From NCBI RefSeq assembly GCF_002934455.1, contig NZ_PTIR01000003.1:124001-188000 (forward strand): 64,000 nucleotides of DNA, read 5' to 3'. The translations under genes and the position numbers were made by a program. Under the pieces are notes generated by a model that was not told the DNA's origin, made no database searches, and saw only the letters and a list, made by a program, of their open reading frames with translations. This DNA is from Trinickia symbiotica. GTDB taxonomy: Bacteria > Pseudomonadota > Gammaproteobacteria > Burkholderiales > Burkholderiaceae. Shown here piece by piece: positions 1 to 64,000 of the stretch (within the stretch, counting starts at the first letter, position 1; each line of letters starts with the position of its first letter).

Positions 1-648
1 GAAGCTGAGGCACACGCCACCGATCAGCGATAGATAGCGCGAGCCGGCCGCATACGACACCATCGACATCGCAGGAATGGGCGAAAACCCCACGACGCGG
101 TCCGGGCCATAGTGCGCGGCCGTGTATACGTTGGCCGCCGCGACGATCTCGTTCACCTCGTCCCAGGTCGAACGCACGAAGCCGCCCAGGCCGCGCCGGC
201 TCTGGTATTCGCGGCGCGCATCGGCGTCTTCCACGATCGAGCGCCAGGCGTCGACGGGCGCGAGCGTCCGGCGGCGCTCGCGCCACTGCCGCACGAGCGC
301 GCTGCGCACGAGCGGATACTTGAGGCGATTAGCGCTGTACAGATACCAGGAATAAGATGCGCCCCGCGAGCAGCCACGCGGCTCGTGGTTCGGCATATCC
401 GGACGCGTGCGTGGATAATCGGTCTGCTGCGTCTCCCAGGTAACGATGCCGCCCTTCACATAGACCTTCCACGAGCATGAGCCTGTGCAGTTCACGCCAT
501 GCGTTGAACGGACGACCTTGTCATGCTGCCAGCGCTTGCGATAGCCGTCCTCCCATCTCCGGTCCTCGTCGGTTACAGCACCGTGACCGTCCGAGAACTG
601 CGGTCTCGATGTCGTGAAATAGCGCAGGCGGTCCAGGAAATGGCTCAT
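1..648 (-). CDS. narG: Respiratory nitrate reductase alpha subunit, N-terminal part
   Basis: The reverse-strand frame from the ATG at 648 runs open through the left edge, giving the first 216 residues. They match the start of NarG, the molybdenum subunit of membrane-bound nitrate reductase, which reduces nitrate with quinol electrons on the cytoplasmic face. The N-terminus has the family HGVNCTGSCSW stretch (His plus Cys ligands of the FS0 iron-sulfur cluster) and then the Cys of PRGCSRGASYSW. The start is supported by a GGAG ribosome site 7 nt upstream. narHJI should lie beyond the window. No narK precedes it; the gene follows hsp20 and a small orf on the same strand. Identification is firm; completeness cannot be judged. 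Confidence 0.93.
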   Translation of the reverse strand, partial: MSHFLDRLRYFTTSRPQFSDGHGAVTDEDRRWEDGYRKRWQHDKVVRSTHGVNCTGSCSWKVYVKGGIVTWETQQTDYPRTRPDMPNHEPRGCSRGASYSWYLYSANRLKYPLVRSALVRQWRERRRTLAPVDAWRSIVEDADARREYQSRRGLGGFVRSTWDEVNEIVAAANVYTAAHYGPDRVVGFSPIPAMSMVSYAAGSRYLSLIGGVCLSF

Positions 649-682
649 GCAGGATCTCCGTCAGTCCTTCCATCCGATTTCA

Positions 683-931
683 TCACCCCTCTCCGCTACA
701 AAGGATCGAGTGCGCCATTTTCCGTTCGATCCAGACTAATCCCTCGTGCAAGCCATCGAGCACCGCTTCCCGCTCCGTCTCGAAGACCCGGTGATGCTTG
801 AACTGGTGCGCGAATTTCCGCGTTTCATCGCTGTGCTCAACCTCGATCGCGCAGGTGAAACCACCGGGTACCGGATCGACCCTGGCCGAAACCGCCCAAT
901 CGCTGTCGCTGACCTTTCCTGACATCGTCAT
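683..931 (-). CDS. Small hypothetical protein (82 aa)
   Basis: I do not recognise a domain. The protein is soluble, without signal peptide or membrane segment, rich in His, Glu and Arg, with a beta-like first half and a helical second half (FETEREAVLDGLHEGLVW). It begins 35 nt upstream of narG on the same strand and follows hsp20, so it may be transcribed with either. Small proteins of this kind are common beside stress genes in Burkholderia low-oxygen loci. A GAGG sequence precedes the ATG. Being a real gene is likely from position and spacing; the function is unknown. Confidence 0.6.
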   Translation of the reverse strand: MTMSGKVSDSDWAVSARVDPVPGGFTCAIEVEHSDETRKFAHQFKHHRVFETEREAVLDGLHEGLVWIERKMAHSILCSGEG

Positions 932-1045
932 AATGAATGCCTCGTTGGTGCCCGACGTCTTGTGGTGTCAAGCGAATTCCCCTGAACCGCAAGAAGTGCT
1001 CGGCAGTTCACGCACCGCCGAGCCCGAAGACGTGGCGCTCTCCGC

Positions 1046-1480
1046 TCAGTTGATCTGCAGGCGCTTTTGGGGCGCATCCTTCTTCTTTTTCAGCGTCAGG
1101 GACAACACGCCGTCCTGATACTGAGCAGACGATGCGCCTTCATCGATGTCCGTGCCAAGCGAGAATGAGCGGCTGATAAGGCCGGAATAGCGTTCGCGGC
1201 GGATCACTTGCTCGCCGTCTTTAGACTCTTTCTGACGATCCGCTTTCGCGCTGATCGAAACGACGTTGCCGTCGATCTTGACGTCGATGTCCTTCTTGTC
1301 GACGCCCGGCAGTTCGGCGTTCACCGTATAGGCACCGTCGCTTTCGGCAACATCAATCTTGACATCGGAAAGCGGCAAGTCACCGTCGAGCGTCAAATTC
1401 CGCATGGGGCGGAAGAAACCCTGGAACAAATCGGAGAAGGGTTCCATCGAAAATGGGTCATAACGTGTCAAATTGCTCAT
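1046..1480 (-). CDS. Hsp20/alpha-crystallin family small heat-shock protein
   Basis: An ATP-independent holdase chaperone of 144 aa. The alpha-crystallin domain fills the middle and C-terminal part, with the conserved A-E-L-P-G-V and G-V-L-S-L-T-L segments (the latter near residue 130) and a C-terminal R-L-Q-I-N tail like the I-x-I anchor. I chose the ATG at 1480 because GAGGAG lies 8 nt upstream; an ATG three codons earlier (1489) is closer to the same site and is also possible. An FNR-type box lies about 180 nt upstream. Hsp20 genes are a standard part of Burkholderia low-oxygen loci. Confidence 0.92.
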   Translation of the reverse strand: MSNLTRYDPFSMEPFSDLFQGFFRPMRNLTLDGDLPLSDVKIDVAESDGAYTVNAELPGVDKKDIDVKIDGNVVSISAKADRQKESKDGEQVIRRERYSGLISRSFSLGTDIDEGASSAQYQDGVLSLTLKKKKDAPQKRLQIN

Positions 1481-1651
1481 TGCATTCACTCCTCGAGCTG
1501 ATATGAGTTGAGTGGTTCGCTCATGCTCACAACGAGACGACGCTCACGCATCGGACTATTCCGTCGCTCCAGTTGCAACCCCGGTTCAGACTCGCGGTCG
1601 GTCGGCACGAGACGGAGTAAGACCACTCTAGACAGCGCCGAGACGGCCCAG

Positions 1652-1665
1652 TTGATGCGCATCAA
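1652..1665. promoter_or_regulatory. FNR/Anr-type box, hsp20 side
   Basis: TTGATGCGCATCAA is a perfect TTGAT-N4-ATCAA palindrome, the consensus for FNR/Anr regulators. Its centre is about 178 nt upstream of the hsp20 start and 210 nt upstream of the cytochrome start. The FNR protein encoded at 18741-19517 has the recognition residues expected for this half-site. Confidence 0.8.
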
Positions 1666-1792
1666 CCCATCGCCGAATCGATATACGCCGGGCGTCTCGG
1701 ATGCGCGTTACTTCCGTCGCTGAGCGTCGCCCCTCGCCAAGGCGAGGTCGGACGCGACGACAACAGCGGCGGCGCGCCTGTGCGCGCCCCGC

Positions 1793-1806
1793 TTGATGCG
1801 CGTCAA
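1793..1806. promoter_or_regulatory. FNR/Anr-type box, cytochrome c side
   Basis: TTGATGCGCGTCAA fits TTGAY-N4-RTCAA. It is centred about 69 nt before the cytochrome c start codon, a spacing that suits class II activation (box near -41) with a short leader. Confidence 0.8.
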
Positions 1807-1868
1807 CGCGGAATGCAGCCGCAGCCGTAGACTGAAGCGAATGCAAAAGGCGCACTCAGGTACTTGCG

Positions 1869-2216
1869 ATGAACGGCTTGCACAAAGGATGGATGATCGG
1901 AATGGCCGGCCTACTGACCGGCTTGTACTGTTGCACGGCATTGGCAAAGCCGGAGCCGGAGCCCACCGACCTGATCGATCAGCAGCACTGCATGTTCTGC
2001 CATACGATCGACGCGCCGTTTCTCGCACCGTCGTTCCGACAGATTGCCGATCGCTATCGTGATCAACCGAACGCGAGCGTGATGCTCGAGAACAAGCTAC
2101 GCAAGGGCGGGAGGGCTCATTGGGGCGACACCCAGATGCCATTACCCGCGGAACGTGGGGGCCCGATCTCGCGGCGGGACGCGCACAAGCTCGTGCAATG
2201 GGTACTGAGCCAGTAA
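1869..2216 (+). CDS. Exported c-type cytochrome (single haem)
   Basis: A 115-aa periplasmic electron carrier. Residues 1 to about 26 form a signal peptide with a hydrophobic core ending ALA-KP. One haem-binding motif, CMFCH, lies just after it, and a Met in the C-terminal half (Q-M-P-L-P) is the likely distal ligand, as in cytochrome c551/c552-type class I proteins. An FNR-type box 69 nt upstream suggests induction at low oxygen, where such a protein could feed a terminal reductase or high-affinity oxidase. It converges with the ATPase operon. Family assignment is secure; its redox partner is not known. Confidence 0.88.
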   Translation: MNGLHKGWMIGMAGLLTGLYCCTALAKPEPEPTDLIDQQHCMFCHTIDAPFLAPSFRQIADRYRDQPNASVMLENKLRKGGRAHWGDTQMPLPAERGGPISRRDAHKLVQWVLSQ

Positions 2217-2218
2217 GA

Positions 2219-2252
2219 CCGCCCGACCGCAAGACCGCCTCGCTCCGGGCGG
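2219..2252. terminator. Weak inverted repeat between convergent genes
   Basis: CCGCCCG (2219-2225) pairs with CGGGCGG (2246-2252) around a 20-nt loop, between the stop of the cytochrome gene and the 3' end of atpG. There is no T-tract, so a terminator role is only suggested by position. Confidence 0.25.
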
Positions 2253-2372
2253 ATTGGTCGAGTTAGCAAGCGACAGCGCATGACAGTAATGCTGATGCAG
2301 ATCCTATGAATTGCATTGGAGATGCTTCCGCACGCCTGGCGCATGAAATCGGACTGACAGCGGGCCGGAATG

Positions 2373-3248
2373 CTACACGGTACACAAGGTACCCGTTGCG
2401 AGCTCCAGGATGTCGGACGTGATCTCGTCCTGCCGCGCGCGACGGTAGCTTCGAGAAAGCTCATCGATCTTCGTGGCGATGTTCGACCTAGCTGCGGTCA
2501 TCGCCCTCACACGAGCTTCGTTTTCCGCGGCAAACGAAAGCATCGCCGCTTCGCATAGCTCGACGAATACGTACCACTGGGCAAGCCCTGTCAACAAACG
2601 CATCGCTGGCAGAGTGTGAAGCGGTGGCAGCGCGCGAGGCGCCATTTCGAAGCGTCCATAATCGAACGGTAGGAGTCTGTGCTCGACGATCTCGAGGCGC
2701 GACGCGAAACCCGGCGCTGCATGAACCAGCGATACGTACTTCACCTCACTACTGTGCCCCGCCTGGAGGCACTCATAGAGCGCGTCGGTGATGTGCTTGG
2801 CGAGACGCGGCACGTCGCACGCTCGTGAGGCCATGGCCGTGGACCACGCAACCGGCAAGCCATACTGCTCGCCGAGCATTGCGCCGCGCGTGCCCGCAAT
2901 CAGGAATTCGCATGGCGGCACCGGTGCGATCGCGCAATGCGCGGCGCGCTCGACGATCAGCTCGTTGAATGCGCCGACGAATCCTTGCTCAGCACTGAGT
3001 ACGATGACGATGTGCCGCCCCCCTGCGGACACGGGCATATCGCGCTCGCCGGTGCGCTCATGGCCACCGATCGCCAGCGCATCGCCGATGGCGGCGCCGA
3101 CGGTCGCCGCGGCCTCTCGTATTCCGGCAAGTTGGGCGTGCGCCTCGTTCGCGCGAGCGGCGGCAACACCGCGCATTGCAGTGACGACCGCCTCCAACTG
3201 GCGCGCGGTTGCAACGCGAGCGGCGATCTCTGTGCGTTTCTCGCTCAT
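2373..3248 (-). CDS. atpG: N-type ATPase gamma subunit
   Basis: Central rotor shaft of the F1 part, 291 aa. The N-terminal helix ([13 protein letters not shown]) and the C-terminal helix ([13 protein letters not shown]) form the coiled coil inside the alpha-beta hexamer; the latter corresponds to the A-T-x-N-A-x-x-x-I stretch of housekeeping gamma. The gene is last in the nine-gene operon, and its ATG overlaps the atpA stop by four bases (ATGA), which implies translational coupling. It is divergent from housekeeping gamma, as is usual for N-ATPases. Confidence 0.92.
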
Positions 3249-4855
3249 TTTCTGGCCACACTCGGCGGCAAATCGGTTGACGGCGCGATTTGCTCGAACG
3301 TCCGCGAACCGACGACGGTATCCGTGGTGTCGACGCTCGCGACCCGCTTGACGAGTTCAGTCACCGAGTCGGCCAGCCGGGCAAGCAGCGCGGCGTCGGC
3401 GCTCTCCATGGAGAGCGCCGCGCCGTCAGGCAGCAACGCGACTTGCGCGGTGAGCCACGCGCGCAACTGCTCCCGTACGCGTTGGGCGACTTCGGCTGAA
3501 ACTTCATCGAACGCGCCATGGATCAGAGCTGCAAGCAATACGACTTGGTCCATCGTTCGCAGCCCCTGAAACCGCGGCTGCGTGATCAATGCTCGAATAC
3601 GTTCGCCTCTCGCGATTCTCGCCTTTACGCGCGCATCGGTCAGACCGCCGAAGCGCGTAAACATCTCCAGTTCGAGAAACTGCGCGTACTCGAGCCGCAA
3701 GCGCCCCGACACCTCATGCAGTGCGCGAGGCTGAGCCTTGCCGCCCACACGGCTCACGCTGAGACCAACGTCGACCGCCGGGCGCTGATTCGCCGCGAAC
3801 AGGCCAGCGTCGAGAACGATCTGGCCGTCAGCTATCGATATCAAGTTGGTCGGAATATATCCGGATAAATTGCTCGCATCCGTCTCGGCGATCGGAAGCG
3901 CGGTGAGCGAGCCGCTACCTAGCTTCGGCGATAGTTTGGCGGCGCGTTCGAGCAGACGTGCGTGAACATGAAAAATGTCGCCGGGGTACGCCTCGCGACC
4001 CGGCGGCTCGCGCGTGAGCAAGGCGAGCTCACGGTGCGTCGCTGCATGCTTCGTTAGATCGTCGATCACGATGAGGGCATGCTGTCCTCGGTCGCGGAAA
4101 TATTCCGCGATCGTCATGCCGGCGAATGGTGCGATCCATTGCATGCCCGGTGCCGAGGCAGCCGATGCCACGACGAAGACGCATCGCTCGGGCGCTCCGT
4201 GCTCGCGCACCGCCTCGATCACGCGCTCGACCGCAGTTGCACGTTGCCCCACAGCGACGTAGACGCAAACGACGTCCGAGGTTTTTTGATTGATGATCGT
4301 ATCCACGGCAAGCGAGGTCTTCCCAGTCGCACGATCGCCGATGATGAGTTCGCGCTGTCCGCGCCCGATCGCAAAAAGCGCGTCGACCACCAATACGCCG
4401 GTTTCAAGCGGTTCGGCGACCAGATCTCGGTCAACGATCGCCGGTGCCGGACGCTCGATCGGCGATATTTCCACCGGACCTATCGCTTCGGCGCGATCGA
4501 GCGGACGGCCCAGTGCGTCGACGATGCGCCCGAGCAACTGCGGCCCGACCGGAACCTGAAGCGTTTTACCGGTCCTCGTCACGAGCGAACCTGCGTCGAT
4601 TGCGCCATCCTCATCGAGCAGTACAACGCTGATCGTCTTTTCATCGAGCGTATGCGCGAAGCCGACCGCTCCGCTCTGAAAGCGCAGCACTTCGTCGAGC
4701 ATCGCATCGGGCAAGCCCGAGACATACGCAATGCCATCGGCGAAACGTTCGACGCGGCCAACCGTCTGCACTGTCGGTGCCAACTCTATGCGCGCAAGCC
4801 TTTCCCGCTGGCGAACCAGCCAGACGGCATCGTCCATTTCAGGCGTCTGCTCCAT
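3245..4855 (-). CDS. atpA: N-type ATPase alpha subunit
   Basis: Non-catalytic nucleotide-binding subunit of F1, 536 aa. The Walker A loop GDRATGKT is at residues 173-180 and the Walker B aspartates lie in H-A-L-I-V-I-D-D-L. The beta-barrel domain (about 25-95) and the C-terminal helical domain are complete. The start used (4855) overlaps atpF by 17 nt; an internal ATG at 4837, just after the atpF stop, is an alternative. Gene order and the fused atpF partner mark this as the alternative N-ATPase rather than the housekeeping enzyme. Confidence 0.95.
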
Positions 4856-5588
4856 CGTCGTTCGTCAGCGTTGCCTCGATCTGCTCGATGTCATGGCGAA
4901 AACTGTTTCGTACATGCAAATACGAACCATCCAGTTCCAGGCCAGCAATCAAGGAAGGGTCGATATGAACGTCGAGCGTCACCGGCCGGGCCAGGCTTGC
5001 CGCGAGCGTGGCACGGCACGCCTGCTCCTCGCGCTCGCTTAGCGCGCGCGCCACGGTGAGTCTTAGCGCCCCGGCGCCGGCACCCAGTTCCGCGCGTGCT
5101 TCGTCGGGCAGGTGCCCGATACCATCGACCAATCCGTCGATGAAACCGTCGACGCGCGCACTTTCCGGCAGCCGATCGAGCAGCTTTTCCGCGATATCGA
5201 TTGCCAGCCGCGTCGCGCGTAAGCCAATGCTGCGTGCGCGCGCCGCGCGGCTCGCCTCGAGCTCCGCTGTCGCCGTTTGGCGCAGCGTGTCGACTTCTGC
5301 CCGAGCACTCGCCAATAGCGCGGCCCGTTCAGCTTCGACTTCAACCTGAACCTGCCGCAACGCCTCACTCCGGCCACGAGCCAGGCACTCAGCCTCTTGC
5401 ATTGCGGCCTTACGCTCGGCTTCAGCGGCAACGCGTATAGCCTGCGCATCCTGGAGCACCTTGCGCGCAGCGTCCTGACGCTTGGTGACGATCTCAGCGA
5501 TCGGCCGGAACATAAACCGCGCGAGCAGCCAGACGAGAACGAGCGCATTGAACGTTTGCAGCGCGAGCGTGGACCAGTCGATGCGCAT
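4839..5588 (-). CDS. atpF: N-type ATPase b subunit with delta-like C-terminal domain
   Basis: Peripheral stalk protein of 249 aa, about 90 residues longer than a usual b subunit. It has one N-terminal membrane helix (residues 8-30), a long Ala/Glu/Arg-rich coiled coil (about 35-140), and a C-terminal part resembling the delta subunit ([15 protein letters not shown] near residues 205-220, similar to the delta I-D-P-S-L-I-G-G motif). The operon has no separate atpH, so this fusion supplies the stator link. It starts 7 nt after atpE. Confidence 0.92.
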
Positions 5589-5595
5589 CGCCCAC

Positions 5596-5844
5596 TCACT
5601 TCACGAACGGGTTGGCAAAAAGCAGCAGCAAGGCTACGACGAGGCAGTAGATGGCCATTGTCTCGATCATCGCGAGGCCGACAAACAACGTACGTGACAG
5701 CGTGCCGGCCGAGTCCGGCTGGCGGGCGATTGCATCCATCGCCGCTGCAACCGCGCGACCTTCCGCGAGCGCCGGTCCGAGCGCACCGAATGAGACGGCG
5801 AGCGCGGCCGCCGCGACGCTGATGATTTCGATCAGATTACTCAT
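5596..5844 (-). CDS. atpE: N-type ATPase c subunit (rotor ring)
   Basis: An 82-aa proteolipid with two membrane helices and the polar loop ARQP. It forms the ion-carrying ring. Aligned by eye to the Na+-type Ilyobacter ring, Glu61 is the key carboxylate, Thr62 stands where Ser66 is, and Glu28 (in ALAEGR) replaces Gln32. The site thus has two carboxylates, as in the Burkholderia pseudomallei N-type ring, which was reported as H+ specific. The ATG overlaps the atpB stop (ATGA). The frame stays open far upstream through atpB, but only this start gives a sensible protein. Confidence 0.95.
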   Translation of the reverse strand: MSNLIEIISVAAAALAVSFGALGPALAEGRAVAAAMDAIARQPDSAGTLSRTLFVGLAMIETMAIYCLVVALLLLFANPFVK

Positions 5845-6563
5845 GTCGTTTTCCGCGTGTCGTCGTGAGGATTGGCCTGAATGGTGTCGGTGGAATCGCG
5901 GGTCTCGTCGATGGCGGCACCGATGAAGACCATCGCAAGCACGGTAAAGATGTAGGCCTGCACCGCCCCGGTCAGCAATTCGAGCGCCATGAGCGGAATC
6001 GGCACGATAAGACCGGCAAGCGACAGCACGATGCCGATCACGAATACGCCGCTCATCACGTTGCCGAACAGACGCACGACAAGCGAGAATGTGCGCGTGA
6101 TCTGCTCGATGACGTTCAACGGGATCATGATCCAAGAGGGCTTCGCAAACGTCCCGAGGTAACCGCCTATGCCACGCGTCCTGATGCCGTGGTACACGGT
6201 GGCACCTAGAACCACGAGCGCAAGCGCCGCGTCGGTCTCCAAGCGCGCCGTTGGTGGTTCGACGCCGGGCAGAAGGGAGGACCAGTTCGCAACGAGAATG
6301 AAAACGAAAAGCGTTCCGATGAGCGCGCGGTATTGCGCCGGATTGGTCTGCATCGTGTCGCGAATCTGCTCGTCGATCGTACCGACGAAGAGCTCGAGCG
6401 CGCATTGCAACTTTGACGGCTCTTCGATGCTGAGTCGTCGGCGAACCCGCCAGGCGACGCACACGAGCAACGCCATGATCGTCCATGTCACGACGACCGG
6501 GACTGAGATGGGTAACGCCCAAATGTGCCAGAGCGGCGTCGTTTCGAGCGGTGAGCGGCTCAT
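5841..6563 (-). CDS. atpB: N-type ATPase a subunit
   Basis: Membrane stator protein of 240 aa with about five to six hydrophobic helices. The essential arginine is in the conserved R-L-F-G-N-V-M-S-G motif, preceded by T-R-T-F-S-L. It provides the half-channels next to the c ring. The start at 6563 was chosen because it begins the family-like M-S-R-S-P-L-E sequence and overlaps the atpR stop by four bases (ATGA). The C-terminus carries a short charged tail. Confidence 0.95.
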   Translation of the reverse strand: MSRSPLETTPLWHIWALPISVPVVVTWTIMALLVCVAWRVRRRLSIEEPSKLQCALELFVGTIDEQIRDTMQTNPAQYRALIGTLFVFILVANWSSLLPGVEPPTARLETDAALALVVLGATVYHGIRTRGIGGYLGTFAKPSWIMIPLNVIEQITRTFSLVVRLFGNVMSGVFVIGIVLSLAGLIVPIPLMALELLTGAVQAYIFTVLAMVFIGAAIDETRDSTDTIQANPHDDTRKTT

Positions 6564-6853
6564 GTTCGCGGATCCGAAAAACGCAGCGTCGCGCGTAGCA
6601 CCGCCCGGCGCGCAAGCAAGATACCGGTCAGGCCCGCGAGGAGCGGAAACGCGCCAAATCGTGCGAGCGCGAAGAGCGCAGCCGACGTCGCAGCAACGCG
6701 CGCAACTTGAAGCGCAAGCGCCCATCGCATGCAGCCTCGGCCAAACAGCGAGCCGTTAAAGCGCAGCAATAAGAAGTGGCCGCCACCTACGAGCAGCCCG
6801 GCGAATAGCGCGGATGCGGCATGTACCCAGCCGACGCCCGAGATGCTAGTCAT
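6560..6853 (-). CDS. atpR: N-ATPase accessory membrane protein AtpR
   Basis: A 97-aa protein with three predicted membrane helices and a short Arg-rich C-terminus. AtpR occurs only in N-ATPase operons and is thought to help assemble the c ring or protect its ion site. The start at 6853 overlaps atpQ by eight bases. Position between atpQ and atpB matches the standard order D-C-Q-R-B-E-F-A-G. The sequence is weakly conserved, so the call rests on position, size and topology. Confidence 0.88.
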   Translation of the reverse strand: MTSISGVGWVHAASALFAGLLVGGGHFLLLRFNGSLFGRGCMRWALALQVARVAATSAALFALARFGAFPLLAGLTGILLARRAVLRATLRFSDPRT

Positions 6854-7163
6854 GATCGTTCTGCTGTTGGCGATGCATCCATTTCCAGGCAAACCAGAAT
6901 CCGAGTGCCGCGCCTATCATCAAAAGCGGCGCGGAAAAGAGAATGCGGTTGCCCGATACGCGATCGAGCCAACGCCCGAGCGCGAGCCCTGCAAGCGTCG
7001 GCACAACGATCGTCCAGCCCAGGATTCCGATCTGCGCAAGACGGCTACCGATCGAGGGCTCGGGATCTCGCTCTCCCCTTTCGTGACGCTTGGATGCTCG
7101 ACGTGCGGCCGCTTCGAGATCGTCGAAGGCGCGCTTCGCTCGTGAGCGCTGATCGTCGGTCAT
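6846..7163 (-). CDS. atpQ: N-ATPase accessory protein AtpQ (AtpI-like)
   Basis: A 105-aa protein with a charged, helical N-terminal half (residues 1-45) and two membrane helices (about 47-67 and 75-95), the topology of the AtpI/F1F0 assembly family. It has G-R-W-L-D and a G-x-x-L-G-F pattern typical of that group. Start and atpC stop overlap (ATGA). Likely role: assembly of the rotor ring. Confidence 0.88.
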   Translation of the reverse strand: MTDDQRSRAKRAFDDLEAAARRASKRHERGERDPEPSIGSRLAQIGILGWTIVVPTLAGLALGRWLDRVSGNRILFSAPLLMIGAALGFWFAWKWMHRQQQNDHD

Positions 7164-7615
7164 GGCGGCAGCTCCGAACGTTCCTGAGGACCTTGGCTCT
7201 GGCCTGCCTTGACCGGCCTCAAATACCGCATGAGTTGCCGTATCGCGTGCGCATGTAATCGGGTTTGCTCGACTCGCGCACGGCGCTCGGCATCGGCTTG
7301 CGCCGCGCGGGCGCGCCGCACATCCGCTTCGAGTCGTTCGAGCGATTCACCCTCAATGGCCTGGCGACACGCAATCGTGATATGGCTGCCGCGCGACACA
7401 CGCAATACGCCTCCGTCCACGGCGCAAAAATGGATCGATCCGTCCGAAGTGCGCCAACGCACGACGCAGGCACCAAGCAGCGTGACAAAGTCCGCATGGC
7501 CGGGTCGAATCCCGAACGACCCGCTATCATCCTCGGCACGCAGAGAGACAATATCGAGGTCCTTGACGACGACGCAAGAAGGCGTCGTCAGTGTCAGATG
7601 GAGGTCGGAGCGCAT
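7160..7615 (-). CDS. atpC: N-type ATPase epsilon subunit
   Basis: Central stalk protein of 151 aa. The N-terminal beta-sandwich (about 1-85) has the family G-x-F-G-I-R-P-G-H-A-D segment; the C-terminal part (about 90-125) is a charged helical hairpin. AAGGAGG overlaps the atpD stop and sits 6 nt before the ATG at 7615, which decides the start; the ATG one codon earlier is too close. The tail past residue 130 is longer than in many epsilon subunits. Confidence 0.92.
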   Translation of the reverse strand: MRSDLHLTLTTPSCVVVKDLDIVSLRAEDDSGSFGIRPGHADFVTLLGACVVRWRTSDGSIHFCAVDGGVLRVSRGSHITIACRQAIEGESLERLEADVRRARAAQADAERRARVEQTRLHAHAIRQLMRYLRPVKAGQSQGPQERSELPP

Positions 7616-7626
7616 CATTCGCCTCC

Positions 7627-9156
<1,530 letters not shown>

Positions 9157-9202
9157 TCATGCCTCGCCTAGCGAGATCTTCGCAAGTGAACCAGGCGGCG
9201 GC

Positions 9203-9216
9203 TTGATCGACGTCAA
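9203..9216. promoter_or_regulatory. FNR/Anr-type box between atpD and phaC
   Basis: TTGATCGACGTCAA fits TTGAY-N4-RTCAA. It lies between the divergent N-ATPase operon (107 nt to the atpD start) and the PHA synthase gene (255 nt to its start), so it may serve one or both. Confidence 0.75.
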
Positions 9217-9464
9217 GCGCTCGAGCTTTCATCGGATGTCTGTCTTCCGCCTTGAATAAACGCCTTTCGACGCGCCCGCTCCAAGCGACCAAAGTCAACA
9301 AAGGCCATCGCGATTGACGCAAATCAGACGAGTTGTTTCACTGGCTAGGTAAATTGACTCGGAGCGCCCCGCTCACATATGGCTGCCTGGCAGAAAGAAA
9401 CGATCGGTTCGCTCACGCTGGGGAACCTACTGTCATCGAAGCCCATTTCCAGCTAAGGAGCCCG

Positions 9465-11255
9465 ATGGACACTCGACTGAAGCCCGCACTGGCTCGCGGC
9501 GGCGACACAACGAGGGAACCCAAGCCCGGACGCGTGTCGGATAGCCCGTTTCGTGAACTCGATCATGCGAAGCAGGCGTTCATTGCACGCGTCACTGCCG
9601 GGTTTTCGCCGGCGGCACTCACCCTTGCTTTTGCCGATTGGTTCATCCATATGATTGCCGCCCCCGGCAAGCGACTGGAGCTTGCCTCGCTGGCCGCGAG
9701 CAACGCGGCGCGACTGATCGTAGAGGCGACGGAAGCCCCGGCGTGCGAACCTCCGCCTTCCCATGCGCCGACGCTACAAAGCGATGACCGCTTCTTTTCC
9801 CCTGCATGGCAAATTGAGCCCTTTCGCTTCTGGAAACAGGCGTTCTTGCTGACTGAGCAATGGTGGAGCGCAGCAACCCATGAGGTTCCCGGCACGACCC
9901 GCCATCATGAAGATGTCGTTTCCTTCGTCGCGAGACAATGGCTCGACATCCTCGCGCCAGCAAACTTCATATTGTCCAACCCCGAAGTGTTGCTCCATAC
10001 GCTCGCCACGTGCGGCGCCAATCTGGTGCAAGGCGCTTGCAACGCGATCGAGGATGCCGAGCGTATCGCGGCACGAAACCCACCGGTAGGTGCCGAAACA
10101 TTCAGGGCCGGCGTCGACGTCGCGACCACGCCTGGCAGCGTGGTCTTTCGCAACCATCTGATCGAGCTGATCCAGTATCAGCCGACGACGGCTACGGTGG
10201 CGGCCGAGCCGATCCTGATCGTGCCGGCCTGGATCATGAAGTATTACATCCTCGACCTATCGCCGCACAACTCGCTGATCCGCTATCTCGTCGATGCCGG
10301 ACATACGGTTTTCTGCATTTCCTGGCGCAATGTCGAAGAGAAAGACCGCAATCTCGGGCTCGACGACTACCGCGAAAGTGGCGTCATGGCAGCACTCGAT
10401 AGCGTCTCGAGCATCATGCCGGACCGGAAGATTCATGCAACCGGCTACTGTCTCGGCGGAACGATCTTGGCCATCGCAGCGGCCGCGATGGCAAACGACC
10501 ATGACGATCGGCTCGCGTCGGTGACGCTCTTGGCAGCACAAACCGACTTCACGGAACCAGGCGAGCTTCAACTGTTCATCGATGACAGCCAGGTCTATTT
10601 TCTCGAAAGCATGATGTGGGACCGTGGCTATCTCGGCGCCAATCAGATGGCGAGCTCGTTTCGACTTCTGCAATCGAGCGACTTGATTTGGTCGCGCGTT
10701 GTCCATGACTACCTGCTGGGCACACGCTCGCCGATGACCGACCTGATGGCGTGGAACGCCGATACGACGCGCATGCCATACCGGATGCATTCCGAGTACC
10801 TGCGCAAGCTCTTTCTCGACAACGATCTTGCGAGCGCTCGCTATGAAGTCGACGGCCGGCCGATTGCACTAAGCAACCTTCGAATGCCGCTCTTCGTCGT
10901 GGGGACGGAGCGTGACCACATCGCGCCGTGGCGCTCGGTCTACAAGATCCATTACCTGTCCGATACCGATGTGACGTTCGTGCTCGCAAGCGGCGGACAT
11001 AACGCCGGCATCGTCAGCGAACCCGGGCACGCGCACCGTGAGTTCCGCATGAAGCGCACGCCCGCCACCGATATGAATGTCGGGCCGCAGGAATGGGTCG
11101 CCGCGGCCGAGCGTTTCGACGGCTCCTGGTGGCCCGCATGGCACGGATGGCTCCTCGCGCATTCGTCCGACGTACATGTCGCGCCGCCGCCCACGGGAGC
11201 GCCCGGCTTTTCCGCGCTCGGCGACGCACCAGGCACCTACATCTTTCAAAAATGA
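9465..11255 (+). CDS. phaC: Poly(3-hydroxyalkanoate) synthase, class I-like
   Basis: Polymerises 3-hydroxyacyl-CoA into PHA granules. 596 aa from the ATG at 9465, which has AAGGAG just upstream; an in-frame ATG at 9333 would add 44 residues of unlikely sequence. The lipase-like box GYCLGG places the nucleophile at Cys329; the catalytic Asp is in R-D-H-I-A-P-W and the His in G-G-H-N-A-G. The N-terminal PhaC domain has the F-x-x-x-W-x-D-I stretch. No phaA or phasin gene is adjacent; phaB lies 5 kb downstream. It is probably expressed under low oxygen. Confidence 0.92.
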   Translation: MDTRLKPALARGGDTTREPKPGRVSDSPFRELDHAKQAFIARVTAGFSPAALTLAFADWFIHMIAAPGKRLELASLAASNAARLIVEATEAPACEPPPSHAPTLQSDDRFFSPAWQIEPFRFWKQAFLLTEQWWSAATHEVPGTTRHHEDVVSFVARQWLDILAPANFILSNPEVLLHTLATCGANLVQGACNAIEDAERIAARNPPVGAETFRAGVDVATTPGSVVFRNHLIELIQYQPTTATVAAEPILIVPAWIMKYYILDLSPHNSLIRYLVDAGHTVFCISWRNVEEKDRNLGLDDYRESGVMAALDSVSSIMPDRKIHATGYCLGGTILAIAAAAMANDHDDRLASVTLLAAQTDFTEPGELQLFIDDSQVYFLESMMWDRGYLGANQMASSFRLLQSSDLIWSRVVHDYLLGTRSPMTDLMAWNADTTRMPYRMHSEYLRKLFLDNDLASARYEVDGRPIALSNLRMPLFVVGTERDHIAPWRSVYKIHYLSDTDVTFVLASGGHNAGIVSEPGHAHREFRMKRTPATDMNVGPQEWVAAAERFDGSWWPAWHGWLLAHSSDVHVAPPPTGAPGFSALGDAPGTYIFQK

Positions 11256-11265
11256 AGCGACAGCC

Positions 11266-12690
11266 GTGGACGATCATCTCATCCATAACCGGCCGTTCGA
11301 CGATCTGACGATTGGCGAATCGGCGACGCTCACGCGCACCGCCGAGCGCGACGACATTGCCCTCTTTACGACTATATCGGGCGATCTCGATCCAGCACAT
11401 CTCGACGCTGCTCACGCCGCCGATAATTCTTCGGGCCACGTCGTCGTGTATGGGACTTGGACGGTGGCGCTGGTGTCCGCGGTCCTCGCCTCCAAGCTGC
11501 CGGGCCCCGGCACCCTCTATTTGGACCAGGCGTTCGAATTCCAGCATCCGATCGCGCCAGGCGATACGATCACCGCCACCGTGACCGTCAAGGAGAAGCT
11601 TCCGCAAACGCATGCCGTGCTGCTCGACATACGATGCGCGAATCAAAGGGACGATGTCGTGATGAGCGGAACGGCAACGGTGATCGCGCCGACACGTCCG
11701 ATAGTCTGGCCACGCGTCCCTCACTCGGAAGCGGTGACTCGCCGTCACGGCCGCTATGAAGCATTCATTCGCGAGGCGCGCATTCAACCGGCTCTGCGTA
11801 CAGCGATCGTTCATCCATGCTCGCCCGAGGCGATCCAAGCGGCGGTCGAAGCACGCGACGAAAATTTGCTCGCCCCTGTCTTGGTCGGCCCCGAGGCGAA
11901 GATCCGCGCAGCGGCGGAGGCGGCTCACGTCAGTCTCGACGGAATCCCGATCGAACCCGCGGAGCATAGTCATGCAGCCGCCGCGCGGGCAGTGGAGCTC
12001 GGCGCCTCAGGTCAGGTCGAGGCGCTGATGAAAGGGAGTCTGCACACGGACGAGCTGCTCCACGCCGTGCTCGCACCGGCATCGGGATTGCGCACCGGGC
12101 GGCGCGTGAGCCACGTCTATGCCATGGATATCCCGGGATATCCGAAGCCTCTCGTCATTACCGATGCCGCAATCAACATCGCGCCGACGCTCGACGATAA
12201 GCGCGACATCTGCCAGAACGCCATCGACTTGCTGAAGTTGATGGGCATCCCCGAACCGCGCGTCGCCGTCTTGGCCGCCGTCGAAACAGTGAGTGCGAAA
12301 ATGCCCGCGACGCTCGATGCGGCCGCGCTCACGGTGATGGCGGCACGCGGGCAAATCACCGGCGGGCTCGTCGACGGTCCGCTCGCCTTCGACAATGCAA
12401 TCAGCGTCGCCGCGGCCCAGATCAAAGGGATCATCTCGCCCGTTGCCGGACGGGCCGACATTCTGCTCGTGCCGGACCTGGAAGCCGGCAATATGCTTTG
12501 CAAGCAGTTGATGTACTTCGCCGGCGCCGACGCGGCAGGGCTCGTATTGGGCGCACGCTTGCCGATCATTCTGACGAGCCGCGCCGACTCATTGCGAGTG
12601 CGCCTCGCTTCCGCCGCACTCGCAAAGCTCCTCGCCGAACGCACACGCCAAGCCGCAGCGCCGTCTCAGCGGCCAGCCGTAGCTGGCTGA
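11266..12690 (+). CDS. Bifunctional MaoC-type (R)-enoyl-CoA hydratase / phosphate acyltransferase
   Basis: A fusion of about 474 aa. The N-terminal 140 residues are a hot-dog MaoC domain (D-L-D-P-A-H-L-D segment and a G-T-W-T turn), typical of (R)-specific enoyl-CoA hydratases. The remaining 320 residues are a phosphate acetyl/butyryltransferase domain (L-M-K-G-S-L-H-T-D-E-L, and S-R-A-D-S near the C-terminus). It begins right after phaC and could supply (R)-3-hydroxyacyl-CoA to it, or turn acyl-CoA into acyl-phosphate for the acetate kinase at 20.7 kb. Start is uncertain: GTG at 11266 was chosen; earlier in-frame starts overlap phaC. Confidence 0.88.
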   Translation: MDDHLIHNRPFDDLTIGESATLTRTAERDDIALFTTISGDLDPAHLDAAHAADNSSGHVVVYGTWTVALVSAVLASKLPGPGTLYLDQAFEFQHPIAPGDTITATVTVKEKLPQTHAVLLDIRCANQRDDVVMSGTATVIAPTRPIVWPRVPHSEAVTRRHGRYEAFIREARIQPALRTAIVHPCSPEAIQAAVEARDENLLAPVLVGPEAKIRAAAEAAHVSLDGIPIEPAEHSHAAAARAVELGASGQVEALMKGSLHTDELLHAVLAPASGLRTGRRVSHVYAMDIPGYPKPLVITDAAINIAPTLDDKRDICQNAIDLLKLMGIPEPRVAVLAAVETVSAKMPATLDAAALTVMAARGQITGGLVDGPLAFDNAISVAAAQIKGIISPVAGRADILLVPDLEAGNMLCKQLMYFAGADAAGLVLGARLPIILTSRADSLRVRLASAALAKLLAERTRQAAAPSQRPAVAG

Positions 12691-12699
12691 ATCATCTGT

Positions 12700-13350
12700 T
12701 CATTCGATATCGAGATCGTCTATGACGGCACGCACGCCAGGTGCCGACCAAGCGGCACCGCGGACGGCCGAGCGCTCGGCATATGAGCCTACTTTTCCAG
12801 TCAGCGTAACCGAGCCGTCGCGCACATTGATCTGGATGTGCTTCGCTTCACGCTCTGCGTGACGTTGCAATGCCCGGCCGATTTTCTCCGCGATGTTGTT
12901 GACCGACTCCCCACTGCTCACATCGATGAGGTTCGACACCCCGGTCACCCCGCGCATATGACTGACCGTGCGCGTCGCGAGGTGGGACAGATGAGCATTC
13001 GGCACGGCACCGCTCAGCGTAACCCACCCCTTTTCGACTTGTACCTTCACAGCCTCTTCCGAAAGGCCGACCGTCCAGTGCAGCATCGAACGCACTGCAT
13101 TGGCCGTGTCTTCGTCGCTCCGTACGTCGGCACGCGGCAGTCTCACTTCCATCTCGACGACGACAGCCTTGACGCCCGCCACGCGTTGGGCCGCCTTCTC
13201 CGCGGCGAGCTTTTCAGCGTAGTTCGTCGGGTGGCCCGACAAGGTCACGACGCGACCGCTCACCTCGACGCCGATATCGGCCGAGTTGACCGCAGGATCG
13301 TATTCCAGCTCTTCTTCGATTTCCTGCTTCAATTGCTTGTCCGTCTTCAT
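12700..13350 (-). CDS. BON-domain protein with three repeats (OsmY-like)
   Basis: 216 aa holding three BON domains of about 65 residues each (near 1-70, 75-140 and 145-216), each with a G-x-V-T-L-S/T-G core. BON proteins bind membranes or envelope surfaces under stress. No signal peptide is visible, so it may be cytoplasmic. Start chosen at 13350, with AGGAG seven bases upstream; an ATG at 13368 is in frame. A near-match FNR box lies 86 nt upstream. It converges with the preceding fusion gene, 9 nt between stops. Confidence 0.88.
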   Translation of the reverse strand: MKTDKQLKQEIEEELEYDPAVNSADIGVEVSGRVVTLSGHPTNYAEKLAAEKAAQRVAGVKAVVVEMEVRLPRADVRSDEDTANAVRSMLHWTVGLSEEAVKVQVEKGWVTLSGAVPNAHLSHLATRTVSHMRGVTGVSNLIDVSSGESVNNIAEKIGRALQRHAEREAKHIQINVRDGSVTLTGKVGSYAERSAVRGAAWSAPGVRAVIDDLDIE

Positions 13351-13804
13351 TGCATTCTCCTGGCTCATCGAGACATCGTCACCCTGACGAGTCCGTGGTT
13401 CATACTGCCGCCGCCATGAGGACCCTCATCTGACCTGCGTCAAGCGCAAGCGCACTCGCCTCGGCTTACGCTCGGCCATTTACCGCACGAGCCAAAAAGC
13501 GGCTTGATCCGGTGGCGTCGGTGCGGATCGCTCACGTACTCGCACTCGAATAGTCGGAGCAATCGTGGGGTCACGCTCATACACAGACGATTCGCCATTG
13601 GCACCATAGCGCCAATAGGCGACAATCAAACAGAAGCTTCGGCCCACGGTGGCGACCGTCGGTCATGAATTTGTCGGTTTTTTATCGCACCGGGAAAGCG
13701 CATCAGAGATTTTCCATCCCAAACAGCACGATCGGCGGCTTGCGGGTGTTTCGATCGCAGTCACCCTTCGCGTCCGTGCACGAGGATGGGGAAAGGAATC
13801 CTCC
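13351..13804. other. Intergenic region between BON gene and response regulator
   Basis: 454 nt between two divergent genes. Besides the near-match FNR box at 13430-13443 I see no firm gene, hairpin or repeat. Short open frames here have no ribosome site and no family resemblance. Confidence 0.5.
13430..13443. promoter_or_regulatory. FNR-type box, one mismatch
   Basis: CTGACCTGCGTCAA differs from TTGAY-N4-RTCAA only in the first base. It is 86 nt upstream of the BON gene, a spacing like those of the perfect boxes in this block. Confidence 0.45.
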
Positions 13805-14455
13805 ATGACAAGAGTACTTTTGGCTGACGACCACACGCTTGTTCGCGAGGGACTCCGGTATATCCTTCAGAGCACGAGCGCCTTCGAGGTCGCGGGGGAA
13901 GCGCACGACGGGCCCAGTACGATCGCACTCGTGCGCGGCACGCCCGCCGACGTACTCGTCATGGATCTGACAATGCCGGGTGCGCGCACAGGAATCGAGC
14001 TCGTTACGCAGATCAAGGAGGAAATCCCGACGCTGCGAATTCTGGTCCTCACGATGCATGCGGAGCAGCAATATGCAGTGCGTGCCTTCAAGGCTGGTGC
14101 ATCGGGCTATCTGACGAAGGAGAGCGCGACCAACGAGTTGGTCGCCGCCGTAACGAAAGTCGCCTCGGGGGGCGCCTATGTGAGCGTCTCGATGGCGGAG
14201 CGCTTCGCTCAGAGTCTGAACGGGCCGGTCGACGCCCTACCTCATCAGCGGCTCTCGGACCGAGAGTTCGAAGTCTTCCGGTGCCTCGCCGCGGGACAGT
14301 CGATCGGCGAAATCGCCAGTCGCATCTGCATAAGCACAAAGACAGTCAGCACTTACAAAACTCGTATTCTCGAGAAGATGGGGATGCATAACGAAGCGAC
14401 GCTCGTTCGCTACGCGGTCGAGCACAAGCTCTTCGACGACGACGAAACGCTTTGA
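13805..14455 (+). CDS. NarL/FixJ-type response regulator
   Basis: 216 aa. Receiver domain 1-120 with acidic pair Asp8/Asp9, phosphorylation site Asp54 (VMDLTMPG), Thr83 and Lys105 all in place; LuxR-type helix-turn-helix about 148-210 (S-D-R-E-F-E-V, then I-S-T-K-T-V-S-T-Y). No histidine kinase is encoded next to it, so its partner must lie elsewhere. The start ATG at 13805 begins the receiver domain exactly; the frame is open for 52 codons further upstream without family resemblance. Converges with the CBS gene. Confidence 0.93.
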   Translation: MTRVLLADDHTLVREGLRYILQSTSAFEVAGEAHDGPSTIALVRGTPADVLVMDLTMPGARTGIELVTQIKEEIPTLRILVLTMHAEQQYAVRAFKAGASGYLTKESATNELVAAVTKVASGGAYVSVSMAERFAQSLNGPVDALPHQRLSDREFEVFRCLAAGQSIGEIASRICISTKTVSTYKTRILEKMGMHNEATLVRYAVEHKLFDDDETL

Positions 14456-14497
14456 CGTTCGGAGGGGCGCTCCCCGACATTCCTGCGCGCCATCCCT

Positions 14498-14962
14498 TCA
14501 CAAATGCAACGGCGACTGGATCGCTCCAGACCACTCTCGATGCTGACCGTATCGGATGATACTGGACAGCTGCGACCACTCCCTGCTCAGCGCCTCGATC
14601 ACATCATCGAGGGATAGGACACCGACGATATCCTCGTTGTCATTCGTGACGGCCAATCTTCGTACGCCGTGGCTGGACATGATCTGCATCGCGTCGCCAA
14701 CGTCCGCGTCCTCACTCACGGTCATGACGTGCTCCGACATGATATCGGTAACGAGCATCTCTCTGGGCGAAGCGCCGGATGCCGTGGCCTTGATCACGAT
14801 GTCTCTATCGGTCACGATGCCAACGATGCGATTGCTCACGCCGTCTTCGGTCACAACCAGCGCACCGACATGCTGATCGCCCATCTGGGACGCAGCCTGC
14901 TGCAAAGTGCACGATGCCGCGACGTGAACCGTACCGCGGGTAAAAATCTCATTCACATTCAC
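14498..14962 (-). CDS. CBS-domain protein (tandem CBS pair)
   Basis: 154 aa built of two CBS motifs (about 10-65 and 75-130), a module that binds adenine nucleotides or NAD(H) and senses energy state. The V-G-I-V-T-D-R-D and V-R-R-L-A-V-T segments are typical. I take GTG at 14962 as start because AGGAG lies six bases before it and the protein then begins like its relatives (N-V-N-E-I); ATG at 14980 is possible. It is 55 nt downstream of the exported-protein gene, on the same strand, probably one transcript under the FNR box at 15564. Confidence 0.88.
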   Translation of the reverse strand: MNVNEIFTRGTVHVAASCTLQQAASQMGDQHVGALVVTEDGVSNRIVGIVTDRDIVIKATASGASPREMLVTDIMSEHVMTVSEDADVGDAMQIMSSHGVRRLAVTNDNEDIVGVLSLDDVIEALSREWSQLSSIIRYGQHREWSGAIQSPLHL

Positions 14963-15017
14963 TTCCGTCTCCTGTTCCATTTCGTTGAGTACCGTCCACC
15001 GCATCCGCGAAAGAGCC

Positions 15018-15455
15018 TCATCCCCAGTAGAAATTGATATCGGCGCCACCGTGAGCCGGCACGGTCACCCAGTGCGTCACGTTGACCGTATCCGATGTCG
15101 CGGTAACGCGGTATCGTCCCGGCGGCAGGCTAACGAACAACAAAGGCCCTTCGGATTTCATTGCGGCCACTTGCTGTCCCGATGGAGAAAAGATGACCAC
15201 GTCGACGTCGGCCAGATAGACGCCGCTCTTTTGCGCGAACACCAGATGCAAATTGAATTTTGGCGCCATCGCACGCATCCCCGAGACCTCCTCCTCGCCG
15301 ACGCCGCCGCTCAGATAGGTGATGCCATGTTCGGTGACGGGCCGAATTGTCGCCATCTCTTGCGCGAGTGCAACGGCGCTGGCTATCGTGAGACCAGCTA
15401 CCAATGCAACAGGCAGTCGAGCCAATCGCGATTTTTGAGTACGAACTTTCAACAT
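15018..15455 (-). CDS. Exported beta-sandwich protein, carboxypeptidase-regulatory-like
   Basis: 145 aa with a signal peptide (residues 1 to about 32, ending A-L-A-Q). The mature part has beta-rich sequence (L-P-P-G-R-Y-R-V-T-A-T) like the regulatory-like transthyretin fold found in many periplasmic proteins. No catalytic residues are recognisable. It precedes the CBS gene, and an FNR-type box is 115 nt upstream, so it belongs to the low-oxygen set. Function unknown. Confidence 0.75.
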   Translation of the reverse strand: MLKVRTQKSRLARLPVALVAGLTIASAVALAQEMATIRPVTEHGITYLSGGVGEEEVSGMRAMAPKFNLHLVFAQKSGVYLADVDVVIFSPSGQQVAAMKSEGPLLFVSLPPGRYRVTATSDTVNVTHWVTVPAHGGADINFYWG

Positions 15456-15563
15456 GATGTTCCTCGGGTTGAATACTGAAACGTCGTTGCGGCTGGAGCG
15501 CTGATACGTCGCCCTCTTTCTTAATCCGCAGTCTCTAGACTATGGAAAGCCGCAGGGACGTGG

Positions 15564-15577
15564 TTGATGCCGGTCAA
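15564..15577. promoter_or_regulatory. FNR/Anr-type box, exported protein promoter
   Basis: TTGATGCCGGTCAA is a perfect TTGAY-N4-RTCAA match, 115 nt upstream of the exported-protein gene (minus strand) and 53 nt beyond the phaB stop, so it most likely serves the exported protein and CBS genes. Confidence 0.75.
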
Positions 15578-15629
15578 TCGATGCTCTCGGACGGGGGCGT
15601 TCGCACGGCATCACGGCCTGCCGCTTAGC

Positions 15630-16376
15630 TCATCGCATATGCATTCCGCCATTGATCGCGAGGTCCGCACCGGTAATAAACGCTGCGTCGTCCGAGCAGA
15701 GAAACGCGACAAGCGCTGCCACTTCGTCCGGGCGACCGAGGCGACCGACAGGAATCTGCGGCAGTATTCTTTTATCCATGACTTCCGCCGGCACCGAGGC
15801 GATCATCGCGGTATCGAGGTATCCCGGCGAGACAGTATTCACCGTCACCCCATGCCTTGCGACTTCGAGCGCGAGCGCCTTCGTGAAGCCGTGGATGCCC
15901 GCCTTGGCCGCCGAGTAATTCGTCTGCCCGAATGCCCCTCGTGATCCGTTCACCGAGCCGATGTTGACGATTCGGCCGAACCCGCGCTCGATCATTCCGC
16001 CAATAAACGGCTTGGTCATGTTGAACAGCGCATCGAGATCGGTGCGAAGCACGGCGTCCCAATCAGTCTTGGTCATCTTCGCGAAGGTGGCATCGCGCGT
16101 AATGCCTGCGTTATTGATGAGGATATCGACCGTGCCATGGTGATCGAGCACGCGCTTGGCGCAATGCGCGCAGGAGTCGTACTCCGATACGTCCGCCTCA
16201 TAAGCGTGATACTGGCGGCCAGCATCGCGCTCGCGCATCAACCATGTCGTCACATGGTCGTTGCGCGGCGTGTGCGTCATTGCGACCGTCATTCCCATCG
16301 CGTGAAGACGGCGGCAGACTGCCGTGCCGAGCCCTCCCATGCCTCCTGTCACGAAGGCAACGCGTTTTCCTGACAT
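15630..16376 (-). CDS. phaB: Acetoacetyl-CoA reductase (SDR family)
   Basis: 248 aa. Reduces acetoacetyl-CoA to (R)-3-hydroxybutyryl-CoA with NADPH. Rossmann motif TGGMGGLG near residue 10, NNAG, catalytic Ser in IGSVNG and the Y-S-A-A-K motif; the G-Q-T-N-Y-S-A-A-K run is diagnostic of PhaB. GGAG six bases before the ATG at 16376 fixes the start. It gives the precursor for the PHA synthase at 9465. Two FNR-type boxes lie in the divergent promoter it shares with the stress-protein genes. Confidence 0.93.
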   Translation of the reverse strand: MSGKRVAFVTGGMGGLGTAVCRRLHAMGMTVAMTHTPRNDHVTTWLMRERDAGRQYHAYEADVSEYDSCAHCAKRVLDHHGTVDILINNAGITRDATFAKMTKTDWDAVLRTDLDALFNMTKPFIGGMIERGFGRIVNIGSVNGSRGAFGQTNYSAAKAGIHGFTKALALEVARHGVTVNTVSPGYLDTAMIASVPAEVMDKRILPQIPVGRLGRPDEVAALVAFLCSDDAAFITGADLAINGGMHMR

Positions 16377-16494
16377 TTGGTGCTCCAGTTCGAAGAGTTG
16401 CGCGGCTTGCATTCGTCACATTTCCAGGCAAGCGCCGCGTGTGCCATGCAGCCACGTGACGTAGTCGACTCTAGGTGGCTGCATTCGCCGGCGC

Positions 16495-16508
16495 TTGACA
16501 TCAATCAA
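16495..16508. promoter_or_regulatory. FNR/Anr-type box, phaB side
   Basis: TTGACATCAATCAA fits TTGAY-N4-RTCAA and lies 125 nt upstream of phaB. A second box 46 nt away faces the stress-protein genes. Confidence 0.75.
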
Positions 16509-16554
16509 CCGAGCGGAAACTAACGAGAAGCATCGCAACTCGCACATGCATCGC

Positions 16555-16568
16555 TTGACCGTCATCAA
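16555..16568. promoter_or_regulatory. FNR/Anr-type box, usp side
   Basis: TTGACCGTCATCAA fits TTGAY-N4-RTCAA and is centred 81 nt before the first universal stress protein gene. Confidence 0.78.
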
Positions 16569-16642
16569 CCCTTGCGCGGCATGCGCTCCTAGACTGCAAA
16601 GCAGGGCCGAATTCCGCGTCCCTTTCTCCGGGAGCTATCGCA

Positions 16643-17482
16643 ATGAGTTACAAGAGCATCCTCGTGCATCTAGACTTGGGCGAATCGGCGAGGCCGCGAC
16701 TGCAGTTCGCGCTGCATCTTGCTAAGCAATTCGACGCACACCTGACTGGCCTCCTGACTGTCTTCAGACCGGAGCCCGGATCGTTTTACGTCATGGCAGG
16801 CACGGCCGATTACTTCGCCGAAGTCGAAGCTATGCGCACCGAACGCCAGGCGGCGCTCGAACGGTTCTTCAAAGCGGAAATTGCACGCGAGAAAGTTGTC
16901 GGCGAATGGAAGTTCTCGGAGGGGTACGCCAATCGTCTCGTTCCGGCAGAAGCCCGGCTCGCGGATCTGACCGTCGTCGGCCAGCACAATCCGGAAGACG
17001 CCGAATCGTTTGTCGCCGAACAGTTCGTCGAAAATCTCCTGCTCTCCGCAGGCCGCCCTGTATTGGTCGTACCCTACGCGGTCGAATTCGCGAGCGTCGG
17101 CGAGAATGTCCTGCTTGCCTGGGATGGAAGTCGTGAGGCGACGCGCGCGGCGCACGACGCTCTTCCCTTCCTGGCTCGCGCGAAGCAAGTCGTGGTACTG
17201 ACGGTCAATGCGCTCAAGGCCGAGGCGCCCAGAAGCAGAATTCCAGGATCGGATATCGCCGAGATCATTGCGCGGTACGGCGTCAATGTGGTCACCGAGC
17301 AGATGGAGGGCGTGAGAGATGTCCCAATAGGCGAACTGCTGCTTTCGCGTGCCGCGGACTTCGGCACGGATCTCATCGTGATGGGTGGCTATGGCCACTC
17401 GCGCTGGCGCGAGGTCGTGCTGGGAGGCGCAACGCGCACCATCCTAAAAGCGATGACGGTACCTGTGCTGATGTCGCACTGA
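16643..17482 (+). CDS. Universal stress protein, tandem Usp domains
   Basis: 279 aa with two UspA folds (about 1-145 and 150-279). The second ends in V-M-G-G-Y-G-H-S-R followed by V-L-G-G-A-T, the ATP-loop pattern with Gly in place of the usual Ser/Thr. Start ATG has GGGAG ten bases upstream. A paralogue follows 26 nt later. Tandem Usp proteins are characteristic of anaerobic and hypoxic survival regulons in Burkholderia and Pseudomonas; the FNR box upstream supports that role. Confidence 0.92.
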   Translation: MSYKSILVHLDLGESARPRLQFALHLAKQFDAHLTGLLTVFRPEPGSFYVMAGTADYFAEVEAMRTERQAALERFFKAEIAREKVVGEWKFSEGYANRLVPAEARLADLTVVGQHNPEDAESFVAEQFVENLLLSAGRPVLVVPYAVEFASVGENVLLAWDGSREATRAAHDALPFLARAKQVVVLTVNALKAEAPRSRIPGSDIAEIIARYGVNVVTEQMEGVRDVPIGELLLSRAADFGTDLIVMGGYGHSRWREVVLGGATRTILKAMTVPVLMSH

Positions 17483-17508
17483 TCGTGCCAACCCGAAAAG
17501 GAATCACC

Positions 17509-18336
17509 ATGACTTACAAGACATTGCTCGTCCATGTCGACGACAGCCGAAAAAGCCCCGAGCGCGTAAGCTTCGCACTCGACCTTGCTCTTAAGTACGA
17601 CGCCTGTTTGATCGGCCTGTACGTGGTTTGCCAGGATCTGTTTCGTCCGCTTCTCAAACGCGACGACAGTCTCATCCTAGCGTCACTTGAAGCGCAGCAC
17701 GCTGAACGAGCGAATCGCGCGCATGATCGTTTCATCACCGCGGCCGAGCAGGCAGGATGCTCGTTCGAATGGCGTGCCCCTCGGGGGCCGGCGCTCGACG
17801 AGGCAGTCCTTCATGCGCGCCACGCCGACCTCGTCATCCTCGGGCAAGAAGATCCGGAGGATCAGGATTCGTATGTGGGTCGCGACTTCGTCGAAGATAT
17901 GGTGATGAACGCGGGACGGCCGGTGATCGTGGTACCGTACGCGGGGCGTGTCGCAACGTTCGGCGAGAACGTCGTCGTCGCTTGGGACGGGAGCCGCGAA
18001 GCCGCCCGGGCGCTGGCCGATTCCGTTCCGATCCTGAAACGCGCGCGCTTCGTGACGCTTTGCACTGTCGAGAAACACCCGGACCGGGAAGCGCCCGCGG
18101 GCTTCGATGTTGCCGGCTATCTGGAGCGGCATGGGGTCCGCGCCGCGTTCAAGTCGATACCCCGCATTTCCGGCGTCGGTACGGGGGAAACGCTTCTCAA
18201 TCAGATCAGCGATACGCACGCCGATCTCCTTGTCATGGGGGCATATGCCCACGCGCGTGCGCGTGAAAGAGTCCTGGGCGGCGTCACGCATGCCCTGCTC
18301 CGAACGATGACGGTGCCCGTATTGATGTCGCATTGA
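17509..18336 (+). CDS. Universal stress protein, tandem Usp domains (paralogue)
   Basis: 275 aa, the same two-domain layout as the upstream gene, with matching stretches (R-P-V-I-V-V-P-Y-A-G, W-D-G-S-R-E-A) and the same C-terminal M-T-V-P-V-L-M-S-H. The pair probably arose by tandem duplication. Start at 17509 follows AAGGA; a leftward ATG at 17485 lacks a ribosome site. Likely one transcript with its neighbour, ending at the hairpin at 18397-18418. Confidence 0.92.
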   Translation: MTYKTLLVHVDDSRKSPERVSFALDLALKYDACLIGLYVVCQDLFRPLLKRDDSLILASLEAQHAERANRAHDRFITAAEQAGCSFEWRAPRGPALDEAVLHARHADLVILGQEDPEDQDSYVGRDFVEDMVMNAGRPVIVVPYAGRVATFGENVVVAWDGSREAARALADSVPILKRARFVTLCTVEKHPDREAPAGFDVAGYLERHGVRAAFKSIPRISGVGTGETLLNQISDTHADLLVMGAYAHARARERVLGGVTHALLRTMTVPVLMSH

Positions 18337-18396
18337 TGGGCCTTGGCGAGATCGAGTTCGTCGGTTTCGCGCAACCTCCCAGGCGAATTTCTTTCT

Positions 18397-18418
18397 GCGC
18401 CCGTTTAAAGACGGGCGC
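18397..18418 (+). terminator. Hairpin terminator after the usp pair
   Basis: GCGCCCGT (18397-18404) and ACGGGCGC (18411-18418) form a perfect 8-bp stem with a six-base loop, 60 nt after the second usp stop. The sequence following is only partly T-rich (CTGCTCTTTG). Confidence 0.6.
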
Positions 18419-18740
18419 CTGCTCTTTGTAATGCCCGCCGCGGGCACGCAGATGGATGCGGCATGTAGCCGCACCACACGCCGCTTCTCACCCGCAAAGC
18501 GATCGCTTGTCAGCGACGTTCTGTCTCTTGTCAACCATGCGCGAGCGGCCGGTAGTCGGTCACGCTTGTATGACCATTTACCCCTTCGTAGGCGATGTCC
18601 TACGCGCCTTCCGCTGTTCCTACCGCAGCTTCGTACAGCGCCGATATCGATTCATTGCAAACTGGGGAATACTGCAGTGGTGGTCGGGTGAATGGTTCGC
18701 CTCGCGAACGGTCCGACTACGGCTCGACCTGGAGGCTGCG
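18419..18740. other. Leader region of the fnr gene
   Basis: 322 nt with no recognisable gene, up to the ribosome site GGAGG before fnr. I find no full FNR box here, so autoregulation is not evident from the sequence. Confidence 0.4.
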
Positions 18741-19517
18741 ATGTACAACGAGATGCAGTACGCGCGAGACGGTTGTGGCGGGGCCGCCGCCTTAAACAAC
18801 GCGCGCCCGCTTGGTGAGCCTCTTTTACAGCAGAACTCGCCGAGCTGCTCGGCGTGCACGTTGCGTTCCGTTTGCATGCCTGTCGACCTTTCCCTGCGCG
18901 AGCTCTATCAGTTGGATTCGCTGACTCAGGCGAAACGGAAAGTCAAGACCGGCGAGGCGCTCTATCGCGCCGATGACAAGTTTCAAAGCATCTATGCAGT
19001 GCGCACCGGCTCGTTCAAGACTGTGATCAGAATGTCAGACGGGCGCGAGCACGTTACCGGATTTCAGTTGCTCGGGGAAACGCTCGGATTCGACGGTGTC
19101 TGCACCGGGCAACATAGTTGCGACGCGATCGCGTTGGAAGATAGCTACGTGTGCATTATCCCCTTCTGCTTACTAGAGGAGATGTGCCGCACTAAAGAAT
19201 CGATGCAGCGCCACGTGCATCGAATGATGAGCAGCGAGATCGTGCGCGAATCACAGATCATGATGCTCCTCGGGACGATGAACGCGGAGCAGCGCGTCGC
19301 GGCTTTTTTGTTGAATTTGTCGCAGCGCCTGAAAAAGCGAGGCTATTCGAGCGCGGAGTTCAACCTGCGCATGACGCGTGAAGAGATGGGTAGCTATCTG
19401 GGGATGAAGCTCGAGACCGTCAGCCGCATGCTCTCGAAATTCAGAAGGGACGGCATCGTGCACGCCTGCGAGAAGCAAATTCGCATCCTTGATTTCGAAC
19501 GGCTCTCACAAATTTGA
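18741..19517 (+). CDS. FNR/Anr-type oxygen-sensing transcription regulator
   Basis: 258 aa, CRP/FNR superfamily. Cys36, Cys39 and Cys45 (C-x2-C-x5-C) plus Cys138 match the four ligands of the oxygen-labile [4Fe-4S] cluster of E. coli FNR. The cAMP-like domain spans about 60-170, and the recognition helix has Glu225, Ser228 and Arg229 (E-T-V-S-R), the residues that read TTGAT half-sites. GGAGG six bases before the ATG at 18741 sets the start. It stands alone between the usp hairpin and the convergent alcohol dehydrogenase, in the middle of genes carrying FNR boxes. Confidence 0.96.
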   Translation: MYNEMQYARDGCGGAAALNNARPLGEPLLQQNSPSCSACTLRSVCMPVDLSLRELYQLDSLTQAKRKVKTGEALYRADDKFQSIYAVRTGSFKTVIRMSDGREHVTGFQLLGETLGFDGVCTGQHSCDAIALEDSYVCIIPFCLLEEMCRTKESMQRHVHRMMSSEIVRESQIMMLLGTMNAEQRVAAFLLNLSQRLKKRGYSSAEFNLRMTREEMGSYLGMKLETVSRMLSKFRRDGIVHACEKQIRILDFERLSQI

Positions 19518-19526
19518 ATCGCACAC

Positions 19527-19563
19527 CGCGGCGCCGGCCGGCTCTTGCCGGTACCGCGCCGCG
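19527..19563. terminator. Hairpin between convergent fnr and alcohol dehydrogenase
   Basis: CGCGGCGC (19527-19534) pairs with GCGCCGCG (19556-19563), and an inner CCGGC/GCCGG hairpin with a TCTT loop sits inside. It lies between the two stop codons. No T-tract is present, so it may act as a bidirectional stop only weakly. Confidence 0.45.
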
Positions 19564-19583
19564 ACGCGTCACACATCGGCCCT

Positions 19584-20624
19584 TCACGAGACTTCGATGA
19601 TCACTTTCAATGCGCGAGTCTCGCCCGCATGGCCAAACGTATCGTAGGCCGCTGCGATCTCGCTAAGCGGGAACCGATGAGTGATCAATTGCTTCGGATC
19701 GAGCTTGCCAGAGCGGACCGTTTTAAGCAGCATCGGAGTGCTCGCGGTATCGACGAGGCGGGTCGTAATGACGATATTGCGATCCCACAATTTCTCCAGG
19801 TGCAGATCGGCCTTCACGCCGTGCACGCCGATATTGGCGATGACGCCACCGGGTGCGACGAGCGATTCGCATAACTCGAACGTCGCCGGAATGCCGACGG
19901 CCTCGATCGCACAATCGACACCCACCGAATCGGTGAGCCGCATCACTTCGGCGACCGCGTCCGCGCGGCCACCGTCGATGCATGCTGTCGCGCCGAAGCG
20001 GTGCGCCATTTCCAGCCTGTTCGGGTCATGATCGATCATGATGATCTGCCCGGGCGAATAAAACTGCGCGGTGAGTAGGGATGCAAGGCCGATCGGCCCG
20101 GCACCGACGATCGCGACCGTGCAGCCGGGCTGTACCTTGCCGTTCAGTACACCGCATTCGAAGCCGGTCGGCAGGATGTCGGACAACATGACGAGCGCTT
20201 CTTCGTCGAGATCCTGCGGAATTCGGTAGAGGCTCGTCTCGGCGTGCGGAATCCGCACATACTCTGCCTGAGTGCCGTCGATGCGATTACCTAGAATCCA
20301 CCCGCCCGTCGCGCAATGCGAATACATGCCGCGGCGGCAGTAATCGCATCGTCCGCAGGCGGAAATGCACGAGATGAGGACATGATCGCCTTCGGATAGC
20401 GTCGATATTGCGCTCCCGACGCGTTGCACGATGCCTACCCCTTCGTGACCGAGAATGCGTCCCGGCTCACAGCTGGGCACATCGCCCTTCAGGATGTGTA
20501 AGTCGGTTCCGCAAATCGTGGTGCGCATCACTCTGACGATAGCGTCGGTCGGTTCAGCAAGCTCCGGTATCGGCCGTTCATCGAGCGACTTAAGGCCGGG
20601 GCCGTGGTAAACGAGTGCTTTCAT
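19584..20624 (-). CDS. Zinc-dependent alcohol dehydrogenase (MDR family)
   Basis: 346 aa. Catalytic zinc ligands Cys and His appear in T-T-I-C-G-T-D and G-H-E; the structural zinc set is the four Cys of C-G-R-C-D-Y-C-R-R-G-M-Y-S-H-C. NAD-binding motif V-G-A-G-P-I-G-L-A follows near residue 170. Likely interconverts short alcohols and aldehydes or ketones, consuming NADH in hypoxia. The start at 20624 begins the family sequence M-K-A-L-V-Y. An FNR box lies 70 nt upstream. ackA precedes it on the same strand with 101 nt between them. Confidence 0.92.
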   Translation of the reverse strand: MKALVYHGPGLKSLDERPIPELAEPTDAIVRVMRTTICGTDLHILKGDVPSCEPGRILGHEGVGIVQRVGSAISTLSEGDHVLISCISACGRCDYCRRGMYSHCATGGWILGNRIDGTQAEYVRIPHAETSLYRIPQDLDEEALVMLSDILPTGFECGVLNGKVQPGCTVAIVGAGPIGLASLLTAQFYSPGQIIMIDHDPNRLEMAHRFGATACIDGGRADAVAEVMRLTDSVGVDCAIEAVGIPATFELCESLVAPGGVIANIGVHGVKADLHLEKLWDRNIVITTRLVDTASTPMLLKTVRSGKLDPKQLITHRFPLSEIAAAYDTFGHAGETRALKVIIEVS

Positions 20625-20687
20625 GATGATTCTCCTGAGAGGAAAAAAAGCTCCTCGTTCACTGTAGCCGTGCGCACCGTACGTCGG

Positions 20688-20701
20688 TTGACGCGTATCA
20701 A
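20688..20701. promoter_or_regulatory. FNR/Anr-type box, alcohol dehydrogenase
   Basis: TTGACGCGTATCAA fits TTGAY-N4-RTCAA, centred 70 nt upstream of the alcohol dehydrogenase start, between it and the ackA stop. Confidence 0.8.
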
Positions 20702-20725
20702 CCGGGTAACGTTGCGCGCATCCAT

Positions 20726-21928
20726 CTAGACGCCGGCCGGAAGCCGCTCGCCGCAACGATGCACCGATGCCGTTTCTCGAGCGATGACGGATTCTTCGTC
20801 GGTGGCCAATACGAGCACCGTGACAGGGGTTCCCTCATTGCTGATGATGCGTGCGTTATCCTCGTTGAGCCGCGCATTGAGGTCGACGCCGAGCCACTGG
20901 AGGTGCTCGCATACTGATGCCCGTACATCGGGTTGATGTTCACCGATTCCCGCCGTAAACACCAATCCATCGAGCCCGCCAAGCGTTGCGGTCAACCGGG
21001 CGATCTCTCCGGCAGTACGAAGCGAGAACAGATCGATGGCTTCGCGAGCGTGCGGCAGGCCGCAGGCGTTCAATTCGCGCATGTCGGCACTTGTACCGGA
21101 TAGGCCGAGCAAGCCGGATTGACGATACAAGATGTCCTCGATTTCGCGGGGGCTAAGTCCTCTCCGCTCGAGAAGATGCAGTACGACGCCCGGATCGAGC
21201 GAGCCGCAACGGGTCGCCATCGGCACGCCGTCGAGCGTCGAGAAGCCCATGCTCGTGTCTCGACTCACGCATGCATCGAGCGCGCACAGGCTGGCTCCGG
21301 CGCCCAAATGCGCAACGATGACCTTCCCCGCCGCCAGCTTCGGGAACTCGCGGGCAAGCCGAGTCGCTATGTACTGATAGGAAAGCCCGTGAAAGCCATA
21401 TCGTTTGATTCCTTCGTCGAAGTAGTGCCGCGGAATCGCGAAGCGACGGACGATGTCGGCCTGCGTGCGATGAAACGCGGTATCGAACGATGCGACTTGC
21501 AGCAGGTGCGGGCGCAATTCACGGATCGCGCGGATTAGCCGCACGCTCTCCGGTTGATGCAGAGGAGCCAGCGGAGTGAGGGCCTCGATGGCGGCGAGCG
21601 TCTCACGGTCTATCGCGACGGGGCCTGAGAAACGATCGCCGCCGTGCACGACGCGATGCCCGACCGACGCGAGATCATTGAATGCGAAATGCGTGGAGAG
21701 CCAATCGAGGGTCTCGTCGATCGCCTCATGAAGATCCTCCGTGAGCGAGGCGCTCAATTCGATCGTCGCCGACTGCCCAGCATTCGAGATCTCGAGCGCC
21801 AGCGGTACGCGGCCGAAGTCGATGCTGCCCGCACCGCATCGCACCGGCACGCCATCGGTCACTCGAAACAAGCCGAGCTTGATCGTCGAAGAGCCGGGGT
21901 TAAACGTCAACAACAGAGGGGCGCTCAC
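20726..21928 (-). CDS. ackA: Acetate kinase
   Basis: 400 aa, full length. Makes ATP from acetyl-phosphate and ADP. Signature N-P-G-S-S-T-I-K near the N-terminus, V-G-H-R-V-V-H-G-G, A-H-L-G-A-G-A-S and F-T-A-G-I-G-E-H are all present. GTG start at 21928 with AGGAG eight bases upstream. Acetyl-phosphate may come from the phosphotransacylase fusion at 11266. An FNR box lies about 98 nt upstream. Confidence 0.95.
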   Translation of the reverse strand: MSAPLLLTFNPGSSTIKLGLFRVTDGVPVRCGAGSIDFGRVPLALEISNAGQSATIELSASLTEDLHEAIDETLDWLSTHFAFNDLASVGHRVVHGGDRFSGPVAIDRETLAAIEALTPLAPLHQPESVRLIRAIRELRPHLLQVASFDTAFHRTQADIVRRFAIPRHYFDEGIKRYGFHGLSYQYIATRLAREFPKLAAGKVIVAHLGAGASLCALDACVSRDTSMGFSTLDGVPMATRCGSLDPGVVLHLLERRGLSPREIEDILYRQSGLLGLSGTSADMRELNACGLPHAREAIDLFSLRTAGEIARLTATLGGLDGLVFTAGIGEHQPDVRASVCEHLQWLGVDLNARLNEDNARIISNEGTPVTVLVLATDEESVIARETASVHRCGERLPAGV

Positions 21929-22019
21929 GAATGCTTCTCCTGCTCATCGAACTTCATCAACGAAGTCGCACTCCGACTTGTCGATAACACCACCTTAAGC
22001 GATAAGCACGGGGCGGCGC

Positions 22020-22033
22020 TTGACACCCATCAA
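22020..22033. promoter_or_regulatory. FNR/Anr-type box, ackA
   Basis: TTGACACCCATCAA fits TTGAY-N4-RTCAA, about 98 nt before the ackA start codon. Confidence 0.78.
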
Positions 22034-22168
22034 CGGCGAATGAAAAGTGCGGCTCCGTGGCGGCGTTGTTCCCTTGCGTTGTCCCGCCGTCGGGCCTGTG
22101 CCAGGTGACGAGAACGTCGAGGCAGCAACATCGCCGCCGAGCGTCTGCCATCAGTTGCGGCGAGCCCG

Positions 22169-22961
22169 CTAGGCGCTCTCGCCGAGTGCATGGAAAACTT
22201 CGTCCTCGCCAGTGATGAGCCAACTGCCACCAGCCACAAGCAGCGTGGCAGGAATAAACCAGACGGCGTAACGATCGGCGAGGCGCGCTGCGGGGCTGCG
22301 CTCGCGTTGCGCGGACTGCACCATGCGGACGATGCCAGCAAACGTGCTGTCGCTGGGCGTCGCGGCAGCCACCATCTCGAACGCTGCGCCGGCGTTGACC
22401 ACGCCACTGAGCACGCTCTCTCCGGGTACTCGAAATTGCGTAGCCGATTCGCCCGTGAGTGCGGACGCATCCAGTTGCGCATGATCAATCAGCGAGCCGT
22501 CCACTGCCACGAATTCACCGCTGCGTACGAGTAGCCGATCACCGGGGCAAACTGCATCCACCGCCACGCGGTGCCATTGACCTGCTTTCAAAGCGGTGGG
22601 CGAAGTGCGGTGCGCGACTCAGCAGCGCTGTTATTTCGCGCTCTGCCCGCTGCTGAGCGCATGTTTCGAGTGCGCGCCCGCTTGCCAGCATCAATGCGAT
22701 CACAGCACCAGTGAGCGATTCGCCGAGCACGAATGCGAGGGCGATCGCAAGCAGCGCGAGGATGTCGACGCCCGCTTCGCGCCGCAGCAGCCCCTTGGCG
22801 ATGGATACCGCCAGCACGACCACAACCGGTAATGCTCCGGCGAGCCATAACGCGTGGGCGACGGTAATTTCGCCCAATGCCGCGGCGAAAAGTCCGGCCA
22901 CGAGACTGCTGGCCGCGCCAATCAGTAGGACGAAATCGATCGAACGAAAAAAAGGTGGCAT
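22169..22961 (-). pseudogene. Cation-transporting P-type ATPase, frameshifted and truncated
   Basis: The first frame (from ATG 22961) gives four hydrophobic helices and the start of the actuator domain; at the A-run 22586-22588 the reading continues in another frame as A-G-Q-W-H-R-V-A-V-D. One extra base there explains the shift. The second part has the actuator motif TGES and one more helix, then stops at 22169. The membrane C-P-C motif, the DKTGT phosphorylation site and the nucleotide domain are missing, and I see no trace of them in the 135 nt downstream. The protein cannot pump. Relatives are heavy-metal P1B-type ATPases. An FNR box remains upstream. Confidence 0.85.
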
Positions 22962-23073
22962 GGGAATCGGCGGGCATTCGAGAAGGTCTTTCCCCCTGCC
23001 GGCAGCACGGCATCACAACGGTAGGGGAAACAGGGCGCTTCGTCACAGTGTACGAAGCATGCCTCGATACGGA

Positions 23074-23087
23074 TTGATCGCCATCAA
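23074..23087. promoter_or_regulatory. FNR/Anr-type box upstream of the broken P-type ATPase
   Basis: TTGATCGCCATCAA is a perfect TTGAT-N4-ATCAA site, 119 nt before the start of the ATPase remnant and 95 nt beyond the cupredoxin stop. Confidence 0.75.
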
Positions 23088-23181
23088 GCGGCATCGCCTT
23101 TCGACCCGAGGACGACTCGCAGCCTATCCTCAATCGGGTTCGCCAATTTGGCGCAGATGAACTTCGTGACTCCGTGTCGTT

Positions 23182-23625
23182 CTATTTAGCGGCACCGACA
23201 ATGAGATTCGCCCGCATGTCGTCGTGATAGTGGCCGGGCTCATTGCAAAACAAGACATACCGGCCTTCGGTCAGTGTGAACCGCGCTGTCACGGTTTGGC
23301 GTGGGCGTAGGTCCTCGACGCCCTGCAGTCCGTTCACCTTGTCCTCTTTGACCTGCTGAGTCTTCCCGTCGTAGGGTAGCGCGCTATCGGGCCCCGACCA
23401 AGGGGCGAAGAGAAATTCGTGCTCCATATCGCGGGATTCGTTCTTGATCGTAAATTCGACCGGCCCTGATGGAACCTTCGACGGACTTAACTTCAACGAC
23501 ATGCGTCCATTGCTGCCATCAGAGAGCCTGACAACGACCTTGGCAGGCTCGCCCGCCACTGCAAGCGATGAGGCGACGAGGAATCCTGTCAGGGCGAGTA
23601 GATGAAACGACCAGTTCGGTAACAT
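23182..23625 (-). CDS. Exported cupredoxin (type 1 copper) protein
   Basis: 147 aa. Signal peptide 1 to about 25 (A-V-A-G-E). The mature domain is a plastocyanin-like beta barrel: His69 (M-E-H-E-F) and the loop Cys127-x4-His132-x4-Met137 (C-N-E-P-G-H-Y-H-D-D-M) are the type 1 copper ligands. It could shuttle electrons in the periplasm or bind copper. The adjacent broken metal ATPase hints at a former metal-handling pair. No FNR box is directly upstream. Substrate or partner unknown. Confidence 0.88.
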   Translation of the reverse strand: MLPNWSFHLLALTGFLVASSLAVAGEPAKVVVRLSDGSNGRMSLKLSPSKVPSGPVEFTIKNESRDMEHEFLFAPWSGPDSALPYDGKTQQVKEDKVNGLQGVEDLRPRQTVTARFTLTEGRYVLFCNEPGHYHDDMRANLIVGAAK

Positions 23626-23715
23626 AATTGCCCCTCCCTTGCTGGGACGATCGACGGCGGTGGCGCTGCGGCGCTACCTCGATGGCGGCGGTACATCGTG
23701 TTTCAGCCTTAACCG

Positions 23716-23757
23716 GCGCGGATTTAACGGCGTGGATTTGATAGCGTGGATTTGATG
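23716..23757 (+). repeat. Three 14-bp tandem repeats
   Basis: Units at 23716, 23730 and 23744 read GCGCGGATTTAACG, GCGTGGATTTGATA and GCGTGGATTTGATG. The last two differ at one base. Confidence 0.85.
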
Positions 23758-23821
23758 GCGACACGCTGCCGTGCTGCTTGTCCTATGCTGCGCTGCTCGT
23801 CGTTCGTGGGTCGCGAACAGC

Positions 23822-23848
23822 GTTGTCAGCGTTGTCAGCATTGTCGGC
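23822..23848 (+). repeat. Three 9-bp tandem repeats
   Basis: GTTGTCAGC occurs twice in a row (23822 and 23831) followed by ATTGTCGGC. Confidence 0.75.
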
Positions 23849-23877
23849 AACCGACGGTTGCAGCATCGCACGGAGAG

Positions 23878-23894
23878 CTTAAGACAACGTTAAC
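23878..23894 (+). promoter_or_regulatory. PmrA/QseB-like box (partial match)
   Basis: CTTAAG-N5-GTTAAC resembles the PmrA-type direct repeat YTTAAK-N5-YTTAAK; the second half keeps the TTAA core only. It is upstream of the uppP fragment and near the two-component genes. Confidence 0.4.
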
Positions 23895-24030
23895 GAATGC
23901 GCCTTCGGTCCGCGTGAGATATGCAATGCCGCGATGAGACGAGACGCTCGACCTCGCCAAGGCTACTTAAGGTACTGCGAGTGCGCTGCTTTGGTACTTC
24001 AGGAAGCGCTGGACCGAGCTCACAGCAGAA

Positions 24031-24297
24031 CGAGCGGCCGAGTTCGCGTTCCTGCTCGGCACGCCCATCATCTTTGCAGCGGGCGTGCTGGAGTTGCCGA
24101 AACTTTTCAAAGTACCCTCCCGACTTGGCGACGCGCTGCTGGGCGGGCTGCTGACGGCAATCGCGGCCTACCTGAGCGTACGTTTTCTCATGCGGTATTT
24201 CGAAGGGCGCGGCCAGCTCGCGGCATTCGGCGTTTATTGCATCGTGGCGGGCGTATTGTGTCTCGCCTGGTTTATGAGGCACGGGAAATCAGTCTGA
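24031..24297 (+). pseudogene. Undecaprenyl-diphosphatase (UppP/BacA), C-terminal fragment
   Basis: The frame from 24031 reads [19 protein letters not shown] and on through two further membrane helices, matching the last third of UppP. The catalytic N-terminal motifs (E-x2-x2-E and the P-G-x-S-R-S-G loop) are absent, and the sequence before 24031 no longer resembles the family. A GTG at 24085 could start a 70-aa protein, but it would have no active site. The end overlaps the convergent histidine kinase 3' end by 64 nt. Confidence 0.75.
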
Positions 24298-25646
24298 TCT
24301 TTGAAATCGATCGCTACGCCGAGCCCGTGCCCTTCGATACCAACCTCGAATGTTAGCCGCGCGCCGAACAAGGCCGCAATTCGCGCGACGATCGATAGCC
24401 CCAGCCCGCTACCGGGCGATCCGTTGCCCACTACTCGGAAAAAGCGGTCGGTGAGGCGCGCGCGGTCTTCGGCCGCAACGCCCTGACCGTCATCGCGCAC
24501 TACCAAGCGCGTATCACGCGTGAAACGACGGACGACTACCTCGATTCGACCACCCTCGCGCCCGTACTTGACTGCGTTGTCCAACAAATTATCGACCAGG
24601 ATACTCAGCAACTCAGGATCGGCTACCACTGTTGCATCACCGTCAAGGCACGATGTCAGCGTCATTTTCTTATCCGCCGCATCGACCTGACGAGCCCGCA
24701 CGCAACAGTCGACAACAGTGTCGAGCCGAAGCTGACCGATTGGCACGGCTTTGGTTTCGTCGATCCGCGCAAGCAATAGCAATTGATCGGCAAGGCGCGT
24801 GCTGCGGTCGACGCCTTCGACGACGCGCTGCATCGCAAGGCGTTGCACGGACGCTTCTTGCGCCATCAGTGCAACCTGCGCTTGCACCTTGATGGCAGCG
24901 AGGGGTGACTTCAGCTCGTGTGCGGCGTCCGCTGTAAATGCTCGCTCGCGCTCGAACGAGCGGCGCAGACGATCGAGCAGGTTATTGAGCGCGTCGAGCA
25001 GCGAACGAACCTCGGACGGCGTGCGATGCAGGTCGATGGAGTCGAGATTGTCGGCGTTGCGCGACCGGATTGCGGCTGAGAGCGACGCGAGGGGCGCCAG
25101 GCTTCTTCCGATGCTCAGCCAAACAAGCAACGCAAGCACGGGCAACCCGTAGGCAATGGGTCGTGCAACGCGCCGCGCGACGTCCGAGGCGAGATCGCTT
25201 CGGCTCTCACTGCGCTCGTATACGCGCACAACGCGGCCCGACGCTGCATCGCGGCGCATATAGACGTGCCAGTTCGCACCACCGGCCGCCACCGACCAAG
25301 CGCCCGCCAATAATGAAGGAGTCGTTGCCTCCCGCAGGTCGGCGTTAGTCAAGCCAGGGCTCCTCGCCAGCACTCGATCGCCGGTACCCCGCACCTCGAA
25401 GAGCAGCCGTTGCTTCGAATCGTCGCCATTATCGTCGCTGCCAACGAATCCGCCTTTTGCAAGCACGCCCAGGTCAGTTTCGTCGATTGCCAGCAACGTT
25501 CTCGCAGCTTCTTCGAGCCGGGCGTTTTCCCATTCGGCTACTTCATGGAGCGCCTGGCGATAGCTCGTGACGAGCGTGATGGTCCACACCACGCCGATAC
25601 TTGTCAACACGAGGAGCATCAATCGTTTCCGGATCGAATGCGTCAC
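24234..25646 (-). CDS. Sensor histidine kinase, QseC/PmrB-like
   Basis: 470 aa. Two membrane helices (about 10-30 and 175-195) flank a periplasmic sensor region of some 140 residues; HAMP follows, then the phosphoacceptor box A-H-E-L-K-S-P-L and an ATPase domain with N box (L-L-D-N-A-V-K-Y) and G-S-G-L-G-L-S. GTG start at 25646 overlaps the response-regulator stop (GTGA). The last 20 or so residues, beyond the usual family end, run into the uppP fragment and may be an acquired tail. Confidence 0.92.
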
Positions 25647-26305
25647 GATGCTTTCTCCACCAGGTATCCGAGGCCGCGGATAGTCTTGATCAAATCCGCG
25701 CCCAGCTTCTTGCGCAAATTGGAGATGTGTACCTCGATGGCATTGCTCTCCACTTCCGCATGCCACCCGTAAAGACTGTCTTCGAGGCGCGAACGGGAAA
25801 GCGGTATGCCCTGATGAGAGAGCAATTCGATCAACAAAGCGCACTCGCGTGACGTCACCGGCAGACGTTCATTGCCGCGCATGACGGTCATGGACCTTGG
25901 GTCGACCGTGAAATCGCGATATCGAATGATCGAGACGGCTCGGCCATGTGCGCGGCGCAACAGTGCACGGCAGCGTTCAATCAACTCTGCCAGATCGAAC
26001 GGCTTGCCGATATAATCGTCCGCACCTGCCGCAAGTCCCTCGATGCGGTCGGCTACGGTAGTGCGAGCCGTCAGAACGAGTATGGGAATATCGTTGCCGC
26101 GCGCACGAAGCGACTTGAGCAAGTCTGAGCCGGACAGCTTCGGCAAACCGAGGTCCAATACCAGCAATTCATATTCAGTCGTGCTAAGTGCCGTAGCCGC
26201 TGAGCCGCCGTCGCGCGTCCAGTCAACGGTGAATCCCGCATGTCGCAGCCCAGCTTCGACACCGCTTCCGATCAAATCGTCGTCTTCGACCAGCAACACT
26301 CGCAT
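25643..26305 (-). CDS. Response regulator, QseB/PmrA-like (OmpR family)
   Basis: 220 aa. Receiver domain with Asp8-Asp9-Asp10, phosphosite Asp51 (L-D-L-G-L-P), Thr and Lys (I-G-K-P-F); winged-helix DNA-binding domain about 125-215 ending I-K-T-I-R-G-L-G-Y. Start at 26305 begins the receiver domain. Forms an operon with the kinase downstream. PmrA-like boxes at 23878 and 26972 are candidate targets. Confidence 0.94.
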   Translation of the reverse strand: MRVLLVEDDDLIGSGVEAGLRHAGFTVDWTRDGGSAATALSTTEYELLVLDLGLPKLSGSDLLKSLRARGNDIPILVLTARTTVADRIEGLAAGADDYIGKPFDLAELIERCRALLRRAHGRAVSIIRYRDFTVDPRSMTVMRGNERLPVTSRECALLIELLSHQGIPLSRSRLEDSLYGWHAEVESNAIEVHISNLRKKLGADLIKTIRGLGYLVEKAS

Positions 26306-26598
26306 AGCTTCGGGTCTCCGGTGATCAGCTGATGCCTCGACTATCCGCTCACCACCAGCCAATGCCGAGCAGTTTAGACCGCGACACCCGGGCAAACCGA
26401 CATGCCGCTCGCTTACATGAGAGTGCGGACATACGTCCCGCGACCGACAATCAGATCATTGCGCCACACGTCCCGTCCCGGTAGCAGATGCCGGCAACGC
26501 GCGACGCCACGCCGACCCTAAAATGAGGGCCGGGATGTCGTCGCAGGCAGGATGCGGTGCGACCAGGGATGCGTAGCGCAAGCCACCCGCCAGTCTAG

Positions 26599-26868
26599 TT
26601 AGTGGTGCCGGTACAGCGCGTGCGTCGATGGAGTCAATGGCTTGACCGAAGCGTGCTGCCCCGTCTCCGCTACGCCTCCATAGCCGGAAGTGACTTTCGC
26701 GGAATTGCCCATCGAGTCATGGTTCGAGTCCGACTGCTCGGCACTATTAGGTTGGACCTGAGATTCGAATGGCTCGCCCGCCGTGGGATTGGCTGGCGGT
26801 TTTGCGGACGCCAGTATGGGAGCAGCAGCGACAATAAGTGCGCCGCCGATAACGAACATCGATTTCAT
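26599..26868 (-). CDS. Small exported hypothetical protein (89 aa)
   Basis: Signal peptide of about 22 residues (ending A-S-A-K), then a Pro, Ser, Asn, Gln-rich chain with no predicted fold or cysteine. The ATG at 26868 is preceded by GGAGG and fits better than the one at 26889. A PmrA/QseB-like box lies about 104 nt upstream, so it may be a target of the neighbouring two-component system. Function unknown. Confidence 0.65.
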   Translation of the reverse strand: MKSMFVIGGALIVAAAPILASAKPPANPTAGEPFESQVQPNSAEQSDSNHDSMGNSAKVTSGYGGVAETGQHASVKPLTPSTHALYRHH

Positions 26869-26971
26869 CACAACCCTCCGCTGGGACATGCTCGCCCTCG
26901 GCTCGCCTCCCAGGTGCTTTCCGCTTGGGGCCCGCTTTCCGAGGGCTTACGATGAACCGTAGGCGCCGTAC

Positions 26972-26988
26972 CTTAAGGTTTCCTTATG
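26972..26988 (+). promoter_or_regulatory. PmrA/QseB-like box
   Basis: CTTAAG-N5-CTTATG matches the PmrA-type direct repeat YTTAAK-N5-YTTAAK at 11 of 12 positions. It lies upstream of the small exported protein gene and 670 nt from the response regulator gene. Confidence 0.5.
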
Positions 26989-27116
26989 CGCTGTTTCCGT
27001 CAAGGTCGCTGCGTCGGCATGCATTTCCGCCAGCAGCTATAGGTCGGAGATAACGGCTGCGACCGCCGAAGCTACCCACTGCCTGCCTTTTGGTCGCTGC
27101 CCGGCGTCAATCGAAG

Positions 27117-28787
27117 TCACATATTCGGATAGTTCGGACCGCCGCCGCCCTCGGGCGTGACCCAGACGATGTTCTGCGTCGGGTCCTTGATATCGCAAGT
27201 CTTGCAGTGCACGCAGTTCTGCGCGTTGATCTGCAGGCGGTCGCCGCCGTCATCGTTCTTCACGAATTCGTACACTCCCGCTGGACAGAAGCGCGTTTCC
27301 GGGCCCGCATAGGTCCGCAGGTTCACGTCGACGGGCACCCTCACGTCCTTAAGTGTCAGGTGGGCCGGCTGATTTTCCTCGTGATTCGTATTGGAGAGGA
27401 ACACAGAAGAAAGACGATCGAAAGTGAGCTTCCCGTCAGGCTTCGGATACTCGATCGGCTTGCTGTTCGACGCGGGCTCGAGCATCTCGTGATCGCGATG
27501 GTGATGATGCAGTGTCCAGGGCACCTTGCCGCCAAGCAGCTTTTGTTCGAGGCCAACCATCAGCGTGCCGAGATACAGGCCCTTGCTCATCCATTGCTTG
27601 AAATTGCGCGCCCTATAGAGTTCGTCATACAGCCAGGATTGCTTGAACGCTTCGGGATACGCCGTGAGTTCGTCATGCTGACGGCCGACTTGCACGGCTT
27701 CAAATGCGGCAACAGCGGCGAGCATGCCGGTCTTGATCGCCGCGTGGCTGCCCTTGATGCGCGAGGCGTTCAGAAAGCCCGCATCGTCGCCTGCCAGCGC
27801 GCCACCCGGGAACACGAGCTTCGGCAGCGACATGAGTCCGCCCGCGGTAATTACACGCGCGCCATACGAAATGCGCTTGCCGCCTTCGAGCACCTTGCGG
27901 ATCTCCGGATGCGTTTTGTAGCGCTGGAACTCCTCGAACGGCGAGAGGTAGGGGTTCGAATAGCCGAGGCCGACGACGAAGCCCACGACCACCTGGTTGT
28001 TGTCCGCGTGGTAGAGGAACGAGCCGCCGTACGTCTGCGTATCGAGCGGCCAGCCTGCCGTATGGATGACGAGCCCGGGCTGGTGCTTCGCCGGATCGAT
28101 CTCCCAGAGTTCCTTGATGCCGATGCCGTAGACCTGCGGATCGGCATCGCGGTCGAGCTTGAATTGGTCGTTCAGCTGCCGGCCGAGGTGTCCGCGCGCG
28201 CCTTCGCAAAAGAGCGTGTATTTCGCATGCAGCTCCATGCCGAGCTGGAAGTTCTCGGTCGGCTCGCCGTCTTTGCCGATGCCCATATTGCCAGTCGCGA
28301 CGCCTTTAACCGAGCCGTCTTCGTTGTAGAGCACCTCGGCGGCCGCAAAGCCCGGGAAGATCTCGACGCCGAGCGCCTCGGCCTGTTGCCCCAGCCAGCG
28401 CGTGACGTTGCCGAGGCTGATTACGTAGTTGCCGTGGTTCTTGAAGTTGTCGGGCAGCGCCCAGTTCGGCGTCTTGAAGGCGCGTTTCTCGGACAGGAAG
28501 AGGAACCGGTCTTCGGTGACGGGCACGGTCAGCGGCGCGCCTTTGTCCTTCCAGTCAGGAATGAGTTCATCAAGCGCACGAGGATCCATCACCGCGCCTG
28601 ACAGGGTATGCGCCCCGATCTCCGAGCCTTTTTCCAGCACGCATACACCGATGTCAACACCATTTTCTGCTGCGAGCTGTTTCAGGCGGATTGCCGCGGA
28701 CAGACCTGCGGGGCCGCCGCCGACGATCACCACGTCGTATTCCATCGACTCACGTGGGCCGTACCCTTGCTGATTTGCTTCCGCCAT
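27117..28787 (-). CDS. Electron transfer flavoprotein-ubiquinone oxidoreductase
   Basis: 556 aa membrane-bound flavoprotein that passes electrons from reduced ETF (fed by acyl-CoA dehydrogenases) to quinone. N-terminal FAD motif V-G-G-G-P-A-G-L-S-A; C-terminal [4Fe-4S] ligands in C-P-A-G-V-Y and C-V-H-C-K-T-C-D. Start ATG at 28787 with AAGGAG upstream; GTG at 28793 also possible. Stands alone; no ETF genes in the window. It links fatty-acid-type oxidation to the respiratory chain. Confidence 0.95.
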   Translation of the reverse strand: MAEANQQGYGPRESMEYDVVIVGGGPAGLSAAIRLKQLAAENGVDIGVCVLEKGSEIGAHTLSGAVMDPRALDELIPDWKDKGAPLTVPVTEDRFLFLSEKRAFKTPNWALPDNFKNHGNYVISLGNVTRWLGQQAEALGVEIFPGFAAAEVLYNEDGSVKGVATGNMGIGKDGEPTENFQLGMELHAKYTLFCEGARGHLGRQLNDQFKLDRDADPQVYGIGIKELWEIDPAKHQPGLVIHTAGWPLDTQTYGGSFLYHADNNQVVVGFVVGLGYSNPYLSPFEEFQRYKTHPEIRKVLEGGKRISYGARVITAGGLMSLPKLVFPGGALAGDDAGFLNASRIKGSHAAIKTGMLAAVAAFEAVQVGRQHDELTAYPEAFKQSWLYDELYRARNFKQWMSKGLYLGTLMVGLEQKLLGGKVPWTLHHHHRDHEMLEPASNSKPIEYPKPDGKLTFDRLSSVFLSNTNHEENQPAHLTLKDVRVPVDVNLRTYAGPETRFCPAGVYEFVKNDDGGDRLQINAQNCVHCKTCDIKDPTQNIVWVTPEGGGGPNYPNM

Positions 28788-29021
28788 CCCCACTCACTCC
28801 TTGGTCTCTTGACGCCGTGGCCATGCTCGTTGGACTGGGCCCGTCGAGGGCGCCGTCAACAGGGGATTTGCATTTGGCATTTCCCATAGTCGACGACGAG
28901 AAGGAGTATATATAAATGAATGCCGTATAACAATATGAACGCATCGGCCACGGGGACACCTCAAGCGAGACCCATCGTGCGTCCAGGGGCCAACCCACCG
29001 TTCGCCGCGTCAGCGCGGCAA

Positions 29022-29840
29022 CTATTGTTGGACCAGATCGTAAGCAGCCAAAGCGGCTATCTCCGTTACGCCGCCATCCACGGGCAAGCACGTGCCCGTA
29101 ATGAATCGCGATTCATCGCTGGCGAGAAACAGCGCGGCGGCCGCAACGTCCCACGCGTCTCCTTCCAATGGAAGCGGTGCAATCTTGCGCCGGCGCTCGC
29201 GCGCCTTTTCGTTGAGCATGCTTTCCACCATGGGCGTGAAGATGTGCCCCGGCGCGATCGCATTTGCGCGAACGAAATCGCGGCCGTACATCACCGCGAG
29301 CTCGCGCGTAAAAGCGACCATACCGGCCTTCGACGATCCATACGCGGCGGAGCCATGACTGCGGATGCCGGCAACCGAGCTAATGTTGACGATGGCTCCG
29401 CCTCCGCGCGCCACGATCTTCGGCACGGCGCTGCGGCTCATCAGGAACGCGCTTTTCAAATTGACATCGATTACGCGATCCCACGACGCTTCGTCGATAT
29501 CCTCCAACCGCCCCGGCGCGCCCGATATTCCGACGTTGTTCACGAGGATGTCGAGGCCGCCATATCGCTCAACGGTCTCATCGACAATGCGCGCGCATAC
29601 GGCGCTATCGGTGACGTCTCCGGTCGAAATGAAGGCCTGACCACCTGCGTCCGTAATCAGCGTCAGCGTCTCCGCGGCCCTCTCGTGTTGCTGATCGACG
29701 AGGCAGACTGACGCGCCCTCCGCCGCAAAGAGGCAGGCAATTGCCTTGCCCGTGCCGAACCCGTGGCCGAGCGACCCGGCCCCGGTCACGATCGCGACCT
29801 TGCCGCTTAGGCGTTCATGAAAAACTTTTGGAGAAGGCAT
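29022..29840 (-). CDS. SDR family oxidoreductase
   Basis: 272 aa classical short-chain dehydrogenase: T-G-A-G-S-L-G-H-G cofactor loop, N-N-V-G, catalytic S in I-S-S-V-A-G and Y-G-S-S-K. Probable NAD(P)-dependent alcohol/ketone oxidoreductase. Divergent from the marR-luxC operon with a 270-nt shared promoter region. No clear ribosome site before the ATG; substrate unknown. Confidence 0.88.
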   Translation of the reverse strand: MPSPKVFHERLSGKVAIVTGAGSLGHGFGTGKAIACLFAAEGASVCLVDQQHERAAETLTLITDAGGQAFISTGDVTDSAVCARIVDETVERYGGLDILVNNVGISGAPGRLEDIDEASWDRVIDVNLKSAFLMSRSAVPKIVARGGGAIVNISSVAGIRSHGSAAYGSSKAGMVAFTRELAVMYGRDFVRANAIAPGHIFTPMVESMLNEKARERRRKIAPLPLEGDAWDVAAAALFLASDESRFITGTCLPVDGGVTEIAALAAYDLVQQ

Positions 29841-30110
29841 GCTGTAGTCGATTGGCGTAAATCGATCGTCACGCGCGGGGCACTACGCAGGCAAGCGTTC
29901 GCTCACGCGCGCCAACACCGCGGCCGGGGACGCTTCCAGACGGACCAGCTTAGCCCTCGGTCGCACAAATTGCAACAGGTGGTTGCATTATCCGCGACAA
30001 CGCATTCCGTCGCGACATGGGGAAAACCACGCCTCATGGCTCGTTGCATATTTTGAATGACGTGCATATAGTTGTCTGCAGATGCAGATACCTATTGAGC
30101 AGGAAAAACA

Positions 30111-30608
30111 ATGAATCTCGTGGAAACCCCCACGCTGGAGCAGACGTTCGACGGCGCTGAACCCGCGCGATTGCTGACTCCGGACGAATACCGGACGGAA
30201 GAGAGCGTCGCGTTCAAGATGAATCAGGTTCATCTTCTGCTGGGTGCCGAAATCGACCGCAAGCTCGCCGCCAGCGGGCTGTCGGCTATCCAGTGGGGAA
30301 TTCTGAAAGCGCTCTACGACGGACGTGCTCGCACACCGACCGCTCTTTGCCGCATCCTGCTTGCGGACAGCGGCGCCATGACTCGCAAGCTCGATTCGCT
30401 CGAAGCGCGCGGGTTGATCGAACGAATTCGCAGCACGTCCGATAGACGCAGCGTCGAACTCGCATTGACGGCAACCGGTCGTCAATTGCTGCGTGAAACC
30501 TTGCCGCACATTGTCGAAACGAGGAACCGCCAGCTTCGCGGCTTCACAGCCGATGAAGTCGCCACCGTCAAGCATCTTCTCGACCGAATGATCGTCAACC
30601 TGAGCTGA
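30111..30608 (+). CDS. MarR family transcriptional regulator
   Basis: 165 aa winged-helix regulator (W-G-I-L-K-A-L-Y-D, then R-I-L-L-A-D-S-G-A-M-T-R-K-L-D and the R-S-T-S-D-R-R-S wing). MarR proteins usually respond to small aromatic or lipid ligands. It is 78 nt upstream of the luxC-like gene on the same strand and probably regulates that operon and the divergent SDR. Confidence 0.93.
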   Translation: MNLVETPTLEQTFDGAEPARLLTPDEYRTEESVAFKMNQVHLLLGAEIDRKLAASGLSAIQWGILKALYDGRARTPTALCRILLADSGAMTRKLDSLEARGLIERIRSTSDRRSVELALTATGRQLLRETLPHIVETRNRQLRGFTADEVATVKHLLDRMIVNLS

Positions 30609-30686
30609 TCGGCGACGGCCATGCCGGAACTGAGCGGCGAGTCCGCTGAAGCTCAACGCGTACCCCTATGAAAAAAGGAGCAGTCC

Positions 30687-32147
30687 ATGGAGCATACTGA
30701 AACCCTCGCAGGGCAAAGCGAGACGCCGACACAGGCATCAAGTCCCGCCCCGCTGCCGGTTCCCCATGTGTACCGCGGTCGCACGGTAACCGGAAACGCG
30801 GTCAAGCACGTGTCGCGCGATCTGGGCCAGGGTTTCTGCACGCCTAAAGTCGAGCTGGATGATCTCGTCTGGCCGCGCGCCGAGGCGGGTCCGGCATTCG
30901 ACGTCCCCATTGCGCGGATCATCGACTTCCTCGTCGAGCTTGGCCCACGTCTTCATCTCGACGTCAATCCGCTCATGCAGGCCGCTCTCGAATCGATGAT
31001 TCAGGTAAGCCCGCTGGGGCGCCGGATTCTGGAAAACTGCTATCGGGATATTCCCAATCTTTTCGCTCGCGGAGTGATAGAAGACGAGTTGCGCGTGAGT
31101 CTCGGCGATGCGGGCCTCGTCGACGGCTGGGTTGCACGCACGCTGCGCGGCCGGCCGAGCCGTCTGCGGGCATTTCCTCCGCGTCTGGTGCATATCCTGG
31201 CGGGCAACTCGCCGATGGTCGCCGCCATGAGCGTCATGCGAGCAGCGCTGACGAAGGGCGTGCATTTGCTCAAGCTGCCGTCCAACGATCTCTTCACGGC
31301 CACCGCCATCTTGCGCACGATGGCCGAGATCGACCCGCACCATCCGGTCACGCAATCCTTTTCGGCGGCTTATTGGAGAGGCGGTGACGAGAACGTCGAG
31401 TCCATCCTTTATCGCCCGCAGTACTTCGACAAAATCGTCGTGTGGGGCGGCGAAAGCGCGGTGCGCCATGCGATGCGGTACGCGGGCCCCGGCCTGGAAC
31501 TGGTTGCGTTCGATCCCAAGGTCTCGATCTCGCTAATCGGCCGAGAAGCCTTCAGCTCCGACGAAGTCCTGCGCGAAGTTGCGCGCGCGGGCGCCGCCGA
31601 TGTGCTTTCGTTCAACCAGGATGCGTGCAACGCAAGCCGCTATCAGTTCATCGAAGGGAACGAAGACGACGCCGACCGCTATTGCGAGCGACTTGCGCTC
31701 GCCCTCGGCGAAGATTACCGGTATGGCGACGGGCAAGGCCCGCTCGTGCCGAGCGACATTCGCGAAGCCGTGGACGTGCTGCGCGAGATGGAACCGCTCT
31801 ACCGCGTGTTCGGCGGCTATGACGGCAAGGGGCTCGTCATTCGCTCGGATGAGATGGTCGACTTTCATCCCATTTGCAAGACCGTAAACGTCGTTCCGGT
31901 AGCCAGCCTCCGAGACGGGGTCCGCTACGCGACCGTCGCCACACAGACGGTCGGCATCTATCCGCCTCATCGCGTGACCGAGGTGCGCGATGCGCTCGCA
32001 TGCGCGGGCGTTCAGCGCATCGTGGCATTGGGCGAATCGATTTCGGATGGAGTCGGCGGCTATCCGCATGACGGCATGTTCCCCATCCATCGATTCATGA
32101 AATGGGTGTCGGAGGAATCGGGCCCGAACCAGGAAGAGACGCGATGA
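30687..32147 (+). CDS. LuxC-like acyl-CoA/acyl-protein reductase
   Basis: 486 aa of the LuxC family, which reduces an activated acyl group (thioester) to aldehyde with NADPH. Nucleotide region L-A-G-N-S-P near residue 171; the nucleophile is Cys314 in F-N-Q-D-A-C-N-A-S, matching the Q-x-A-C motif of bacterial LuxC. Its end overlaps the next gene (ATGA). In bioluminescent bacteria LuxC works with LuxE and LuxD; here LuxE-like genes follow, but neither luxD nor luxAB is present. The physiological acid is unknown. Confidence 0.92.
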   Translation: MEHTETLAGQSETPTQASSPAPLPVPHVYRGRTVTGNAVKHVSRDLGQGFCTPKVELDDLVWPRAEAGPAFDVPIARIIDFLVELGPRLHLDVNPLMQAALESMIQVSPLGRRILENCYRDIPNLFARGVIEDELRVSLGDAGLVDGWVARTLRGRPSRLRAFPPRLVHILAGNSPMVAAMSVMRAALTKGVHLLKLPSNDLFTATAILRTMAEIDPHHPVTQSFSAAYWRGGDENVESILYRPQYFDKIVVWGGESAVRHAMRYAGPGLELVAFDPKVSISLIGREAFSSDEVLREVARAGAADVLSFNQDACNASRYQFIEGNEDDADRYCERLALALGEDYRYGDGQGPLVPSDIREAVDVLREMEPLYRVFGGYDGKGLVIRSDEMVDFHPICKTVNVVPVASLRDGVRYATVATQTVGIYPPHRVTEVRDALACAGVQRIVALGESISDGVGGYPHDGMFPIHRFMKWVSEESGPNQEETR

Positions 32148-33532
32148 TGCAAACCCTTTCTGCCCTATTGCAACTCACCGAGGTTTCGGATCCCTTCCGC
32201 AACGCGCCTGAGAACCTCGCTGCCGCGCAGCTGCAGGCCGTAGGCGAACGGTTCGCGCAGCGCCGCCAGCAGATTCGTATTCTCGACAAGCGGGCCAACG
32301 AAGCGGGCGTCACCGAATTGAGGACGCTGAGCGACGCGGTGCCGTTGTTGTTCGCCGACGCAGTCTTCAAGAGCTATCCCGATTCGTTCATCGAGCACGG
32401 CAAATGGCGCCATCTCACCGCATGGCTTCAAACGCTCGCGACGCACAAGATAGATGGACTCGACTACGAGAAGATCGCCGATCTCGACGACTGGATCAAC
32501 GAATTGCGCCGCAATGGCCACTACGTGATGAGCTCGAGCGGCACGTCGGGCAAGCAGTCGTTCATCTACCAGAGCGAAGCGGACCGTGAACTTGGCTGGC
32601 GTCTGCTTGCCCAGGGCATTCGCTGGGCGGCAAGCGGCATGCGCGACCCGTCACGCCGCTACCCGGTGTTCCTCTTGACGCCCTCTTCCGGCTCCTACAC
32701 CGGCACCGAGCGCATGGCGAAGTTCGGCGAGTCGATCGCGCAGCCCGGCGACATTCACTACATGTCGGACGTACCGCAAAGCGCTGCCCACACTACGCGA
32801 ATGGCACGCATGCGACGGGCGATCTCGGACGGCACCGCGCTGCCCAGTGAAATCGAAGCGTTCCAAAAGGAGAACCTTGATCGCAGTGAACGCGTGCAAG
32901 CGGATTTCCGGCGCTTCATCGATCAGCTACTCGAGCGGCGTCGTGAACCTATGTTCATCATGGGCATGATGGGCATGCTCTACCAAATCGTCGCCACCGC
33001 ACGCGAACGGGGCATTCCGGACGGTGATTTTCACCCCGATACGATCATCAGCATCGGCGGCGGCAAGAAGGGGGCGAACTTGCCGGAGGATTTCCAGCAA
33101 CAGTGCGAACGCTTCTTTAACTTCAATGCGACGAACTTCAACGACGGCTACGGCATGGGCGAAGTGTCGGGATTTTGCCCATGGTTTCACGAAGCGAAGG
33201 CATGGGCGGTGCCGCCGTGGCTCGTCCCGCTCGTGCTCGACTCGACCGGCGAACAACTGCTGAATCCGCCCGACGGGAAAGGCATCGTCGAAGGTCGGCT
33301 AGCGATGATCGACCTGATTGCCGACGGCCGCTGGGCTGGCGTGATCAGTGGGGACAAGGTCATCGTTGAGTTCGGTCACTGCATAGACGGCGTGCGCACG
33401 CCCATCATCCGCGACGTGGTGCGCTACAAGGACCTGCCGGGCGGCGACGACAAGCTGTCATGCGCCGGAACGATCGACGCCTATGTCCGCGGAGAAATCG
33501 CAGACATGACCGAAGCCCGCAGCGCTAACTAA
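32144..33532 (+). CDS. LuxE-like acyl-protein synthetase (first copy)
   Basis: 462 aa, LuxE family (adenylate-forming acyl-protein ligase). The P-loop-like S-S-S-G-T-S-G-K is at residues 130-137. It activates a carboxylic acid as acyl-AMP and loads it on its own Cys or a partner's. The start at 32144 overlaps luxC (ATGA). It shares with the second LuxE-like protein the same motif position and the E-Q-L-L-N-P and K-L-S-C-A-G-T segments. Confidence 0.9.
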   Translation: MMQTLSALLQLTEVSDPFRNAPENLAAAQLQAVGERFAQRRQQIRILDKRANEAGVTELRTLSDAVPLLFADAVFKSYPDSFIEHGKWRHLTAWLQTLATHKIDGLDYEKIADLDDWINELRRNGHYVMSSSGTSGKQSFIYQSEADRELGWRLLAQGIRWAASGMRDPSRRYPVFLLTPSSGSYTGTERMAKFGESIAQPGDIHYMSDVPQSAAHTTRMARMRRAISDGTALPSEIEAFQKENLDRSERVQADFRRFIDQLLERRREPMFIMGMMGMLYQIVATARERGIPDGDFHPDTIISIGGGKKGANLPEDFQQQCERFFNFNATNFNDGYGMGEVSGFCPWFHEAKAWAVPPWLVPLVLDSTGEQLLNPPDGKGIVEGRLAMIDLIADGRWAGVISGDKVIVEFGHCIDGVRTPIIRDVVRYKDLPGGDDKLSCAGTIDAYVRGEIADMTEARSAN

Positions 33533-33560
33533 ATCAATCGTCCTCGATATTGGAAAAGCC

Positions 33561-34421
33561 ATGACAACGACAAATGAAGAATCGACAAAGCCAGCCGTGT
33601 GGTTCATTACCGGCGTCTCGTCCGGCTTCGGCCGTTCCCTCGCGCAAGCGGTCCTCGCCCGCGGCGACCAGGTCGTCGGCACGCTGCGCAAGGACGCGCA
33701 GATCGCGGAGTTCGAAGATCTCGCGCCCGGTCGCGCCCACGGTGTTCTGCTGGACGTAACCGACGCCGCATCGGTGCCTCGGGCCGTCGCGCAGGCCTTG
33801 AGTCGAGCCGGCACGATCGATGTGCTCGTCAACAATGCCGGTTACGGTCTATTCGGCGCGCTCGAAGAGGTCTCCGACGCGGAAGCACGTCAGCTATTCG
33901 ATACGAATGTGTTCGGCACAGTCAACGTCATCCGCGCCGTGCTGCCGCATTTTCGTGAGCGAAAGCGCGGCCATATCGTGAACTTTTCGTCGGTGGCCGG
34001 CGTGATCGGCATCACCGGCTGCAGCTGCTATTGCGCGTCGAAGCACGCCGTCGAAGGGCTTTCGGAATCGCTCGCGCGGGAACTGAAACCGTTCGGTATC
34101 CATGTGACCATCGTCGAGCCGGGTGGCTTCCGCACGAATTTCGCGGGGGGCTCGATGAAGTGGAGCCAGGTCGAATCACCCGACTACGCAGAGACCGTGG
34201 GCAACATGCGCCGGTTCATGAGCAGCTACCACGGCACGCAGACAGGCGATCCCGCGAAAGCCGCCGACGCCGTTGTGCGTGCGGTGTCCGCCGACACGCC
34301 GCCGCTTCGTCTGCCGCTCGGGCCGGACGCCGTCGACGTCGTCCGCAAGAAGCTAGCGGCCGTGCACGAGAACCTCGAAGCGTGGCTCGACGTATCGAGC
34401 TCCACCGACTTCGATCACTAA
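33561..34421 (+). CDS. SDR family oxidoreductase (in the lux-like operon)
   Basis: 286 aa short-chain dehydrogenase: T-G-V-S-S-G-F-G, N-N-A-G, S-S-V-A-G-V-I-G and Y-C-A-S-K active site. It sits between the two LuxE-like genes, 28 nt after the first. Could reduce the aldehyde made by LuxC/LuxE to an alcohol, or oxidise an alcohol substrate. Substrate unknown. Confidence 0.9.
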   Translation: MTTTNEESTKPAVWFITGVSSGFGRSLAQAVLARGDQVVGTLRKDAQIAEFEDLAPGRAHGVLLDVTDAASVPRAVAQALSRAGTIDVLVNNAGYGLFGALEEVSDAEARQLFDTNVFGTVNVIRAVLPHFRERKRGHIVNFSSVAGVIGITGCSCYCASKHAVEGLSESLARELKPFGIHVTIVEPGGFRTNFAGGSMKWSQVESPDYAETVGNMRRFMSSYHGTQTGDPAKAADAVVRAVSADTPPLRLPLGPDAVDVVRKKLAAVHENLEAWLDVSSSTDFDH

Positions 34422-34458
34422 CACTCACGCTAACGCAACTCGTTGCTCTGGAGACGAC

Positions 34459-35823
34459 ATGTCTGCTCTGGACCCGTTCTACGCAATGCTTCGCCGTGAC
34501 GGCGATCCTTTCCGTCATCACCCCGGGAATCTTCGTGAGCTTCAACTCGCGGCAATGAAAGAGCGCTTCGCCGAGCGCCGCGGGCACATCAGGCTCTTGC
34601 GTCGTAGAGCGGACGATGTCGGCGTGCAAGACGTCAACCGTGACGCGGACATGGTGCCTCTTCTGTTCGCGCATCAGATCTACAAGAGTTACCCTGAGTC
34701 ATTGATCGACAATGGTCGCTGGCAGCACCTGGCGGCATGGCTGCAAACGCTCTCCAGCAAACCGGTGGGCGAGGTCGACCTGAACGGCGTGGACAACGTC
34801 GACGCATGGATGGACCGTTTGCGCGAAGCGGGACACTACGTGTTCAGCTCGAGCGGCACGTCCGGAAAATGCAGCTTCATCAGCCAGACGCGAAGCGATC
34901 TCGAGAACGTCACCGAGTCCTGCGTGAAGCTCGGCGTCTACGGCAACGCATTGATCCGACGAGACTTCGGCAAGCGCCCGGTATTTCTGATGATGCCGCC
35001 GGCCGGCGCCCATCGCCATATCGAGCCCATACTGAATGCGGCGAAACGGCTCGGTGCTGAAAGCACCCTGATGTTCGACGAACCGGTGCTTGCTTCCGCA
35101 ACGATTTCGATGGGTCGCATGCGCCGCGCAATCGCCGATGGGTCCGCCAAACCGAGTGAAGTCGCTGCATTCCAGGAACATGCGGTGGCGCGCCAGCGCC
35201 ACACCGGCGCAATGATCGACCGGTTTCTCGACAAGCTCGCCGCGCGGCGCGATGTTCCGGTGCTCGTGCAGGGCAATTGGTCGCTGCACTGGACGCTCGC
35301 GGACCGCGCGCGCCAACGCGGCATCGCCGATGGTATCTGCCACCCCGATACGGTGATCACGACCGGTGGCGGGTTGAAGGGCACCTCGGCGCCCGCTGAT
35401 TATCGGGAGCAGATCATCCGCTTCTATGGAATTCGTGCGGAAAACGTCCAGAACAGCTATGGCATGTCCGAGATGATCGGGACCGGCCCATGGTCGGACG
35501 TTGCGCAAGGCTACGCGATCTGCCCTTGGATCGTACCGTTCGTCCTCGACAAGAGCGGAGAGCAACTGCTGAATCCTTCGGACGGCAAGGGCGTCGTCGA
35601 GGGACGCTTTGCGTTCTTCGATCTGTTGGCCGAAGGGTACTGGGGCGGGTTCATCACCGGCGACAAAGTCACGATCGATTTTTCACCGGCGGGAAACACC
35701 GACGGGCTGCAAGGGCCGCTGGTTCGACAGGTCGGCCGTTATGCCGACCTCGAAGAAGGCGAAGACAAGCTCTCATGTGCCGGCACGATGGAGTCGTATG
35801 TCCGCGGAATGATCAACGTCTGA
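34459..35823 (+). CDS. LuxE-like acyl-protein synthetase (second copy)
   Basis: 454 aa paralogue of the LuxE-like protein two genes upstream, with S-S-S-G-T-S-G-K again at 130-137. Two LuxE-type proteins and one LuxC may handle two different acids or form a heteromeric complex. It ends 6 nt before a hairpin. The C-terminal third has the conserved D-K-S-G-E-Q-L-L-N-P and E-D-K-L-S-C-A-G segments. Confidence 0.9.
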   Translation: MSALDPFYAMLRRDGDPFRHHPGNLRELQLAAMKERFAERRGHIRLLRRRADDVGVQDVNRDADMVPLLFAHQIYKSYPESLIDNGRWQHLAAWLQTLSSKPVGEVDLNGVDNVDAWMDRLREAGHYVFSSSGTSGKCSFISQTRSDLENVTESCVKLGVYGNALIRRDFGKRPVFLMMPPAGAHRHIEPILNAAKRLGAESTLMFDEPVLASATISMGRMRRAIADGSAKPSEVAAFQEHAVARQRHTGAMIDRFLDKLAARRDVPVLVQGNWSLHWTLADRARQRGIADGICHPDTVITTGGGLKGTSAPADYREQIIRFYGIRAENVQNSYGMSEMIGTGPWSDVAQGYAICPWIVPFVLDKSGEQLLNPSDGKGVVEGRFAFFDLLAEGYWGGFITGDKVTIDFSPAGNTDGLQGPLVRQVGRYADLEEGEDKLSCAGTMESYVRGMINV

Positions 35824-35828
35824 GGCCC

Positions 35829-35868
35829 GCCTCGCGTGCCGCTGCTTCAAGGTGCGCGGGCGCGAGGC
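35829..35868 (+). terminator. Hairpin after the lux-like operon
   Basis: GCCTCGCG (35829-35836) pairs with CGCGAGGC (35861-35868) just after the last stop. Loop of 24 nt and no T-tract, so moderate support. Confidence 0.4.
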
Positions 35869-35940
35869 GAGCCGTTGCTGGCGCCCGCTTCGCGCTCGTG
35901 AGTATACTGGTGCCCTAATTCCGTTATCCAACGCTCACCG

Positions 35941-36654
35941 ATGTCCAAACCAATGGCAGTTCAGGCTCCCGCCGGAGTCTCGAGGCTCGCTGCGGCGGGC
36001 AAACCACGAACGGCCGGCCGGCCGGCGCACGACGATGCCGTGGAACTGCGAGAGCACGTGCTCGATGCAGCCAAAGCCGTTTTCATGAGGGAAGGCTTCG
36101 GCGCCGCGCGGGTCGAGGAAATCGCATCGCTGGCTGGCGTCAGCAAGACCACCGTTTATCGGCAGTTCGGCACGAAAGAAGAGCTCTTTCGCTCCATTGT
36201 CTGGCGGGGGATGGCCGATCTGCGCGGCAAGATCGCTCTCGAACTCGAACCCGGCGGCGATTTTTCGGCGAACTTGGCATCCCTGATCGATGCGCTGGTC
36301 GAGCACATGGCGATACCGGACAGCGTACATACATCCCGGCTCGTCATAGGCGAAGCGGTTCGCTTTCCGGATATCGCCAAGCAGTTCCTGCAGTTCGTGA
36401 ACACGATGCTCGAGCCGCTAACCAGCGTGCTGGAGGCTGCGGCCGCCAGGGGAACGATCGACATCGACAACCCGGCGAACGCGGCGAGCGATTTGCTGAC
36501 GCTCGTCACCGGTGCCCCTGAAGTGCACCTGGCGATACAGACCACGCGTGCCGAGCGCAAACGCCGGGCTGAGCGGATTCACCGGCTTTTGTTGAACGCG
36601 TGGAAGTATCGTGCCACGCAGCAGTCCAAGGCTCGGGGCAAGCCGGCGCCATAA
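35941..36654 (+). CDS. TetR family transcriptional regulator
   Basis: 237 aa. Helix-turn-helix about 60-90 (V-E-E-I-A-S-L-A-G-V-S-K-T-T-V-Y-R-Q-F), C-terminal ligand-binding helical domain. An unusually long basic N-terminal tail (residues 1-35) precedes it. Follows the lux-like operon; converges with the thioesterase. Possible regulator of either neighbour. Confidence 0.92.
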   Translation: MSKPMAVQAPAGVSRLAAAGKPRTAGRPAHDDAVELREHVLDAAKAVFMREGFGAARVEEIASLAGVSKTTVYRQFGTKEELFRSIVWRGMADLRGKIALELEPGGDFSANLASLIDALVEHMAIPDSVHTSRLVIGEAVRFPDIAKQFLQFVNTMLEPLTSVLEAAAARGTIDIDNPANAASDLLTLVTGAPEVHLAIQTTRAERKRRAERIHRLLLNAWKYRATQQSKARGKPAP

Positions 36655-36690
36655 CATCCACTGCCGCTTCGCTCGCACCCCGTCGACCGA

Positions 36691-37155
36691 CTAGCCTTCA
36701 ACCTCGCCCATGACCTGAAATTGTCCTGATGCCTGGGCGATGCACTTGGCGTTCGCCCAGATCCGGCAGTCCGAAAAGATGACGCGTTTTCCCGAACGGA
36801 GGACGTCGATATGGGCCTCTATCCAGTCACCCGGCTCCGCGTTCCCCATAAAGTTGACCGTCAAGCCCGTCGTCAGCACCTTCACCGCCGGCTGGCGTGA
36901 ATACTTGCTCGCCCAAGTAATGGCCGTGTCCGCCAGCATGCAAATCGCCCCGCCGTGCATCATCTGGCCGAGGTTACGATGTGCTTCCCGCACGTGCATG
37001 CCGACGGCGTACCCGCGCTCGGTCTTGCGAAAGTACGTAGGGCCGAACATCTGGTGATACGGCCCAAACGCCGGCATCAGCGTGAAGCCGTGCGGAATCG
37101 CCCTTTCGTCGTCCTGCTCGGCGCCAGCCGCCGCCAGTGCATCTGTCTGCTCCAA
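36691..37155 (-). CDS. PaaI-type acyl-CoA thioesterase
   Basis: 154 aa hot-dog protein: N-L-G-Q-M-M-H-G-G-A-I-C and A-D-T-A-I-T-W-A, the signature of PaaI/4HBT-II thioesterases, which free CoA from stalled acyl-CoA intermediates. The start is an unusual TTG at 37155 with a strong GGAGG six bases upstream; no ATG gives a better frame. Divergent from the OYE gene, with an inverted TGATA/TATCA repeat between them. Confidence 0.88.
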   Translation of the reverse strand: MEQTDALAAAGAEQDDERAIPHGFTLMPAFGPYHQMFGPTYFRKTERGYAVGMHVREAHRNLGQMMHGGAICMLADTAITWASKYSRQPAVKVLTTGLTVNFMGNAEPGDWIEAHIDVLRSGKRVIFSDCRIWANAKCIAQASGQFQVMGEVEG

Positions 37156-37267
37156 TGCAATCCTCCTCTTCGGCGCCGCAAGTCACACAGCGCCAAAACT
37201 CCTTTTTCGTTGATAGAACATAGCGTATCATTATCCGCACAACAGTCAACTATATGAACCGATAGAA

Positions 37268-38419
37268 ATGGATGCCAGCCCGCTTTTTGCCCCGCTCACG
37301 GTTCGAGGCGTTACGCTCGCCAACCGTATCGTGATGTCACCCATGACCCGCGGCTTCTCGCCGAACGGACTGCCCGGCGATGACGTGGCCGCTTACTACC
37401 AGCGGCGCGCGCAGGGCGAGACCGGGCTCATCATCACGGAAGGTGTCGGCATCGATCATCCGGCTGCGCTTGGAGAAGCCGGTCTCGGCGAGAATTCGAT
37501 TCCGGTGTTGGCCTGCGAGGCGTCGGTGGCGGCCTGGCGACGCGTGACAGACGCGGTACATGCGAGCGGCGGCGTCATCTTTCCGCAGTTGTGGCATATG
37601 GGGCCGATGAAAGAGGCGAATACGGGCCCCGTTCCCGAGGCTCTCCCGCTGCGTCCCTCGGGCGTATGGGGACCGGCCGGACGCGCGACATCGCTGGACG
37701 CAGGCTACATGGAGCGGGTCATGCCGCCAACGCGTCCGATGACCGACGCGGAAATCGCCGACGTCATCGCCGCTTATGGGCGAAGCGCGCGCTATGCGCG
37801 CGCCGCCGGATTCGATGGCATCGCTATTCATGGAGGCCACGGCTATTTGATCGATGCCTTCTTGTGGGCCGAAACCAATCAGCGTGCGGACGAGTGGGGT
37901 AAAGACCTTGCGGCGCGCAGCCGCTTCGCCGCCGAAGTCGTCCGTGAAATCCGAACGAGCATCGGCGACACCATGCCGGTCACCTTCCGCTTTTCGCAGT
38001 GGAAACAGCAGGACTTCCGCGCGCGTCTCGCCAACGATCCGCAGGAGCTCGAGCAGATCCTCACACCGCTCGCGGACGCGGGTGTCGATATCTTCGAGGC
38101 GAGCACGCGTTATTTCAATCGCGCGGAATTCCCGGGCTCGGAGATGAACCTCGCCGGCTGGGTGAAAAAGGTCACGGGCAAGTTTTCGATGGCCGTAGGA
38201 GGAATCGGCATCAACAAGGGGTACTACGATTCGATGGCCGGCGCGGATACGGTTGCGCAAGCCGATCTGACGCCTCTCGTCGAGCGCTTCGCGCGCAATG
38301 AATTCGATCTTGTCGGCGTCGGACGCTCGCTCCTGCACGATCCGAACTGGGCGCGGCGTGCGCGCCTTGGCGAGCCTTTTCTCGGATTCAACACGGATTC
38401 GCTTGCTCGCCTGACCTGA
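37268..38419 (+). CDS. FMN-dependent Old Yellow Enzyme family oxidoreductase
   Basis: 383 aa TIM-barrel flavoprotein. Family stretches N-R-I-V-M-S-P-M-T, A-A-G-F-D-G-I-A-I-H-G-G-H-G-Y-L and the phosphate-binding G-R. Reduces alpha,beta-unsaturated ketones or enals with NAD(P)H. It sits alone before a convergent SDR operon. In terpenoid and alicyclic catabolism such enzymes saturate enone intermediates. Confidence 0.93.
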   Translation: MDASPLFAPLTVRGVTLANRIVMSPMTRGFSPNGLPGDDVAAYYQRRAQGETGLIITEGVGIDHPAALGEAGLGENSIPVLACEASVAAWRRVTDAVHASGGVIFPQLWHMGPMKEANTGPVPEALPLRPSGVWGPAGRATSLDAGYMERVMPPTRPMTDAEIADVIAAYGRSARYARAAGFDGIAIHGGHGYLIDAFLWAETNQRADEWGKDLAARSRFAAEVVREIRTSIGDTMPVTFRFSQWKQQDFRARLANDPQELEQILTPLADAGVDIFEASTRYFNRAEFPGSEMNLAGWVKKVTGKFSMAVGGIGINKGYYDSMAGADTVAQADLTPLVERFARNEFDLVGVGRSLLHDPNWARRARLGEPFLGFNTDSLARLT

Positions 38420-38483
38420 TGTTTGGCTTAGCAGTTGACGCCCTCGTAGCAGGCGTCAACCGCGGCCGGCTACGCACGCTTTC

Positions 38484-39185
38484 TTACATGCGTCCTGTGA
38501 CCGGAATCAGCGCACCGGTCACTCCCGATGCGGCGCCAGACGCGAGAAAGAGAATCACATTGGCGATTTCTTCGGGCCGCACCCAGCGCGAAAAATCTGC
38601 GTCGGGCATGTCCTTGCGGTTTTGCGGCGTATCGATGATGCCGGGCAGAATCGCGTTGACTGTAATGGAACGGCCCTTCAGCTCTTCGGCCAGTGCCTCT
38701 GTCAAACGCATGACGCCGGATTTCGAGGCCGCATAGGCGCCCATGCCTGCGCCTGCTTTGAGCGCGGCGCCAGCGCCGATATTGATGATGCGCCCACCCT
38801 CCGCGCTACCGGCAAAATAATCGAGCGCAGCTTTCGATGCCGTCGCCGCCGTGCGCACGTTCATTTGGTACATCAGATCCCATGTGTCGAGGCTGCCGTC
38901 CGCCAGCGTTTCCCAGCGAAAGCCCCCCGCCACATTGACGATCGCATCCAGCTTGCCGATCTGATCGACCGCCGCCGATATAGCGGATCGCGCCGCCTCG
39001 AGATCGGTCAGCTCGACGCCGCCACGCCACCACGCGGCTTGCAGCTGCGCCGCGCTCGCGTTTTCTGGCGCGGGAGCCTTGTCGATCAGCGCGACCTTCC
39101 AGCCATTCTCGGCAAACGCGCGACCCACAGCGCGTCCCAATGTGCCGAATCCACCGGTCACCACCACTACCCGTTGCATATGCAA
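38484..39185 (-). CDS. SDR family oxidoreductase
   Basis: 233 aa, shorter than most SDRs but with T-G-G-F-G-T-L-G, N-V-A-G-G and the Y-A-A-S-K active site. Last of three genes on the minus strand after the amidohydrolase and crotonase. Likely dehydrogenates an alcohol intermediate of that pathway. Confidence 0.9.
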   Translation of the reverse strand: MHMQRVVVVTGGFGTLGRAVGRAFAENGWKVALIDKAPAPENASAAQLQAAWWRGGVELTDLEAARSAISAAVDQIGKLDAIVNVAGGFRWETLADGSLDTWDLMYQMNVRTAATASKAALDYFAGSAEGGRIINIGAGAALKAGAGMGAYAASKSGVMRLTEALAEELKGRSITVNAILPGIIDTPQNRKDMPDADFSRWVRPEEIANVILFLASGAASGVTGALIPVTGRM

Positions 39186-39237
39186 TCACTCCCTTGCCCT
39201 GCGCCGCCGCCCTGCCCGCATAGAGCATAAAAGAACG

Positions 39238-40032
39238 TCAACGTCCCTTGAACACCGGCTCTCGTTTCTCGCGAAACGCGTTGACCGCCTCTTGATGGTC
39301 TTCGGTCAAATTCGAGAGCGCCTCGTAGGCAATCGACGCATCGAGAATGGAATGTGCCAGCTGCTTCAGCCCGATGTTGATCGACGCCTTTGTCCATTGA
39401 ATAGCACGGGCGGCACCGTTCGCCAGACGCTTGGCCATCGCATCGACGACCGCATCGAGCTCATCGGCCGGCACTGCATGATTGATCAGTCCGAATCGCG
39501 CCGCTTCGCCTGCGCTGAGCAGATCGCCGGTCAAGAGGTACTCCTTGGCCTTGGCGTAACCCACGAGCTGCGGCCAGATCACCGCGCCGCCATCGCCCGC
39601 CACGAAGCCGACTTTCACGTGAGGATCGCCGATCTTCGCGTGATCGGCGGCATAGCTCAAATCCGAGAATAGCGCGATCGTCGCGCCGAGGCCGATCGCA
39701 TGTCCGTTGATCTTCGCGATGACCGGCTTCGGACAATCGAGCATCGAGAAGACGATTTTCTTCGCACGCTGCATGCCTTCGAGAAACAGCGCCGGATTGT
39801 CGATGACATGCTGCATATGCTCGATGTCGCCGCCCGCGCTGAAGGCGCGCCCGGCACCCGTCAACACAACGACACGAGTCTCGGCATCCTCGGCCACATC
39901 GAGGAAAAGCCGCGACATCTCGATGTCCATCTGCTCGTCGAACGCGTTCAGCGTTTCCGGGCGGTTGAGCGTGACGGTCAGGATGCCGCCGTCGCGTTTA
40001 AGCAATAACGCCTTATAGTCGGAAATATCCAT
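39238..40032 (-). CDS. Crotonase-family protein, not a standard hydratase
   Basis: 264 aa crotonase fold. The two glutamates that define hydratases are missing: the first position is Thr118 (I-G-L-G-A-T-I) and the second falls in D-P-H-V-K. Instead His138 and Asp147 are nine residues apart, as are His145 and Asp154 of 6-oxocamphor hydrolase, a crotonase that cleaves a beta-diketone. Other enoyl-CoA isomerases or hydrolases of this group share the A-G-D-G-G stretch, so the match is suggestive only. Start at 40032, 5 nt after the amidohydrolase stop. Confidence 0.88.
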   Translation of the reverse strand: MDISDYKALLLKRDGGILTVTLNRPETLNAFDEQMDIEMSRLFLDVAEDAETRVVVLTGAGRAFSAGGDIEHMQHVIDNPALFLEGMQRAKKIVFSMLDCPKPVIAKINGHAIGLGATIALFSDLSYAADHAKIGDPHVKVGFVAGDGGAVIWPQLVGYAKAKEYLLTGDLLSAGEAARFGLINHAVPADELDAVVDAMAKRLANGAARAIQWTKASINIGLKQLAHSILDASIAYEALSNLTEDHQEAVNAFREKREPVFKGR

Positions 40033-40037
40033 ATCGG

Positions 40038-41234
40038 TTACACGTGCAGCGGAATGAATCGGCGACCGTTGTCGTACATGATCTTGCGCGTGTCTTCTTC
40101 GGATAGCGAGCCACACGCCTCCGACGCGAAGTCCTTCGGCTCAGGCACCCCTTCCGCGTGCGGATAGTCGGAGCCCATCAACAGAAAGTCCGAGGAACCC
40201 GTCTGAGCGATGATCTGGGCGATGTCGTCCTCCGGATAGGCGACCACGAAAACATTCTCCTTGAAGATCTGGCTGGGGCGCGTCTTCAGCTGTCCGCACG
40301 GCCAGTAGCCATTCTTCGCCATCCCCCGGCACTTGTCCATTTTCACGAGCATCGAAGGGACCCATTCGGCGCCGTTTTCGGCACTGCACAACTTGACGCG
40401 CGGGAAACGCTCGAAGAAGTTGTAGAAGATGAACGACGACAGTGTTTCGATCACCGGACGCTCACCGTAACCGTGCATCCAGACGAATGCCGTCTGACGC
40501 TGGCGTGACTGCTGCACCGGCTCCCCCCAAACCGCCATGTGGTCCTTCATGTAGATCGCTTCCGACACATGGAAGGTGACACGCACACCCGCTTCGTTGA
40601 GGATCGACCAGAACGGATCGAAGTAAGGATCCGCAGGCGCACGGCCATTGAATGGGCCCATCGGCATCAGGACCACGCGCACGCCGTTCGCGACGAGCCA
40701 CTTGGCTTCCGCAACGGCCGCATCGAGATCGTCGAGCGTGACGACCGGCGTCGTGTAAATGCGGTCCTTGTAGTTGAAGCCCCAGTCTTCCAGCATCCAA
40801 CGGTTGTACGCATGGAGGACTGCATTCGCCGCAACGGGCTCATTCAAGTACGAAATGCAGGCGACCATCTCACCGATGTACATCGTGCAAGCCTCGACGC
40901 CGAATTCGTCCATCTTCGTGAGGCGCGCGTCGCGATTGAACATGTCCGGCGTGGGGGGAACGCGCATATCGACGTTGTCCTTGCCGTCTTTCATCGCGCG
41001 CAGCCATTCGTGCAGCTTGCCGGGCGGCGGCACATGCCCCTCTGCCGACGTGTAGCCCTCGCTGATTTCCACCTTGCGCTCGCCGACATACATGCAGCGG
41101 TTGCCGTCTGCCGTGGTGCGGCTGGTAAAGGACCAGTCTTTCTTGAACTGCTCGGGCAAGTAGCGGCTGAACGCGTCCTCCACTTCGTAGAAGTGCGTGT
41201 CGGCATCGTAGATCTTCCCTTGATACGGTTGCAT
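40038..41234 (-). CDS. Amidohydrolase family protein (ACMSD-like, PF04909 type)
   Basis: 398 aa. Metal-binding D-A-D-T-H near residue 12 and G-S-D-Y-P-H-A-E-G near residue 345 are the family's ligand motifs. Members hydrolyse or decarboxylate ring-cleavage acids. Start at 41234 with AGGAG upstream. First gene of the operon with the crotonase and SDR; a GAAC-N3-GTTC operator lies 181 nt upstream. Confidence 0.9.
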   Translation of the reverse strand: MQPYQGKIYDADTHFYEVEDAFSRYLPEQFKKDWSFTSRTTADGNRCMYVGERKVEISEGYTSAEGHVPPPGKLHEWLRAMKDGKDNVDMRVPPTPDMFNRDARLTKMDEFGVEACTMYIGEMVACISYLNEPVAANAVLHAYNRWMLEDWGFNYKDRIYTTPVVTLDDLDAAVAEAKWLVANGVRVVLMPMGPFNGRAPADPYFDPFWSILNEAGVRVTFHVSEAIYMKDHMAVWGEPVQQSRQRQTAFVWMHGYGERPVIETLSSFIFYNFFERFPRVKLCSAENGAEWVPSMLVKMDKCRGMAKNGYWPCGQLKTRPSQIFKENVFVVAYPEDDIAQIIAQTGSSDFLLMGSDYPHAEGVPEPKDFASEACGSLSEEDTRKIMYDNGRRFIPLHV

Positions 41235-41414
41235 GAAGCGTCTCCTGGTTGTGGGGAGCGCTGCCAAACGTGCGCCCTTGAGAGAAGTATCGGCGCAAGG
41301 TCTCGACCGAAAAACTCTCATATCGAAGTCAAAAGTGGCGATATCGATTCGATATCGATCCGCGCATCGTGTCTAACCTTAGCATGCCAGTATGGGTGAC
41401 ACCGGTAGACAATG

Positions 41415-41427
41415 CGAACGTTGTTCG
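41415..41427. promoter_or_regulatory. Shared operator motif, amidohydrolase/MFS
   Basis: CGAACGTTGTTCG is a GAAC-N3-GTTC palindrome in the divergent promoter of the amidohydrolase operon and the MFS transporter, 44 nt from the latter. Confidence 0.55.
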
Positions 41428-41470
41428 TATATAAGCATAGTTGAAGCGATACATGCAACCGGAGACGTGT

Positions 41471-42892
41471 ATGCAAGCCGAAGCACTGGCACAAGCACAT
41501 AGAACGCAACGGCTGGCCGTGCCGCCGCGCGGTTTCATGATAGCGATACTGCTGGCCGCTGTGGCAGCCTCGTCGGGCATCACCGTCATCTACACCGTGC
41601 TGGTGACGCTTTACAAGGCTTTCCCCGCGTCCGATTCCGTGAGCTGGACCGTCACAGCGTACTGGCTCGGCTCAGCCGGCTTTGCCGCGGTGAGCGGCCG
41701 CTTGGGCGACCTGCTCGGCTATCGGCGCATCCTGCTCCTGGTGATGACGATTGCGTCAGCGGGCGCCGTCGTCGCCGCGTGCGCAACCGATGTCGCCATG
41801 CTTATCGCGGGGTGCGCGATGCAATCGGTCGCGGCGGGGATCACGCCGCTTTCCATCGGACTCGTGCGCGAGAACCTGCCGCCCGGCAGGGTGCCGGCCG
41901 CCGTGGGCGTGATCAGTGCGGCAGGAATGGTATCGGCGGGGCTGATCTACATCTGCGCCGGCGTCGTCGTGGATCGCTATTCGTGGCAAGGCGGCTTCTG
42001 GTTCAAGGTAGCGCTTTGCCTGGTGGCGGTTGCTGCCGTGCGCCTGTGGACTCCGCCTTCGCCGAAGCGCCTCAGCGCACGGATCGATTACTTGCGCGGC
42101 CTCGCTTTTGCGCCCGCGCTCTGCGCCATCCTGTTCGCGGTGCAGCAGAGCCGTGTATGGGGGCTGGGCGATGCGCGTCTATGGGGCTTAATCGGTGTGG
42201 GGATCGTCGTGCTCGTCCTGTGGGCACGGCACCAGCACGAGGCGGCGCATCCGCTTATCAATGTACGCCTGCTCAAGGCGCGTCAGATCGTATTGGCCAA
42301 TGCATGCATGGCATTCGTCGCCGCGGGGGGCATGCAATTAGGGCAGGTTTTCTCCCTGCTCGCTCAGCAACCGGCGGGAACGCACACCGGATTCGGACTG
42401 AGCGCAACGGCCGCCGGCTTGCTGATGTTCAGCGTCAACATTGTCTCGCTCGTCGCGAGCCCTTGGAGCGGCCGCGTAGCCGCCCGGTACCAGGCCCGCA
42501 GCGCCGCCTTGATCGGCATGGCCATCCTGGTCGTTGCCTGGGCCTCGCTGATCGTGCTTCATCGACGTCTGCCCCTTTTCGTTCCGGGCGCGGCGCTGTG
42601 CTCGTTCGGTCTCGCTTTCGCCAGCACGGCGCTGTACAACCAGATCGTCGAGGCGGCGCCTGCCCATCAGACCGGCGAGGCAACGGGCATGCTCTACGTG
42701 TTCTTCTCGTGCTTCTTCGCCGTGGGCGCTCAAGCGGTCTTTTCGCTGCTGCGCAGCGCGTCGGCAAAATACGACGGTGGATGGTTTGCCGCCGATAGTG
42801 GCTATGTTTCAGTGTTTGCCTATATTGCGTGCAGCTCGATTGCCGGACTGCTGATTGCTTACACGCTGCCGAAACGCCGCGCCCAGTTATAA
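41471..42892 (+). CDS. MFS transporter, DHA2/EmrB-QacA-like
   Basis: 473 aa with about 14 hydrophobic helices; the motif A family sequence G-R-L-G-D-L-L-G-Y-R-R is after helix 2. It could export a toxic intermediate or import substrate. GGAG six bases before the ATG at 41471 sets the start; two further ATGs lie upstream. Opposed to the amidohydrolase operon. Confidence 0.9.
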   Translation: MQAEALAQAHRTQRLAVPPRGFMIAILLAAVAASSGITVIYTVLVTLYKAFPASDSVSWTVTAYWLGSAGFAAVSGRLGDLLGYRRILLLVMTIASAGAVVAACATDVAMLIAGCAMQSVAAGITPLSIGLVRENLPPGRVPAAVGVISAAGMVSAGLIYICAGVVVDRYSWQGGFWFKVALCLVAVAAVRLWTPPSPKRLSARIDYLRGLAFAPALCAILFAVQQSRVWGLGDARLWGLIGVGIVVLVLWARHQHEAAHPLINVRLLKARQIVLANACMAFVAAGGMQLGQVFSLLAQQPAGTHTGFGLSATAAGLLMFSVNIVSLVASPWSGRVAARYQARSAALIGMAILVVAWASLIVLHRRLPLFVPGAALCSFGLAFASTALYNQIVEAAPAHQTGEATGMLYVFFSCFFAVGAQAVFSLLRSASAKYDGGWFAADSGYVSVFAYIACSSIAGLLIAYTLPKRRAQL

Positions 42893-43003
42893 GCATTGCG
42901 ACCGATCCGTTGCACGCGGGCGTAGTGCATTTTCAGCTGGGACGCAGGGCCTCCCCTACAGCAACGCGCCTCTCTTCACTCCGCAGGGGATCTTCGTACC
43001 TGA

Positions 43004-43798
43004 TCACTCCTCGTCGGCTTCGCCCTGCGCGGATGCCCGCTTGGCCACCCGGATCATTTGTTCCTCGAGTTGCGTGCGTTCGCGATCAAAGCGCTCGAGC
43101 GGTGCACCGATGGCCATCGCCGCGATCACATTCCCGTTCGGCCCGAAAACCGGCGACGACACGCCTGCCGAATCCGGCAGCAACTCGCCTCGGCTTACCG
43201 ACAGGCCGGTTTCGCGGATGTGATCGAGCTCGTCGCGCAACGCCTTCTTCGTCGCGACCGTTTGCGGCGTGCGGCGCTCGAGCTTGACCGTCCTCATGTA
43301 GTCCGAGACGAAAGCTTCCGGCGCATGGGCCAGCAGCACGCGCCCCGCGGCCGTGCAATAGAGCGGACGGCGCAAGCCCACGTGCATCGAATAACGAACG
43401 GACTGCTCGCTTTCGATCACGTCGACGTAGGTGATCTCTTTGTGCTCGACGTCGAGGACACCGATATACACCGTTTCATTGGTGCTCTTCGAGAGATCCA
43501 CCAGGTACGGGCGCAGCAGCTTCGAGAAGTTCCATGCCGCCATGACGCCCGCCGAGAGCCGGAAGATGGATGGCCCGAGGCGATAGCGGCCTGAGTCATG
43601 TATCAAATACCCTTCCGCCACGAGTGGCCTCAGCAGGTTGAGCAGACTGCTCTTCGGCGACTCGAGGGCGACATTCAGTTCTGCCAGCGACATGCCGTCG
43701 GGAGACTTCGCCAGCACGTCGAAAATCCCGAGGAGTCGCGTCAGCGAGCGCGGCCCGCTGACATCCCGGTCCGCCGGCGCTGAGATCTCTTTCAACAT
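43004..43798 (-). CDS. IclR family transcriptional regulator
   Basis: 264 aa. N-terminal winged helix (S-L-T-R-L-L-G-I-F, then M-S-L-A-E-L-N-V-A-L-E-S-P-K-S-S-L-L) and C-terminal effector domain. Start at 43798 with GGGGA upstream. A GAAC-N3-GTTC palindrome lies 141 nt upstream, between it and the divergent SDR. IclR regulators often control aromatic and short-acid catabolism. Confidence 0.92.
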   Translation of the reverse strand: MLKEISAPADRDVSGPRSLTRLLGIFDVLAKSPDGMSLAELNVALESPKSSLLNLLRPLVAEGYLIHDSGRYRLGPSIFRLSAGVMAAWNFSKLLRPYLVDLSKSTNETVYIGVLDVEHKEITYVDVIESEQSVRYSMHVGLRRPLYCTAAGRVLLAHAPEAFVSDYMRTVKLERRTPQTVATKKALRDELDHIRETGLSVSRGELLPDSAGVSSPVFGPNGNVIAAMAIGAPLERFDRERTQLEEQMIRVAKRASAQGEADEE

Positions 43799-43938
43799 GA
43801 TTTTCCCCATGAATGGATGGTATCGATTATACGGGAACTATTCACATAGTTTTACAACGATCATAAGCTCGCACATCGCCACGCCCTCCGGATTCGGGAA
43901 TACGCTAGGGGCGCGCTTGATCTCAATTGAGCTATAGT

Positions 43939-43951
43939 TGAACGACGTTCA
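43939..43951. promoter_or_regulatory. Shared operator motif, IclR/SDR
   Basis: TGAACGACGTTCA is a perfect palindrome (TGAACG-A-CGTTCA), the best copy of the motif found in six promoters of this island. It is in the divergent region between the IclR gene and the SDR at 44046. Confidence 0.65.
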
Positions 43952-44045
43952 TTTTATGGAATGCAGGAGCATGCGTTCCGCAACCGTCAGCGCGTTGCGC
44001 TGACGCATCCCATAGCGTCATCAACCCTTCCACCTGGGACCATTC

Positions 44046-44810
44046 ATGCATACGAAAAAGCTGGCGGAAAAGGTCGTCATCGTGACCGGAGGCGGGCAAG
44101 GCGTCGGCCTCGGCGTCGCGAGAGCATTGGCAGACGACGGCGCGAATCTCGTTTTGACCGGCCGCACGGAGGCCAAGCTCACTCGGGCGGCTGACGAACT
44201 GCGCGACCTCGGTGCGCAAGTGCTCGTCGTACCGGGCGATACACGTAATCGTGCGGACGCCGTTCGGACAGTCGAGCTTACCGTCGAGCGGTTCGACCGT
44301 GTCGACGCGCTCGTCAACAATGCGCAAAGCAGCAGCCCCGGTGTACCGCTCGAATCCGTCACCGACGAAGACTGGCGCACCACGCTCGAATCCGGCCTCT
44401 ACGGCACGTTGTATTTCATGCAAGCCGTATTGCCGCGGATGAAGTTGCAAGGCCGCGGCGCCATTATCAACTTCGCTTCGCGCACCGGTATCGAAGGTTT
44501 GAAGGGCTTTGGCGCGTACGCCGCGGCCAAGGAGGGCATTCGAGGCCTCTCGCGTGTCGCCGCTCGCGAATGGGGCGCTCATGGCATTACTGTCAACGTC
44601 ATTTGCCCGGCAGCCCTCACGCCTGCCGCCGATGCCTACCTGGAAGCCAATCCGCAAGAGCGAACCCGCTATCTGTCCGAAATTGCGCTGGGCCGGTTTG
44701 GTGATCCGCAGCGCGATATTGGTCGAGCTGTTGCATTCTTGTGTAGTGAGGACGCTAATTTCATCACGGGGCAGACTATCAGCGTCGACGGCGGACAGTC
44801 AATGCTCTAG
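44046..44810 (+). CDS. SDR family oxidoreductase
   Basis: 254 aa: T-G-G-G-Q-G-V-G-L-G, N-N-A-Q, and the Y-A-A-A-K active site, followed by the C-terminal S-V-D-G-G motif. Asn in N-N-A-Q replaces the usual N-N-A-G but the helix is intact. Divergent from the IclR gene and single; substrate unknown. Confidence 0.9.
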   Translation: MHTKKLAEKVVIVTGGGQGVGLGVARALADDGANLVLTGRTEAKLTRAADELRDLGAQVLVVPGDTRNRADAVRTVELTVERFDRVDALVNNAQSSSPGVPLESVTDEDWRTTLESGLYGTLYFMQAVLPRMKLQGRGAIINFASRTGIEGLKGFGAYAAAKEGIRGLSRVAAREWGAHGITVNVICPAALTPAADAYLEANPQERTRYLSEIALGRFGDPQRDIGRAVAFLCSEDANFITGQTISVDGGQSML

Positions 44811-45255
44811 CGTTAGTTTTTTGAACGCGGTGCAAAATATGAAACGACTAGTTGCATTTGTCAGAATGCGCGTATGCATTGAATGAAAACTAATCGTTGC
44901 ATCAATGGGAGTCGAAGCCGACGTGCCGCGTTGCGCGAGTTGCGCGACGCCCTATTTGGGCTTGCGCCCGGACTCCGGTCAGATCGGCTCGAACTCCGGC
45001 AAATGCCAGTCCATCCAATCGAAGCTTGCATTGTTCGCGGCCCACGCCCAGTTCATAGGAGGAAGTTTCGTGGGGGCGCGGGAACCCTGTCCTTCATGCA
45101 CGTTTTGCCAATGTGAATTGGCGGCGGCGACTTCGTGATTCTCACTCACACTGATATTCTCCGGTTCCTGATTGTCCACTCGCATTCCTTACTGAGAGTC
45201 ACGGCACATAAATGGGCGGATCCGCAAGGAATCCCCCGCGTTGGACTTCCCTCAA
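44811..45255. other. Gap of uncertain content
   Basis: 445 nt without a firm gene. It holds a minus-strand open frame (44979-45185) described separately and, near 44837-44900, similar runs CGACTAGTTGCAT and CTAATCGTTGCAT in the same orientation. Nothing else recognisable. Confidence 0.4.
44979..45185 (-). CDS. Possible small protein or gene remnant (68 aa)
   Basis: The frame has an unusual, Trp-rich end (W-A-W-A-A-N-N-A-S-F-D-W-M-D-W) that looks like coding sequence rather than chance, yet I do not recognise a family. It lies 70 nt after the CaiB-type gene on the same strand. No clear ribosome site. It could be the remnant of a longer gene. Confidence 0.3.
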   Translation of the reverse strand: MRVDNQEPENISVSENHEVAAANSHWQNVHEGQGSRAPTKLPPMNWAWAANNASFDWMDWHLPEFEPI

Positions 45256-46497
45256 CTACAGAACCTTTTTCTCGCGCAGGCTATCGATGTCAGATTCCGA
45301 CATTCCTAGCAGGTCGCGCAGCACGTCGTTCGTATGCTGTCCCAGCATCGGCGGCGGCGCATAGGAATCGATTGGGGTGCCCGACATCTTGACCGGATTG
45401 GCAACCATGCGAACGGGCTCGTCAGTGAGCGGATGCGCAACTTCGACGCACATGGCGCGCGCCTGCACATGCGGATCGGCAAACACCTGTTGTAGATCGT
45501 TGATCGGGCCAGCCGGAACCCCGGCGGCGTCGAGCGCCCGGAGCAGTTCATCGCTCTGCCATTTGGCGATCAGCGGCTCGAACACCTCGCCAAGTGCGCG
45601 ACGATTCTTTACGCGCAGCGCTATCTCGCTGAATCGCGGATCGCTTGCAAGCTCGGGATGCCCGAGGACATTGCACATCCGAGCGTATTGCTCATTGTTG
45701 CCGGCAACGATCATGATGTCGCGATCGGCACAGCGGAACATGCGAGACGGCATGCCACCGTTGCCTTCCGTGCCGCGCCGGATCGGGATTTCCCCCGAAA
45801 CGAGATACTGACTCGCATAGTGTGAGGTGGCGGCGATCATCGAATCGAGCAACGCCAGGTCGATGTACTGCCCCTCTCCACTACCGCCTTGCGCCGCGTC
45901 GCGATGATAAAGCGCAGCGATGATGGCCGACGCCGCATACTGACCGCACAAGATGTCTGCAAGGCTAGGCCCCGTTTTCATGGGGCCGCCCCCCGGCACG
46001 TCGTCGCTGTTTCCGGTGATGCTCATCAGGCCGCCCATCGCCTGGAAAATCGAGTCATAGCCTGGCCGGGGGCTGTAGGGTCCGGTCTGCCCGAATCCCG
46101 TAATCGAGCAGTAAATCAGGCGCGGATTGACAAGCTTGAGGCTCTCGTAATCGAGACCATAGCGCTTCAAATCACCGACCTTGTAGTTTTCGAGCAGCAC
46201 ATCGCACTGCGCGACCAGCGAGCGGATCAGGGCTTGACCATCGGACGTGGAGATATCGCACGTGATCGATTTCTTGCCGCGGTTCGCGCTGATGAAAAAC
46301 GTCGACTCACGCGTGACGCTTCCCTCTCGATCCATGAGAAACGGGGGCCCGAATTGTCGGGAATCGTCCCCTTTGCCCGGCCGCTCGACCTTGATGACCT
46401 CTGCGCCGAGATCAGCGAGCATCTGCGCGCCCCAAGGCCCCGCGAGAATACGGCTCAAGTCGAGTACGCGAACCCCCGCCAACGCGCCTTTTGTCAT
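45256..46497 (-). CDS. CaiB/BaiF family CoA-transferase
   Basis: 413 aa class III CoA-transferase: D-L-S-R-I-L-A-G-P-W near the N-terminus, the catalytic Asp in S-L-A-D-I near residue 177, and T-G-F-G-Q-T-G-P. Transfers CoA between carboxylates, activating a substrate acid without ATP. Follows an enoyl-CoA hydratase by 46 nt on the same strand. Confidence 0.93.
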   Translation of the reverse strand: MTKGALAGVRVLDLSRILAGPWGAQMLADLGAEVIKVERPGKGDDSRQFGPPFLMDREGSVTRESTFFISANRGKKSITCDISTSDGQALIRSLVAQCDVLLENYKVGDLKRYGLDYESLKLVNPRLIYCSITGFGQTGPYSPRPGYDSIFQAMGGLMSITGNSDDVPGGGPMKTGPSLADILCGQYAASAIIAALYHRDAAQGGSGEGQYIDLALLDSMIAATSHYASQYLVSGEIPIRRGTEGNGGMPSRMFRCADRDIMIVAGNNEQYARMCNVLGHPELASDPRFSEIALRVKNRRALGEVFEPLIAKWQSDELLRALDAAGVPAGPINDLQQVFADPHVQARAMCVEVAHPLTDEPVRMVANPVKMSGTPIDSYAPPPMLGQHTNDVLRDLLGMSESDIDSLREKKVL

Positions 46498-46543
46498 ATC
46501 GAATCACCCTTGAATTCAAACCGGCCGCGCTGGCCGCCACGCG

Positions 46544-47338
46544 TTAGCGCCCAACGAACTTCGCCGTACGCTTTTCGATGAAAGACTGAACGCCTTCCTT
46601 CGCATCTTCCGTGTTGTAGAGAAACTGCTGGGTCGACTGAATCTTTGCATAGGCCTCCTGCCAGCCCTGTCCCAGCGAAATGCGTGCGTTGTTCATCGTA
46701 GCCTGCACGGCCAGAGGCGCCTGCGCCGCGATTCGCTCCGCGATAGCGAGCGCTCGCTCGAACTCTTGACCGGCAGGGACGACGTCTTGCACGAAGTTCA
46801 TGTGTCGCGCTTCTTCCGCCGTAAATTCGTCTCCGGTCAGCAGCACCTTCATTGCGTTGCCCCATCCGGCACGCTGGACCATTCGGAATGTCGCACCACA
46901 ACCTGCCATGATCCCCCGCTTCACTTCAAGCTGGGAGAAACGGCAGTTGTCCGCCGCCACGGCCACCTCCGAAGCGAGCATCAATTCCACGGCGACGGTA
47001 AAGCAGATTCCTTTGAGTGCGACAACGACTGGCTTGGTGCGCAGCGGCGCACGCAGGTTGAACGGATCGACCTCGCCCTCCGGAAGCAAGGGTTTCCCCT
47101 CGCGGCGCAACGGGGCAATCTTGGGCATATCCAGTCCTGCCGTGAAATGATCGCCCTCTGCGTAGACCAGACCGCAGAAAAGATCCGCACTCTTCTCGAG
47201 CTGCGTGTACGCCCTTGCCAGCTCACTGAACATCTTCGGGGTGAAACCGTTGCGTTTTTCCGGCCGGTCGATTCCCATCAGGAGCAGGTTCCCGCGCTGT
47301 TCAACGCGAATCTGTCCGTCTTCGTGACGAGTCGTCAT
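46544..47338 (-). CDS. Enoyl-CoA hydratase/isomerase family protein
   Basis: 264 aa crotonase. It keeps Glu in the V-A-V-E-L-M-L-A-S segment and another in Q-L-E-V-K-R-G, the positions of hydratase catalytic residues. Start at 47338 follows a ribosome-like AGGAGA. Upstream of the CaiB gene; a variant of the shared operator lies 83 nt upstream. Confidence 0.9.
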
Positions 47339-47420
47339 GCACTGTCTCCTCGCGGTGTTTTCCGTTAGCAATCCGACTTCAGGCTGGATTTGACAAAGCC
47401 GGACCATCCATTCAGAATGA

Positions 47421-47433
47421 TAAACGTCGTTCA
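47421..47433. promoter_or_regulatory. Shared operator motif, between two hydratase operons
   Basis: TAAACGTCGTTCA differs from the perfect palindrome at 43939 by one arm base and the centre. It lies in the divergent promoter of the 46544 and 47557 genes. Confidence 0.55.
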
Positions 47434-47556
47434 GTTAATTGGCAACTTGCACCGTGGCGTTCGCAGCGTGAACGGCACACCGCAGCGGCATCGGTTGCGT
47501 GCGATGCCGCCCCGCATGCCGGCTCGAGTGCTCACCCTGATCCGCGAGGAAAGACC

Positions 47557-48333
47557 ATGGCGTATGAGACGATCATCGTCGAAATTCACGGCAAGACCGG
47601 CTTGATCAAGCTGAATCGTCCGCAAGCCTACAACGCGTTGAACAATCAGCTGATGGACGAGCTGACGGCCGCACTCGACGGCTTCGAATCCGATCCTGCC
47701 ATCGGCGCGATCGTGCTGACCGGCAGCGAAAAAGCGTTTGCCGCCGGCGCCGACATCAAGATGATGAACGAATGGACGTACATGGACGTCTTCAAGAATC
47801 AGTTCATCACATCAAACTGGGAACGCACGTCGCGTTGCCGCAAGCCGGTCATCGCGGCTGTCGCGGGGCTTGCGCTCGGCGGGGGCTGCGAACTCGCCAT
47901 GATGTGCGACTTCATTCTCGCTGCCGATAACGCCCGCTTCGCCCTGCCGGAAATCACGCTCGCGACCATTCCGGGCGCGGGCGGGACGCAGCGTCTCACG
48001 CGCGCGCTCGGCAAGTCGAAAGCGATGGAGATGATCCTCACCGGCCGCAAGATGGACGCTGTCGAAGCGGAACGATGCGGACTCGTGAGCCGCGTCGTGC
48101 CCGTCGATGCGCTCGTCGAAGAAGCGCTCAAGTCTGCCGACGAGATCGCGCGATTCTCTCAGCCAGTCGTCGCCATGGCGAAAGAGTGTGTGAACCGCGC
48201 GTACGAGTCGAGCCTCGCCGAGGGCATCCTGTTCGAGCGGCGCATGGCGTACTCGACGTTCGCGACCGAGGACCGCAAGGAAGGCATGGCGGCCTTCGCC
48301 GAAAAACGCAAACCGCAGTTTCGCGATTGCTGA
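47557..48333 (+). CDS. Enoyl-CoA hydratase
   Basis: 258 aa. Both catalytic glutamates are present ([11 protein letters not shown] and [14 protein letters not shown]), so a true hydratase like PaaF/FadB type. First gene of a plus-strand operon with NMO-like, CaiB, CoA-hydrolase and thiolase genes. A ribosome site AGGAAAG precedes the ATG. Confidence 0.94.
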
Positions 48334-48378
48334 AGGTTCTTCTGGCACCCCCACTGTTTACCCCGGATAAAAAGCGCG

Positions 48379-49365
48379 ATGAAACCTCATGTCAATCGCA
48401 TTACCGAATTGCTCGGCATTCAATATCCCATCATTCAAGGCGGCATGCGCTGGGTGGCGCGGGCCGAACTGGCGGCGGCGGTTGGCAATGCAGGCGGTCT
48501 GGGTTTCGTCTCCGCCCACACTCATGCGACTGCCGATGCGCTGGCGCGTGAAATCGACAAGGTGCGCTCACTCACGGACAAGCCTTTCGGCGTCAATCTG
48601 ACCGTGCTCGGCGCCAACGCCGGCCTCGACTATGACGGCTATGTTCGTACGATAGTGTCCCAGGATGTTCAGGTCGTGGAGACCGCCGGCAGCAACCCCG
48701 CGAAATACATCGCCGAGTTCAAAGCCCACAATATCAAGGTCGTTCACAAGTGCGTCACCGTGCGCCATGCGGTAAAGGCCGAATCGCTGGGCGCGGATGC
48801 CGTCAGCATCGACGGCTTTGAGTGCGCCGGCCACCCGGGCGAAGACGATATCCCGGGTTTGATCCTGATCCCTGCCGCTGCCGACAAGCTGAAAGTGCCC
48901 ATCCTTGCTTCCGGCGGTTTCGCCGACGGGCGAGGACTCATGGCGGCCCTGGCGCTCGGCGCCGAAGGCATCAACATGGGCACGCGCTTTATGCTCACCC
49001 AGGAATCCCCGGTTCATCCCGCGATCAAGCAGCGTCTTCTTGAAGCAACCGAGCGCGATACGGTGCTGGTTGGCCGGTCGATCGGCGATTCGAGCCGTGT
49101 GGTCAAAAACAGCGTCAGCCTCGCCGCACTCGAACTGGAACGCGGTGGCAAGGCCACGCCTGCGGACCTCTACGCGCTGACTGGAGCACGCCGCTGGATG
49201 GACGCGTTCGCCAGCGGCGCAACCGAAGGCGGCGCCTTCCCTGCCGGCATCGTGACCGGCCTCATTCACGATCTGCCGACCTGTGCGGAATTGATCGGCC
49301 GCATCGTGAACGAAGCGGTGGCCATCGCGCAACGGCCGCTCGGCTTCAGCGCTTCTCTCTCGTGA
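48379..49365 (+). CDS. FMN-dependent nitronate-monooxygenase-like protein
   Basis: 328 aa NMO/2-nitropropane dioxygenase fold with I-I-Q-G-G-M near the N-terminus. It carries G-F-E-C-A-G-H-P-G-E-D-D, which marks the CoA-pathway subgroup that includes the steroid-catabolism protein IpdC, rather than true nitronate oxidases. Its stop overlaps the next gene's GTG (GTGA). Probably acts on an acyl-CoA intermediate. Confidence 0.88.
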   Translation: MKPHVNRITELLGIQYPIIQGGMRWVARAELAAAVGNAGGLGFVSAHTHATADALAREIDKVRSLTDKPFGVNLTVLGANAGLDYDGYVRTIVSQDVQVVETAGSNPAKYIAEFKAHNIKVVHKCVTVRHAVKAESLGADAVSIDGFECAGHPGEDDIPGLILIPAAADKLKVPILASGGFADGRGLMAALALGAEGINMGTRFMLTQESPVHPAIKQRLLEATERDTVLVGRSIGDSSRVVKNSVSLAALELERGGKATPADLYALTGARRWMDAFASGATEGGAFPAGIVTGLIHDLPTCAELIGRIVNEAVAIAQRPLGFSASLS

Positions 49366-50549
49366 AACTGACAGGTCTTCGCGTCGTCGACCTGTCGCAG
49401 TTCATGCCAGGTCCGTTCCTCGCCGCCCATCTCGCGGAACACGGGGCGCAAGTGATCAAGATCGAGCCGCTCACGGGCGACCCGACGCGCGGCGCACCCG
49501 GCTCGGATGGCGCGTTCTTCGCGGCGATCAACCGGGGCAAGCACAGCATTGCCCTGGACCTGAAGCATCCGGAAGGGCGCGGAATCGCGTTGAAGCTGAT
49601 GAACGAAGCCGACGTCGTCATTGAATCGTCGAGGCCGGGCGTGGCTGCCCGCCTCGGAATCGACTATGAGACGGTGAGCCGGACGAATCCGCGGCTCGTC
49701 TATTGCGCGATGACCGCATTCGGACAAACGGGACCGCTTGCCTCGCTGCCTGCCCACGATCCGGTGATTCAATCGCTGGCAGGAACGCTGCCGCGCGATA
49801 GCCGAGGAACGCCCATTACCAGCGGGCCGTCGCTCGCAGCGCTGGCCGGTTCGTTGACGGCGCTATCAGCCGTATTGATGGCACTGCTGCGCGCAAGGGA
49901 AACGGGACGCGGCGACTATATCGACGTCTCGCTTTTCGATGCAGCGCTCACTGCCCAGCCGTATCTGAGCGGTCGCTTGCTCAACGCATCGGGCGCTCAA
50001 TCGCACGAGGAGAGCGCGGGCGACAGCGGTCTCGCGTTGCTCGGCGCGTATGAGACCGCCGATTCGAAATGGCTCTGCCTCGGCGGTCGGGAACGGGCTT
50101 TCGCCACGAACCTGCTCACGCCGCTTGGCCGTGCCGATCTCATTGACGACGCCATCGGCCCGGCCGGCGAAGGTCAACTACGCGTGCGCGCGTTCCTGAC
50201 CGAAACGTTTTTGACCCGTACGCTCGACGAATGGCTTACCTGGTTCGATGGCCGTCACATCAGCGTCGCGCCGGTACTCTCGCTCGCCGACGCGCTCGCT
50301 CATCCCCACGCCCACGAACGCCGGATGATTCAGACCGATCCATCAGGACGCGCTCATGTGGCGAACCCAATTCATTTCCGCAGGGAGCCCGGGTCGACGC
50401 CGCTCTCGGTTCCGCGACTGGGGGAGCACACGGAAGTCGTGCTGCGGGGCATCGGGTACAGCAAAGAACGAATCGCAGGGCTCTTCTCATCAGGCGTCGT
50501 GCACGGGCAATTCGACCAAGCCGAACCCATTGCGCAAACTACCATTTGA
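49362..50549 (+). CDS. CaiB/BaiF family CoA-transferase
   Basis: 395 aa. D-L-S-Q-F-M-P-G-P near the start, T-A-F-G-Q-T-G-P, and a T-S-G-P-S-L-A-A-L segment where the catalytic Asp usually sits; this copy has Ala there, so activity is uncertain. GTG start coupled to the NMO-like gene. The substrate acid cannot be named. Confidence 0.85.
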   Translation: MKLTGLRVVDLSQFMPGPFLAAHLAEHGAQVIKIEPLTGDPTRGAPGSDGAFFAAINRGKHSIALDLKHPEGRGIALKLMNEADVVIESSRPGVAARLGIDYETVSRTNPRLVYCAMTAFGQTGPLASLPAHDPVIQSLAGTLPRDSRGTPITSGPSLAALAGSLTALSAVLMALLRARETGRGDYIDVSLFDAALTAQPYLSGRLLNASGAQSHEESAGDSGLALLGAYETADSKWLCLGGRERAFATNLLTPLGRADLIDDAIGPAGEGQLRVRAFLTETFLTRTLDEWLTWFDGRHISVAPVLSLADALAHPHAHERRMIQTDPSGRAHVANPIHFRREPGSTPLSVPRLGEHTEVVLRGIGYSKERIAGLFSSGVVHGQFDQAEPIAQTTI

Positions 50550-50562
50550 GCCCGCCCACACC

Positions 50563-51831
50563 ATGCCCTTAATGCTAGAAGCGGATGCCATCGACTTTGC
50601 ATCGGTCATTCGTCCGGGCGATACCGTTGCATGGGGTCAATGGAACGCCGAGCCGCTTCCGCTTACGCGAAAGCTGCTCGAGCAGCGCCACGACATCGGG
50701 CCGTTCCGAGTCTTCCTCGGCGCCGCCACTCACGATACCTGCCGCCCCGAACACGCCGACTGCATTGATTTCGTTTCTTACTGCGGCACCGGCGCGAACC
50801 GCGCGCTTGCCAAGGCGGGCGCGCTCGATATCCTCCCGTGCCATTACTCGCAGTTTCCGCAGATGATGGACTCGGGCCAGTTTCCCATCGACGTCCTGCT
50901 GCTTCAACTCGCCCCGCCCGATGCGCAAGGCCGCTATAGCCTATCGATCGCACATGAGTATCTGATTCCGGCGATCGAGCGCGCGCGCGCCATCATTGCG
51001 GAAGTCAACGAGCAAGCGCCTTGGACTTATGGCGAGCGCTATCTTCGCGACGAAGATATCGACTTCATCCTTCCCACGTCGCGAGCCCTGACCGGGAGTC
51101 CGCCCGGCACAGCGGGCGAAACAGATTTGGCCATCGCGCGTCACGTGGCCGGCCTCATTGAAGACGGCGCCACCCTCCAGCTCGGCCTCGGCGCCATTCC
51201 AGAGGCGATTCTGGACTGCCTCACCGATCGCCGGGACCTGGGCATTCATTCGGGGACGATCGGCGATAAAGTCGCCGATCTTATGGAAAGCGGCGTCATC
51301 AACAATGCACGCAAAACCGTCGATACGGGCAAAACCGTTGCAGGGGTGATGATGGGCAGCCGCCGCATTCACGACTTCGCGCACCGCAACGACGCCATCC
51401 AATTTCGTTCGACGCGCTACACGCACGACGCGAACGTGCTCGCGAGCATCGATCGCTTCGTCGCCATCAACTCGGCGGTGGAAGTCGACCTTAGCGGGCA
51501 GATCAATGCGGAAATCGCGGGCGGCATGTATGTGGGCGCGGTGGGCGGGGCACTGGATTTTCTTCGCGGCGCTCGGCGCTCTCACGGTGGCCTTCCTATC
51601 ATCGCGCTGCCGTCGACAGCGGGCAAGGGTGCAAGTCGAATCGTCTCCTCGCTGAGCGGCCCCGTCAGCACGCCGCGCAGCGACGCCGGCATCATCGTGA
51701 CCGAATACGGCGTTGCCGATCTGCGCGGACTGACGCTGCGGCAGCGGCGCGAACGCATGCTCGCCATCGCGCACCCCGATTACCGCCGCGCTCTCGAAGA
51801 AGACACGGGCGCCGCTACGCGCAACGTATGA
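50563..51831 (+). CDS. Acetyl-CoA hydrolase/4-hydroxybutyrate CoA-transferase family
   Basis: 422 aa, class I CoA-transferase of the Cat1/AbfT type (G-L-G-A-I-P-E-A near residue 205 and an E-V-D-L-S-G-Q-I-N-A-E segment that holds the active-site Glu in the group). Could swap CoA between acetyl-CoA and a pathway acid. Starts 14 nt after the CaiB gene. Confidence 0.9.
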   Translation: MPLMLEADAIDFASVIRPGDTVAWGQWNAEPLPLTRKLLEQRHDIGPFRVFLGAATHDTCRPEHADCIDFVSYCGTGANRALAKAGALDILPCHYSQFPQMMDSGQFPIDVLLLQLAPPDAQGRYSLSIAHEYLIPAIERARAIIAEVNEQAPWTYGERYLRDEDIDFILPTSRALTGSPPGTAGETDLAIARHVAGLIEDGATLQLGLGAIPEAILDCLTDRRDLGIHSGTIGDKVADLMESGVINNARKTVDTGKTVAGVMMGSRRIHDFAHRNDAIQFRSTRYTHDANVLASIDRFVAINSAVEVDLSGQINAEIAGGMYVGAVGGALDFLRGARRSHGGLPIIALPSTAGKGASRIVSSLSGPVSTPRSDAGIIVTEYGVADLRGLTLRQRRERMLAIAHPDYRRALEEDTGAATRNV

Positions 51832-51862
51832 AAGGCCTCAGCCACTCTGCAGGGAATATCCA

Positions 51863-53059
51863 ATGAAACGAGCAGCAATTGTCGCCCCGGTACGAACGCC
51901 TGTGGGCACCTTTGGCGGTAGCCTGCGGGGCGTGCCCGTCGAAACGCTCGGCGCGCTCGTTGCGAATGAAACGATACGCCGCTCAGGCGTCGATCCCGCG
52001 CGCATCGACGACGTCGTCTTCGCGCAATCGTACGCGAACAGCGAAACGCCTTGCGTGGGCCGCTGGATCGCACTGCAGGCCGGGCTGCCTGTCGAAGTGC
52101 CGGGCATGCAGCTGGATCGCCGCTGCGGCGGCGGCCTGCAGGCGCTCGTCACGGCCGCGATGATGGTACAGACCGGCGCCGCCGACGTGGTGCTGGCGGG
52201 CGGCGTGGAAAGCATGAGCAACATCGAGTACTACAGCACGGACATGCGCTGGGGCGCCCGCTCCGGCTCCGTTCAGTTCCATGATCGGCTCGCGCGCGGC
52301 CGTGAACGCTCGCAGCCGGAATCGCGCTTCGGCTACATCTCCGGCATGATCGAGACAGCGGAAAACCTCGCCACCGACTATGACATCAGCCGTGGGGCCG
52401 CCGACGAGTATGCATTGCGCAGCCATCAACGCGCAGCGGCGGCGTGGGAGTCGGGCAAGATGGCGGAAGAGGTCGTTTCAGTCAGCATTCCTCAGAAAAA
52501 GGGCGACCCGCTTCCTTTCGCGACGGATGAAGGGATCCGTGCTGATGCCAGCATGGAAAGCTTAGGCAAGCTCCGCGCGCTGATCTCCGGCGGTACGGTG
52601 ACAGCAGGCAACTCGAGTCAGCAAAACGACGCCGCCGCCGCCTGCCTCGTGGTTGCCGAAGACCGCCTTGAAGCGCTGGGCCTCGAACCTATGGCTTGGC
52701 TCACCGGCTGGGCCGCGGCCGGGTGCGAGCCGTCACGTATGGGCATCGGCCCCGTGCCCGCGGTTCGCAAGCTGATGGCACACACGGGTCTCACACTCGA
52801 TCGGATGGATCTCGTCGAGGTGAACGAAGCGTTTGCCTGCCAGGTATTGGCGGTTCTCAAAGCCTGGAACTGGAACGATATCGACCGACTCAACGTGAAT
52901 GGCTCCGGCATATCGCTCGGCCACCCCATCGGTGCGACGGGCGTGCGGATCATGACGACGCTGCTGCATGAACTTGCACGTCGAAAGGGACGCTACGCGC
53001 TCGAGACCATGTGCATCGGCGGCGGTCAGGGTATCGCCGCCATCTTCGAGCGCGCCTGA
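51863..53059 (+). CDS. Acetyl-CoA acetyltransferase (thiolase)
   Basis: 398 aa. Nucleophile Cys88 (D-R-R-C-G-G-G-L-Q-A), the N-E-A-F-A motif, and C-terminal His (S-L-G-H-P-I-G-A-T-G) and Cys (M-C-I-G-G-G-Q-G). Cleaves 3-ketoacyl-CoA to a shorter acyl-CoA and acetyl-CoA. Last of the five-gene operon, followed by a strong hairpin. Confidence 0.95.
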   Translation: MKRAAIVAPVRTPVGTFGGSLRGVPVETLGALVANETIRRSGVDPARIDDVVFAQSYANSETPCVGRWIALQAGLPVEVPGMQLDRRCGGGLQALVTAAMMVQTGAADVVLAGGVESMSNIEYYSTDMRWGARSGSVQFHDRLARGRERSQPESRFGYISGMIETAENLATDYDISRGAADEYALRSHQRAAAAWESGKMAEEVVSVSIPQKKGDPLPFATDEGIRADASMESLGKLRALISGGTVTAGNSSQQNDAAAACLVVAEDRLEALGLEPMAWLTGWAAAGCEPSRMGIGPVPAVRKLMAHTGLTLDRMDLVEVNEAFACQVLAVLKAWNWNDIDRLNVNGSGISLGHPIGATGVRIMTTLLHELARRKGRYALETMCIGGGQGIAAIFERA

Positions 53060-53071
53060 TCTCCGGCGACG

Positions 53072-53098
53072 AGGCGCACGGCTTTGCACCGTGCGCCT
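53072..53098. terminator. Strong hairpin between convergent thiolase and rubredoxin
   Basis: AGGCGCACGG (53072-53081) and CCGTGCGCCT (53089-53098) form a perfect 10-bp stem with a 7-nt loop, 12 nt after the thiolase stop. It lacks a T-tract; it may act for both convergent transcripts. Confidence 0.65.
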
Positions 53099-53132
53099 GT
53101 CCCAGCATTCGGACAGTCAGACCGTTAGACAG

Positions 53133-53303
53133 TCAGGCCTCGACCTCGATCATCACGAAATCGGCCTTGGTCGCGCCGCATTCGGGACACGCCCAGTCGT
53201 CGGGAACGTCTGCCCAGCGGGTACCCGGTGCAATGCCCTCAGCCGGAAGTCCCGCTTCCTCGTCGTAGTAAAACCCGCAAAAAATGCATTGCCATTTCTT
53301 CAT
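53133..53303 (-). CDS. Rubredoxin
   Basis: 56 aa. Cys6, Cys9, Cys39 and Cys42 form the single-iron site (C-I-F-C-G and C-P-E-C-G), with the usual W-A-D-V-P-D-D-W between them. It carries single electrons. It lies 33 nt downstream of the CYP101-like P450, same strand, so the two are probably co-transcribed. A rubredoxin beside a P450 is uncommon; most class I P450s use a [2Fe-2S] ferredoxin. Confidence 0.92.
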
Positions 53304-53336
53304 GATCGTCGGTGATTGGTTGATGGTTGGGTTGAA

Positions 53337-54539
53337 TCAGGGCGCAACGTCCCAGGCGAGCGGCAGATAAAGCATCCCGTTGACCGAGCCCGAGCCGCAC
53401 CGCGGCTTGTCGCCCTCACGAATGCAAAACTCGGGAATGCGCTTGAGCCACGCCTGCAGAAAGACCTTGATCTCCGTGCGCGCGAGGAAAGAACCTGGGC
53501 AGCGATGCGGCCCATTGCCGAACGCCGCATGGATCACGGGCTTGCGCGTGAGGTCGACTGCAAGCGGATTGCTGAACTTGCGGTCGTCGAGGCCGAAAAG
53601 AGCGTTCGGTAGTTGGATCTGGTCACCCTTTTTAAACGGGATGCCCTTGTACTCCATGTCCTCTGTGATGAGCCGCGCGGTATTCGCTACGCCAAAGCGC
53701 CGGATCAACTCGTCGACGGACGAAATCATCAGATCGGGATGGTCGATGAGTTGACGCCGGTGAACCGGATTTTCGGCGAGGAAGCGTGCGATGAAACCCA
53801 TCATCGAGGCGACTGTATCGAGGCCACCGAACAGCACGACGATAAACATCCCGAACATGCGCTCGGGGCTGATCGGCTTGCCGTCGATCTGCGCGTTTGC
53901 GATGAGGCTCACGAGGTCGCCGCCCGCCTCGGCCTTGCGTTTGTCCACCCACGTGGAGATATAACCGATGAGCCGGTGCTGCGATGCGTTACGCTCGTCG
54001 AGGTTGCCGCGCACCGCCCATTCGGCCCATTCGAGCAACTGTTCGCGATCGGTCATCGGAAGATCCGCGAGACGCAGGAAAATCACGATCGGCAGAATCT
54101 TGGCGAATTCCGAAACGAACTCGCATTCGCCTCGCGGAGCGAGCTTCTCGATGAGCTCGGTAGCGAGGCTGCGCACGTCGTTTTCGAGCGAGGCGATCGC
54201 CTGCGGCAGGAAAGCGGGCGTGATCAGGTTGCGGTACGCGGTGTGCTCAGGCGGGTCGAGCTCCAGCGGCACGAGCTGCGTCTCGTTGAGCCGCGGAATG
54301 TTGACACTGCGATGCGAGAAGCGCGTGTGATCCTTCTGCATGGCCTCGATGTCCTCGCCTCGTGTGGCGATCCAGTGCCCGCCGTAGTACGGCGACCAGA
54401 CGATGTCGGGCCCCGCATGCAGTGTCTTCCACGCCAGATGGACGTCTTCTTGCGCGCCGGGCGGGTTCATATAGTCGAAATCCACCACGAGTTCGCGCGG
54501 AACATGGTCCGGCACGGTCCAGCCTTTCGTATCGTTCAC
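53337..54539 (-). CDS. Cytochrome P450, CYP101 (P450cam)-like
   Basis: 400 aa. Matches P450cam along its length: D-F-D-Y-M-N-P, G-G-H-W-I-A-T-R-G, L-F-G-G-L-D-T-V with the Asp241-Thr242 acid-alcohol pair, and the haem loop F-G-N-G-P-H-R-C-P-G with Cys347. GTG start with AAGGAG seven bases upstream. Catalyses NAD(P)H-driven hydroxylation of an unactivated carbon, typically of a compact terpenoid or cyclic ketone. A [2Fe-2S] ferredoxin and reductase of the P450cam type are encoded at 62.5-64 kb. Confidence 0.95.
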   Translation of the reverse strand: MNDTKGWTVPDHVPRELVVDFDYMNPPGAQEDVHLAWKTLHAGPDIVWSPYYGGHWIATRGEDIEAMQKDHTRFSHRSVNIPRLNETQLVPLELDPPEHTAYRNLITPAFLPQAIASLENDVRSLATELIEKLAPRGECEFVSEFAKILPIVIFLRLADLPMTDREQLLEWAEWAVRGNLDERNASQHRLIGYISTWVDKRKAEAGGDLVSLIANAQIDGKPISPERMFGMFIVVLFGGLDTVASMMGFIARFLAENPVHRRQLIDHPDLMISSVDELIRRFGVANTARLITEDMEYKGIPFKKGDQIQLPNALFGLDDRKFSNPLAVDLTRKPVIHAAFGNGPHRCPGSFLARTEIKVFLQAWLKRIPEFCIREGDKPRCGSGSVNGMLYLPLAWDVAP

Positions 54540-54655
54540 CTAGCGTCTCCTTGTGTTCCGCCGTCTTCCGTCGGGTAAATTGTCACAACTTGGCCAGCAC
54601 TTCGAGCCCGGACTTGGAGCCCCCGTTTCGAGCCCGCATCCGCCGTTCATATTAT

Positions 54656-54668
54656 GCAACGACGTTCA
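54656..54668. promoter_or_regulatory. Shared operator motif, P450/SDR
   Basis: GCAACGACGTTCA matches the palindrome TGAACGACGTTCA at 11 of 13 positions. It is between the divergent P450 and SDR genes; a half-site CCGTTCAT lies just before it. Confidence 0.5.
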
Positions 54669-54730
54669 GTTTTGCTATTATACCGAGGCGAGTTTTTTTA
54701 CATCAACGCCTGCATCGAATGGAGACAAGC

Positions 54731-55636
54731 GTGAGCGATTTCGTCAAGGACAAGGTGGTAGTGGTAACGGGCGCGGGAGCCGGTATCGGGCGCGATTTCG
54801 CGCTGCAATTCGCGGCGAACGGCGCCAAGGTCGTTGTCAACGATCTCGGCCGCCATGCCGAGACCGGCGAATTCGCCGCCGCGAAGGTCGTCGCGGAGAT
54901 CAAGGAAGCCGGTGGGCAAGCCGTCGCCTCGACCGATAGCGTCGCCGGATGGGATAGCGCGCAGAGGATCGTGCAGGCCGCGCTGGATACGTTCGGCCGC
55001 ATTGACTGCGTCGTGAACAACGCCGGCATCGTGCGCGACCGCATGTTCTTCAACATGAGTCTCGAAGAGTGGAAGGCGGTGGTCGATGTTCATCTGAACG
55101 GCTCGTTCTTCGTTGCCCGCGCGGCCGCTCCCCATTTCAAGGCGCAAAACGGCGGCAGCTTCGTTCATATGACCTCCACATCGGGGCTGATCGGCAACAT
55201 CGGGCAGGCCAACTACTCGGCAGCCAAAATGGGTATCGTCGGTCTGTCGAAGTCGATTGCCCTCGACATGGCGAAATTCAACGTACGCTCGAACTGCATC
55301 GCACCTTGGGCATGGACCGCGATGACGGCTTCGATCCCTTCCGAGACGCCCGAGCAAAAGGCACGCGTCGAGATTCTCAAGCGGATGGAGTCGCGCAAGG
55401 TTGCGCCGCTCGCCGTCTATCTCGCCTCGGATCAGGCCTCCAAAGTGTCGGGCCAGATCTTCGGTGTGCGCGCCAACGAGATCTACTTCTTCAATCAGAT
55501 CCGCATGATCCGCTCGCTGCACCGCGACGGCGGCTGGACGCCCGAAGCGATTGCCGAGCAGGTCATGCCGGCGTTCGAATCGAGCTTCTTCCCGAACGTG
55601 CCGTCCATGACACTCACGCCTTGGGATCCCATCTAA
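54731..55636 (+). CDS. SDR family protein, 3-hydroxyacyl-CoA dehydrogenase-like
   Basis: 301 aa, longer than a typical SDR. T-G-A-G-A-G-I-G, N-N-A-G, S-T-S-G-L-I-G and Y-S-A-A-K all present; the extra C-terminal stretch resembles the SDR part of peroxisomal multifunctional protein-2. Likely oxidises a hydroxyacyl-CoA or ring alcohol. GTG at 54731 has GGAG six bases upstream; ATG at 54719 is the alternative. Confidence 0.88.
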   Translation: MSDFVKDKVVVVTGAGAGIGRDFALQFAANGAKVVVNDLGRHAETGEFAAAKVVAEIKEAGGQAVASTDSVAGWDSAQRIVQAALDTFGRIDCVVNNAGIVRDRMFFNMSLEEWKAVVDVHLNGSFFVARAAAPHFKAQNGGSFVHMTSTSGLIGNIGQANYSAAKMGIVGLSKSIALDMAKFNVRSNCIAPWAWTAMTASIPSETPEQKARVEILKRMESRKVAPLAVYLASDQASKVSGQIFGVRANEIYFFNQIRMIRSLHRDGGWTPEAIAEQVMPAFESSFFPNVPSMTLTPWDPI

Positions 55637-55746
55637 GCGGATCCGGACTACACCTGCGCCATACGGCATTCGCTTTTGGCGCAGGAGTGATGCAAGCGAG
55701 AAGTTGTAAACCCCGCGCTCGTCACCACGCAAGCCGCTTCAGCCCG

Positions 55747-56568
55747 TTACCGCTCTACGGCGCCGCGCACGCTATCGGAAAGACCGACGATGCGTCTTGC
55801 CTTGAGCAACACCGGCAAATCCACCATCCGCCCGTCCACGGATACCGCTCCCCCCTCCGCGCGCTCATACGCCTCGACGATTCGACGCGCCATGGCAATT
55901 TCATCCGCGCTCGGGCTGAACGCAGCATTGACCGCTCCGACTTGCCGCGGATGAATGCACAGCTTGCCGCCGAAACCCAATGATCGCGCTTTCGACGCGT
56001 CCTCCGCGAGTTGTCGTGCATCGTCAAGCGCAACGGTTACGCCATCCACCGGAGACTGAATACCGGCGACACGCGAGGCCAGCACGATGCGCGAGCGCGC
56101 GTGCAGCAACGCATCCCATGAGCCGTCACAATCGAGATCGAGCTCGAAATCGACAGAGCCGAAGATAAGCCGCTCGACGCCCGGCATTCGCGCCACGTCC
56201 AACGCATTCCAAACGCCCTCGGCGGATTCGATGATCGGCAGGATCGGCTTCTTCGTTACCGCCGCAACAGCGGTCAATGCAGCGGCATTGTCGGACTTCG
56301 GCAATACAACGCCATCGATGCCGTCCAACGCCATAAGCTCGAGGTCGCGCTCAAACCAGTCCGTACCTGCGGCATTGACGCGTAGCAGTACGCGCACCGG
56401 CGATGCCGCAAAGGACCCCGCGGCTCGACCGACATGCGCACGCGCCGACGCTTTGTCTGCCGGCGCCACGGCATCCTCCAGGTCAACGATCACCGCGTCG
56501 GCGGCTGCATCGAGCGCCTTGCCGAATCGCTCAGGCTTGCTTGCCGGCACAAATAAAAAGGAACGCAT
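55747..56568 (-). CDS. HpcH/HpaI aldolase/CitE-type lyase
   Basis: 273 aa TIM barrel of the CitE family: F-V-P-A-S-K-P at the start, D-L-E-D-A-V near residue 30, and metal-binding Glu/Asp in the E-S-A and F-G-S-V-D-F stretches. Such lyases cleave malyl- or citramalyl-CoA. Follows the MaoC hydratase by 21 nt on the same strand. Last gene of a five-gene minus-strand operon. Confidence 0.92.
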   Translation of the reverse strand: MRSFLFVPASKPERFGKALDAAADAVIVDLEDAVAPADKASARAHVGRAAGSFAASPVRVLLRVNAAGTDWFERDLELMALDGIDGVVLPKSDNAAALTAVAAVTKKPILPIIESAEGVWNALDVARMPGVERLIFGSVDFELDLDCDGSWDALLHARSRIVLASRVAGIQSPVDGVTVALDDARQLAEDASKARSLGFGGKLCIHPRQVGAVNAAFSPSADEIAMARRIVEAYERAEGGAVSVDGRMVDLPVLLKARRIVGLSDSVRGAVER

Positions 56569-56589
56569 AAGTCTCCAATGTGAGGACGG

Positions 56590-57441
56590 CTAGCTCAGAA
56601 CCGCCGATGCTTCCATGCGCAACGATCCGTCACTGCCGGCGATCCACAAGCTGACCGTGCTTGGTTCCGACTCCTCTCGCTTGCCGCACACGTAGAACGG
56701 AGCGGTGTCCACTACTGGCTTGACCGCGCGGAACGAAAACGATCGCACGCGTGCATTGGGCAATTCCGATCTCACGGAGTCCATCAGAAGCGTCGCCAGA
56801 AGGGGGCCATGCACGACGAGCCCTTCATAGCCTTCCTCGTTGGTCGCATAGGGGCGATCGTAGTGAATTCGATGGCCATTCAAGGTAAGCGCCGAATAGC
56901 GAAACAACAGCACGGGATCGGGAGCGATCTCGCGTGCCCATTGCGCACCGGCAGGCGCGGCCTGGGCCGCCGGCGGCCGATCGCCGGCAGCCGGATGATC
57001 GCGATAGACGATATCCTGGCGTTCGACGATCGCGACACCGGCAGCATCGCCGATTTCATGCTTGACCTTGACGAACACGAGATCGCCGGTCCGCCCCTGC
57101 TTGTGCGTCACGCTTTCGATCAAAGAAAGACGCGCAACGCCACTACCGGCTTTGAGTGGACGAAGAAACTCGAGCTGACTGCCTGCCCACATGCGACGAG
57201 GCAAATCGACCGGAGGCAAGAAGCCCCCACGCTTCGGATGACCGTCCGGACCCACCATCGACTGACGATGAACGGGCAGAAAATAAAGCCAATGCCACAA
57301 CGGAGGCAATTCATCGCCCAGGGCAGGAGGCGGATCGTCGCGGTTAAGCGTGGCGGCGAGCGCCGCCATCGGCGTGAGGGTGATCTCGTCTCGCGCTGTC
57401 TCCGTGCGACCGGTCCATTCCTGCAAATATGCGATGTCCAT
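56590..57441 (-). CDS. MaoC/FAS1-like dehydratase, itaconyl/mesaconyl-CoA hydratase type
   Basis: 283 aa with two hot-dog halves, like fungal Htd2 and Pseudomonas itaconyl-CoA hydratase. Trp-rich L-W-H-W-L-Y-F-L-P and the R-R-M-W-A-G motif are family features; catalytic S-A-L-T-L-N-G-H-R-I-H-Y-D is in the second half. Start at 57441 with GGGAG eight bases upstream; ATG at 57459 overlaps the previous stop. Pairs with the CitE gene as in itaconate degradation. Confidence 0.85.
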   Translation of the reverse strand: MDIAYLQEWTGRTETARDEITLTPMAALAATLNRDDPPPALGDELPPLWHWLYFLPVHRQSMVGPDGHPKRGGFLPPVDLPRRMWAGSQLEFLRPLKAGSGVARLSLIESVTHKQGRTGDLVFVKVKHEIGDAAGVAIVERQDIVYRDHPAAGDRPPAAQAAPAGAQWAREIAPDPVLLFRYSALTLNGHRIHYDRPYATNEEGYEGLVVHGPLLATLLMDSVRSELPNARVRSFSFRAVKPVVDTAPFYVCGKREESEPSTVSLWIAGSDGSLRMEASAVLS

Positions 57442-57455
57442 GGCCCTTGCTCCCA

Positions 57456-58622
57456 TCACTCGAGGTCCAGTGCCTTGCGAATCGCCACCGCGATAGGCAG
57501 CAGCGGATCCTCTTCCGGCGTGGTCGGGTTGAACAGCTTGTTATGGCAGATCGCGACGGCAAGCCCGGTATCCGGATCGGCCCAGCCGATCGAATTGCCC
57601 TGCCCCGGATGGCATAACGCGCGCGGCGAACGCACGGCCGTCACCGGCGGATGATTTCCGCCAAACCAGAAGCCGCCGATCGTGATCGGAATCGGAAAGC
57701 CGAACATCACCGGGTCCGGCTCTTCACTGTTGGCTCGCGGCGTATTCAGCGTCGCGATGAGTTCCTTCGATAATATCCTCACGCCGTCCAGTTCGCCGCC
57801 GCATGCAAGCATCGCCCAGAAGCGCGCCTCGCTTCGTGCATTGAAGATCCCGCCAACGCCAGCCACCTCCGCGCGACGCACGTCCGGGCGCTCGAAGACT
57901 CGAGGGGTCAACGCAACCTCGTTCGGCATCGAACGCAAGAACAGCGGCGGCAGGTATTCCGGTGGAACCGGCACCATCGCATCGGTGAGGCGCGCGATGC
58001 GCGATTCGACTTCATCGGGAATGCCGATCCAGAGATCCTCGATGCCGAGCGGCCTCGCGATCTCCTCCCGAACGAAGCGGCCCAGCGAGCGCTTGTTGGG
58101 ATCGGCGCGTCGAACCAGTTCGCCGACGATCCAGCCGAAAGTCATCGAAAGGTAAAGCGTCTTCGTACCCGGCTCGGCAAGCGGCTCGAGGTTCGCGATG
58201 GCACGTGTCATCCAGTGCCAATCGCACATCAGCTCCGGCGTCACGCCATCGGGCATCTGCGGCACGCATGCTCGATGAGTCAGCACGTCGCGCACGGTGG
58301 TTTTCTCCTTGCCGTGCGCGCCGTATTCGGGCCAGTAGCGCGTCACTGGCGCGCCGTATTCGATGAGCCCACGATCTGCCAGGATGTGCAGTGCTGTGGC
58401 CGCAACGGCTTTCGTCACCGAGTAGACGTTAAAAAGCGTGTCGCCATCGACAAGGCGGCCGGTGACCGGATCGGCCACGCCGCTCCATGCGTCGATCACG
58501 AGCTTGCCGTTCAGATAGGCCGCCACCTGCACGCCGATTTCGCCGCCTTCCCGCGTGGCCCGGTCAAGTGCCTCTTGAACGATCGCATTTTGCTCGGTGG
58601 AAGCTTGGACTGCCAGGTTCAT
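57456..58622 (-). CDS. Serine hydrolase, beta-lactamase/EstB fold
   Basis: 388 aa. S-V-T-K at 68-71 is the S-x-x-K nucleophile motif of class C beta-lactamase-like esterases, with the L-Y-L-S motif near residue 155 and a H-P-G-Q-G-N near the end. No signal peptide, so an intracellular esterase or lactonase rather than antibiotic resistance. Between the GMC oxidase and the MaoC hydratase. Confidence 0.88.
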   Translation of the reverse strand: MNLAVQASTEQNAIVQEALDRATREGGEIGVQVAAYLNGKLVIDAWSGVADPVTGRLVDGDTLFNVYSVTKAVAATALHILADRGLIEYGAPVTRYWPEYGAHGKEKTTVRDVLTHRACVPQMPDGVTPELMCDWHWMTRAIANLEPLAEPGTKTLYLSMTFGWIVGELVRRADPNKRSLGRFVREEIARPLGIEDLWIGIPDEVESRIARLTDAMVPVPPEYLPPLFLRSMPNEVALTPRVFERPDVRRAEVAGVGGIFNARSEARFWAMLACGGELDGVRILSKELIATLNTPRANSEEPDPVMFGFPIPITIGGFWFGGNHPPVTAVRSPRALCHPGQGNSIGWADPDTGLAVAICHNKLFNPTTPEEDPLLPIAVAIRKALDLE

Positions 58623-58642
58623 ATCTGTGTCTCCAAAACGGT

Positions 58643-60244
58643 TCACCGCGCGTCCTCCAGGATCAGATCGGCGGCGCGCCAAGCCATTGCCATCATGGGG
58701 CCATTGGTATTGCCGGAAATCATCGTCGGCGTGACGGAAAGATCCATCACGCGCAGTCCTTCGACGCCCCGCACCCGCAGCCGCGAGTCCAGCACCGCCA
58801 GCCGGTCCGAGCCCATCTTGCAGGTGCCGCAAGCGTGAAAACCGGATTGACCTTCGCGCCGAAAGAGATCGAGTATTTCGTCATCGGTCTGGACCGCGGC
58901 GCCCGGGCGCGTCTCGCCGGCCACCAGGCTCGCGAGCGGCTCTGCCGACAGCAGACCGCGCATGAGCCTGAACGAATTGACGGACAGTTGCCGGTCGTAC
59001 GGATCCGCAAGGTAGTTCGCGACGACCTCGGGCGGCACCTGCCGGTCCGCCGATCGGATCTTCACGTACCCCTCGCTACGCGGACGCAGCGGATAGCTGA
59101 AGAGCTGCATGCCCGGAAACGCTTCAAAAGCGTAGCCCGCCGCGCCGAAATCCATCGAGAAAGGCGCCATCATCAGTTGAACATCGGGGCGGGTCGCATC
59201 CGGCGCCGTTTTGATGAACCCGCCTACCGGATAGGAGCCAAGCGACATCACGCCGCGGCGGAACAGCGCGTATTGCATCGCATTGCGCCATAGACGCATG
59301 CCGCCGAACTGCCGGTTCTGCGAATCGCGCCAATGCTTCAGGCGCGCCTGAAGCATGTACAGATAGTGTTCACGCAGGTTCAATCCGACGCCAGGGCTCG
59401 CCGCGACGACTGGAACGCCAAGCGACTGTAGATGGTCGGCGTCGCCGATACCCGACAGTTGCAAAAGGCGCGGCGACTCGATTGCGCCGGCCGAGAGCAC
59501 GACCTCGCGGCGCGCCCGGTAAGCGACTTGCTGCCCGGCGCGATTGCATTGCACGCCGAGTGCACGCGTACCCGCGAACGTGATGCGCGTAACTTCCGCC
59601 CCCGTAGTCACCGTCAGGTTCTTGCGTGCCCGCGCGGGCTTGAGAAACGCTTCGGCCGAGCTTTGCCGCTTGCCGTTGCGGATTGTGTAGATCAGGTAAG
59701 CCACGCCCTCGTGATCGAGCCGGTTGATATCCTCGACCCGTCGTACGCCGAGCGATCGGCACGCCTCGAGGACGGCGTCGCCGATACGGTTGCGCTGCGC
59801 GTGCAGCGACACCTTGAGCGGGCCGCCCGCGCCCCGCAAGTCATCGGCGCCGAGCGCATGATCTTCGATCCGCCGAAAGCATGGCGCCAGGTCCTGCCAG
59901 CCCCAGCCTTTGACGCCGAGTGCGGCCCATCCGTCGTAGTCCTCGGGATGTCCGCGCATATACACCATGCCGTTGATGCTGCTCGAGCCACCGAGCATCT
60001 TGCCGCGCAGCCAGATTTCGTTGCGGTGTCCGTTGCCGTAGTCGGGCTGCACGGGAATGAACCAGGCGTGGGCCGGATCGCCCAGCAGCTTGCCGAAGCC
60101 TTTGGGCATCCTGATCAGCGGATGGCGGTCCTCGGGCCCTGCTTCGATGAGCAGCACCGTATGGCGCCCGCTCTCCGAAAGACGATTGGCGAGCACGCAA
60201 CCGGCCGCGCCCGCGCCCACGACGATATAGTCGAATTCGGTCAT
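58643..60244 (-). CDS. GMC family FAD oxidoreductase (choline dehydrogenase-like)
   Basis: 533 aa. FAD motif V-G-A-G-A-A-G-C near the N-terminus, G-G-S-S-S-I-N-G signature 1, and the active site H-A-C-G-T-C-K-M-G with N-T-N-G-P near the C-terminus. Oxidises an alcohol to aldehyde or ketone. Begins the run after the P450, so it probably oxidises the hydroxylated product. ATG at 60244. Confidence 0.93.
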   Translation of the reverse strand: MTEFDYIVVGAGAAGCVLANRLSESGRHTVLLIEAGPEDRHPLIRMPKGFGKLLGDPAHAWFIPVQPDYGNGHRNEIWLRGKMLGGSSSINGMVYMRGHPEDYDGWAALGVKGWGWQDLAPCFRRIEDHALGADDLRGAGGPLKVSLHAQRNRIGDAVLEACRSLGVRRVEDINRLDHEGVAYLIYTIRNGKRQSSAEAFLKPARARKNLTVTTGAEVTRITFAGTRALGVQCNRAGQQVAYRARREVVLSAGAIESPRLLQLSGIGDADHLQSLGVPVVAASPGVGLNLREHYLYMLQARLKHWRDSQNRQFGGMRLWRNAMQYALFRRGVMSLGSYPVGGFIKTAPDATRPDVQLMMAPFSMDFGAAGYAFEAFPGMQLFSYPLRPRSEGYVKIRSADRQVPPEVVANYLADPYDRQLSVNSFRLMRGLLSAEPLASLVAGETRPGAAVQTDDEILDLFRREGQSGFHACGTCKMGSDRLAVLDSRLRVRGVEGLRVMDLSVTPTMISGNTNGPMMAMAWRAADLILEDAR

Positions 60245-60302
60245 CAATGCGGTCTCCACCGTCGTTGTTGGCCGATCTCGCTCGAAATCGGCACCGTTCT
60301 CA

Positions 60303-61547
60303 TCAGCCGAAGACGACGGGAATCGCGTGCGGAACACGCATCATGATGCCGTTGATCTGAGGTGCCGGCGCGGCCGGATCGAGACGAAGATTGGGCAAGC
60401 GGTCGAGAATTGCATTGAGCGCACGCGTCATCTCAACGCGCGCAAGATGCTGGCCGATGCACACGTGCGGCCCATAGGCAAACGCAAAATGGCGATGGGC
60501 GGGCTTGCGGTAGATATCGAACTTGTCCGGATCGGGAAAGCGGCGAGGGTCGCGGTTTGCGCTGCCCGCCACGACGTCGAGAAATGCCCCCGCCGGAATA
60601 TCGACTCCGCCCAGCGTGACGTCACGCGTGGCCATGCGCGACTGCATCAGCACGGGGCCATCCCAGCGCAGCGCTTCTTCGATCGCCGGTGCAACGAGCG
60701 AGCGATCCTGGCGGACCGCTTCGAGCTGCGCGGGCTCGCGCAACAGGGCAAGGAGCAGCACACTGGTCGCGCGGTAAGTGGTATCGCCGCCCGCATTCAC
60801 TAGTTGGCGAAGGAATGAAATGACGACTTCATCGGGCAGCCGCTCGCCCTCCGCTTCCGCGGTAGCCAGCGAACTCACGAGATCGTCGCCCGGATTGCTG
60901 CGACGCTCCTCGACGAGCCGCGCGAAATAGGCGCCAAGCTTAGTCGACGCCTCCACGCCGTGCTCGACGTCGATCGACACGAGCGTCTGTGCGATTGCCA
61001 GCTTGTGAAAGACCTTCACGTCTTCCGGCGGCAACGCCAGCTGCCGGTAGATGATGTTGAACGGATAGTGCAGGGTGAACTCGTTGACGAGATCCGCCTG
61101 TCCTCGATCGACGAACTTCGACATCAGCTCGCTCACGACTGGATCGACCAGTGTATCGCCCCACGCCGCGACGGTGTGCGGCAAAAAGGCCTTCTGGAAA
61201 ATGCGGCGGTAACGCGGGTGCTCAGGCGCGTCCATCGTAGAGATGCTGCGTCCGAAGCTGATGCCGAGATTGCGCTCGTAAGATTTGTTCGAGAACGTGG
61301 CAGGGTCGCCCAGTACCTGTGCGACTTCGTCGTACCCGAATACCGAGTAGTGCGCGACATCGGACATCGTCAGGTCCGCCGCCCCGCCCATCAGCACACG
61401 ATAGTCGCCTTGCTGCACCGTGGCCTTCTCGCGCAGCTCGGCAATGCGCGGATACGGGTCCGCATCGGCGCCATACGCGAGCGAATCTTCGAAAAACGGG
61501 TTGAACGTGGAATCGTCGAAGTCCTCGAGTCGCAGCGCGAGAGCCAT
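60303..61547 (-). CDS. Cytochrome P450 (second)
   Basis: 414 aa. I-helix A-G-G-D-T-T at 252-257, E-x-x-R pair E-E-A-L-R, and haem loop F-A-Y-G-P-H-V-C-I-G with Cys363. Distinct from the CYP101-like protein; family not assigned. The start ATG at 61547 follows GGAG; ATG at 61562 and 61583 are alternatives. First gene of the operon with GMC, hydrolase, MaoC and CitE. A shared-operator copy is 66 nt upstream. Confidence 0.93.
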   Translation of the reverse strand: MALALRLEDFDDSTFNPFFEDSLAYGADADPYPRIAELREKATVQQGDYRVLMGGAADLTMSDVAHYSVFGYDEVAQVLGDPATFSNKSYERNLGISFGRSISTMDAPEHPRYRRIFQKAFLPHTVAAWGDTLVDPVVSELMSKFVDRGQADLVNEFTLHYPFNIIYRQLALPPEDVKVFHKLAIAQTLVSIDVEHGVEASTKLGAYFARLVEERRSNPGDDLVSSLATAEAEGERLPDEVVISFLRQLVNAGGDTTYRATSVLLLALLREPAQLEAVRQDRSLVAPAIEEALRWDGPVLMQSRMATRDVTLGGVDIPAGAFLDVVAGSANRDPRRFPDPDKFDIYRKPAHRHFAFAYGPHVCIGQHLARVEMTRALNAILDRLPNLRLDPAAPAPQINGIMMRVPHAIPVVFG

Positions 61548-61612
61548 GGTTCGTGTCTCCATCAGTCGTTCGTTAGCAAGCACCCCCGGCTTCGCTCGGC
61601 AGTGCCAATAAT

Positions 61613-61625
61613 TGAACTATGTTCG
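61613..61625. promoter_or_regulatory. Shared operator motif, P450/TetR
   Basis: TGAACTATGTTCG keeps the GAAC-N3-GTTC palindrome, between the divergent P450 operon and the TetR gene. Confidence 0.55.
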
Positions 61626-61714
61626 AATTTGCACGTTTGTGCAAGAAGGTTTTATCATGCGCTTGAACGTAACCCGCGTCCTTTCCTGTTCGCGCCCCCC
61701 ATGAAGAGGAAACC

Positions 61715-62443
61715 ATGCCGTCCACGAACACGCGCGCCGCTCGTCGCCCGGCGACCGCCATCGAGGAGCCGCGCGCTTCGACACGGAGCATGACGCCCGA
61801 GCGCATTCTCGACACAGCCGAGAGGCTCTTCGCGATGCACGGCTACTTCGGCACGTCGATTCGCGACATCATGCAGACCTGCGGCATTGAGCTGAGCCTC
61901 GCGCGGTACCACTTTGGGAGCAAGGACGCCCTGTTCCAGCGGGCGATCGGCCGCCGCGCGGCCGTGATCAGCCAGCAGGTGATCGAATCGCTCGACGCCG
62001 CGCTCGCGGCGTCGCATGGCGAGCGGCCCCATGTCGAGGCCATTGTGATCGCGCTTTGCGCGCCGGCCTTTGCGCATCTGAAAAGCGGCGACCCCGGGTG
62101 GCGAAATTACCTGCGTCTGCTGACCCAGATTGGCTGCCTTCTGGAGCGCCCCGACCTCACTGCACCGTTCTATGACCAGTACGGGCCAGCCGCCGCGCGC
62201 TACCGTGACGCCTTCGCCAAGGCCCTTCCCGGCGCGACGCGGGAAACCGTCGAACTGGTGCAGCATTTCGTCGAATCCGTGTTCCATCTGGTGCTCAACG
62301 AGCTGTACGCGCAGGAAGCACGTTCCGGAACGCGCGCACTCGCCGCGTCGCATATCGAGCGCATGCGCACCTACTTGATCCGCTTCGCGGTTGGCGGCAT
62401 CGAGGCGATGGTCGGCTCCGGATCAGCTCGACCGGGTTCCTGA
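61715..62443 (+). CDS. TetR family transcriptional regulator
   Basis: 242 aa. Helix-turn-helix about 40-70 (T-S-I-R-D-I-M-Q-T-C-G-I, then A-R-Y-H-F-G-S-K), with a C-terminal domain of the DUF1956/CerR-like type. The AGAGGAA ribosome site fixes the ATG at 61715. With an operator copy on each side (61613 and 62479) it is a strong candidate to control the flanking genes and itself. Confidence 0.93.
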   Translation: MPSTNTRAARRPATAIEEPRASTRSMTPERILDTAERLFAMHGYFGTSIRDIMQTCGIELSLARYHFGSKDALFQRAIGRRAAVISQQVIESLDAALAASHGERPHVEAIVIALCAPAFAHLKSGDPGWRNYLRLLTQIGCLLERPDLTAPFYDQYGPAAARYRDAFAKALPGATRETVELVQHFVESVFHLVLNELYAQEARSGTRALAASHIERMRTYLIRFAVGGIEAMVGSGSARPGS

Positions 62444-62478
62444 GCATTGACAGCGGCGGCGACGGTCGTTCAAAATAT

Positions 62479-62491
62479 AGAACATCATTCA
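62479..62491. promoter_or_regulatory. Shared operator motif (weaker), ferredoxin reductase
   Basis: AGAACATCATTCA matches the palindrome at 9 of 13 positions, 60 nt before the reductase start. Confidence 0.4.
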
Positions 62492-62550
62492 TAACAACTG
62501 AGAACCATGGTGTGTCGTGCCCATGGTCGTGCGAGACGGAGTTCCGCTTC

Positions 62551-63813
62551 ATGACAGATGAAGACGCAGAAAACACCGCGCTGATCATTGGCGCGGGGCA
62601 CGCGGCCGGCGAATGCGCGACCGCAATCCGCGAGCAAGGATGGGCGGGCCGCATCGTCATGGTGGGAGAAGAACCGCATTTGCCATATCAGCGCCCGCCG
62701 CTGTCTAAGGCATTCTTGTCGGGCGAGTCGACCGTCGAGCAGCTTTATTTGAAACCGCAGGCGACTTACGACAAGGCGCGGGTCGAGTTCATCCCTAACA
62801 CGCGCGCGCAGTGCATAGACCGTGCCGCCAAGCGGGTGACGCTCTCCAACGGCAGCGAAATCGGCTACACGAAGCTCGTGCTCGCGACGGGCGGCCGGGC
62901 ACGGCGGCTGGCCTTGCCGGATATCGAAGCCATCGAGAAGCTGCAAAACTTTCACTACCTTCGTACGCTCGATCACGTCTCCCGCATCCGGAGCCAGTTC
63001 CATGCCGGCTCACGCCTGGTGATCATCGGCGGCGGATACATCGGCCTGGAAGTGGCCGCCGTCGCCGTGAAGCGCGGCCTTCAGGTCACCGTGCTCGAAG
63101 CATTGCCGCGCGTGCTCGCGCGCGTGACGGCGCCCGAGCTTTCCGCTTTCTACGAGAAGGTGCACCGCGAGGCGGGTGTCGACATCCGCACGAATGCGAT
63201 CGTGAGCGGATTCGAACTCGACGCGTCCGGCGACGCCGTGGCTGCGGTGCGCTGCGCGGACGGCACGCGCGTCGCCGCGGACCTGGTGATCGTCGGCGTG
63301 GGACTGGAACCTGCCACCGAGCTCGCGCAGCAAGCGGGTCTCGCCGTCGACAACGGCATTGTGGTCGACGAACACACGCGCACTTCCGATCCGGATATCT
63401 TCGCCGTCGGAGACTGCACGAATCACCCCAACCCATCGCTCGGCCGCCGTTTGCGTCTCGAATCGGTGCCCAATGCGCTGGAGCAGGCACGCACCGCGGC
63501 TGCGTCGTTGTGCGGCAAGGAGCGTGTTTACAACACCGTGCCGTGGTTCTGGTCCGATCAATACGATCTCAAGCTGAAGATGGTCGGCTTGTCCCAGGGC
63601 TATGACGAATTCGTCTTGCGCGGCAGTCCCGAAACCCGCTCTTTCTCGGCGTTTTATCTCAAGGACGGCGTGATGCTGGCCGCCGATACCGTGAGCCGCG
63701 CGCCGGAATTCATGCTGGCCAAGCGGTTCGTCGCCGAGAAAATTCCGGTCCGCGCGGCCGATCTCGCCGACGAATCGATTCCGTTGAAGAGTCTGCTGCC
63801 CCAGTCCAACTAA
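62551..63813 (+). CDS. Ferredoxin--NAD(+) reductase, putidaredoxin reductase-like
   Basis: 420 aa FAD protein: first nucleotide motif I-I-G-A-G-H-A-A-G near residue 10, a second I-G-G-G-Y-I-G-L-E near 155, and F-A-V-G-D-C near 285, the three-part pattern of the CamA group. Passes electrons from NADH to the ferredoxin that follows 20 nt later, and thus to P450s. ATG at 62551. Confidence 0.94.
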   Translation: MTDEDAENTALIIGAGHAAGECATAIREQGWAGRIVMVGEEPHLPYQRPPLSKAFLSGESTVEQLYLKPQATYDKARVEFIPNTRAQCIDRAAKRVTLSNGSEIGYTKLVLATGGRARRLALPDIEAIEKLQNFHYLRTLDHVSRIRSQFHAGSRLVIIGGGYIGLEVAAVAVKRGLQVTVLEALPRVLARVTAPELSAFYEKVHREAGVDIRTNAIVSGFELDASGDAVAAVRCADGTRVAADLVIVGVGLEPATELAQQAGLAVDNGIVVDEHTRTSDPDIFAVGDCTNHPNPSLGRRLRLESVPNALEQARTAAASLCGKERVYNTVPWFWSDQYDLKLKMVGLSQGYDEFVLRGSPETRSFSAFYLKDGVMLAADTVSRAPEFMLAKRFVAEKIPVRAADLADESIPLKSLLPQSN

Positions 63814-63833
63814 CTTCCAAAGAGTCACAAGCC

Positions 63834-64000
63834 ATGCCGCTCATTCGATTCATACAGCCGGACGGGAACGAAGCCAGCGTGACCGCCAACGTCGGCGATT
63901 CAGTCATGCAAACCGCCGTGAATAACCAGATCCCCGGCATTCTCGGCGATTGCGGCGGCAGTTGCAGTTGCGCGACCTGTCACGCCTATGTCGACGAGGC
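63834..64000 (+). CDS. [2Fe-2S] ferredoxin, putidaredoxin-like (cut by right edge)
   Basis: The first 55 residues are present. Cluster ligands Cys40, Cys46 and Cys49 (C-G-G-S-C-S-C-A-T-C-H) match the C-x5-C-x2-C of putidaredoxin, with one extra Cys at 44; the fourth ligand is beyond the window. Probably the electron donor for one or both P450s. AAAGAG precedes the ATG. Confidence 0.93.
   Translation, partial: MPLIRFIQPDGNEASVTANVGDSVMQTAVNNQIPGILGDCGGSCSCATCHAYVDE

Follow-up and report, generated by a model that had tools for sequence, protein, structure and literature searches.

The window analysed here, a stretch of 64,000 nt from Trinickia symbiotica (NZ_PTIR01000003.1, positions 124,001-188,000, forward strand), contains at 30111..35823 five reading frames, all open and intact, encoding a MarR-family regulator, LuxC, a protein called E1, an SDR oxidoreductase and a second protein, E2. 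A likely promoter was recognized by eye upstream of them (TTGCAT at 30044-30049, a 17-nt spacer and TATAGT at 30067-30072), and an inverted repeat of 13 nt that overlaps it (30068-30080/30083-30095) is a candidate MarR operator; both hexamers are conserved in 10 of 11 upstream rows, the row of L006 not aligning. The features of the window are collected in Table 1.

Table 1. Features of the operon and of its surroundings in the 64,000-nt window.
Feature	Positions	Strand	Basis
ETF-ubiquinone oxidoreductase, left part of conserved cluster	27117..28793	-	named in P. sprentiae record
SDR, conserved left neighbour	29022..29840	-	
Likely promoter and candidate operator of operon	30044..30095	+	by eye and inverted repeat
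MarR-family regulator	30111..30608	+	PF12802, 49.3 bits; PF01047 also matched
LuxC (acyl-protein/acyl-CoA reductase)	30687..32147	+	PF05893, 157.7 bits
E1, divergent LuxE-type acyl-protein synthetase, 462 aa	32144..33532	+	profile A2, Cys440 alignment
SDR oxidoreductase, candidate aldehyde/alcohol step	33561..34421	+	NCBIfam PRK06180
E2, second LuxE-type acyl-protein synthetase, 454 aa	34459..35823	+	Cys440, SSSGTSGK intact
TetR-family regulator, syntenic in relatives	35941..36654	+	PF00440, PF14246
PaaI-like hotdog thioesterase	36691..37155	-	PF03061
Old-yellow-enzyme family flavin reductase	37268..38419	+	PF00724
SDR, enoyl-CoA hydratase/isomerase, amidohydrolase	38484..41321	-	
MFS transporter of cluster	41441..42892	+	syntenic in relatives
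IclR-type regulator	43004..43810	-	
CoA module	45256..53059	.	Pfam and relatives
Rubredoxin (53136-53303) and cytochrome P450 a	53136..54539	-	
SDR, HpcH-type lyase, MaoC-type protein, EstA-type hydrolase, GMC oxidoreductase, P450 b, TetR, ferredoxin reductase	54767..63813	.	

The start of E1 is most likely at 32144, corrected from 32102, since in P. sprentiae this gene is annotated as beginning at the stop of luxC; the ATG at this position overlaps the LuxC stop (ATGA) and is preceded by AGGAAGAG. Given this start, the SSSGTSGK motif occupies residues 130-137 in both E1 and E2, as a previous reading of the sequence alone had maintained in describing two LuxE paralogues with the motif at identical positions. 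The order MarR-LuxC-E1-SDR-E2 was found in all ten loci compared (L005-L014), and hence is not due to chance. The SDR, which scores above the PRK06180 cut-off (374.8 bits against 298), and the regulator, matching two MarR families, are thus confirmed in the arrangement originally proposed. Individual genes are imperfect in three of these loci: L014 has broken copies of LuxC and E1, in L011 MarR consists of two overlapping fragments, and the MarR match in L006 is without the first 30 residues. For each gene, dN/dS was calculated over 36 pairs, drawn from the window and eight of the loci (all except L011 and L014); the medians are 0.056 for LuxC, 0.073 for E1, 0.101 for the SDR and 0.082 for E2, and indicate purifying selection on all four genes.

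LuxC lies well above the gathering cut-off of PF05893, set at 21 bits, and has its best PDB match in 7xc6_A, from a LuxC-LuxE complex (E=5.1e-32). Cys314, on account of which the protein had been described as intact, aligns with a cysteine of 7xc6_A and is invariant in all 12 LuxC rows. The score against NF052251, the NCBIfam LuxC equivalog of luminous bacteria, is 149.7 bits, far under the cut-off of 750.

E1 and E2, 46% identical over 440 columns, gave no significant match in Pfam and NCBIfam and none to PF04443, the LuxE family, at E up to 10; the same family, searched across the whole genome, found no match at E up to 1, and only one of 16 E-family members is matched by it (best E=0.0012). 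The best PDB match of the E-family profile, A2, is 7xc6_E (2.7e-8), the LuxE chain of a LuxC-LuxE complex whose structure has been solved, followed by phenylacetate-CoA ligases (PaaK, 4.6e-5). A phmmer search of PDB with E1 alone reached a best E of 0.0021, its matches being two glycosidases and a designed-looking protein. Cys440, invariant in all 16 E-family rows, aligns with Cys362 in the LuxE proteins of G389 and G536, whose operons were judged luxCDABE-like by ORF size and order. When nine E-family members were aligned with six LuxE sequences (those of G389 and G536, one from another LuxC locus, G575, and those of three short LuxE-LuxC pairs), this C-terminal cysteine, which we take to be the acyl site, fell in one column in all 15 sequences, and GGxK, E, D and R positions were also common to both groups. 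The ATP-binding motif of SSGTSG type is present throughout, with one member, L019, featuring SSVTSG.

E-family members from other lineages are 25-38% identical to E1. The AlphaFold model of E1, built from 20 shallow rows, reaches a pLDDT of 56.7 and is therefore poor, so that the matches found with it by Foldseek (EhpF, PaaK and NatL2, of the PaaK/ANL fold, and not LuxE) are taken as supporting only. A chance occurrence of SSGTSG in E1 and E2 was considered, and rejected on the grounds of profile, cysteine column, synteny and dN/dS. The LuxE label, first assigned from one motif, is upheld by the profile match to 7xc6 and by the cysteine alignment: by sequence, E1 and E2 are LuxE-type proteins that Pfam misses.

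The E family is closely linked to LuxC. In a scan of 398 genomes, 14 of 15 places with an E-profile match lie within 4 kb of an above-cut-off LuxC, among the LuxC matches listed, and the short LuxE-LuxC pairs match the E profile only weakly and in part; the two genes are adjacent in all seven plasmid records examined, of 17 found. E2 is the paralogue present in all 17 Paraburkholderia operon carriers, and three Paraburkholderia relatives keep LuxC-SDR-E2 and lack E1. In the other lineages examined the pair features a single E, with different partners at each of the plasmid loci: an EcKL kinase and an SDR in Mycobacterium avium (L022), a polyketide synthase in Pseudonocardia (L019), an alcohol dehydrogenase with a sulfatase and FGE in Caballeronia (L020), KstD-like and Rieske-like genes in the Sphingobium Tom strain (L021), a P450 and a GMC enzyme in Novosphingobium US6-1 (L018). 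A genome from another order of the class, G435, has a single E, 51.5% identical to E2, and a LuxC at 66%; a first tree was built without G435, and a later one, including it, groups it with E2, which moves the E duplication further back; in both trees the branches of rows other than Paraburkholderia are long. The four genes had been proposed as a self-standing system: the three genomes missing E1 speak against this, and the single-E pairs, together with the location of the operon, against the four genes as a unit.

The operon is in fact, as far as sequence comparison tells, one part of a catabolic cluster spanning about 60 kb, inherited as a unit, which continues for about 24 kb beyond the window end and includes OYE, CaiB, crotonases, NMO, thiolase, P450s, a KstD-type enzyme, a Rieske oxygenase, MMPL and a FadD-type CoA ligase. 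The ETF-ubiquinone oxidoreductase has copies 82-89% identical in relatives and 62% in G435. The CoA module (CaiB and ECH on the minus strand, then ECH, NMO, CaiB, acetyl-CoA hydrolase/transferase and thiolase) is 80-96% identical to that of P. sprentiae and 50-80% to that of G435, where relatives of all seven genes adjoin the single E and LuxC, which lie amid two CaiB, two ECH, NMO, AcHyd, thiolase, rubredoxin and P450a, all in the same 50-80% range, P450a at 69%. An SDR 50.5% identical to that of the operon is found on the same G435 contig; for SDR5, the in-frame P. sprentiae copy served as query in the comparisons with G435 and L005-L014. In Novosphingobium, a P450 46% identical to P450a lies about 10 kb from LuxC-E. 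Searches of PDB with NMO, ECH3, SDR and P450b gave no pathway-specific match, the best for NMO being nitronate monooxygenases of the PA1024 type.

Concerning the compounds degraded, the KstD-type (3-ketosteroid-Δ1-dehydrogenase) copy of P. sprentiae scores 923.1 bits against an NCBIfam cut-off of 789, though the family also has lower-scoring, non-steroid members, and the copy in the T. symbiotica genome is 94% identical to it. Among 144 Paraburkholderia genomes, the gene is found in all 17 operon carriers (in two pieces in G157); G216 also has it, with an E match of only 33%. As in bacterial steroid catabolic clusters, a KstD-type enzyme over cut-off is accompanied by acyl-CoA dehydrogenases, crotonases, thiolase, CoA ligase and an MMPL transporter. 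In contrast to those clusters, which feature KshA, the Rieske oxygenase beside KstD is not clearly a KshA by family, its best matches being glycine betaine and carnitine monooxygenases, far under cut-off; the label "steroid" thus rests mainly on the KstD-type gene. To our knowledge, neither the CaiB/NMO/AcHyd set nor LuxC-E is a standard part of steroid catabolic clusters. With regard to extradiol ring-cleavage dioxygenases, the annotation shows a VOC-family name only.

A LuxC accompanied by two LuxE-type proteins, and without adjoining light genes (luxAB and luxD, originally reported as missing, are indeed not found among the Pfam/NCBIfam-annotated neighbour genes of the window), makes a metabolic acid-reducing system probable, in keeping with the dedicated reductase first suggested, except that it does not stand by itself. 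Acid reduction by LuxC and a LuxE-type protein appears well supported at the level of sequence, and LuxC and the E family share one best PDB complex, 7xc6. In our view, the operon probably codes for a carboxylic acid reductase that, like LuxC-LuxE, has two components, and that would serve the catabolism of a steroid- or terpenoid-like ring compound. E1, E2 or both would adenylate a carboxylic acid with ATP, the acyl group being taken onto the C-terminal Cys440 of E and passed to Cys314 of LuxC, which would reduce it with NADPH to the aldehyde; the SDR might then convert the aldehyde to the alcohol, or otherwise use it. MarR may repress the operon through the inverted repeat over the promoter, and be released by a pathway intermediate. 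A catabolic cluster would not usually expend ATP and NADPH on reducing acids, which is a point against this reading.

LuxC belongs to the aldehyde dehydrogenase superfamily, and the pathway could run in the oxidative direction, with P450s and alcohol dehydrogenases making an aldehyde, LuxC acting as an aldehyde dehydrogenase by way of an acyl-enzyme, and E or CoA removing the acyl group as acid or thioester. Over 490-605 kb of P. sprentiae, which cover the cluster and the regions on either side, the plasmid gene tables, though incomplete, show two P450s, one GMC enzyme and several SDR/ADH, but no aldehyde dehydrogenase. Oxidation, however, needs no dedicated adenylating partner with an acyl-accepting cysteine, and the cluster already has its FadD-type ligase; reduction also fits better the Caballeronia pair, which adjoins an alcohol dehydrogenase and has a wax ester synthase at a distance of about 7 kb, and that of Pseudonocardia, directly 3' of the polyketide synthase. 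We regard the oxidative direction as unlikely. Less probable still is that E1 and E2 are PaaK-type acyl- or aryl-adenylate/CoA ligases working elsewhere in the pathway, LuxC being an ordinary acyl-CoA reductase acting on CoA esters and no acyl group passing from protein to protein: the Foldseek matches of the low-confidence model, and the second place of phenylacetate-CoA ligases among PDB sequence matches, would be in agreement, but LuxE is the better match by sequence, the acyl-site cysteine is aligned and invariant, and the neighbourhood of LuxC is near-obligate for the E family.

A link with symbiosis is suggested by the distribution of nodA, found in 12 of 14 E1 carriers and in 15 of the other 130 genomes in the Paraburkholderia set, kinship being ignored in this count. 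The pair might accordingly make an aldehyde or alcohol for export in symbiosis, as a signal or for membrane or nodule chemistry, its catabolic location being a coincidence of linkage; yet the same catabolic genes surround the single-E/LuxC pair in G435, and 15 of the 27 nodA genomes are without the E1 operon, so that we hold this to be very improbable. Under the preferred reading, a catabolic acid reductase, a KstD-bearing cluster that tracks nodA leads to a testable claim, namely that Burkholderiaceae able to nodulate legumes break down, by a reductive step, a steroid- or terpenoid-like compound that may come from the plant.

In relatives, the nearby genes include one for a kinase-like protein, a sulfotransferase or a sulfatase, which suggests a sequence from acid to aldehyde (E and LuxC), to alcohol (SDR), to a phosphate or sulfate ester as leaving group; the aldehyde might alternatively undergo deformylation by a P450. 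Such a reductive, ester-activated ring catabolism, which would remove or unlock a carboxyl out of reach of normal β-oxidation, for instance on a quaternary ring carbon, is put forward tentatively, and we think it rather doubtful. The ester, intended for elimination or ring opening, would be made by the EcKL kinase or by a sulfotransferase with its own PAPS genes. EcKL is matched in all 14 Paraburkholderia E1 carriers (split in G153, broken in G157, off the operon contig in G253) and in G435, and in none of the three E2-only genomes; in M. avium it is directly 3' of LuxC. A CysN-CysD-VOC-sulfotransferase-DUF1214-ADH block is common to P. sprentiae and G435, and in Caballeronia the sulfatase and its FGE are just upstream of E-LuxC-ADH. 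A search of the T. symbiotica genome gave no match to EcKL, there is no sulfotransferase in the window, and in L006, L009, L012, L014, L065 and L066 the part seen upstream of the operon does not show the sulfotransferase block.

Among known systems, the LuxC-LuxE pair of luminous bacteria (7xc6; luxCDABE) shares with the present one the LuxC active-site cysteine and a partner with SSGTSG, GGxK and a C-terminal cysteine; the operon differs in having no neighbouring luxAB or luxD, two E paralogues, E proteins outside Pfam LuxE, and a location within a catabolic cluster. A luminous or relic lux operon was rejected, its neighbours being without luxAB/luxD and the E family outside PF04443, and gibberellin synthesis was not adopted, no terpene cyclase being present among the annotated window genes. 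Non-luminous LuxC and LuxE genes are already in print: in the available part of one report (PMC4875605) they belong to flagellin-modification islands, where, unlike here, they lie beside ACP and fatty-acid genes. The mel2 locus of Mycobacterium marinum, as described in the accessible portion of PMC1793995, has a LuxC-like domain and other lux-like genes, and does not produce light, but is stated to be without a clear LuxE homologue; a mel2-like oxidative stress locus was not adopted on this ground. The parts available of the mBio tomatine paper do not mention luxC. Among the open PMC papers listed, no account of a LuxC-E1-SDR-E2 operon was found.

The annotated public records examined give the LuxC partner as "hypothetical protein". 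With this neighbour identified here as a LuxE-type protein, such loci become readable as carboxylic acid reductases, and not as leftovers of bioluminescence; two-component acid reductases of this kind may serve as biocatalysts for hindered cyclic acids.

The arrangement described in the sequence-only reading, a LuxC gene and two LuxE-type genes placed around an SDR oxidoreductase gene, with a MarR gene upstream, was borne out both in its coordinates and in the motif of the two LuxE-type proteins, here called E1 and E2. These divergent proteins are 46% identical and both contain SSSGTSGK, which occupies residues 130-137 in each, as that reading had claimed of its position, once E1 starts at the ATG that follows AGGAAGAG and shares the sequence ATGA with the luxC stop. 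The listed E1 start is too early; in the public annotation of the plasmid-borne operon of P. sprentiae WSM5005 the same gene begins at the luxC stop. Because of the ATGA overlap, the LuxC-E1 pair is probably translationally coupled. Just upstream of the MarR gene are an inverted repeat of 13 nt and a conserved, promoter-like element, TTGCAT-17-TATAGT; both are consistent with an autoregulated MarR operon.

Genes of the operon and the TetR gene that follows it (window positions)
Gene	Position	Strand	Remark
MarR	30111-30608	+	clear family match
LuxC	30687-32147	+	clear family match
E1	between LuxC and SDR	+	start most likely ATG 32144, not listed 32102
SDR	33561-34421	+	clear family match
E2	34459-35823	+	
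TetR	35941-36654	+	clear family match

Pfam and NCBIfam gave no significant match for E1 or E2, and LuxE was not found for them in Pfam at E up to 10. A profile built from 16 members of the E family, A2, has as its best PDB match the LuxE of the solved LuxC-LuxE complex 7xc6 (2.7e-8). Phenylacetate-CoA ligases come next, at 4.6e-5 and weaker. The LuxC of the same complex is the sole PDB match of the window LuxC at E up to 0.01 (5.1e-32), Cys314 of the latter aligning with a cysteine of the former. Nine E-family members were aligned with LuxE from two operons that are luxCDABE-like by ORF size and order (G389 and G536), with that of an additional LuxC locus (G575) and with the LuxE proteins of three short LuxE-LuxC pairs. 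Across all 15 sequences, Cys440 of E1 and E2 falls in the alignment column of the C-terminal LuxE cysteine (residue 362 in the G389 and G536 proteins). The GGxK, E, D and R positions coincide likewise, and the SSGT-type motif is retained with small changes, one sequence reading SSVT. In LuxE this cysteine is the site of acylation (Cys364 in V. harveyi). The LuxC-E system has known mechanistic kin. AlphaFold modelled E1 with low confidence (pLDDT 56.7, pTM 0.52); the model's 14 Foldseek matches at E up to 0.001, the best at 4.2e-7, are all ANL/PaaK-type enzymes, so that the predicted fold agrees with a LuxE-like identity and adds little weight to it. In the three short pairs (L078, L079 and L080, from G569, G307 and G385) a C-terminal GCSD motif replaces GCA; they are a separate LuxE type, perhaps of the flagellin-modification kind.

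Searching 398 genomes of the phylum with A2 resulted in 15 places in 13 genomes. Of these places, all but the one in G597 have a LuxC above the cut-off on their contig, no more than 4 kb away (14 of 15). The divergent E family is full-length in three of the 398 genomes, namely the window's own (G000), G353 and G435; the other matches are partial, and the four examined (G569, G307, G385 and G389) are LuxE-sized, 368-381 aa. Among 72,556 plasmid records an E match was found in 17, and LuxC adjoins E in all seven of these that were examined.

Of the earlier interpretation, LuxC-LuxE chemistry without light genes stands; the idea of a stand-alone system does not, the operon forming a single step within a large catabolic cluster. 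On the P. sprentiae plasmid the public annotation continues from the operon into a long catabolic series: thioesterase, OYE, SDR, ECH, amidohydrolase, MFS, IclR, SDR and transhydrogenase, then CaiB, ECH, NMO, AcHyd, thiolase, rubredoxin, P450, SDR and lyase, then MaoC, EstA, GMC, P450, ferredoxin reductase and ferredoxin, then two acyl-CoA dehydrogenases, FadD, 2-oxoacid dehydrogenase and a KstD-type flavoprotein, and finally Rieske oxygenase, ETF, MMPL, YCF48, DUF1329 and DUF1302. This series recurs largely unchanged, in gene content and order, in the window genome and extends there about 24 kb beyond the window; identity to P. sprentiae is 80-96% from CaiB to ferredoxin, inside the window, and drops to 44-72% from MMPL to DUF1302. 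For two P. sprentiae genes, the ECH beside GMC and the SDR after ferredoxin, the window genome yielded no counterpart. The KstD-type (3-ketosteroid-Δ1-dehydrogenase-type) genes of the two genomes are 94% identical, and the P. sprentiae copy scores 923.1 bits against an NCBIfam cut-off of 789 for 3-ketosteroid-Δ1-dehydrogenase. Since family comparison gave no KshA assignment for the Rieske protein of the cluster, the substrate class is worded as steroid- or terpenoid-like, not as steroid. An E-LuxC pair amid KstD-like, Rieske-like and GMC genes was also seen on plasmid pTomMM7Aa of Sphingobium sp. TomMM7A (L021); the accessible portion of an mBio paper on tomatine-degrading Sphingobium mentions neither luxC nor strain TomMM7A.

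Of 144 Paraburkholderia genomes, 14 have an orthologue of E1 (about 80% or more); it is full-length in 12, split across a contig end in G264 and broken, along with LuxC and others, in G157, a MAG titled Vsou symbiont. Three genomes, G185, G210 and G251 (loci L061, L063 and L062), contain LuxC-SDR-E2 without E1; G185 has a clear MarR gene and G251 a partial one, and in G210 none was found. The KstD-type gene occurs at 88% or more in all 17 operon carriers (as two pieces in G157), in 15 of them on the operon's contig, about 34-50 kb away; it is also present in G216, where the E match is only 33%. G435, a genome from a different order of the class, has on a contig of 56 kb a single E, 51.5% identical to E2, with LuxC (66%), CaiB1 (76%), CaiB2 (51%), ECH2 and ECH3 (both 77%), ETF-QO (62%), NMO (72%), AcHyd (65%), thiolase (80%), rubredoxin (78%), P450a (69%) and SDR (51%), along with weaker matches to DUF1329/DUF1302; the link between LuxC-E and the pathway has therefore been kept or re-made across orders. 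The operon of the symbiont MAG is decaying: within G157:C4:200000-219900 (L014, L068) E1 and LuxC are split into several fragments, and the OYE and ETF-QO genes too are broken. E2 and SDR there still match in one piece over their length, and a nearby second E-LuxC pair has a shortened LuxC match.

In a first tree, without G435, E1 and E2 form sister clades, both divided alike. Once G435 is included, its protein joins E1 and E2 in one clade (100/99), within which it groups with E2 at 93/87, below the tool's firm-support mark. If this grouping is right, the duplication predates the split from G435, and E1 was lost in G435 and in the E2-only lineages. Both proteins are under purifying selection, with a median dN/dS of 0.073 for E1 and 0.082 for E2.

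Most simply, the system would apply lux chemistry to a different acid: E would adenylate the acid and then acylate itself on Cys440, LuxC would accept the acyl group on Cys314 and reduce it, and the SDR would reduce the resulting aldehyde. Two observations favour reduction: nearly every copy of the adenylating partner has a LuxC next to it, and elsewhere E-LuxC is accompanied by an alcohol dehydrogenase, with a wax ester synthase about 7 kb off, in Caballeronia, and by a PKS in Pseudonocardia. Operation of LuxC-E in the oxidative direction is a less probable alternative; in its favour, the P. sprentiae gene tables, which are incomplete, list no aldehyde dehydrogenase for the cluster.

Neighbouring genes suggest that the product alcohol may be converted into a phosphate or sulfate ester. 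An ecdysteroid-kinase-like gene (EcKL, PF02958) lies directly before MarR in most relatives, and also after LuxC in M. avium. Matches are present in G435 and in each of the 14 E1 carriers of Paraburkholderia, the gene being split in G153, broken in G157 and located away from the operon's contig in G253. None was found in the three E2-only genomes, in ten Paraburkholderia non-carriers or in five congeners of the window genome, and the window genome itself and G216 gave none at E up to 1e-20. The E1-less operons are without EcKL, which suggests that within Paraburkholderia E1 and the kinase are gained and lost jointly; E1 occurs without the kinase in the window genome, and the kinase without E1 in G435. 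To the left of the P. sprentiae operon lies a PAPS/sulfotransferase block (CysN, CysD, CysQ, VOC, sulfotransferase, DUF1214, ADH), whose right part is in view in six more loci (L005, L007, L008, L010, L011, L064) and not in L006, L009, L012, L014, L065, L066 or the window. G435 holds relatives of this block, and in Caballeronia a sulfatase and its maturation factor lie beside E-LuxC. A sulfate-activation/sulfotransferase block with DUF1214 accompanies the catabolic cluster in two orders (L017:6981-14486 and L081:5622-12405).

NodA was found in 27 of the 144 Paraburkholderia genomes, as a fragment in G247: 12 of 14 E1 carriers versus 15 of 130 others (Fisher p = 1.2e-8, uncorrected for kinship), the E1 operon being missing from 15 nodA genomes. 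Among 11 genomes of the window's genus, E1 and NodA both occur in the window's own alone, where NodA is intact (G000:C32:3613-4194). The association is not one of simple neighbourhood, because the P. sprentiae operon plasmid, when searched, had no NodA, and in G281 NodA and E1 lie on separate contigs. Ten E1 loci on named genome contigs are from Paraburkholderia, or Burkholderia for H160, and most of these strains are known legume nodulators; NodA is present in eight of the nine searchable genomes among them, the Vsou symbiont being the exception.

The left third of the window (1-24000) contains a set of ATP synthase genes, PhaC, a MaoC/PTA fusion, acetate kinase and alcohol dehydrogenase, together with a CRP/FNR-type regulator and a response regulator, and resembles an energy island for low-oxygen conditions that is distinct from the operon.
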